Source: Streptosporangiaceae bacterium
GTDB lineage: Bacteria > Actinomycetota > Actinomycetes > Streptosporangiales > Streptosporangiaceae
Length of the DNA stretch: 35,208 nucleotides
Assembly: GCA_030038495.1 (NCBI GenBank)
Contig: JASHOV010000547.1
Location: 1-35,208 of the forward strand
Direction of reading: 5' to 3'
In this document: piece by piece, positions 1 through 35,208 of the stretch
Position numbering within the stretch: position 1 is the stretch's first letter
How the letters are laid out: every line of letters starts with the position of its first letter
Made by a program: the position numbers and the translations under genes
The notes under the pieces: model-generated
What the model saw: only the letters and a program-made list of their open reading frames with translations
Databases searched by the model: none
What the model was told of the DNA's origin: nothing

Positions 1-213
1 GGGCTCGGCGCCCCTGGGCTCCGCCGGCACCGTCGGATCTGCGGCGAGCTGAGCCAGTCCGCAGCGCGAGCACAGCCACATCTGGAGCGGATAGACCGGG
101 TCAGACCCTGGGTCATCGGCGCGCGGGAAGTAGTCGCAGGCCGGCTGCTGGCCAAGGTCCAGCACCACCTGGCCGGCACTGCCGCGGCAGGACCGGCACG
201 TGAACTCAGTCAT
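1..213 (-). CDS. N-terminal fragment of a zinc-domain class I SAM-dependent (C-)methyltransferase, truncated by the left window edge
   Basis: Manual translation from ATG at 213 (minus) gives an open 71-aa frame to the edge: MTEFTCRSCRGSAGQVVLDLGQQPACDYFPRADDPGSDPVYPLQMWLCSRCGLAQLAADP... It aligns by eye with the N-terminus of the ORF at 365 (CxxC, LDLGxxPxC, YPL, CxxCxLxQL). Not in the ORF track. Confidence 0.75.
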   Translation of the reverse strand, partial: MTEFTCRSCRGSAGQVVLDLGQQPACDYFPRADDPGSDPVYPLQMWLCSRCGLAQLAADPTVPAEPRGAEP

Positions 214-364
214 CTCCGTACCCCTCTGCCGGCGTGCGATCGGCGGCTGACCATGCGCGGCTGGAGTTTGACACGATATCTGGCCGCAAACTCTGAATAC
301 AGATAATTATGGACGACCGCACGGCTGCATCGCAGCGTACCGGAGAGTTAGGAGCGACACTCCT

Positions 365-1591
365 TTGTCATATAAATGTCGCCTATGCGATGCGGATGTA
401 ACGCGCACTTTTGTGGATCTCGGCATGTCCCCGCTCTGCGAGAGCTACGTTCCGCCCGAGCGGATGGATGCAGCTGAAAGTTTTTACCCGCTCCACGTGC
501 GTATCTGCGATTCCTGCCTGCTGGTCCAGCTGCCTGCTTATGTGCCCGGCGAGGACATTTTCTCGGACTACGCGTACTTCTCCTCGTACTCCGATTCCTG
601 GGTCGAGCATGCGCGGCGCTACGCCGAGGCGATGACCGCCCGCCTCGGCCTGCACGCCGGCAGCCTGGTCACCGAGGTGGCAAGCAACGACGGCTACCTG
701 CTGCAGCATTTCCTGGCCGCGGACATACCGGTGCTCGGGGTCGAGCCCGCCGCGAACGTGGCCGAGGCCGCGCGGGCTAAGGGCATCCGCACGGAGGTGT
801 ACTTCCTCGGCCCGGACACCGGAAGGGAACTTGCCCGTCAGTTCGGGCAGGCCGACCTCGTCACCGCCAACAATGTCTTCGCCCACGTGCCCGACATCCG
901 CGGCTTCGCCACCGGGCTGCGCGCGCTCGTCAAGGAGACCGGCCTGGTCACACTGGAGTTCCCGCACCTGCTCCGGCTGATTGAGCAGCGCCAGTACGAC
1001 ACGATCTACCACGAGCACTTCTCGTATCTGTCGCTGCTCACCTCCTCCCGCGCGCTCGCGGCCGGCGGCCTTACGGTGGTCGACGTCGACGAACTCGACA
1101 CGCACGGCGGGTCGCTGCGCGTATACGCCCAGCCCGCTGAGCACTCGGGCGAGCCATCGAGCCGGGTTAAAGCGGTACTCGACGCGGAAGATGCAGCGGG
1201 CCTGCATTCCGTCGCCGGTCATGCGGGCTTCGCCGGCGAGGTTCTGCAGATCAAGAGCGACCTGCTGGAATTCCTGCTCGACGCGGCGAGGAGAGGCAAG
1301 TCGGTAGCCGGATACGGCGCTCCCGGCAAGGGAAACACGCTGCTCAACCACTGCGGTATCCGGTCGGACCTGCTCGCTTACACCGTCGACAGGAGCCCGG
1401 TGAAGCAGGGCCTGTTCCTGCCCGGCACGCACATCCCGATTCACGCGCCGGAGCGGCTGGCGGAGACCAGGCCGGATTACGTGCTCGTGCTGCCGTGGAA
1501 TCTCCGGGCGGAGATAAGCCGGCAGCTCGAATACGTCCGGTCCTGGGATGGCCGGCTCGTCTTCCCGATTCCCAGGCTGGAAATTGTCTGA
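365..1591 (+). CDS. Class I SAM-dependent C-methyltransferase with N-terminal zinc-binding domain (NovU/TylCIII-like sugar C-methyltransferase family)
   Basis: CRLCD...CDSC zinc motif, SNDGYLLQHF SAM site, IYHEHFSYLS motif, C-terminal GYGAPGKGNTLLN; TTG start. Confidence 0.85.
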   Translation: MSYKCRLCDADVTRTFVDLGMSPLCESYVPPERMDAAESFYPLHVRICDSCLLVQLPAYVPGEDIFSDYAYFSSYSDSWVEHARRYAEAMTARLGLHAGSLVTEVASNDGYLLQHFLAADIPVLGVEPAANVAEAARAKGIRTEVYFLGPDTGRELARQFGQADLVTANNVFAHVPDIRGFATGLRALVKETGLVTLEFPHLLRLIEQRQYDTIYHEHFSYLSLLTSSRALAAGGLTVVDVDELDTHGGSLRVYAQPAEHSGEPSSRVKAVLDAEDAAGLHSVAGHAGFAGEVLQIKSDLLEFLLDAARRGKSVAGYGAPGKGNTLLNHCGIRSDLLAYTVDRSPVKQGLFLPGTHIPIHAPERLAETRPDYVLVLPWNLRAEISRQLEYVRSWDGRLVFPIPRLEIV

Positions 1592-1606
1592 ATGGGGTGG
1601 TACCCG

Positions 1607-2470
1607 ATGAAGGTCGTTCTTTTCTGCGGTGGCCTGGGAATGCGCATGCGCGACGGCGTCAACAGCGGGCCCAAGCCGATGGCGATGGTCGGTGAACGAC
1701 CCCTGCTCTGGCACGTGATGCGCTATTACGCCCATTTCGGCCATAAGGATTTCGTGCTGTGCCTCGGCTACGGCGCGTCCTACGTGAAGGACTTCTTCCT
1801 CAGCTATGACGAGACCAGGTCCAACGACTTCGTCCTGGCGAACGGGGCCAGGGACGTGCAGCTGTTCAGCACCGACATCTCGGAGTGGCGGATCACGTTC
1901 GTCGATACCGGGCTGAACTCGCCGATTGGCGAGCGGCTGCGCCGGGTCCGGCGGTTCGTCGAGGACGAGGATGTGTTCATGGCGAACTACGCCGACGTAC
2001 TGACCAACGCCCCGCTCCCTGACATGATCGACCGGTTCTCGGCTAGCAAGGCGGTCGCCAGCTTGCTCGCCGTTCCCCCGCAGTCGTCTCACCACGTGGT
2101 CGAGATCGGGGACAACGGTATGATCACCCAGCTCACCCCGATGCGAGACCTGCGCCAGTGGGAGAACGGCGGGTACTTCATCCTCACCCAGGAGATCTTC
2201 GACTACCTGAGTGAGGGCGAGGACCTCGTCGAGGACGCGATCATGCGCAGGCTGGTGCCGCAGCGGCGCGTTCTCGCCTATCCCTACAAGGGGTACTGGT
2301 CGCCCGCGGACACGGTGAAGGAGCGCGCTCAGCTCGAGGAGATGTACCACCGCGGAGACTGCCCTTGGATGATCTGGGATCCGGACCGCTCGGCCGGCGG
2401 CCACGCGGCCGGCCCGGCGCCGGTCCACCCTGATCCTGTCCGTCCTGATCCGGCCTCCACCCCAGCGTGA
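1607..2470 (+). CDS. Sugar-1-phosphate nucleotidyltransferase, RfbF (glucose-1-phosphate cytidylyltransferase)-like
   Basis: MKVVLFCGGLGMRMRD...KPMAMVGERPLLWHVMRYYAHFGHKDFVLCLGYG; alternative start at 1592 in the track, but ATG 1607 has a GGGGTGG upstream and begins the conserved domain. Confidence 0.8.
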   Translation: MKVVLFCGGLGMRMRDGVNSGPKPMAMVGERPLLWHVMRYYAHFGHKDFVLCLGYGASYVKDFFLSYDETRSNDFVLANGARDVQLFSTDISEWRITFVDTGLNSPIGERLRRVRRFVEDEDVFMANYADVLTNAPLPDMIDRFSASKAVASLLAVPPQSSHHVVEIGDNGMITQLTPMRDLRQWENGGYFILTQEIFDYLSEGEDLVEDAIMRRLVPQRRVLAYPYKGYWSPADTVKERAQLEEMYHRGDCPWMIWDPDRSAGGHAAGPAPVHPDPVRPDPASTPA

Positions 2471-3132
2471 GACCGATGCTCTCGCTGCACCTGTCGCCGC
2501 CCGCGCGCGGCACCCTGTCGGTCCTGGCTCTCGGCGCGCATCCGGACGACATCGAGATCGGCGCGGGCGCGACGCTGCTCGGCCTGGCCGAAAGCCAGCC
2601 GGGCCTGCGGGTGAGCTACGTCGTCCTCACCGGCTCGCCCGAGCGGCAGCTCGAGGCCCGCAATGCCGCCGCCGCGTTCCTGCCCGGCGCCGACCTCTCC
2701 ATCAGCCTCTTCGATCTGCCCGAGGGCAGGCTGCCCGCGGCGTGGGCCGACGCGAAGAATGCGCTCGAGGAGATCGCCGCGACGGCCTTGCCCGATCTCG
2801 TGCTCGCGCCGTCGGCCGGCGACGCCCATCAGGATCACCGGGTCATCGGCGAGATAGTGCCGACGGTCTTCCGTGACCAGCTCTACCTCGGCTACGAGAT
2901 CCCCAAGTGGGACGGGGACATGGGCCGTCCGTCGATGTACGTGCCGATGTCGGCCGAGGCGGCCAGGCGCAAGGTAGAGCTCCTGCACAAGTGCTATCCC
3001 TCCCAGCACGATCGCGACTGGTGGGACGACGAGGTATTCCTCGGCCTGGCCCGGCTGCGCGGCATGGAGTGCCGCGCGCCCTACGCCGAGGCCTTCAGCT
3101 GCGCCAAGGCGGTCATCGGCGGCCTGCCCTGA
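2467..3132 (+). CDS. PIG-L / LmbE family N-acetyl-sugar deacetylase
   Basis: LALGAHPDDIEIGAGATL (AHPDD motif), HQDHRVIGE; GTGA overlap with the upstream stop. Confidence 0.85.
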   Translation: MRPMLSLHLSPPARGTLSVLALGAHPDDIEIGAGATLLGLAESQPGLRVSYVVLTGSPERQLEARNAAAAFLPGADLSISLFDLPEGRLPAAWADAKNALEEIAATALPDLVLAPSAGDAHQDHRVIGEIVPTVFRDQLYLGYEIPKWDGDMGRPSMYVPMSAEAARRKVELLHKCYPSQHDRDWWDDEVFLGLARLRGMECRAPYAEAFSCAKAVIGGLP

Positions 3133-4273
3133 CGAACGGGCGGCCGGGTTCCAGCAGGAAGGACCGCAGCCGGGGAGCGATGACATCGGCGGAGAACTCG
3201 CGCTGGAACCGCTGGCTCGCGGCGGCCGCCGCCTTCAGCCGCGCTGGCTCGTCGCTCAGCAGCTCGAGCACCGTGGCCGCCGCCTGAGCAGTGTCGTCCA
3301 GCGGCCAGAACCGGGCCTCCACGCCGTCGGTGCACAGCTCCGCGATCGGCCCGATGTTGCCGGCCACGATCGGCAGCGCGGCCGCCATCGCCTCGATGAT
3401 CGCCAGGGAGGATGACTCGGACTGCGATGCGTGCACGTAGGCCCGGTAGCGGGGCAGGAAGTCGCGCACGTCTGACCGGTCACCGCGGAAGCGCACCTGG
3501 TCGCCCAGGCCGAGCGAGTCTGTCATCCGCTCCAGGTCCCTTCGGAGCGGTCCGTCGCCGAATATGTCCAGCGTGAGGAGCCGCCCCGAGCGCTTAGCCT
3601 CGGCCAGGACCTCCAGTACGAACCGGTGATTCTTCCGCGGCTCCAGCGTGCCGGCGCTGACCAGGTCCGCGAGCGGCTCCTGACCCGGCTCGCAGTCGGC
3701 GGCCGCCACGAAGTTGCTGATGATCTCGGAGGGGACGGCCGCGGCCTCAGGGAGCCAGGCGACGAGCGCATCCCGCGCCCACCTGGACACATAGACGAGG
3801 CCGTCGACCTCGGGGATCACCTCTCGCTCGGCCCGTCTGATGGCACGGAACAGAACGCCGTCACGCCTGATCTCCTCCCGGCCTGGCTCGGCGTATTCGT
3901 CGGCCTGGGAGACGCGGAAATGCACGGCCATCACGACCCGCTGGTGCGGACCCCGGCGGGCGCGCAGGGCAGCCCGCGCCTCCAGCGGACCCTGCGCGTA
4001 GACGACGCAGTCGCCGAGGCCGGAGAGCTCGCGCTTCAGTGCGTGCCGCAGAAATACCTCATGCCAGTGCCGCCACCACATGATGGTGGCGCCGCTCCAC
4101 GGCGTGAGCACGAAGCGGAAGCCGAAGACCGGCACGTGCAGCATCCGGCCCCACGAGAACGACGACACCCAGGCGGTCGTGGTCCCGGACTCCTCGAGGT
4201 ACCGCCGCAGCTGACGAACATGGGTGTGGACGCCGGTGCTGCCCTGGTCCCGGTACAGAGCCGAGATGAGCAC
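3113..4273 (-). CDS. Glycosyltransferase family 4
   Basis: VSAGTLEPRKNHRFVLEVL, FGDGPLRRDLERM, HASQSESSSLAIIEAMAAALPIVAGNIGPIAEL. The track extends to 4360, but that start lies inside a promoter-like element; GTG 4273 precedes the conserved N-terminus (VLISALYRDQGSTGVHTHV). Start uncertain. Confidence 0.85.
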   Translation of the reverse strand: MLISALYRDQGSTGVHTHVRQLRRYLEESGTTTAWVSSFSWGRMLHVPVFGFRFVLTPWSGATIMWWRHWHEVFLRHALKRELSGLGDCVVYAQGPLEARAALRARRGPHQRVVMAVHFRVSQADEYAEPGREEIRRDGVLFRAIRRAEREVIPEVDGLVYVSRWARDALVAWLPEAAAVPSEIISNFVAAADCEPGQEPLADLVSAGTLEPRKNHRFVLEVLAEAKRSGRLLTLDIFGDGPLRRDLERMTDSLGLGDQVRFRGDRSDVRDFLPRYRAYVHASQSESSSLAIIEAMAAALPIVAGNIGPIAELCTDGVEARFWPLDDTAQAAATVLELLSDEPARLKAAAAASQRFQREFSADVIAPRLRSFLLEPGRPFVRAGRR

Positions 4274-4342
4274 GCGTCTGGCAGTGTCATCTCCGGCACG
4301 CTTACCGTCGGCCCGGGCCAGCCCGCCATCGTGGTCGTTCAC

Positions 4343-4376
4343 AACCAGATGAGAAACCACCCGACATGCCTGATAC
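4343..4376 (-). promoter_or_regulatory. Cluster motif site: GTATCAG-N20-TCTGGTT upstream of GT4 gene
   Basis: Reverse strand ggtatcaggcatgtcgggtggtttctcatctggtt; same spacing as the other sites but weak -10-like half. Confidence 0.5.
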
Positions 4377-4446
4377 CTCGCGCGCGGAAGTCTCGCTCAG
4401 AGCGCTCACCGCCGGATCGCGGCGTCCGCCGAACGGAACCAGTGCG

Positions 4447-6429
4447 CTAGGCGTCAGGTCCGCCGAATCCGCCGGTGCGGGTCCGGCTGGTCATGGCCCT
4501 GAAGCTGGGGTCAGTGCTGCCGGCTGGTTCAGGCACCACGCCGAGGCTCTCGTCGTTCTTGTCCGAGTCCACCAGGACCCCCGAGGCCGTCTGCATCTTT
4601 GCCTGGGAGATCATCTCGCCGACGGCATATATCCGCCCGGCCGAGGATCCTCCGGCGGTCATGATCGCGATCAGGCTCGTCGCCCACTCGGTCAGGTACG
4701 CTCCGCCAAGAGCCGGGTCCAGGTGAGCCAGGCTCAGCAGCACGTCGGCTGAGGCGCTGGCCGCCATCAGCGGCTTCGGAACCCGGCCCCGCTTCGACTT
4801 GAGCGCCGGGCCCACCGGCTGGACGTCATCGGGATCCGGGATCACGACAATCAGCTCTGCGCCGTCAACGCTGACCGCGTTGACGCCGGGCTCGGTTGCC
4901 CTCAGCAGCCGGCCAACCGGAGTTCCCGGGTACAGGTCAGCCAGGACCACGTGCAGGCCCTGCTGCGCGCAGGCGATGGCCAGGCCCGTCAGGCAGATCG
5001 CCGGCACCCGCGCGTCGTCGACCGGTACAACGGCGAGTGTCGCCGGGAAGCCAGTGCTCTGCCGGACCGCGCTGCGCAGGTGCTCGACTACTCGCTCCAC
5101 ATTGGTGTTCCTGGCGAGAGCGAGCCCGCGCCGGCCGGGAAGCCACCTGCTCACCGGTATCCTCCCGACGCTCAGCCGGACCGGGATGCCGAGAACGCGC
5201 GCTATGTCGTCGCGACGGCGGAGCCGGTCGGTCACCAGCGCTGCAATGATGACGATCCCCACGCCCAGTGCCAGGCCACCGACCAGGCCCGCGCCCACGT
5301 ACAGCGCTATGGCCTTTTTCGCCGACGACGCGACCGGCACCGCCCGGTTCAGCGGCTTGCTTTCCCCGATCACCTGCGCGTTGTTCGCCTGATTGCTCGC
5401 CTCGTCGGCGGCAACGGTCTGGTTCAGGGTGTTCAGCGCGGTGGTCGCCTGGCTGTGCTGGCTCTCCAGACCGTGCAGTTCGGCGGTGTTCGCGGGTGTG
5501 GCGGGGAGCGCCGACTGGGTGGCAATCTGCTTGCGGAGCGCGTTGACCGTCTGCTGGGCCTGGGCGATCTCCTGGTTGTAGGAGGCGGCGATGAGCTTTT
5601 CCTGACTGTCCAGGAGGTTTGCCTGGAACCGGAGAAAGGCTGTGGCCAGGGCATTCGCCTCGGCGACGGCCTTGGCGGTGGACGACGCCTTCGCGGTGAT
5701 CTGCAGCACCGAGTCGGTGATGATCGTGACCGTGTAGTGGCTCATCAGGGCCGACGGTGGCTCGTGGAGTTTCAGCAGCTTCACTGCCTCCGTGGCGACG
5801 GGGAGGCTCTCCGCATAGGCCTGATCGTTCAGGATCGCCGTCCCGGCGGTCACGGTGGGCGGGTTAGCGAGGTACAGGACGGTAGATGCCTCCTGCGCAG
5901 GAGGGCGCTCCTTGAGGTATCCGAACCCTGCCAACAGCCCGATCAGCGCGAGGGTGAGCCAGACCCTGGCGCGTCTGCGCAGTGCGGCCCTGATGTACCC
6001 GAGGCTGGTGAGGCCCACGCTGGAATCGAGGCGGTCCTCGCTCAGAGCGAAGTCGTCGCTGGCCCAGTCGTCGTCGGCCGCCCATTCCCGTTCCGGCCGA
6101 CGGGCACGGACCGGCACCGGCAGCACGATTGTGCTGTCCGAGACGTCGTCCTCGGCCTCCGAGCCGCCTGGCCTCTGAGCCGGGGCCCGTGCGTCCTCAC
6201 GGCCATCCCGCCCGTCTGGCCCGTCCGTAGCGTTCTGGCCGGCTAGCCCCCGGTGACGACCGTTTCCTGGTCGGTCCGGGGCGGCTCCCCGCTCAGCCGG
6301 GCCTGCCTTCTCCGCCGGGACACTCACCGGCTGGTCGGGGCTGTCTTGATCCGTACTGCTCACTGCTTGTCCTGCGCTATTCACATTGTGAGCACGATCG
6401 TGAATTCGTGCATACTCCCCGTGACTCAC
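4447..6429 (-). CDS. Wzz/Wzc-like polysaccharide co-polymerase (chain-length determinant) with degenerate C-terminal nucleotide-binding-like domain
   Basis: Two TM segments flanking a coiled-coil extracytoplasmic region; C-terminal MinD/BY-kinase-like segment (LAVVPVDDARVPAICLTGLAIACAQQGLHVVLADLYPG) with no GKT/S P-loop. GTGA overlap with the upstream gene. Confidence 0.75.
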   Translation of the reverse strand: MSHGEYARIHDRAHNVNSAGQAVSSTDQDSPDQPVSVPAEKAGPAERGAAPDRPGNGRHRGLAGQNATDGPDGRDGREDARAPAQRPGGSEAEDDVSDSTIVLPVPVRARRPEREWAADDDWASDDFALSEDRLDSSVGLTSLGYIRAALRRRARVWLTLALIGLLAGFGYLKERPPAQEASTVLYLANPPTVTAGTAILNDQAYAESLPVATEAVKLLKLHEPPSALMSHYTVTIITDSVLQITAKASSTAKAVAEANALATAFLRFQANLLDSQEKLIAASYNQEIAQAQQTVNALRKQIATQSALPATPANTAELHGLESQHSQATTALNTLNQTVAADEASNQANNAQVIGESKPLNRAVPVASSAKKAIALYVGAGLVGGLALGVGIVIIAALVTDRLRRRDDIARVLGIPVRLSVGRIPVSRWLPGRRGLALARNTNVERVVEHLRSAVRQSTGFPATLAVVPVDDARVPAICLTGLAIACAQQGLHVVLADLYPGTPVGRLLRATEPGVNAVSVDGAELIVVIPDPDDVQPVGPALKSKRGRVPKPLMAASASADVLLSLAHLDPALGGAYLTEWATSLIAIMTAGGSSAGRIYAVGEMISQAKMQTASGVLVDSDKNDESLGVVPEPAGSTDPSFRAMTSRTRTGGFGGPDA

Positions 6430-7715
6430 AGTCGGCTCTCCGTTGTTGAACTGGTCAGACGGGTCGGCTTCATTCGGTGCACGGTCCGTCCGATGTGCGG
6501 GATACGGCCGGTCGTCGGGTCGTTCGCGTCCGGATCGGCAACCAGGATTCCCTCGATCTCGCGGTCGGCGGCGGCGGCGTTTGCCGCTACCCGGGCGAGC
6601 TGATCGGCCGTTGTGCCGCCTGCGGAAACCGACAGCACGGCCACGCTCGTCTCAATGGTGGTGTCCAGTTGCGGTGTCCTGCCGTCAACAACCGCGACCA
6701 CTACCGTGAGGCGGGCGTTGGGGAGCCGCGTCATCTGGCCGCCATCGGCTACCGTAATCCGAAGCCTGCCCGACCGGGCGGAGGACTCCGCCTTGCCGGC
6801 GCACGCCGCACGCAGCGTCGCCGTGGCGCTGGCATCCTGCTGTGGTCCGATCACCAGCACCGTGGGCACGCCCAGCGATGCGGCGAAGATCGCCAGTTGC
6901 GGTCCCAGGGCCAGCGCACCTTTGTCGGAGGACAGCGAGACGACGGTAACGGAGTGCCCGCCGACGGGCGGCGCGGAGGTAGCATCGGCCAGCCCGAGAT
7001 GATGCAGGACGCTTCGCAGCCGCCAGGCATCGGCCGCGCTCGGCCGGTAATCCTCCAGCAGCTTGCTCCACCGCGCGACGTTAGCCGGGTGGGCGGCCCC
7101 GACCGACGCGAGGACAGGCACGCCGATCGCGTCGGCAATCTCGTCTCGCCGACGGAGCCGCTTGTCGCTGCGGCTGAGGGCGAGCGCGCCGACGATGCCG
7201 AGGAACGCGGCTACAGCGAGCCCCAGCAGCGCCGTCAGGATTGTGGACACAGCTCGTGACCGTCCGGTGGCGCTCGTCGCCGGAGCGATGATCTTTGCCT
7301 GGGTTTTCAGCGCAACTTTGTTGGAACTGACGTAAGCGACGTAACTAGCCGCCACGGCATTCGCTGCCCGTTCGGCACCGGTCGCCGTCTTTCCCTGGGC
7401 ACTGATCGACAGGATTCCCGGAGCCAGGCTGCTCACGCTGATCAGCTTCCGCAGGCCGAGCAGCGACATGCGCGGGCCTACGCTGCGCAGCGCACCGGCC
7501 AGGACCTCCTCGCTGCCTGCCACGACCACCTGCGTCGCAGTGCCGGAGGAGGCGGACGACAGCTGAACCAGCGCGCTACTGGACAGCAGCGGAGGATTAG
7601 CGATCGTATACGCACCGCCCGCAATCAGACCGATCATGGCAACAACGCCGACAACGATCCAGTGCCGCTGCACGATTTGCACGGCCCTTTTCAGGTCCAG
7701 CGGCTGTTCGGTCAC
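6426..7715 (-). CDS. Wzz-like co-polymerase with degenerate BY-kinase-like domain
   Basis: MTEQPLDLKRAVQIVQRHWIVVGVVAMIGLIAGGAYTIANPP N-terminal Wzz-like segment, second TM, C-terminal VTVVSLSSDKGALALGPQLAIFAASLGVPTVLVIG lacking a Walker A motif. Confidence 0.75.
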   Translation of the reverse strand: MTEQPLDLKRAVQIVQRHWIVVGVVAMIGLIAGGAYTIANPPLLSSSALVQLSSASSGTATQVVVAGSEEVLAGALRSVGPRMSLLGLRKLISVSSLAPGILSISAQGKTATGAERAANAVAASYVAYVSSNKVALKTQAKIIAPATSATGRSRAVSTILTALLGLAVAAFLGIVGALALSRSDKRLRRRDEIADAIGVPVLASVGAAHPANVARWSKLLEDYRPSAADAWRLRSVLHHLGLADATSAPPVGGHSVTVVSLSSDKGALALGPQLAIFAASLGVPTVLVIGPQQDASATATLRAACAGKAESSARSGRLRITVADGGQMTRLPNARLTVVVAVVDGRTPQLDTTIETSVAVLSVSAGGTTADQLARVAANAAAADREIEGILVADPDANDPTTGRIPHIGRTVHRMKPTRLTSSTTESRL

Positions 7716-7765
7716 CTGACCTCCGCTCCCACCGGTATTTCATGATTACACGGCATTTATGCGAG

Positions 7766-9844
7766 CTATCGACTATGATACAGCAGGTCGATAATCGAGT
7801 GGTTCTTCGATTTGTCCGCGGCAAGGAACTCCAGCCGCGTGCTAAAGGGCTCGTCGGGCGCGGACACACCGGAACCGATGAGGGTAAAGGACGGAGCACG
7901 GCGTCCGAGGCCCGCGGAATACCAGCCGAGTATGGGGTTGGTCGCGCCCCGGTGCAGCGTCCACCTCAGCTTGGGGGGCAGCTCCATGCGGGCCGAGCCT
8001 GGCAGCGTCGCGCCGCGCCACCTGAGCAGGGCATCCGTTCCGTCGAGTTCCGCGTAGACCTCCGGGCCGAGGTGGAACGCGAGGCGGATATCGTGGCTGC
8101 CGCCGAAGATCTCATCGACTATGTCTATGGCGCGTGAGGCCCGGTCAAGGCGGACGCAGCGGCGGTGCCGCGCCGACGGCATGAGGGAGACGTAGCCATC
8201 GTGCTCGGCCGTCCACTCGGCTGCGTCGCCTATGTCCTGCACTTCGAGCTCCTGAGCGCTGGCATGCCTGAGCCAGAGGAACGGGCCGCCCGCGCCTGAC
8301 TGGTCGCGCCCGTCAATCTCGACCGTATTGTGCCCGATCGTCGAGCGGAAGTACGAGCGCCAGTCGGGATCGCCGTGGTAGCAGTAGGTGCCCGGATCGG
8401 CGAGAATATCGACGCCGCCGCATCGGACCTCGACGGACAGCGCGTCCGCGTGCGCGTGCGCGGCGATGCTGAGATAGCCGTGCGGCCCGCCGTCGCAGCG
8501 GCACCAGATCTCCGGGTCCCGGCCCGGAGCGGTCCGCAGCAGGGTCACGCCCGCGTCGGCGAATCGCCAGGGCCTGCACTCGGGCCGCCCTGGCACGGCG
8601 CGGGGCGTCGTCGGCGCGAGGCCCGCGATGATCGTGCTGGCAGCGTCGGGTGCGATGGTCGGCCACCAGTCGAGCCTGCCGAACCTGGCCGCGCCGAGAG
8701 CGAGCAGTGACGGCCAGCGGTTGGCGGCGGGCGGGTCGAGCAGCAGCACGCGGCCCTCGTCGCCATCACCCTGGCGGGGTGGCCGGAGTCGCTCGTCCAG
8801 GAGAGCGGCACCGCTGTCCACCATCGCGCACAGCCGGTCGAGCGTGGCGTCGCTCAGCGGATGGCCAGCCGCCTCCGCCTCGGCGGCCGCCAGCAGCCCG
8901 AGTTCGGTCACAAAGCAGTGGTAGTCGGAGGCGAGCTCCCGGTTTATGCCGGACGCAAACGTATTGCGGATGAGCTCGCGCTCCAGCAGCTTTCCTGATT
9001 CTCTGCGCCAGCTGCCGCTTTGCCGGAACCATGGAAAAGCGCAGCTAGCCACCAGCTGCCCCGCGGCCTCGGCGATAACGTGATTATTAGCCGATGAGCC
9101 GCGGCTTCGGAACGTGGCCAGGTACTGCTGATGCCAGCGAATTTGCCGGACCGCGAGCCCGTTGTCCTCGAACAGCGCGCCGACCTTCGGCCAGTCATCG
9201 AGCAGGCGCCGGATCCAGGCCATGCTGATAAGGCGGATGCCGATCTCGATGCCGCTCGTCCAGTTGACCCCGGACAGGAACGGGTTCTCCCGCCACCACG
9301 AGGTGAGCTGGTCGCTCACCCGGCGGGCATACTCTTCCTCATGGCTCAGGTACCAAGCGGTAGCGAGCAGCGTGAGGTGCTGCAGCCGGGAGATCTCCCA
9401 TATCTGCTTGACGTTGCCCGTCTGGCTCTCTGACCGCTGGTTGATCCGGAACGCGTACCGGCAGTCCGGGGCGCGCAGCCCGGTCACCGGGTCGTGGAAC
9501 CAGTCAGGCTGGGCCATGTCGTCCCGGTCCACGCCGAGCACCGTCCACGCACCGCACAGCAGCTCGCTCGCGGCGGTAAGGACGGCGTTCCTGGCCTCTT
9601 CGGGCACAAGCGCCGGGGTACCGGTCCGCAGCGTAGCCACGAAACGGTGGCCACCCGCGGCCCCGCTCGCCGCCCCGGCCGCCGCCCCGGCCGCCGCGCG
9701 GACGAGGTCAGCGCGGTGCACCTGCTTGCGCGACCACGCCGCCTGCAGCGCCTTGTCGCGCGCCCGCCACAGCAGCTCGGCCGGCGACATCCTGGCGAGC
9801 CGGCGCGCGTACCAGGCCAGCCCCGATGCTTGCGTCGTGGTCAT
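7766..9844 (-). CDS. Heparinase II/III-like (alginate lyase superfamily) protein
   Basis: NNHVIAEAAGQLVASCAFPWF, YHCFVTELGLLAAAEAEAAGHPLSD, HAHADALSVEVRCGGVDILADPGTYCYHGD, RSTIGHNTVEIDGRDQS. ATG at 9844 overlaps the upstream stop (ATGA); the track start at 9952 is probably too long. Confidence 0.88.
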   Translation of the reverse strand: MTTTQASGLAWYARRLARMSPAELLWRARDKALQAAWSRKQVHRADLVRAAAGAAAGAASGAAGGHRFVATLRTGTPALVPEEARNAVLTAASELLCGAWTVLGVDRDDMAQPDWFHDPVTGLRAPDCRYAFRINQRSESQTGNVKQIWEISRLQHLTLLATAWYLSHEEEYARRVSDQLTSWWRENPFLSGVNWTSGIEIGIRLISMAWIRRLLDDWPKVGALFEDNGLAVRQIRWHQQYLATFRSRGSSANNHVIAEAAGQLVASCAFPWFRQSGSWRRESGKLLERELIRNTFASGINRELASDYHCFVTELGLLAAAEAEAAGHPLSDATLDRLCAMVDSGAALLDERLRPPRQGDGDEGRVLLLDPPAANRWPSLLALGAARFGRLDWWPTIAPDAASTIIAGLAPTTPRAVPGRPECRPWRFADAGVTLLRTAPGRDPEIWCRCDGGPHGYLSIAAHAHADALSVEVRCGGVDILADPGTYCYHGDPDWRSYFRSTIGHNTVEIDGRDQSGAGGPFLWLRHASAQELEVQDIGDAAEWTAEHDGYVSLMPSARHRRCVRLDRASRAIDIVDEIFGGSHDIRLAFHLGPEVYAELDGTDALLRWRGATLPGSARMELPPKLRWTLHRGATNPILGWYSAGLGRRAPSFTLIGSGVSAPDEPFSTRLEFLAADKSKNHSIIDLLYHSR

Positions 9845-12039
9845 ATCCGCTCCGGCCCGCCGGTCGTGAGACTGTCCTGCACGGCTATGGTCGCCCGCGT
9901 CGTGGCGATCAGCGATGCCAGCGAGATGGGCATGGGCGCGCCGGTCCGGCACGCCTCGACGAACTGCGCCACCTGACGTCGCTGGCCCTTGTCCTGGCCG
10001 CCGCGCGACCTTGCGGACCGCCTGCGCCGCCCGGTCCAGACGGCCGCCCGCCGGAAGTTATCGAGCCGCGCCGTGCGGCCGCCGCCGGAGGCGTCGAAGG
10101 TTTCCTTCGGATAGCGGGCATTGCCGCCCGTCAGGTAGCTGATCGATGCGGTGGACCGATTCGCGAACCGGATGATCGCCTGCACGTCGCCGTGCTCCGG
10201 GCCGGCCTGGGCGAATACCTCCTCCGGCAGGCTGTCCGTCCACCAGCTGAGCGTGTCGATGAAATGGCCGCCCTCGCCGACGAACCGCGATCCCTCAAGG
10301 TCCTCGTTGCGGTACCAGCTGTCGGACGCCAGCTGGCCGGCGTTCACCAGGTAGCGGGCGGACGACGGGGTTCCGGGCCCGAAGTCCGACTTCAGCTGCG
10401 CCAGCATCGGCGCGAAACGCCGGTTGAAGCCGACCATCAGCCGGTCGTTGCCCGTGCTCGCCACGGTGTCGGCGATCCGCTCGAGCTCGTCGCCGGTCAG
10501 GGCGAGCGGCTTCTCCACGAACACCGCCTTGCCGGTCTGCAGCGCGCGGCAGACCAGGTCGGCGTGGGTGTGGTGGCGGGTCACGATGAAGATGGCGTCC
10601 AGTTGCTCATCGCCGAGCACGGCATCAGCGGCCGTCGATGCGGTCGTGAACCCGAATCGGCGCTGGGCGTTGGCCGCCGACAGCGACCGGGTCGTGGCCA
10701 CGTGCGCCAGCTGCACGCCGTCGAGCCGGGCGAGCTGCGGCAGCAGCATCGATGAGGCGTAGTTGCCCGCTCCTATGAACCCCACGGCCAGCTGCCGCGC
10801 TCCGGCGCCGCGCGGCCCGCGGGCGCTGCCGCCCGTGTTCTGGCTGCCGCCCGTGTTCTGGCTGACCGGCACCTGGCTGCCGGAGGTCGGCGGCGGAGCC
10901 TCGGCCGGCGCCGGGTACTCGAGCAGGACGCCTACCGCCGCCAGCGCGCCCGACGCGAGGCGGTTGTACACCTCGGTCGCGTTCTCCATCGGGAAGACGC
11001 CGGACACGAGCGATTCGACCTCGAGGTCGTTGCGCGCGATCAGGTCGAGGAAGCAGGCGAGGTTGCGGCGCTCGGTCCAGCGGACGTAGCCGGCCGGGTA
11101 GTCGATGCCCTCGAGCTCGTACCGGTCGTCATAGCGACCCGGTCCGTAGGACCGGGAGAAGCGGACGTCGAGCTCCTTGTCGTAATAGGCGTTCCACGGC
11201 AGGTCAAGCCGGGTCTTACCGATATCCACCACGCGGGCGCGGTCTCTGGCCAGCCGGGCGGCAGCCTCGACCGGTCCGTTGGACGACCCGCCGGCCGCCA
11301 GCAGCACGTGGTCGGCACCGCGCCCGTCTGTCATCCCGGCCAGTGCCTGCTGGACTGCCGCCAGCCCGTCCTCCGTCGGTGCCGCGCAGAGCACTGCCCC
11401 GGCCTTCTCGGCCAGCCGGCAGCGCTCCTCGACGACGTCGAGCCCGACGACGCGCACTCCAGCAGCGATCAGCAGCCTGATCGCCAGCTGGCCGACGAGG
11501 CCGAGCCCTATCACGCAGGCGCTGTCGCCCAGCTGGACCTCGGCTCGCCGGACGCCCTGCATGGCGATGGCCCCGACGGTCGCGAATGCCGCATGCTCGG
11601 GCGCGACGCCTGATGGCACCGGAACGCAGAGGTTGACCGGGATCCAGTTGTACTCGGCGTGCAGGGCGTGCTCGTTGCCCGCGGCCGCGACCAGCTGGCC
11701 GACCCTGAACTCCTCCGCTCCCCGGCCCACCTCGACTACGACACCGCAGAGTGAGTAGCCAAGCGGCGTATAGGAATCGAGCCGGTTCATGACCTTCTTG
11801 TAGGTGCCGACCGCGCCCTGCTGCGCCACCGAGTCGAGCACCTTGCGGACCTGGTCAGGACGTGCCCTGGCCTTGCCGACCATGGACATCCTGGCCTCGG
11901 TCAGCTTCATCATCTCGGTGCCGGTCGAGATGAGCGAGAACAGCGATCGCACCAGCACGCCGCCCGGCCTGCAGGAGGGGGCCGGCACGTCCAGGACGGT
12001 CAGCTCGCCGGACTTGTAGTTCTGCGCTATCTGCTTCAT
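9841..12039 (-). CDS. Bi-domain oxidoreductase: zinc-type alcohol dehydrogenase fused to Gfo/Idh/MocA-family oxidoreductase
   Basis: N-terminal MDR domain (GLGLVGQLAIRLLIAAGVRVVGLDV) and C-terminal AVGFIGAGNYASSMLLPQLARL...VEKPLALTGDEL in one ORF. Confidence 0.9.
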   Translation of the reverse strand: MKQIAQNYKSGELTVLDVPAPSCRPGGVLVRSLFSLISTGTEMMKLTEARMSMVGKARARPDQVRKVLDSVAQQGAVGTYKKVMNRLDSYTPLGYSLCGVVVEVGRGAEEFRVGQLVAAAGNEHALHAEYNWIPVNLCVPVPSGVAPEHAAFATVGAIAMQGVRRAEVQLGDSACVIGLGLVGQLAIRLLIAAGVRVVGLDVVEERCRLAEKAGAVLCAAPTEDGLAAVQQALAGMTDGRGADHVLLAAGGSSNGPVEAAARLARDRARVVDIGKTRLDLPWNAYYDKELDVRFSRSYGPGRYDDRYELEGIDYPAGYVRWTERRNLACFLDLIARNDLEVESLVSGVFPMENATEVYNRLASGALAAVGVLLEYPAPAEAPPPTSGSQVPVSQNTGGSQNTGGSARGPRGAGARQLAVGFIGAGNYASSMLLPQLARLDGVQLAHVATTRSLSAANAQRRFGFTTASTAADAVLGDEQLDAIFIVTRHHTHADLVCRALQTGKAVFVEKPLALTGDELERIADTVASTGNDRLMVGFNRRFAPMLAQLKSDFGPGTPSSARYLVNAGQLASDSWYRNEDLEGSRFVGEGGHFIDTLSWWTDSLPEEVFAQAGPEHGDVQAIIRFANRSTASISYLTGGNARYPKETFDASGGGRTARLDNFRRAAVWTGRRRRSARSRGGQDKGQRRQVAQFVEACRTGAPMPISLASLIATTRATIAVQDSLTTGGPERI
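10825..10864. repeat. 18-bp tandem repeat (about 2.2 copies) in the interdomain linker of the bi-domain oxidoreductase
   Basis: gctgccgcccgtgttctg repeated directly at 10825-10842 and 10843-10860, followed by gctg; encodes QNTGGSQNTGGS. Confidence 0.9.
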
Positions 12040-12088
12040 CGCATCCTCTGGCCGGCTCCGCGCCCGGCGCCCGGCGCCGGTTTCCTTG

Positions 12089-13999
12089 TCATGCCGCCAC
12101 GCCCTGGGACTGCGCGTGCCGGTACCACAGCTCGAGTGTCAGCAACTGCCAGATCTGCTTCGAGAAGTCCTCGCGACCTTCCTGATTAGCAGCGACGAGC
12201 TCGCCCACGGCGGCGCGCCGGATCATTCCCGACTGCACGAGCCGGCCGCCGACGAGCACGTCAGCGACCAGCTCCCGCAGGTCCCCGCGCACCCACGCGC
12301 GCAGCGGGGCGCTGAACGACGCCTTCGGCCGGTACACGATCTCGTCCGGCAGCCAGCTCTCGGCCGCGCGCTTGAGCGCGGCCTTCCCCTGCCGTCCGCG
12401 GATCTTCGCGCTGCCGGGTATTGAGAACGCCGCCTCCGCCACGACCGGGTCGACGAAAGGGACCCGGACCTCGACCGAGGCCGCCATGCTCGACCGGTCG
12501 GTGTAGCCGAGGTTCAGTCCCGGCAGGAACATGCGCGCGTCGGCCAGGCACATCCGGCTGACCTCGTCGGTTAGCGCGTTGTCGTGATAGATCTCGCTGT
12601 GCTCAGCGACCACGTCGTCGACGTAGCCGGCGAGGTCGGGGCTGACGAGCGCCACCAGCTCGGCCGGGTCGTAGAGGGTGTAGCTGCGCCGGAAACGCGG
12701 CTCCTCCGCCAGTTCGGCGAACGTCAGGAAGCGCTTGGCCCACCTGGCGTAGCGCAGTCCGCGGCCGCCCGCGGTGACCGGCAGCCAGCGCACAGCCGGC
12801 CGGATCACGCCGTGCCGCACCGCGCCGGGCAGCCGACGATACCGGCCGGCAAGCACGCAGGCCAGGTGCTTGCGGTAGCCGCCGAAGAGCTCGTCGGCGC
12901 CCATCCCGGACAGGATGACCTTGACGCCGCGCTCGTGCGCGGCCTCGCACATCAGCAGCGTGTTGATCGCCGCCGGATCGCCGATCGGCTCGTCGAGCAC
13001 GTCCACGATGCGCGGCAGCATGTCGACAATGTCCGGCTCGATCTCGATCTCATGCAGGCTGATGCCGTACCTGGCCGCCACCTTCCTGGCGTAGACGGCG
13101 TCATCGGGCATAGCCTCCAGCCGCTGGTCCTCGGGCCGGAAGGTGATCGTGTAGGCGTCGATGCCCGGGTTCGCCTGGTGGGCGAGCACCGTGACAATGC
13201 TGGAGTCCAGGCCGCCGGAGAGGAAGCTCGAGATCGGCACGTCGGACACCAGATGGGCGGCGACCGATTCCTCGACCACCGCGCGCAAGTCGGCCGGAGG
13301 TCCCGCCGCCGCCCTGGCGGCGACATCGGTGATCTGCCAGTACTGCCGCGCTGACACGTTGCCGTCGGGGGTGATCAGCGCCCACGATCCTGCGGGCAGC
13401 TTGCGCACCCCGTCGATCGAGCAGCGCTGTTCCGGCAGCCAGTAGTAGAGCATGGAGGCGATCAGCGCGCCTGGCTCGATCCGCAGCTCGGCACCCACGG
13501 CTGCCACCAGCGACTTCAGCTCGGAGGCGAAAACGACGCCGCCGCCGCGGGGCAGGTAGTACAGCGGCTTGATGCCGAACGGGTCCCGCGCCAGGACGAG
13601 GTCTCCCGTGCGCTCGTCCACCAGCGCGAAGGCGAACATGCCGCGGAAACGCCCCAGTGCCTCCGCACCCCAGCGTCGCCAGGCCTCGAGCACCACCTCG
13701 GTGTCGGAGCTGGTCCGGAAGCGGACGCCGAAGCCCTGCAGCTCGGCTCGCAGCGCCTTGTAGTTGTACAGCTCGCCGTTGTAGACGATCGTGAGACCGT
13801 CCTTGCGCAGCGGCTGATCGGCGGCCGAGCTGAGATCGATGATGGACAGCCGGCGAAAGCCAAGCTGCGCCGACACGCGGTCGGTGTCGTGGCTCCAGGT
13901 GCCGGCCGAGTCCGGGCCGCGGTGCGCGATCCGGTCGGTCATGATGTCGACTAGCTTCTGGCCGTCTGCCTGCTGATAGCAGCCCGCGATGCCGCACAT
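12089..13999 (-). CDS. asnB: Asparagine synthase (glutamine-hydrolysing)-like amidotransferase
   Basis: [14 protein letters not shown] (Cys2 Ntn amidotransferase), [41 protein letters not shown]-loop. True ATG at 13999; the track start at 14227 runs into the upstream gene. Confidence 0.92.
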
Positions 14000-14000
14000 G

Positions 14001-15221
14001 TCAGCCAGCGGCCCGATGCGCAGGCGCGGGTTCGGGGCCCTGCCCGAGAACGGTGCGGTAGACGCCGAGGTAAGCGAGCTCCTGATGCGGCCACGCCAGC
14101 TGCTGCTCCACGCGCATCCTGCCCAGCTTGCCGAGCCGGTGCCGCCTCGGCTCGTCGTCCATAAGCTCGACGATGGCGGCGGCGTACTCGGCGACGCTGT
14201 TCGGCGTGACGTAGATCGCGGCTTCACCGGCCGACACCCGGGTCTCGCGCAGGTCGAAGGCCACCACGGGTAGCTCGAACGCCATGTACTCCATCGTCTT
14301 ATTCATGGTGGATAGGTCGTTGAGCGGGTTTTTCGGGTCAGGAGACAGGCCGACATCGGCGGTGGACATGATCGTCGCGACCAGGTCGTCGGGAGCCCGG
14401 CCGGTGAATTCCACGTGCCCGGCCAGGCCCAGCTCGTTCCGCAGCGCCACCAGGTCGTCGAAGCAGTCACCCGAGCCGATCAGCGTGAAGGCGATGTCGT
14501 CCCGGCGGAGCTCGTGCACCACCATGTCGGCCGCACGGACCACGATGTCGACGCCATCCTGCGGGCCCATGACACCGATGTAGGCGGCCAGATGACGGCG
14601 CCCCCGCCGCACCCCCGGCTCGGCCGGGCCGCGCTCGAGCCGGTTTGGGTCCGGGCCCGATCGCACCACGGTGACGGCCGTCGCCGCCTTCCCGCTGCGG
14701 CCCACGGCTATGTCGCGGTAGGAGTCATTGGTGGCGATCACGTGGTCCGCCGTCCGGTGAGTTGCCCGCTCCAGCGCGCGCAGGGCCAGATAGGGAAGCC
14801 GCGGGCCGCCAGGGAACCGGGACTGGTAGAGCTCCGGGCAGAGGTCATGGTGGTCGAACACGAATCTGGTCCGGTCCAGCAATCGGAGCACGAGCGCGAT
14901 CGGCCAGAAAATATCCGGCGGATTGCAGGCCTGTATGACCTGGAACCGCCCCGACCGCCGCGCCTTCATCGTCAGCCAGGCGGTGGCGGCGAACGAGTAG
15001 GCGTACTCGTTGATGAAACCGAGCTTGCTGCCGCCCGGCGCATACGGGCGGTACTTATACAGCCGTACGCCGTCGACGATGTGGCGAGCCGGATCGCCCT
15101 GTCCTTTCGGGCATATGACGCTGACTTCATGCCCGGCCGACGTGAGCGCCCGGCACTCGAGCCACACCCTCCGGTCGAAGGGGACAGGAAGGTTCTGCAC
15201 GATGATCAGGATCCGGCTCAC
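14001..15221 (-). CDS. Glycosyltransferase family 4
   Basis: MSRILIIVQNLPVPFDRRVWLECRALTSAGHEVSVICPKG...FDHHDLCPELYQSRF...YMAFELPVVAFDL. Confidence 0.9.
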   Translation of the reverse strand: MSRILIIVQNLPVPFDRRVWLECRALTSAGHEVSVICPKGQGDPARHIVDGVRLYKYRPYAPGGSKLGFINEYAYSFAATAWLTMKARRSGRFQVIQACNPPDIFWPIALVLRLLDRTRFVFDHHDLCPELYQSRFPGGPRLPYLALRALERATHRTADHVIATNDSYRDIAVGRSGKAATAVTVVRSGPDPNRLERGPAEPGVRRGRRHLAAYIGVMGPQDGVDIVVRAADMVVHELRRDDIAFTLIGSGDCFDDLVALRNELGLAGHVEFTGRAPDDLVATIMSTADVGLSPDPKNPLNDLSTMNKTMEYMAFELPVVAFDLRETRVSAGEAAIYVTPNSVAEYAAAIVELMDDEPRRHRLGKLGRMRVEQQLAWPHQELAYLGVYRTVLGQGPEPAPAHRAAG

Positions 15222-15343
15222 CAGGCCAGCCCTTGGTATCGGCCAGCCTGGATCTCGTGGCCGACCACCGCAACTTTCATGGCGTCACTTCCCCGGGCTT
15301 GACGTGCTCACTTGGGCCGGCCTGGCGCCTCGCGCCTGACCGT

Positions 15344-15374
15344 AAATACGAGCGATGAAGCCGCGCGGTGATAC
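15344..15374 (-). promoter_or_regulatory. Cluster motif site: GTATCAC-N19-TATTTA upstream of GT4 (14001-15221)
   Basis: Reverse strand gtatcaccgcgcggcttcatcgctcgtatttacg. Confidence 0.6.
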
Positions 15375-15417
15375 GCCGGGGCAGACCCGAGATGCACGGA
15401 AAGGGCGGTTGAGGGAT

Positions 15418-15450
15418 GTATCAGCCCGCAGGCCCTGGTGCTCTAATTGC
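15418..15450 (+). promoter_or_regulatory. Cluster motif site: GTATCAG-N19-TAATTGC upstream of SDR (15497)
   Basis: gtatcagcccgcaggccctggtgctctaattgc on the + strand. Confidence 0.6.
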
Positions 15451-15496
15451 TGGTAATGCTGCTTCTTTGCCCGGCTGGCGGCCGAGGACGTTGGGG

Positions 15497-16582
15497 GTGA
15501 AGGTCTTGAAGGTCCTGGTTGCCGGCGATCGCGGTTATATCGGTGCCGTGCTTGTGCCGCTGCTGCGCTCATCCGGGCACGCGGTCGATGGCCTGGATCT
15601 TGACCTGTACCAGGGCTGTGACCTCGGGCCGATGCCTGCTCACATCGGGCCGCGGCGCCCGCAAGACATCCGGGACGCCGAGCCGGGCGAGCTGACCGGC
15701 TACGACGCGGTGATCTGCCTGGCGGCCCTGTCGAACGACCCGCTCGGTGATCTCAACCCCACGGCGACCTACTCGGTCAACCTGGAGGGGACGCTGCAAC
15801 TGGCACGCGCGGCCAAGCAGGCTGGCGTGCAGCGGTTCCTGTTCGCCTCGTCCTGCAGCCTCTATGGCGCGGCGGGCTCGGCCGCGGTCGCCGAGGACGC
15901 CGACCTGCTGCCGGTCACGCCCTACGGCGAAGCCAAGATCGCGGCCGAGCGCGAGCTGTCCCTGCTGGCCGACGCCAGCTTCAGCCCGACGTACCTGCGC
16001 AACGCCACCGCGTACGGGGCCTCGCCGCGACTGCGCCTGGACATCGTGGTCAACAACCTGACCGCGGTCGCGATGACCACAGGCGAGGTGCGCCTGCAGA
16101 GCGACGGGTCGCCCTGGCGGCCGCTGGTCCACATCGAAGACATAAGCCGGGCCTTCCTGGCCGTGCTCACCGCGCCGCGCGAGCTCATTCACGACGAGGC
16201 CTTCAACGTGGGTCGCCCGACCGACAATGTGCAAATCCGTGATATCGCGGAGCTGGTCCGCGAAGCCGTCGCCGGGTCCAGGATCTCGTTTGCCGATGGC
16301 GCCGGACCGGACCTGCGCAACTACCGGGTGGACTTCTCGAAGCTGACCGACACGTTCCCCGACCTCAAGCTGGCCTGGAGCGTCAGCCAGGGCATTGACG
16401 AGCTCGCGGCCGCCTACGCGGACTACGGGCTTACCTATGACGACTTCGTGTCGTCGCGGTTCGTCCGGCTCCGCCGGATCCGCGAGCTGCTCGCCGCGGG
16501 GGTAGTCGACGAGATGCTGCGACGACAGAGTGACAGCCAGGTCGCGGTACCGGCGTCCGGCATCGCCCGGGGGGCTCGTTGA
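15497..16582 (+). CDS. NAD-dependent epimerase/dehydratase (extended SDR)
   Basis: VLVAGDRGYIGAVLVPLLRSSGHAV Rossmann motif; FASSCSLYG, TPYGEAKIAAE (YxxxK). GTG at 15497 just before the Rossmann motif; the track start at 15416 falls in a promoter-like element. Confidence 0.85.
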   Translation: MKVLKVLVAGDRGYIGAVLVPLLRSSGHAVDGLDLDLYQGCDLGPMPAHIGPRRPQDIRDAEPGELTGYDAVICLAALSNDPLGDLNPTATYSVNLEGTLQLARAAKQAGVQRFLFASSCSLYGAAGSAAVAEDADLLPVTPYGEAKIAAERELSLLADASFSPTYLRNATAYGASPRLRLDIVVNNLTAVAMTTGEVRLQSDGSPWRPLVHIEDISRAFLAVLTAPRELIHDEAFNVGRPTDNVQIRDIAELVREAVAGSRISFADGAGPDLRNYRVDFSKLTDTFPDLKLAWSVSQGIDELAAAYADYGLTYDDFVSSRFVRLRRIRELLAAGVVDEMLRRQSDSQVAVPASGIARGAR

Positions 16583-16625
16583 AGGTCGGTGTCCACAGCC
16601 GACTGTCAACCGATGGACCACAGAA

Positions 16626-19109
16626 GTGGTAGCCGACGCCACTTCCGGGGCAGATCGTCAGTGGCCAGGGACTGCACCCGATGCGGCCGACACGATCGAG
16701 TTCACCAGCGCGGAGCTGACCGGCCCCACGGCCGCGGAGCGGGCCGGGTCGCCGAAGGTAGCCGACGTCGATGTACGCCCTGACCTGAGCGCCGATCCGG
16801 CGCCCGCCGAGCCGGCCAGTCAGCGCAAGCAGCTCTGGCAGGCTCCGCGCAAGATGGCCCGCAGGCTCAGCTGGGGCATCGCCGACCAGGGCATGTCGAG
16901 CCTGACCAACTTCGCCGTCGGGATCTACGTCATCCGCTCGCTCGGGGCGACGGAGTTCGGCGCGTTCAGCATCGCGCTTGTCACCTACGGCTTCGCGCTC
17001 AACGCCTCGCGCGGCCTTTCCACCGACCCGCTGATGGTCAGGTTCAGCGGAGTCGATCTTCCTGTCTGGCGACGTGCGGTCGCCAGCTGCACCGGAACCG
17101 CGCTGACGGTGGGCATCGTCACTGGCTTGTGCGTCCTGGTGGCCGCCGCGTTCGTCGGGGGCACGATAAGGCTCGCGTTCCTGGGGCTCGGGCTTACCCT
17201 GCCAGGACTGCTGCTGCAGGATAGCTGGCGCTACTCGTTTTTCGCGCTCGGGCGGGGCAGCCAGGCGTTCCTGAACGACACTATCTGGGCCGTCGTGCTC
17301 TTCCCGTCCTTGTGGCTGCTGCGCACGACGGGCCACGCGAATATCTTCTGGCTCACCCTGGCCTGGGGTGTCAGCGCCACCGTCGGCGCCGCGGTCGGTC
17401 CGCTGCAGGCCCGCGTCCAGCCGAGAATATCGGGCACCAGGGCCTGGCTGTCCCGTCACCGCGATCTCGGACCGCGCTACCTGGCCGAGGGCGTGTCCAG
17501 CGCCGGGGCCTCGCAGTTCCGTGGCTACGCCATCGCCCTGTTCCTCGGGCTAGCTCCGCTGGGCTACGTGCAGGCCGCGAACACGATCACCGGCCCGGTC
17601 GCGATCCTCTTCCTCGGCATGGCCCTGGTCACTATCCCGGAGGCAGCCAGGGTGCTGCGCCGCTCGCCCCGGCACCTGCCGCTGTTCTGCGTGCTGGTCA
17701 GCGGCGGGCTGTCCGCAGGGGCCCTTGCCTGGGGAGCATTCCTGTACCTGGCGATGCCGAGGGGATTCGGCCAGCTGCTAATCGGCAAGTCCTGGCCGGA
17801 GACCTACCCGCTGGTGCTGCCGCAAGCCCTGTATCTCATCGGCCAGGGCGTGGCGGGCGGCGCGGGCACGGGCATGCACGCGCTGGGGGCGGCCCGGCGG
17901 AGCCTGCGGACCGTGCTGATCGGGTCGAGCCTGCTGGTAATCTGCCCGATCCTCGGCGCGGTTGCGCGCGGCGCCGTGGGAACGGTCGAGGGGATGGCGG
18001 TCGCCGCGTGGCTTGGCGCCGCGATCTCGTGGTGGCAGCTGCGCATCGCGCTGCGGGAGAGGCGCCGGAAGCCCGTCGGCGACGGGCTGTCCGTGACCCA
18101 GGACGGACGCCATCGCAGGCCCACACTGACCGTCATGCCACTGTCCGGTGAGCGCATTGTGGCCAGTGTCGGCATCGGCGAGATCCTCGCCGATGCCCGG
18201 CGCAAAGCGGGATTCACCACCACGCGACTGAGCGAGCGGCTCGGCATACCGGAGACGGTCATCTCGGCGATCGAGCGCAACGACTACTCCGGCTTCGACG
18301 ACGACTATGCCCGGAATCAGATCCGCACCATCGCCAGGGAAGTCGAGACCAATCCGGTGCCGCTGCTCGAGGAGTACGACGCGGACGTAGCCGGGCCCGC
18401 GGCGGCCTATGTCCGCCGCGGGAAGCAGAAACGGAGGGCCACGACCCCTGGCCGACGCGGCGCAACCTGGGCTTCCATCTCGGTCCTCGCTGTGTTGCTC
18501 GCCGCGGCGGGCGCCGTTGCGTTCCAGCACCACGTGTTAACGTCCAGGCGCCCGCCGCCCGCCGCGCATCGACCAGCCAGCGGTGACGTCTCACACCGGC
18601 ATGCCGCGCCCGGGCCGACAGCCCGGCCGTCGGCCAGCGGCAGCCCGTCAGCCGCGGCTCCGGCAGCGCTGCTCCCGGTGAGCGCCGCGGCGTTCGGCCC
18701 GGACGGCGTCGCAGACGGTGACAACCCGCAATCCGCGCCGCTCGCCATCGACGGCAAGCCGTCTACGAGCTGGCATACGAGCTGGTACGCCAGCGCGCAC
18801 TTTGGCGGGCTGAAGACCGGTACGGGCCTGCTTCTCGACATGGGCAGCCCGGTGACGATCACCGGCGTCCGCATCACCCTCGGCCATGCCCGCGGTGCCG
18901 ACCTGGAGGTGCGGGTCGGCGACGCGCCGACACTGGCCAGCTTGCTGCCGGTTGCCCGCGCAACCGGCGCCTCGCGGCTGGTCTGGCTGCCCATCGCCCG
19001 CCCCGAGACCGCCCGCTACCTGCTGCTGTGGTTCACGGCACTGCCCAGGGACTCGGCCGGCACCTTCGAGGTGTTCGTATACGACGTCAGCGTCGTCGGC
19101 CGCCGCTAA
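16626..19109 (+). CDS. Fusion protein: Wzx/MATE-like polysaccharide flippase + RodZ-like HTH (HTH_25) + TM + extracytoplasmic F5/8-type-C-like domain
   Basis: Polytopic N-terminal region (SLTNFAVGIYVIRSLGATEFGAFSIAL...); then IGEILADARRKAGFTTTRLSERLGIPETVISAIERNDYSGFDDDYARNQIRTIAREVETNPVPLLEEYD; TM ASISVLAVLLAAAGAVAF; Pro/Ala/Ser linker; LAIDGKPSTSWHTSWYASAHFGGLKTGTGLLLDMGSPVTITGVRITL. One uninterrupted frame. Start may be 16530 or GTG 16626. Confidence 0.8.
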   Translation: MVADATSGADRQWPGTAPDAADTIEFTSAELTGPTAAERAGSPKVADVDVRPDLSADPAPAEPASQRKQLWQAPRKMARRLSWGIADQGMSSLTNFAVGIYVIRSLGATEFGAFSIALVTYGFALNASRGLSTDPLMVRFSGVDLPVWRRAVASCTGTALTVGIVTGLCVLVAAAFVGGTIRLAFLGLGLTLPGLLLQDSWRYSFFALGRGSQAFLNDTIWAVVLFPSLWLLRTTGHANIFWLTLAWGVSATVGAAVGPLQARVQPRISGTRAWLSRHRDLGPRYLAEGVSSAGASQFRGYAIALFLGLAPLGYVQAANTITGPVAILFLGMALVTIPEAARVLRRSPRHLPLFCVLVSGGLSAGALAWGAFLYLAMPRGFGQLLIGKSWPETYPLVLPQALYLIGQGVAGGAGTGMHALGAARRSLRTVLIGSSLLVICPILGAVARGAVGTVEGMAVAAWLGAAISWWQLRIALRERRRKPVGDGLSVTQDGRHRRPTLTVMPLSGERIVASVGIGEILADARRKAGFTTTRLSERLGIPETVISAIERNDYSGFDDDYARNQIRTIAREVETNPVPLLEEYDADVAGPAAAYVRRGKQKRRATTPGRRGATWASISVLAVLLAAAGAVAFQHHVLTSRRPPPAAHRPASGDVSHRHAAPGPTARPSASGSPSAAAPAALLPVSAAAFGPDGVADGDNPQSAPLAIDGKPSTSWHTSWYASAHFGGLKTGTGLLLDMGSPVTITGVRITLGHARGADLEVRVGDAPTLASLLPVARATGASRLVWLPIARPETARYLLLWFTALPRDSAGTFEVFVYDVSVVGRR

Positions 19110-19139
19110 CGGCACCGCTGATCCCGGCCGGGCACAGCG

Positions 19140-20402
19140 TCACCCGGCGGCGGTGCCGCTGCCCTCGGTGCTCGGCTCAAGTGCCTGATCGTCCGCGTCG
19201 CCAGCGTCCTGCGCTTGCCGCGTCGCCGGGCGGGCAAGTGATCTCGCGATCTGGCGGGCTACCTTGTGGGTGCCGCCGATGAAACGCATCGACGGACCGA
19301 GGCTGACCGTCGCCGGGGCTCCGGCAAAGTAGAGGCCGGGCACGCTCGATTCACAGCTGCGGTTTACGACAGGGAAGCCGTTGATGGTCGCGACCCGGGT
19401 GCGGATGGCCTCGTCCAGGAACAGCAGCCGGTTGACGTCCACCCGGAAGCCGGTGCCGGCGATGACGTGGTCCACATCGGCCGTCGACCGCTTCGGTCCC
19501 TCGACGAGGAGCTGAACGCCGCTGCCCGCGGCGACGGCCCCCTTCACGCGATGTCCGGCCAGCACGTCGACGACGCCCTCGACACGGTCCTTCAGCCACC
19601 AGGATCCGTTGGGCCCGAGGACGGTACGGGCCTTGGTAATCCGCACGCTTTCCGGCAGCCGCTGGAAGGCCGGGGGGGTGGCCCAGAATAGGCAGTGCCA
19701 GCCCTCGCAGAGCTTGGTGGTGGGCCGCCGGACGTGCCCGAGCAGGCCGAGCTTCTCGGGGTTCGGCTCGATCCAGCTGATCTCGGGCCGCCGCACCACG
19801 AGCTGCGTGTCGGCCCCGGCCTCGTGCAGCAGCGCCGCGGTCTCGAGCGCGGACTGCCCCGCCCCGACCACGGCGACCCGCCGACCGCGGAAACGACCGA
19901 GATCGTGATGGTCGGACGTGTGCGAAACCAGGTCGGAGGGCAGGCCCGACAGCTCAGCCGGGATATTGGCGTGCGGCAGCACGCCGGTCGCTACCACGAT
20001 TCGACTGGCGGTCAGCGGGTCGGCGTCCGCGAACTCTACACGGAAGCCGTCGCCGGCCGGAGTCACTGCGGTGACGGTGACATCGTTGACATCGGGAACG
20101 AGGTGGCCGGTGTACCAGTCGGCATACTGGAGGAACTGATCGAGTGGCAGCGGGCCCAGCCGGTGAACGTACTTAAGATCGTGCGCCCGGCAGTACCCGG
20201 CGACGTCGTAGCCCGCGCGCGGCGAGGACATGTCCGAGGCGTACGGCTCGGACTTGAGGTTCATGCCCGCCGGCATGTGCGCGCGCCACGTGTCCATCGG
20301 GCGGCCGACGATGCGGTGCTCGACCCCCAGCCCGCGCAGGTGGGCAGAAATCGACAGGCCGTAAGGACCGGCGCCGATGATGAGCACATCGTTAACTGAC
20401 AC
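19140..20402 (-). CDS. FAD-dependent NAD(P)-binding oxidoreductase (flavin monooxygenase-like)
   Basis: DVLIIGAGPYGLSISAHLRGLG (GxGxxG), RRVAVVGAGQSALETAALLHEAG second Rossmann motif, HVIAGTGFRVDV. Confidence 0.85.
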   Translation of the reverse strand: MSVNDVLIIGAGPYGLSISAHLRGLGVEHRIVGRPMDTWRAHMPAGMNLKSEPYASDMSSPRAGYDVAGYCRAHDLKYVHRLGPLPLDQFLQYADWYTGHLVPDVNDVTVTAVTPAGDGFRVEFADADPLTASRIVVATGVLPHANIPAELSGLPSDLVSHTSDHHDLGRFRGRRVAVVGAGQSALETAALLHEAGADTQLVVRRPEISWIEPNPEKLGLLGHVRRPTTKLCEGWHCLFWATPPAFQRLPESVRITKARTVLGPNGSWWLKDRVEGVVDVLAGHRVKGAVAAGSGVQLLVEGPKRSTADVDHVIAGTGFRVDVNRLLFLDEAIRTRVATINGFPVVNRSCESSVPGLYFAGAPATVSLGPSMRFIGGTHKVARQIARSLARPATRQAQDAGDADDQALEPSTEGSGTAAG

Positions 20403-21722
20403 CTAACGCTCCCTTGTCACATAGGTCCGCGCGGCCGGACGGAGAATCCGCGACTTCCGCACGGCCACCGCGGTATTGCGCAGCTCCGCCAGGGCCGGTC
20501 CGAGATCGCGGTGGTCGAAGCAGTCGTAGTGGACCGTGCGGAGGAATTCAGTACCGAATATCCGCACCGCGCGGGCACGGGAGACGCTATCCGGGCGGCC
20601 GATGCGCCCGAAGTTGTCCCGCAGCCACCGCATGTCACCCCGGAGCCAGCGAGTCCGGACTCCGGTCTTGTATCCGTCGGAGTGAGCGACCTGCGCGCCC
20701 GTGGCCCACTGCCAGATCATGAGCGGGAAATCGAGGCCCGCATGCACCGAGTTCTCGATCGTCCCTGCGAGCCTGGCGTTGATCTCCATCAGCAGCGGGC
20801 GGTTCTTGGCGTCGCGCCGGAACTCGACCTCGCACACGCCCTCCATGCCGATGGCGCAGACGAGGCCCACGGCGGCGGCGTAGGTGTCCGGCGGGATCGG
20901 CAGGCTCTCCCGCATCACCGAGGCGCCGCCCAGCTGAGGGCTGGTGCGATGGGCCACGTGCGCGCAGCACGCCCGGATGTCGCCGTCGATGACGAACATC
21001 GTGACTCCCTCGCGGCGGCCGCATGCCCACTCCTGGGCGAGAACGCCGACGCCCGAGCTCAGGAAGGTCTGCAGTACCGTGACGGCCTCGGCCTCGTTTA
21101 CGACCTCCACGGGATTCACCCGGATGGCTGCTCCGCGGGTGAAGGAGATCGTCGGCTTGAGCACGATGGGGAAGTCGAACTCGGCCAGCACGGCAGGAAG
21201 CTCGTCGAGGCTGTCAATGCGCATCGTTCTCGGGCACGCGATGCCAAGCCGGGCGGCTACCGCGAGAGTGCGGTCCTTGTCGTTGGCGACATCCAGCACG
21301 GAATCCGGCGGTAGCGCGAGCGTGCAGCCGAGCGCGGCGAGCTGGTCCCGCACCGGCGTCAGCGCCGAGATCGATCCGTCCATTGTCGGCAGGACAACGC
21401 GAGTTGGATGCTCGCGGACGAAATCGAGGACCGCGGCCGCGAACCCGGCGGCATCTTCGGCGAAGCTCGGCAGCACCACCTGGCGCGCACAGTAGCGGGA
21501 CCGGAAGGCCACGACGGGAAGGGCGGGGTCGCACTCGGCGAAGCACTCGGCCACGGCCGCCCGCAGCCCGGCCCGGCCGAAGCTGCGGGTACTCACCAGG
21601 CTCTGCTTCGTCGCCCCGTCGAGTACCAGGACGTCGTAGCCGCCGGGCTCGCGCCCGGCAACGGGCACGGCAGGGGTCGGTGCCGGGGCTGCTCCGCCGC
21701 CTTGCACGTTCGCCGTTCCCAC
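20403..21722 (-). CDS. ATP-grasp domain carboxylate-amine ligase-like protein
   Basis: VANDKDRTLAVAARLGIACPRTMRIDSLDELPAVLAEFDFPIVLKPTISFTRG...GVCEVEFRRDAKNRPLLMEINARLAGTIENSVHAG. GTG at 21722 has GGAAAGGCGGGTC upstream; the track TTG at 21788 lies in a promoter-like element. Confidence 0.8.
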   Translation of the reverse strand: MGTANVQGGGAAPAPTPAVPVAGREPGGYDVLVLDGATKQSLVSTRSFGRAGLRAAVAECFAECDPALPVVAFRSRYCARQVVLPSFAEDAAGFAAAVLDFVREHPTRVVLPTMDGSISALTPVRDQLAALGCTLALPPDSVLDVANDKDRTLAVAARLGIACPRTMRIDSLDELPAVLAEFDFPIVLKPTISFTRGAAIRVNPVEVVNEAEAVTVLQTFLSSGVGVLAQEWACGRREGVTMFVIDGDIRACCAHVAHRTSPQLGGASVMRESLPIPPDTYAAAVGLVCAIGMEGVCEVEFRRDAKNRPLLMEINARLAGTIENSVHAGLDFPLMIWQWATGAQVAHSDGYKTGVRTRWLRGDMRWLRDNFGRIGRPDSVSRARAVRIFGTEFLRTVHYDCFDHRDLGPALAELRNTAVAVRKSRILRPAARTYVTRER

Positions 21723-21784
21723 GACCCGCCTTTCCGATTTCCTGTGGCGCCTGCGGTCAGGTGAGGACACTGACCGCGAGATCA

Positions 21785-21817
21785 CCAACTAGAGACGGCG
21801 GCGCTAGGTCCTGATAC
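21785..21817 (-). promoter_or_regulatory. Cluster motif site: GTATCAG-N19-TAGTTGG upstream of ATP-grasp/FMO operon
   Basis: Reverse strand gtatcaggacctagcgccgccgtctctagttgg. Confidence 0.6.
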
Positions 21818-21826
21818 CGGTGAGGC

Positions 21827-23050
21827 TCACGATGCCGTCTTTCGCTGCACGATCAGCGACGCCGCCACCGACAAATCCAGCAGGTACGTCGAGGCATTCG
21901 TGAACCCGACCTCGGTGAACGAGGCAAGCAGGCAGTAGATGACCAGGAACAGGGCCAGCGCGCGCTGCACGCCCCGCGGCTGGAAGTAGGCACACAGCAG
22001 TAGGAAGAGCAGCACCACGGCGCAGATCACCACCCCGAACAGGCCCTGGGCCTGATACGAGGCGATCCAGTTGCTGTCGATGGGCAGGCCGTCGAAGGAG
22101 TCATTCGACAGGCCGAACCCGAAGATCTCCTGGAACTTGGTGCGCGGGACGGTCAGGACCGCCTCCCAGAAGGCCGTGCGGCCGGTCAGCCCGGCCAGCT
22201 GCTGTGCGTTCTGGCCACGGGCCAGCCAGGAGGTGATGGCGCTGGACAACGTGAAGCCCGCGAGCAGCCCGAGAGCACTCACTGCGGTAAGCGCCTTGCG
22301 TACCCGGGTCTTGGCCACGACCAGGCTCAGCCCGGCGAGCAGCATGCCGGCCAGCATGGCGACGAGCGCGGTCCTGGTGTGCGAGAGGATGAGAATCCCC
22401 AGGGTGACTACCGCGATGGCCAGCGCGCTCTGGGTGCGCCACTCACCGCAGAGCCACAGCACCGCCACCAGCCCGCACGTGACCGCCGCGTAGTGGGCCA
22501 CCTGCGTGGGCGGTATGGGCCAGATCGCGCCGCTCAGCCTGCCGCCTGCCATGGCGTGCCCTGGTGCAACCAGCAGTCCGATCACCACCGTGACCAGCAC
22601 CACAGCCATGGCCTTCAGATGGCAGCGGACCAGCAGCATGTCCCGCCTGCCCCAGTACGGCGTGAGCAGCCACAGCGCGACGAGGAACTCGCCCAGGCGG
22701 AAGGTCCGGTACACGGTGCCGCGCAGATACGCGGCCGTCACGACGGTCACGAGGGCCTCGATGAACAGCAGGCTCATCAGGCACAGGAAGACGTTGGGGC
22801 GGATGACGAGCCGGCGGTTCACGGTGAGCACGAGCATCAGCGCGACCGGCAGGGCACCCTGCGTGATGATCTTCCCGGCCGTCGCGGGAATGTGCAGGAC
22901 GGACTGGCCCGTGTCGAAGGTCAGGACGTTGAGAACCAGCAGTCCCCACGCGAGGCTGACCCGCCTGCGGAGCCAGCGCTCGCGCAGCTCCTCCGCATCC
23001 CGGATCCGCAGACCGTGCCGGGTGCGGACGACGGCGACCGACGAGCTCAT
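21827..23050 (-). CDS. O-antigen ligase/polymerase (Wzy)-like integral membrane protein
   Basis: Multiple hydrophobic segments plus SHTRTALVAMLAGMLLAGLSLV and GLSNDSFDGLPIDSNWIASYQAQGLFGVVICAVVLLFLLLCAYF, typical of Wzy_C/O-antigen ligase proteins. ATG at 23050 preferred over track 23194. Confidence 0.8.
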   Translation of the reverse strand: MSSSVAVVRTRHGLRIRDAEELRERWLRRRVSLAWGLLVLNVLTFDTGQSVLHIPATAGKIITQGALPVALMLVLTVNRRLVIRPNVFLCLMSLLFIEALVTVVTAAYLRGTVYRTFRLGEFLVALWLLTPYWGRRDMLLVRCHLKAMAVVLVTVVIGLLVAPGHAMAGGRLSGAIWPIPPTQVAHYAAVTCGLVAVLWLCGEWRTQSALAIAVVTLGILILSHTRTALVAMLAGMLLAGLSLVVAKTRVRKALTAVSALGLLAGFTLSSAITSWLARGQNAQQLAGLTGRTAFWEAVLTVPRTKFQEIFGFGLSNDSFDGLPIDSNWIASYQAQGLFGVVICAVVLLFLLLCAYFQPRGVQRALALFLVIYCLLASFTEVGFTNASTYLLDLSVAASLIVQRKTAS

Positions 23051-23137
23051 GGGCCGGCGCCAGCTGAACTCGCGTCTGCGCCCTGCACCGTCCCACCTCG
23101 CCTCGTTGCCGGAGCAGTGATCCGGCATACCCCTGCC

Positions 23138-23170
23138 CACATAGGACCGCGGAGTCGGGGGCCGTGATAC
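23138..23170 (-). promoter_or_regulatory. Cluster motif site: GTATCAC-N20-TATGTGG upstream of Wzy-like gene
   Basis: Reverse strand gtatcacggcccccgactccgcggtcctatgtgg. Confidence 0.62.
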
Positions 23171-23200
23171 GCCCAAGGCCGCCCGATACGGCACGAACCT

Positions 23201-23234
23201 GTATCAGGACTCGGCTACCGCGGATCATGTGCAA
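23201..23234 (+). promoter_or_regulatory. Cluster motif site: GTATCAG-N20-TGTGCAA upstream of GT2 operon
   Basis: gtatcaggactcggctaccgcggatcatgtgcaa on the + strand. Confidence 0.55.
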
Positions 23235-23290
23235 TGGGCTGATCAGGCAGCCCCGCTGTAGTCGTCTCGCGCAACGTAAGGACGATAGCG

Positions 23291-24331
23291 ATGAGGATCC
23301 CCGTGGAAGGCGGCGGCCCGCGGCTGAGCGTCGGGCTGCCCGTCTACAACGGCGAGCGGTACCTGGAGCAGACCCTCGACTCCCTGCTCGGTCAGAGCTA
23401 CGAGAACTTCGAGCTCATCGTGTCGGACAATGCCTCCACCGACGGCACGGCCAGCATCTGCCGGCGTTACGAGAAGCAGGATTCGCGGGTACGGTACTTC
23501 CTCCAGCCGCAGAACATCGGCATGGCGCCGAACCATAACTTCGTCTTCCAGCAGGCCCGCGGTGAACTCTTCAAGTGGGCAGCGTCCGACGACCTGTACG
23601 GCCGCGACCTGCTGCTGCGCTGCACTGAGGCGTTGGACGAGCACCCGGAGGTGGTACTGGCTCACTCCTGGACAGCGGCAATCGACAGCGCGGGCAACGT
23701 CACGCAGTCGCATGACTATCCCCTGGCCACCGACTCCCCCAGCGCGCCCCGCCGGTTCCGGAGCATCCTGTTCGGCGGAAGCGGCGTGTTCGAGAGCCCC
23801 GAGGGCGACGGCCGGCTGACCAGGATGCCGAGCAACGGCATCCTCAGGGCATGCGACGAGTACGGCGTTATCCGCGCGGACGTCATGCGCCGGATCGCGC
23901 CGCTCGGCAGCTACCACCATTCCGACCGCATAGTGGTGCTTGAGCTGGCACTGCACGGCCCGTTCCACATAACCCCGGACTGGCTGTACTTCCGCCGCGA
24001 TCACCCCGACCGGGCCTACAAGGCGGGCAGCGTGCGTACCCGCTGCGAGACCCTGGACCCGCGCCGGGCGAACAGGCTGCTGCACCCGACGGCCCGCCTG
24101 GTGGCCGAGTACATGTGGGGTTATGCGGCGGCAATCCGGCGCGCGCCGCTCTCGGCGGCGGACCGGCGGCTGTGCTACCGCTACCTGGCCCAGTGGGTCA
24201 TGGACCGGGGGACGGCCAGGTTCTCCCGCCCCGGCCCGGCTCCCGGCGACGGCGAGCTCGCTCCCGTTCCCGCCGGGCACCCGGTGTCGGTCCGCGAAGC
24301 GGTAGCCGGCCAGCAGGACAGTCCGCTGTGA
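23291..24331 (+). CDS. Glycosyltransferase family 2
   Basis: LSVGLPVYNGERYLEQTLDSLLGQSYENFELIVSDNASTDGTASICRRYEKQDSRVRYF...KWAASDDLYGRDLLLRC. Confidence 0.93.
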   Translation: MRIPVEGGGPRLSVGLPVYNGERYLEQTLDSLLGQSYENFELIVSDNASTDGTASICRRYEKQDSRVRYFLQPQNIGMAPNHNFVFQQARGELFKWAASDDLYGRDLLLRCTEALDEHPEVVLAHSWTAAIDSAGNVTQSHDYPLATDSPSAPRRFRSILFGGSGVFESPEGDGRLTRMPSNGILRACDEYGVIRADVMRRIAPLGSYHHSDRIVVLELALHGPFHITPDWLYFRRDHPDRAYKAGSVRTRCETLDPRRANRLLHPTARLVAEYMWGYAAAIRRAPLSAADRRLCYRYLAQWVMDRGTARFSRPGPAPGDGELAPVPAGHPVSVREAVAGQQDSPL

Positions 24332-25623
24332 CCTCGACTCGGCCGGTCGGAGAGCGGGCCAGCGTGGCGCGGGCGGAGGCCAGGGTCGGCCTGTTCGGAC
24401 TGCTTGGCCAGGGCAACCTCGGCAACGACGCCTCGCTCGAGGCCGTGCTCGGCTACTTGCGGGCGGAGCATCCGGCGCTGGCGCTGGACGCGATCTGCAC
24501 GGGATCGGACCAGGTCACGGCTCGATACGGGATCGGTGCCACCCCGCTGCACTGCTACCGCCCGGCGGGCAGGAAACGCGGCCTGAATGCTCTCGCCGTC
24601 AAGTGCCTGGTCGCGCTGAGCCTCTGGGTCGACTCAGTCCGCCTGGCCTCCTGGGTCCGCCGCCACGACGTCGTGATCGTGCCCGGCATGGGGGTGCTCG
24701 AGGTGACCATTCCGCAGCGGCCCTGGCAGACCCCCTACTTCATGTTCCTGCTCGCTGCCTCGGGCCGGCTGTTCGGCACGCGGGTCGCCCTCGTCAGCGT
24801 CGGGTCCAGCGTCGTCGACAAGCGCCTGACCCGCTGGCTGATCATCGCGGCGGCGCGGCTGGCCTACTACCGGTCCTTCAGGGACGAGGTCTCCAGGGAT
24901 GCGATGCGCCAGATGGGCCTGGACACGGGGGGCGACGCCGTCTATCCCGACGTCGCATTCTCCGGACCCCTGCCCGCTGGCGATTCCAGGCCGACCGGCG
25001 TCGTCGGCGTTGGCCTCATGACCTACTACGGCCGGAACGAGGACCGGCGGCACGCAGCCGAGATCTACGCCGGCTACGTGGCGAAGATGACGCAGTTCGT
25101 GGGGCGGCTAGTCGACAGCGGCCGCCGGGTCCGGCTCCTGGTAGGCGACGTCGAGGACGAGCGGGTCGTCCAGGAGGTCCTCGCCGAGGTGCGGAGGCAG
25201 CGGCCCGCGCTCAGCCCGGCCGCCCTGATAGCCGAGCCGGTGTCCAGCGTCGAGCAGCTGATGCGGCAGATCGACTCAGTGGACGTGGTGGTCGCCACGC
25301 GCTTTCACAATGTCGCCTTCGCGCTGAAGCTGGGGAAGCCGACGGTCTCGCTCGGTTACGCCGTCAAGCACCAGGCGCTTATGGCGGAGATGGGCCTGTC
25401 CGGCTACTGTCACTCGGTCAGATCGCTGGACGTCGGGCGGCTGATCGAGCAGCTCACCGATTTGGAGCAGCACGCGGGACAGCTTCGCCCGGCGATCATG
25501 GCCTGCCGGGCCGAGAAGGCGCGCCTGGTTGACGACCAGTTCACCGAGCTCTCCGCCGCCCTGTTCCTGCACGCTCCGAGCGGTTCGCGATCGCCAGTAC
25601 TACGAGGAGACGACACGCAGTGA
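24328..25623 (+). CDS. Polysaccharide pyruvyl transferase family protein
   Basis: VGLFGLLGQGNLGNDASLEAVLGYLRAEHP; VVVATRFHNVAFALKLGKPTVSLGYAVKHQALMAEMGL. GTG at 24328 overlaps the upstream TGA; the track start at 24115 overlaps the GT2 gene. Confidence 0.85.
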   Translation: MTSTRPVGERASVARAEARVGLFGLLGQGNLGNDASLEAVLGYLRAEHPALALDAICTGSDQVTARYGIGATPLHCYRPAGRKRGLNALAVKCLVALSLWVDSVRLASWVRRHDVVIVPGMGVLEVTIPQRPWQTPYFMFLLAASGRLFGTRVALVSVGSSVVDKRLTRWLIIAAARLAYYRSFRDEVSRDAMRQMGLDTGGDAVYPDVAFSGPLPAGDSRPTGVVGVGLMTYYGRNEDRRHAAEIYAGYVAKMTQFVGRLVDSGRRVRLLVGDVEDERVVQEVLAEVRRQRPALSPAALIAEPVSSVEQLMRQIDSVDVVVATRFHNVAFALKLGKPTVSLGYAVKHQALMAEMGLSGYCHSVRSLDVGRLIEQLTDLEQHAGQLRPAIMACRAEKARLVDDQFTELSAALFLHAPSGSRSPVLRGDDTQ

Positions 25624-26318
25624 GCCAGCTTCCCGATGGCCAGACCGCCGCGGCCGGCCAGGCTGCCGCCGACCACACCAGGCAGGACTTCTGGCGGAAG
25701 GAGAACCTGAACTTCAGCAAGCCGCATTACCGGCTCGAGAAGGCCCGGCGCATCATCGAGAAGGCGGCCGGAGGCAGGGAGTGCACGCTGCTCGATGTCG
25801 GCTGCGGGCCGGCGACCCTGATGCACATGCTCCCGCCGAACGTGCACTATTACGGCATCGACATCGCCATACAGCGGCCCGCGCCGAATCTCCTGGAGGC
25901 TGACATTGTCAAGGCACCCATCGGATTCAACGGCATCCGGTTCGACATCGTGCACGCGCAGGGAATCTTCGAGTACGTCGGTGACGTCCAGTCTCGGAAA
26001 TTCGCGGAAATAGCCGGCCTGCTCAAGGATGACGGCGTCTTCATCGTCTCGTACTGGAACTTCAGTCACCGCAACCCGCAGGACTACTTTGCCCATACCA
26101 ATATCCAGACCATAGCGGAGTTCCGCGACGACCTGTCGCGCCACTTTACGGTCGACCGTTTTTTCCCGGCCTCACACAATTTCCACCAGCACTGGCCGGG
26201 CCACAAGCTGACGCAGGCCATCAGCATGCACGTCAACCTGAACATTCCGGTCATCAGCCCGAGGCTGGCCGTCGAGTACTTCGCGTGTTGTTCTGCCCGG
26301 CCGCCCCGCGCCGGCTAG
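25620..26318 (+). CDS. Class I SAM-dependent methyltransferase
   Basis: ECTLLDVGCGPATLMHMLPPNVHYYGIDIA; FDIVHAQGIFEYVGDVQSRKFAEIAGLLKDDGVFIVSYWNF. GTGA overlap with the upstream stop. Confidence 0.85.
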   Translation: MSQLPDGQTAAAGQAAADHTRQDFWRKENLNFSKPHYRLEKARRIIEKAAGGRECTLLDVGCGPATLMHMLPPNVHYYGIDIAIQRPAPNLLEADIVKAPIGFNGIRFDIVHAQGIFEYVGDVQSRKFAEIAGLLKDDGVFIVSYWNFSHRNPQDYFAHTNIQTIAEFRDDLSRHFTVDRFFPASHNFHQHWPGHKLTQAISMHVNLNIPVISPRLAVEYFACCSARPPRAG

Positions 26319-27736
26319 GACGAGGCTCGCAGCAGTAGCACCCAGTCATCGAACCCGTCACTGTGCGCGGGCGGCGACGTGAACCTGCGTCTGCCAGAAT
26401 GGGGGAACCGGCCAATGGCGATGTATTTGCCGTTAGTGGGATTAAACCACTTAGCCGTAACCGTGCCGCGCATCATCGCGAGATTCACGGTAATCGTGTG
26501 CCTGGTTGGCAGGTAAATTACTCCAGTAGTACCGTTGGGAGTCAGCGCCGCGGTAACGTAATCGTTGCCCTGGACGTACCCGGTCGACTCGAAGGTGCCG
26601 TAACCAGCCGTCACGAATTTATGCGCCTGGTCCGGCACGAGGTCGTACCACGGGAGCGACCGGAAGAAGGCCTGCATAATGTCGAGCTGGGACACCGACA
26701 CGGTGTTGAGATGCTTGGACTCCTCCGCCCAGTCGGTACCGGAGTCCCACGTGTAGTGGTTGCCGTACAGCTGGCCCGTGGCGCCGCTAGTCATCGTCCA
26801 GTATTCCTGCAGGCGGAGCACATACGGCCCGCCGGTTTCGTGGCCGTCGTAATCTTCATACTCATAATTGGCCTCGCCCATGAAGACCGGAATCCGCGGC
26901 CGCTGATTGTAGGCGTGCAGCACCTCCGCGTAGGTCGGGTAGTACGTGTACGCGAGATTCAGCTTAACGGTCGAGGCCCAGGCGCTGTCGTCCAGCGAGC
27001 TGCTCGCGGGGTAATTAAGCTCTATCGTCTGGATACTGCTGCGGTCAACTGACGCGATGCCCTTCGCGATGGCCAGGACATTGGCGTTATCGGTAGCGTC
27101 TGTCCAGGACTGGAAGTCGTTACCACTAGTCCAGATAATGTTGCGGAAGTTCTTGAACCGTTTGCCGACGTAGACACCGTAGTTATAGTCGTTCGTGGCG
27201 CCAGCCTGGTCGATGTCACCGAGCCAGCCGCCGGTTTCGGCCGGATCCAGGAAAACGGTGATGCCGTGATCGGCCGCCAGTTTGATCATGTCGGCGGCCC
27301 GGTTGAAGTACGCCGGGTTGGGGTTGGCGAACGGGTTGGAGCTTGTGCCGCTGAACGGCTCGATCCCGTCGTAGGTGCTGCCGTCGTTGCCGCCGCAGCC
27401 GGTGTACCAGGTGCATATGAGGTCAATCCACGCCGAGTTGATGCCGTGGGCCTGGCGATTCGCGAAATAGATGTTGGCTTCGGCTTCGGAAAGCTCGCCG
27501 ATCAGACTTTGCGGACTGTCGCCCACGATCAGGTACGGGTGGCCGGCCTGGTCGACTAAGTAGCGGCCGTTCGCGCTCACCGAGGTTGGCCAGCAGAACG
27601 GCGCCTTCGCGTGGCTACAGCTAGTCGCCGCGTGCGATTCCCGCCCGACGGCGCGGGCAGCCGGGATACCCAGCAGGAGAAAGCAGACTACGGCCAGACC
27701 GGTTAACGGCTTACGACGGATGAGGCTGACCTGCAT
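26315..27736 (-). CDS. Secreted DUF4038-type glycoside hydrolase (apiosidase-like, GH140-type fold)
   Basis: Signal-like N-terminus (LIRRKPLTGLAVVCFLLLGIPAARA); NGRYLVDQAGHPYLIVGDSPQSLIGELSEAEANIYFANRQAHGINSAWIDLI; GITVFLDPAETGGWLG; PVFMGEANYEYED. Confidence 0.75.
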   Translation of the reverse strand: MQVSLIRRKPLTGLAVVCFLLLGIPAARAVGRESHAATSCSHAKAPFCWPTSVSANGRYLVDQAGHPYLIVGDSPQSLIGELSEAEANIYFANRQAHGINSAWIDLICTWYTGCGGNDGSTYDGIEPFSGTSSNPFANPNPAYFNRAADMIKLAADHGITVFLDPAETGGWLGDIDQAGATNDYNYGVYVGKRFKNFRNIIWTSGNDFQSWTDATDNANVLAIAKGIASVDRSSIQTIELNYPASSSLDDSAWASTVKLNLAYTYYPTYAEVLHAYNQRPRIPVFMGEANYEYEDYDGHETGGPYVLRLQEYWTMTSGATGQLYGNHYTWDSGTDWAEESKHLNTVSVSQLDIMQAFFRSLPWYDLVPDQAHKFVTAGYGTFESTGYVQGNDYVTAALTPNGTTGVIYLPTRHTITVNLAMMRGTVTAKWFNPTNGKYIAIGRFPHSGRRRFTSPPAHSDGFDDWVLLLRASS

Positions 27737-27801
27737 AGCTCACGCTCCCGAGTAGCTCGGCTCGATTGGCGGCGAAATTGAATGCTTTCCCGGTCCGCCG
27801 C

Positions 27802-28791
27802 CTAGGACCAGATATCGCGCTGCACGTTGAGGATGACGCGCGAGCCGAGGCGGTCTAGCTTCACCGGCAGCTCCTGCAGGCCGGCCAGGCTCTCCCGCAC
27901 CGCGCGCTGGCGCTCTACCGGGCACATCGCGAGCAGAAAGCCGCCGCCGCCTGCACCGGTCAGCTTCACGCCGGAGGCACCGGCGTCGAGCGCCCGGCTG
28001 ACCGCCAGGTCAACCTCTTCGCTGGACACTCCGGATGCCAGCTTGCGCTTGACCTCCCAGCTCTCTCGGACCGCCGGTCCGATGGCGTCCACGTCGCCAC
28101 CGCGCAGCCGCTCGGCGCCGAGCCCCGCGAGGTCTCGCAGTATGTCGAGTTGCGGCCGGGTGTCCTCGATGTTCGCGGACTGCTCGGCCAGGATCGAGTT
28201 CGCGCTCCTGGTGATGCCGGTGTAGAAGAGCATGATCTGCTGCTGGAGCGCTCGGCGACCTGCGGCCGAGATCCCCAGCTCATCGGCGACGACGTCATCG
28301 CCGGGGCCGAGCCGGATGTCGCGGATTCCGCCCAGCGCCGCTATGTACTGGTCCTGCTTGCCGATCGGCTTGCCGCACCGGTCGATCTCGATCCAGCACG
28401 CCCGGTCCGCCAGTTCCAGGCCGGACACCTGACGTCCCTGGTAGGCGAACAGCGCGTTCAGCAAGCCGACGGTCACCGCCGACGAGGAACCAAGGCCCGA
28501 GCCCGCGGAGGGTATGTCGGCCAGCGTGGTGATCTCGACGCCGCGCGTGACGCCGGTCATCCACATGGCCTCCCTGACGAGCTCGTGCTCGAGGTCCTCC
28601 ACCCTCGAGACGATCTCCTTCTTGGAGTAATTGACGTAGATGTCGTCATCGAAGCGCTGCTTGACGATGACGTAGACGTACTTATCCAGTGCGCAGTTGA
28701 GGACCCTGCCGCCATGCTCGCGGTAGTAGCCCGGCAGGTCCGTTCCCCCGCCGAGCAGGCCGATGCGCAGCGGCGTCTGGGTGATGATCAT
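27802..28791 (-). CDS. hddA: GHMP-family D-glycero-alpha-D-manno-heptose 7-phosphate kinase-like
   Basis: MIITQTPLRIGLLGGGTDLPGYYREHGGRVLNCALDKYVYV; PSAGSGLGSSSAVTVGLLNAL; GVKLTGAGGGGFLLAMCP. ATG 28791 overlaps the upstream stop (28788). Confidence 0.85.
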   Translation of the reverse strand: MIITQTPLRIGLLGGGTDLPGYYREHGGRVLNCALDKYVYVIVKQRFDDDIYVNYSKKEIVSRVEDLEHELVREAMWMTGVTRGVEITTLADIPSAGSGLGSSSAVTVGLLNALFAYQGRQVSGLELADRACWIEIDRCGKPIGKQDQYIAALGGIRDIRLGPGDDVVADELGISAAGRRALQQQIMLFYTGITRSANSILAEQSANIEDTRPQLDILRDLAGLGAERLRGGDVDAIGPAVRESWEVKRKLASGVSSEEVDLAVSRALDAGASGVKLTGAGGGGFLLAMCPVERQRAVRESLAGLQELPVKLDRLGSRVILNVQRDIWS

Positions 28792-29489
28792 CTCAGGGCC
28801 CGTGCAGGCCGTTCCTTCCTGGCTCGGCGGTAAGCATCGACAGTGCCGACATCGCGGAAGTAGCACTCGACGGGGACCGCGAAGGCCCTGCCGACTAGCT
28901 TGGGCAGCAGGTGGTAGCCGATATCGACCGGAGGCTGGCCGTGGATCTCGTCGATGACGCTCGGCCGGAACGCGTACATACCGGCATTGGTCAGGTCGGA
29001 CACCGGGTCAGCCGGCTTCTCCGTGAAGCCGATCACCCGGCCGGAGTCATCGAGCTCCAGCACGCCGCCGGCGGACGGAGACTCGGAGTGAAAGGCGGTC
29101 AGGGTCGCGATCGCACCCCGCTCTCGGTGCGCTTCGATCAGCGCACGGAGATCGAAGTCGGTGAGGTTGTCGGCATAGCATGCCAGGAAGAATTCCTCGT
29201 TCTCGACCCAGCGCCGGTTGGCCAGCAGAGTGCCCGCGCTGCCGAGCAACTCCGGCTCGAATGCAGTGCGGACCATCGGCGGACGTCCGCGGGCCGCCAG
29301 GTGATCGCGTACCACGTCCGGCAGGTGGTGCAGATTGACCAGGACCTCATCCACGCCCGCCTGGACGAAGGCATCCAGCCAGACATCCAGCAGCGGCCGG
29401 TCATCGATGACAAGCATGCACTTGGGAACCGTGTCGGTGATCGGTCGCAGCCGGGTACCGAGACCGGCGGCCAGCAGGAACGCCTTCAT
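28788..29489 (-). CDS. hddC: Nucleotidyltransferase, heptose-1-phosphate guanylyltransferase (HddC)-like
   Basis: MKAFLLAAGLGTRLRPITDTVPKCMLVIDDRPLLDVWLDAF; GMYAFRPSVIDEI; adjacent to the hddA-like gene. Confidence 0.78.
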   Translation of the reverse strand: MKAFLLAAGLGTRLRPITDTVPKCMLVIDDRPLLDVWLDAFVQAGVDEVLVNLHHLPDVVRDHLAARGRPPMVRTAFEPELLGSAGTLLANRRWVENEEFFLACYADNLTDFDLRALIEAHRERGAIATLTAFHSESPSAGGVLELDDSGRVIGFTEKPADPVSDLTNAGMYAFRPSVIDEIHGQPPVDIGYHLLPKLVGRAFAVPVECYFRDVGTVDAYRRARKERPARALR

Positions 29490-30598
29490 CCTGCGGCCCT
29501 GCGCACCACGCCGAGCGCCCGCATGCGCGCGCTCGCCTCGGCCAGCACGCCGTCCAGCCCGTCCATCCCCTCAAGCCAGGCGGCATACGCGGCGACCGAG
29601 TCGGCCGGCGTCCGGCGCGGCTTCCAGCCCAGGTCGGTCAGCGCGCCGATGTCCGACAGTATGTGGCGCGTATCGCCGAACCGGTACTCGCCGGTGACCA
29701 CAGCCTCGTCCGGCAAGCCGTACTGTCGCCGGACGACGTCGGCGAATTCCCTGGTAGTGACCGCCGTGCCGCCGCCGACGTTGAACACTCGCCCCGCGAC
29801 GCGCTCGTCTTCCAGCATCAGGACGTTGGCGTCCACCACGTCATCGATGTTCACGTAGTCGCGGATCGCTTCCCCGTCCTCGTACAGGGTCGGCGCCACG
29901 CCCTGCAGGTAGCTGAGGCAGAAAATACGGCACGCGCCCGAGTAGGCGTTGTAGACGGACTGCCGCGGGCCCTGGACGATGCTGTAGCGCAGGGCAACCG
30001 TCGGAATGTCGTAGCGCCTGCCAAGATTGACGGCCACCATCTCCTGGCCGTACTTGGACATGCCGTAGGCATTCTGCGGGTTCGCGATTCGCTCCGGCGT
30101 GGCCTGCATGCTGAGCGGGCCGCCGCACTGCGGGCAGGGAATGTCCCACTGGCCGGCGGCAACTGCGCCGGCGGGGCGCATGCCCGGCAGCTGCTCACCG
30201 TCGGCCGGGCAGATATAGAGCCCTTCACCCATCGCTGCCTGGGACGAGGCCACCACAACCCTGCTGACATCCAGGCGCTCGGCCACGATGATCTCGTAGA
30301 GCAGGGCCGTCGACACCACGTTCACGTCGGAGAACCGGGCGAAGTCGGTGAGGTAGTCCTGGTAGGCGGCGAGGTGGTAGACGGCGTCGACCCGGCGGAG
30401 CAGGTTCGTGACCAGATCACGGTTGCGGGTGTCGCCCTGCCAGAACTCGGCACCTGGCGGCAGCTTCGGGGGCTGGCCGCTTCTGTGCACCGGCGCGGTC
30501 AGCGCGTCGAGGATGACGACGTCGTGCCCGAGCTCGAGGAGTCGGTCGCACGTGTGCGACCCGATGAACCCGGCTCCGCCGGTAACCAGGACCCTCAT
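29486..30598 (-). CDS. NAD-dependent epimerase/dehydratase (extended SDR) with Cys-rich insertion
   Basis: MRVLVTGGAGFIGSHTCDRLLELGHDVVILD; NAYGMSKYGQEM (YxxxK); insertion LYICPADGEQLPG...WDIPCPQCGGPL. Confidence 0.88.
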   Translation of the reverse strand: MRVLVTGGAGFIGSHTCDRLLELGHDVVILDALTAPVHRSGQPPKLPPGAEFWQGDTRNRDLVTNLLRRVDAVYHLAAYQDYLTDFARFSDVNVVSTALLYEIIVAERLDVSRVVVASSQAAMGEGLYICPADGEQLPGMRPAGAVAAGQWDIPCPQCGGPLSMQATPERIANPQNAYGMSKYGQEMVAVNLGRRYDIPTVALRYSIVQGPRQSVYNAYSGACRIFCLSYLQGVAPTLYEDGEAIRDYVNIDDVVDANVLMLEDERVAGRVFNVGGGTAVTTREFADVVRRQYGLPDEAVVTGEYRFGDTRHILSDIGALTDLGWKPRRTPADSVAAYAAWLEGMDGLDGVLAEASARMRALGVVRRAAG

Positions 30599-31821
30599 GA
30601 CCGGCGGTGGTTCCTGCGCTCGGCGACTTCGCGGTAGACCTCCACGGTGCCCGCGGCTGTCGCCGCCCAGGTGAACTGGGCCGCCCGCCGGAATCCCAGA
30701 TCTCGCAGCCGGCCAGCGCCGGGCCCGGTGGCCTCGATTATGGCCCGGCCAATCGAGCCAGGCTCATTCGGGTCGCACAGCACCGCGGCTCCGCCTGCGG
30801 TCTCCGGCATCGCGCTGACGTCGGAGGTAACGACCGGGCAGCCGGACGCCATGGCCTCCAGAATCGGCAGCCCGAACGTCTCGTTGAATGACGGGTACAC
30901 GAAGACGTCAGCCGCCTGGTAGAAGCGCACGGTTTCGTGGAGCGGAACGCCGCCCACGAATATGACGTCGGCCGAGATACCGAGCTCAGCCACCAGCGCC
31001 TGAAGCTCCCTGGCGTACTTCTCGTTTCGTCCAGGGCCGACGATCACAAGCTGCCTGTCACCCAGCTGGTCGCGAGTCAGTGCCCATGCCCGGAGCAGCC
31101 CCTCGCAATTCTTGTACCGCCACAGTGACGACAAAAACAGCACGAATGGCTTGGTGACGCCGTAGGACCGCAGGTGCGCTCGCGCGGCGCCGGCGTCACC
31201 CGGCCGGAACAGGTCATGGTCGACCGCCTCGTTGATCAGCTTCAGCTTGGCCGGGTCGACCTCCAGGTGACGCTCGACCTCGGCGCGCAGGCTCTGCGAG
31301 TTGATGATGATCGCATCCGCGACTCGGGCCGAGCGCGGGTAGTTCAGCCGCCGGTACGCGCGGGTCAGCCGCGGGATGGCCTGCGAGGCGGTAAACGCGT
31401 GCATGGTCTTTATGTGCACGACGAGCGACCAGGGAAAGTTGACGACCGGCGCCATCCCGGTGTTGAAGACGTTGATGCGACTGAGCGGCAGCCGCACCGG
31501 CGAGTAGAGGTGCTCGCTCAGCGTGCGCGGCACACGCCTTTCGTTCGACCAGGGATAGGTGATGTAGCGGACGTTCGGCCCGTAACCCTGATGCAGCGGC
31601 CGCGAGCGAGGGCTCACGAGCAGGTGCAGCTCCTCCTCGGGCGAGAGGAGCCTGGCCATCTCGGGGATCATCCGGGTCCAGAACCAGTGGGCACCGGAAG
31701 GATTGTTCGGGTCGTCCTGGAGGAGGTTGATGCCGACGCGCATCGGCGCCGGCCGGGCCCGTCGGGCCAGCGCCGCGGAGCGCTGATCCCGCGGGGCGGC
31801 AGAGGTTCCGGGCGCAGGCAT
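30595..31821 (-). CDS. Glycosyltransferase family 4
   Basis: SSLWRYKNCEGLLRAWALTRDQLGDRQLVIVGPG; YPSFNETFGLPILEAMASGCPVVTSDVSAMPE. The conserved core starts near M at 31743; ATG 31821 closely follows the gmhA-like stop. Confidence 0.88.
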   Translation of the reverse strand: MPAPGTSAAPRDQRSAALARRARPAPMRVGINLLQDDPNNPSGAHWFWTRMIPEMARLLSPEEELHLLVSPRSRPLHQGYGPNVRYITYPWSNERRVPRTLSEHLYSPVRLPLSRINVFNTGMAPVVNFPWSLVVHIKTMHAFTASQAIPRLTRAYRRLNYPRSARVADAIIINSQSLRAEVERHLEVDPAKLKLINEAVDHDLFRPGDAGAARAHLRSYGVTKPFVLFLSSLWRYKNCEGLLRAWALTRDQLGDRQLVIVGPGRNEKYARELQALVAELGISADVIFVGGVPLHETVRFYQAADVFVYPSFNETFGLPILEAMASGCPVVTSDVSAMPETAGGAAVLCDPNEPGSIGRAIIEATGPGAGRLRDLGFRRAAQFTWAATAAGTVEVYREVAERRNHRRS

Positions 31822-31822
31822 G

Positions 31823-32497
31823 TCAGAACACCACCGAGCTGATGGCGTCGGCGGTCATCCGCGACTGGCGGATGTACTGCGCGACCGCGTGCATGATCGC
31901 CTGGTGCAAGTCCTCGATCACCCCGTAGTTCGCGCCATCCACATGGATGGCGACCTCGGCGAGTGCCCTGGCCTCACCGCCGTCGAAGCCGGTCAGCGCG
32001 ATCGTGCGCAGGGCGTTGGCCCTCGCCCACCGCAGCGCGCTGACGATGTTCGGCGAGCGCCCCGACGACGATATGGCGATCAGCACGTCACCCGGCACCG
32101 CGTGCGACTGAAGCTGGTGGGCGAAAACTTCCTCGTACCCATGGTCGTTCGCGATGGCCGTCATCAGCTCGATGTTGGCGCTCAGGCTTACCACCCTCGG
32201 CGCGAGGTCGGTCCTGTCCCTTATGCCCTTGAGGTGGTCGCATTGCAGATGGTTGGCGATCGCAGCCGAGCCGCCGTTCCCGCAGCAGAAGACGCCCGCA
32301 CCGCGGGTATACGCGTCGATCAGGATCGCGGCCGCCTGGTCCAGCGCGGCCGGCTCGATGGAGCTGGCCGCCCTGGCGGTCTCCCGCGCGTATCCGTCGA
32401 AGTACCAGGCAGCACGCGCGTACGGCGTCGCCGGAAATTTCGCCGGGCCGTCGTCACCGGCAGGTGCGACGGCCGGAAGCCGGTCGATGGTAGTCAT
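31823..32497 (-). CDS. gmhA: SIS-domain D-sedoheptulose-7-phosphate isomerase (GmhA)-like
   Basis: GVFCCGNGGSAAIANHLQCDHLKG; LSANIELMTAIANDHGYEEVFAHQL; GDVLIAISSSGRSPNIVSAL. ATG 32497 overlaps the upstream stop (ATGA). Confidence 0.87.
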   Translation of the reverse strand: MTTIDRLPAVAPAGDDGPAKFPATPYARAAWYFDGYARETARAASSIEPAALDQAAAILIDAYTRGAGVFCCGNGGSAAIANHLQCDHLKGIRDRTDLAPRVVSLSANIELMTAIANDHGYEEVFAHQLQSHAVPGDVLIAISSSGRSPNIVSALRWARANALRTIALTGFDGGEARALAEVAIHVDGANYGVIEDLHQAIMHAVAQYIRQSRMTADAISSVVF

Positions 32498-33060
32498 GCG
32501 GCCATCCGCTCCAGGATGAATGGTGCGGCAGCGGCGAGGTCTGGAAAGGACCAGACGCCGGCCCGTGCCTGGCGGTTGGGCCCTACGTGGATCGCGGTAG
32601 CACCGATCGCCTCGGCGAGCCCGATATCCTCGGGACGGTCGCCGACCACCCACGACGCCGCCAGGTCAAGATTCAGTGCCGCTTCCGCCGCCCTCGCCAT
32701 GCCGGGGCGCGGCTTACGGTCCTCGCTCGTGCGGGCGAACGCCTCGACGATCCCCGCCGGGTGGTAGGGGCAGAACGCGAACAGATCGACGTGCGCTCCG
32801 TAGCCGGCCAGAAGTTCCGCAATATAGCGGTGGACCTGCGCGACGTCGTCGATCCCGTAGAAGCCGCGAGCGACTCCGGCCTGGTTCGTGAGAACCGCAA
32901 CTGGAACGCCCGCCTGGTTGAACCGGGCAATGGCCTCGGCCGATCCGTCGATGAATTCGACGCGATCGATCGAGCCGACGTATCCGTGGTCGACGATGAT
33001 CGTGCCGTCGCGATCCAGCAGGACCCCCGGATGGCGCGGGCTAGCAGCTGCTGTCGCCAT
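32494..33060 (-). CDS. gmhB: HAD-family D-glycero-D-manno-heptose 1,7-bisphosphate 7-phosphatase (GmhB)-like
   Basis: VLLDRDGTIIVDHGYVGSIDRVEFIDGSAEAIARFNQAGVPVAVLTNQAGVARGFY; CPYHPAG; KPRPGMARAAEAAL; VGDRPEDIGLAEAIGATAIHV. Confidence 0.9.
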   Translation of the reverse strand: MATAAASPRHPGVLLDRDGTIIVDHGYVGSIDRVEFIDGSAEAIARFNQAGVPVAVLTNQAGVARGFYGIDDVAQVHRYIAELLAGYGAHVDLFAFCPYHPAGIVEAFARTSEDRKPRPGMARAAEAALNLDLAASWVVGDRPEDIGLAEAIGATAIHVGPNRQARAGVWSFPDLAAAAPFILERMAA

Positions 33061-33141
33061 GGCAGCACCTCTCCTCCACGCCCGCTCGGGCCCTCAGTTC
33101 CGGCCGCCAGTTCGGTGCGCAACTCTCTGCGCGAGTGCTAC

Positions 33142-33175
33142 GGGCATATGAGCGGAAAGTTGGCGGCCGTGATAC
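33142..33175 (-). promoter_or_regulatory. Cluster motif site: GTATCAC-N20-TATGCCC upstream of gmhB/gmhA/hdd operon
   Basis: Reverse strand gtatcacggccgccaactttccgctcatatgccc. Confidence 0.65.
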
Positions 33176-33194
33176 TGGATGTGCCACGCGAGAC

Positions 33195-34028
33195 TCAAGT
33201 GGTCGGGCGGCCTTCGCCGACCGCGATCCCGAACATCCCGATCTCATCCAGCGACTCGCAGACGACCGTCCGGTAGCCGGGATGCCGCCGCGCGAAGGTC
33301 GCGAACCCGGTATGCGACTTGATGTCGTCCACCAGCATCACGCCGCCCGGTGACAGCTTCGCGGCGACCTGTTCCATCTCGAACAGGGTATTCCTGGCCG
33401 TGTGCAGGCTGTCGTGGATGAAGAGATCGACCTGGTCGACCTCGGCGACCAGGGCCGGCAGCCGCTGCCTGCTCGAGCCCTCCAGGTAGGACCAGCGTGC
33501 GCGGCACTCGTCAGTGACGGCCGCCCCGGTGTCGGCGTGCAGCCGATGATCAAGGGGGTGCGGCAGGTCGATGCTCCACAGATGGCCCTGGTCGTTCAGG
33601 CGCAGCGCCTCGAGCACCACCCGGCTGGTGACGCCGTGCGCGACCCCGGTCTCGATCACGACCTGCGGCCGGGTGTGCATGACGGTGCACCACACGGCCC
33701 GGCAGAGGAAGATCTCAGCATCGCTGTACCACCCGTAGGTGCCGCGGCCCGAGCCAAGCCCACGGCCGGACAGGAGCGCAGCGATCTCCGCCATGAGCCC
33801 GTCGAGGCGCTCGGCCTCCGGGCACGGCCAGGCCGCGCCGAATATGCCGTGCAGGTGCTCGAACCAGCCCTCGTCGAGCTGGGCCGGGCTGTATTTCACG
33901 CTCCCGTGGCGCTGCCAGAACTCGCCGGGCAGCGCCCGGCTCACTGCGACCGGATCGGCAGCGAACGTGCGCAGGAGGCGCGCCAGCTTCTGCGGGCGCG
34001 GCTCCTGCGGCTCAGTCCTCACGCTCAC
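33195..34028 (-). CDS. CmcI/cephalosporin hydroxylase-family class I SAM methyltransferase
   Basis: VVIETGVAHGVTSRVVLEALRLNDQGHLWSIDLPHPLD; VDLFIHDSLHTARNTLFEMEQVAAKLSPGGVMLVDDI. Confidence 0.75.
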   Translation of the reverse strand: MSVRTEPQEPRPQKLARLLRTFAADPVAVSRALPGEFWQRHGSVKYSPAQLDEGWFEHLHGIFGAAWPCPEAERLDGLMAEIAALLSGRGLGSGRGTYGWYSDAEIFLCRAVWCTVMHTRPQVVIETGVAHGVTSRVVLEALRLNDQGHLWSIDLPHPLDHRLHADTGAAVTDECRARWSYLEGSSRQRLPALVAEVDQVDLFIHDSLHTARNTLFEMEQVAAKLSPGGVMLVDDIKSHTGFATFARRHPGYRTVVCESLDEIGMFGIAVGEGRPTT

Positions 34029-34107
34029 GACGTTCTCCCCTCAGGGGCCGGCCAGCAGATCAGGCTGACCAGCAGGTCAGTGCGGCCAGCGGGTGCCCAG
34101 CTGCCGC

Positions 34108-34141
34108 CTGAATATGAACCCCGAGCCGGTGATCGTGATAC
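34108..34141 (-). promoter_or_regulatory. Cluster motif site: GTATCAC-N20-TATTCAG upstream of CmcI-like methyltransferase
   Basis: Reverse strand gtatcacgatcaccggctcggggttcatattcag. Confidence 0.62.
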
Positions 34142-34150
34142 TGGGCGCCG

Positions 34151-35208
34151 CTATCCGCCCCCGCCCAGGTTGAGGCTGTCCTGGTAGAGCGCGGCCATGG
34201 CCAGCGGCACCCAGCCGCTGTCCCAGGTGTGCGCCATGTAGGTCGGTGTCTCGGTGGTGTGCTGTATGCCCTCGCTGGTGAGCAGCGTGTCGTAGTCGGC
34301 GTCATCGGTCTGGTAGAGGCCATAGCCGCCGATCCAGATCCGGTTGCTGGTCAGGAACGGCGCGCTGTGCGCCTGAACGAACGACGCCGACAGCTCATAG
34401 TTGGCCTGGAAGTTGGCGTTGGTGCCGTACCCGGCCTCTGAGTCGCTACCGAACTCGTCGTAGGAGGTCATGTCCGCCGGGAAATCCCACGAAGCCGCCA
34501 GCGTGAATAGGTTGGGATACTTCAGGATCAGATCCTGCCCGCCGTAGCCGGACTTGGAGAACCCGATCAGCCAGATCTGCTCGGTGCCTGTGGTGGCCAG
34601 GTTCTGCTGGATCCAGGGCACCAGTTCCTGGGTCATGAAGCTCTCGTACTGGACGTCTGGATTGTCCGGGTTATCCGCGTACCAGGGGTCGATCGAGAAG
34701 GTCGGCTCGATGATCGTCAGGTTGTACTGGTTCTGAGCGTTGAGCGCCTGCAAGGTCTCCAGACCGTCCCCGTAGGTGCTGCCCAGTCCCGGCTCGACCG
34801 GCAGCACGATGAGGAAGTTGTGCGCCACTCCCGCGGCCGGATCCGACGGCGGCAGCACCCGCATCGGCTGTGACCCTGGCCCGTTGTCGGGGGAGGTCAC
34901 GCTGTAGGTCTCAATCCCGGTGTCGTCGGTGGACTGGTAGGTGATGCTGAACGCCGGCGTCGCGCCACAGGACACGGCCACGCTCGTGACGTCCGCGGCG
35001 GACATGACGCCCGATCCGGCCGAGACCGTGCAGGTCTGGCCGGACGGCTGGGTCCCCACCGTCACGTCATAGCCCGAGCCGGAATCCACCGGGGTAGCAA
35101 AAGTGAACGAGCCATCGCCGGTCACCGTCAGCGAATCGCCGCCATTGTCCTGCAGCACCAGCGTCCCCGACAGCCCCGACACCGAGCCGCCCACGGTGTA
35201 ACTGGACC
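34151..35208 (-). CDS. Secreted/surface protein (5' truncated by the window edge): YTVGG-type repeat domain + alpha/beta-hydrolase-like domain
   Basis: The frame stays open to 35208 (adds ..SYT upstream of VGGSVSGLSGTLVLQDNGGDSLTVTGDGSFTFATPVDSGSGYDVTVGTQPSGQTCTVSAGSGVMSAADVTSVAVSC); IWLIGFSKSGYGGQDLILKYPNLF gives a GxSxG nucleophile elbow. Confidence 0.6.
   Translation of the reverse strand, partial: SSYTVGGSVSGLSGTLVLQDNGGDSLTVTGDGSFTFATPVDSGSGYDVTVGTQPSGQTCTVSAGSGVMSAADVTSVAVSCGATPAFSITYQSTDDTGIETYSVTSPDNGPGSQPMRVLPPSDPAAGVAHNFLIVLPVEPGLGSTYGDGLETLQALNAQNQYNLTIIEPTFSIDPWYADNPDNPDVQYESFMTQELVPWIQQNLATTGTEQIWLIGFSKSGYGGQDLILKYPNLFTLAASWDFPADMTSYDEFGSDSEAGYGTNANFQANYELSASFVQAHSAPFLTSNRIWIGGYGLYQTDDADYDTLLTSEGIQHTTETPTYMAHTWDSGWVPLAMAALYQDSLNLGGGG

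Follow-up and report, generated by a model that had tools for sequence, protein, structure and literature searches.

An apparent in-frame fusion of a Wzx-type flippase to a RodZ-like helix-turn-helix and a MurJ-type outer domain in an actinobacterial exopolysaccharide cluster

Why would a flippase encoded in an exopolysaccharide (EPS) cluster end in a RodZ-like helix-turn-helix (HTH) and an outer domain of the MurJ type? Is this one protein, and could such an arrangement link the export of surface sugars to growth of the cell wall? Little is known of how cells position their exopolysaccharide flippases with respect to wall synthesis, and a natural fusion may offer a way into the problem. The window, by which we mean the whole stretch of 35,208 nucleotides analysed here, is contig C105 of a Streptosporangiaceae genome (700 contigs, 88% complete, 6% contaminated; G, C and L numbers below denote genomes, contigs and loci). 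As the initial annotation had stated, the gene lies in a single open reading frame without interruption (16530-19109, plus strand, 859 aa; residue numbers refer to this ORF). Its likely start is the GTG at 16626, which lies 44 bases beyond the position (16582) where the upstream epimerase gene stops; this start suits the N termini seen in homologous flippases and yields a coding sequence of 827 aa (16626-19109, plus strand). This sequence comprises, in order, a Wzx-type flippase, a RodZ-like HTH, a transmembrane (TM) segment, a Pro/Ala/Ser linker and a MurJ-type, putatively extracytoplasmic domain.

Is the N-terminal part indeed a flippase, and of which type? Its core (16851-18068, plus strand) matches the family profile with an E value of 6e-200. 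No Pfam model matches the flippase part of the window protein, Polysacc_synt included; among eight relatives, a single one matches Polysacc_synt (E 0.0023). An AlphaFold (AF2) model of the flippase, built from 38 aligned sequences (pLDDT 86.4, pTM 0.82), retrieved MATE (E 1.8e-8), MurJ (2.2e-8) and WzxE (7.7e-8) in a Foldseek search whose matches ranged overall from 1.8e-8 to 1e-7, and because of these structural matches the label of a polytopic flippase, given earlier from the sequence, holds. We also considered whether the protein is MurJ itself. This was ruled out: the genome's own MurJ lies elsewhere, on contig C175 (PF03023, E 5e-92), and a Pfam search found no PF03023 MurJ domain in the window protein. 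The flippase is encoded together with Wzz-like, Wzy-like (Wzy_C below cut-off) and glycosyltransferase genes, a Wzx-type setting. It is a Wzx-type protein whose modelled fold is that of the MOP superfamily, and it is predicted to move a lipid-linked repeat unit.

The window as a whole is an EPS cluster with glycosyltransferases, epimerases, a pyruvyl transferase and methyltransferases, a Wzz-like chain-length protein (6426-7715, minus strand) and a weakly matching Wzy-like polymerase/ligase (21827-23194, minus strand). Directly upstream of the fusion is an NAD-dependent epimerase (15416-16582, plus strand), and the same epimerase-flippase order is found in G002, G003 and G305. Since EPS genes flank the fusion on both sides, the fused module lies inside the cluster. 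Two further groups of genes were noted in the window. One (27802-33060, minus strand) encodes a GHMP kinase, a nucleotidyltransferase, a SIS isomerase and a HAD phosphatase, and resembles the glycero-manno-heptose pathway. The other contains a gene (9841-12039, minus strand) that combines part of a zinc-dependent alcohol dehydrogenase with a GFO/IDH/MocA oxidoreductase in one protein, conserved in relatives and adjoined by a heparinase II/III-like gene.

What follows the flippase? A junction linker (18069-18167, plus strand), inside the equivalent stretch of which the flippases of relatives terminate, leads to the HTH (18168-18380, plus strand). Here HTH_25 (PF13413) matches residues 553-611 with an E value of 1.2e-9, above the curated Pfam cut-off, which bears out the assignment to the RodZ type in the initial annotation. 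The HTH family profile matches S. aureus YmfM (3fym), T. maritima RodZ in its complex with MreB (2wus) and Chlamydia CT009/RodZ. Hydropathy places one hydrophobic segment, residues 643-672, between HTH and tail, in line with the single TM originally proposed (18465-18545, plus strand); a basic stretch (RRGKQKRR...GRR) precedes it. Then come the Pro/Ala/Ser-rich, probably extracytoplasmic linker (18546-18668, plus strand) and the tail, a galactose-binding-like (F5/8-like) domain identified by Pfam and profile comparison (18669-19106, plus strand).

The relation of this tail to MurJ, likewise proposed at the outset, is well supported. Alignment by hhalign with 19 tails of pseudokinase-like proteins gave a probability of 100% and an E value of 3.9e-57, and the tail is 38% identical to that of the genome's own pseudokinase-like protein (a weak, degenerate kinase match), whose gene adjoins murJ. 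In Pfam, F5_F8_type_C (PF00754) matches residues 735-794 (E 5e-4; 20.6 bits, under the curated cut-off of 28.2), and the tail profile weakly matches F5/8 and sialidase-type carbohydrate-binding chains. A model of the HTH-TM-tail part, made without an alignment, reached a pLDDT of 48, too poor for the tail. Pseudokinase-like proteins with such tails are found throughout the order, a scan of 297 genomes from the class found the tail in 247, and in G025, from another family, it terminates a full MurJ-pseudokinase-TM-tail ORF. The tail seems, from the sequences, to be a portable envelope domain beyond MurJ: the outer domain of actinobacterial MurJ would be a part common to MurJ partners, kinases, RodZ-like proteins and an EPS flippase. 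Ser/Thr kinases with a single TM and a MurJ-type tail, their HRD and DFG motifs intact-looking, were observed at L168:2419-4692 (minus strand), L169:2718-4634 and L175:2176-3753 (minus strand); the tail on these kinases suggests an outer sensor or anchor domain with exchangeable cytoplasmic partners.

The initial annotation had further placed the HTH where actinobacterial MurJ carries its pseudokinase. With respect to mycobacterial MurJ the position is indeed the same; in the source genome, however, MurJ and the pseudokinase-TM-tail protein are products of separate adjoining genes, so that the true counterpart there is MurJ together with its partner. The two are fused in other families. Consistently, work on C. 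diphtheriae describes either an MviN with the extension or a gene for a 'protein kinase family protein' downstream of an extension-less MviN (PMC10166564). In mycobacteria an intracellular region of MurJ has been described, and the equivalent cytoplasmic part recruits the regulators FhaA and CwlM (PMC6180346). A MOP flippase equipped with such a tail and a cytoplasmic regulatory domain has thus arisen before, in MurJ. As a separate observation, the MurJ frame of the source genome (L006:6391-8853, minus strand) spans 821 aa and its MurJ domain match begins at residue 318; its start may be called too early.

Where did the two halves come from? Flippase orthologues of about 49-60% identity, devoid of HTH and tail, occur in G001-G004 and, in other genera, in G020, G021 and G305. 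They sit in the same syntenic EPS cluster, and in G002-G004, G020, G021 and G305 they stand alone. The HTH-TM-tail module, in turn, is encoded on its own, as a protein of about 335-577 aa, in G001 (C352), G002 (C512), G004 (C127), G006 (C59), G007 (C469), G008 (C16) and G010 (C64); among the genomes searched, such RodZ-HTH/TM/MurJ-tail proteins occur in this genus and one neighbouring genus only. G003 and G005 have TM-tail-only forms, the former on an EPS contig beside sugar transferase and Era-like GTPase genes, the latter next to a tRNA-synthetase-like gene. The window tail shares 49-56% identity with its standalone counterparts, retains the invariant residues of the family and clusters with the HTH-tail set, apart from the pseudokinase tails (moderate support, 88/77). 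The source genome itself also has the standalone module, split between contigs: C667 ends in the HTH half and C569 begins with the tail half, and their neighbours are the same CaiB-like and LLM-like genes that surround the unbroken gene of G007 and G008. The fusion would therefore use a second copy of the module. As flippase and HTH-TM-tail protein are each standalone in relatives, we read the window as an in-frame fusion of two pre-existing, ready-made proteins.

Is the fusion genuine? Two separate proteins could still be encoded, if a single local assembly error somewhere in a stretch of roughly 100 bases had removed a stop or if translation restarted internally; the locus would then be a two-gene operon for a flippase and an accessory subunit. 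Relatives do keep the two genes apart, the assembly is fragmented into the 700 contigs mentioned above, with its 6% contamination, and third-position GC, high through the junction, dips mildly in the linker. Candidate internal starts exist as well: an in-frame GTG (18159-18161, plus strand), nine bases before the ancestral start and preceded by a weak Shine-Dalgarno-like GGTGAG (18147-18152), from which a separate HTH-TM-tail protein might be made, or an ATG at 18135. Yet no in-frame stop is present, whereas both other frames have stops near the junction. Moreover, translation of the standalone genes begins at the counterpart of Val547 (GTG, TTG or ATG), mostly behind a strong GGAGGTGA site; in the window this codon is GTC (18168-18170, plus strand), which speaks for a joined frame that has existed for some time. 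The same flippase has also acquired C-terminal fusions independently elsewhere (see below). On balance two separate products are rather unlikely, though they deserve real weight, and we regard a genuine fused protein as probable. Chance does not account for the fused frame. An assembly chimera between an EPS contig and a standalone HTH-tail locus was considered too, and rejected: the ancestral HTH start codon is lost, the EPS cluster continues past the fusion in both directions, and the standalone copy is surrounded by different genes.

How widespread is the architecture? The initial annotation had proposed searching other genomes for it and had named an empty result as speaking against its reading; so far, from genus to phylum, none has been found. 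The same fusion was not found in nine genomes of the genus (the source genome outside the window and eight congeners), in 121 genomes of the order searched by HTH-tail, in 299 genomes of the order and 397 of the phylum searched by flippase, or among the best 80 of 460 flippase relatives in named GTDB genomes (Streptosporangiaceae, Trebonia, Amycolatopsis, Streptomyces, Kribbella and Pseudonocardia). A class-level search by tail likewise gave no further flippase-HTH-tail fusion. We thus take the fusion to be lineage-specific and not a family. Other fusions of this flippase do exist. The G001 orthologue (L139:154-2778, minus strand, on C298) continues without a frame break into a polysaccharide pyruvyl transferase, an independent fusion with a frame of 875 aa, and in two other genera flippases of the same family are joined to a Wzz-like segment made up of a TM, a coiled region and a second TM, and look like fusions of flippase and co-polymerase (L147:1504-3945; L148:508-4176, minus strand; L149:1-3705; L150:1456-3714; L151:901-3702). 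Because these partners occur too, the flippase C terminus seems to be a site to which EPS functions have been fused more than once. In addition, a distant flippase frame in the same phylum (L193:1213-3456, G769) continues, as judged by eye, into a look-alike of a WecG/TagA-type glycosyltransferase.

A singleton could also have arisen by recent loss of a stop and be neutral or degenerating; the flippase would then act by itself, with the diverged module as a passenger that has no function at this locus. Retention of a standalone module elsewhere in the genome would fit this, as would the state of the HTH, which has diverged further than any other in its group (44-54% identity, compared with 58-96% between the rest) and in which the conserved CGGDFYARGHIRAIA core is gone. 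Against it, every sub-part of the module is intact, and the tail, at the level of identity to standalone tails given above, has kept the invariant residues; we think a passenger distinctly unlikely.

Could the HTH, then, dock to MreB? The E. coli RodZ HTH is of the XRE type and binds MreB and itself, but does not interact with DNA (PMC6946637); residues F60 and Y64 are required for MreB binding (PMC4047632), and RodZ is one of the members of the Mre interaction network that has been examined in Streptomyces (PMC4416010). In the window HTH the aromatic at the position of F60 is kept (Tyr593), while that of Y64 is replaced by Gln597. Relatives carry Tyr and His at these positions, the second-position His being found in the standalone relatives and in the canonical-looking RodZ of the genome. 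The latter is encoded on contig C464 between FtsK and RimO, and the window gene is not in that neighbourhood. The source genome encodes MreB (C557) as well as an Mbl-like protein (C332). That MreB might link EPS flipping to wall synthesis is plausible because RodZ HTH binds MreB in E. coli, one of the two contact aromatics is kept (Tyr593) and MreB is encoded; the higher divergence of the fused HTH could reflect relaxed constraint and counts somewhat against it. Alternatively, the HTH might bind DNA, making the protein a membrane-bound regulator that reports the state of flippase or ligand to transcription of the EPS cluster. Weaker Pfam matches to HTH_3, HTH_19 and HTH_31, and structure matches that include SinR and restriction-modification C proteins, would agree with this. 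Since HTH_25/RodZ is the best family, and the XRE-type HTH of E. coli RodZ leaves DNA alone, we consider DNA binding highly improbable.

Both ends of MurJ- and Wzx-type MOP flippases are cytoplasmic. The HTH would hence lie in the cytoplasm, with the tail brought to the outside by the extra TM. While the flippase moves its presumed substrate, a lipid-linked repeat unit, outward, the outer domain would sit where the product emerges and probably bind a glycan of wall or polymer. The HTH, tethered to the cytoplasmic C terminus of the flippase, would probably dock to the MreB/RodZ complex or to another HTH, and so place or tune flipping near wall-building sites. In its general form, that a Wzx/Wzy-type EPS repeat-unit flippase captured a ready-made HTH-TM-tail module as a built-in subunit for localisation or regulation, much as the pseudokinase-TM-tail serves MurJ, we give this model about an even chance. 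A stronger version would have the flippase wired into the MreB/RodZ machinery, its HTH docking to MreB filaments, its tail reading the wall and its polymer exported at wall-building sites, and would see the MurJ-type tail as an interchangeable sensor module of the envelope, which MurJ-pseudokinase, RodZ-HTH, flippases and apparently active Ser/Thr kinases have exchanged; this version, taken as a whole, seems unlikely to us. Although no examined relative has the exact fusion, it hints at a possible tie between the export of surface sugars and growth of the wall, and points to RodZ-HTH/TM/MurJ-tail, a separate protein in relatives, as a candidate coupling module.

How does the protein compare with known systems? 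With Wzx flippases such as WzxE it shares the fold and the EPS-cluster setting, but it carries about 345 additional residues at its C terminus. Flippases fused to Wzz-like segments or to pyruvyl transferase are members of the same family that gained an EPS-related C-terminal domain, yet their partners are others, without HTH and without MurJ-type tail. The standalone HTH-TM-tail proteins match it in their HTH, TM, linker and tail, which are arranged alike, but possess their own start codon, lack a flippase and, in G007, G008 and the source genome, which were compared, have the CaiB-like and LLM-like neighbours instead of EPS genes. In common with RodZ, the window protein has HTH_25, a basic juxtamembrane stretch and a single TM; unlike RodZ, it has a MurJ-type tail as its outer part, a flippase in front and Gln for the second MreB-contact aromatic. 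Finally, actinobacterial MurJ/MviN of the M. tuberculosis Rv3910 type consists of MurJ, pseudokinase, TM and extracytoplasmic domain. Both proteins thus combine a MOP flippase, a cytoplasmic domain, a TM and a homologous tail, but in the window the flippase is of the Wzx type, encoded in an EPS cluster and outside PF03023, and its cytoplasmic domain is a RodZ-like HTH in place of a pseudokinase.
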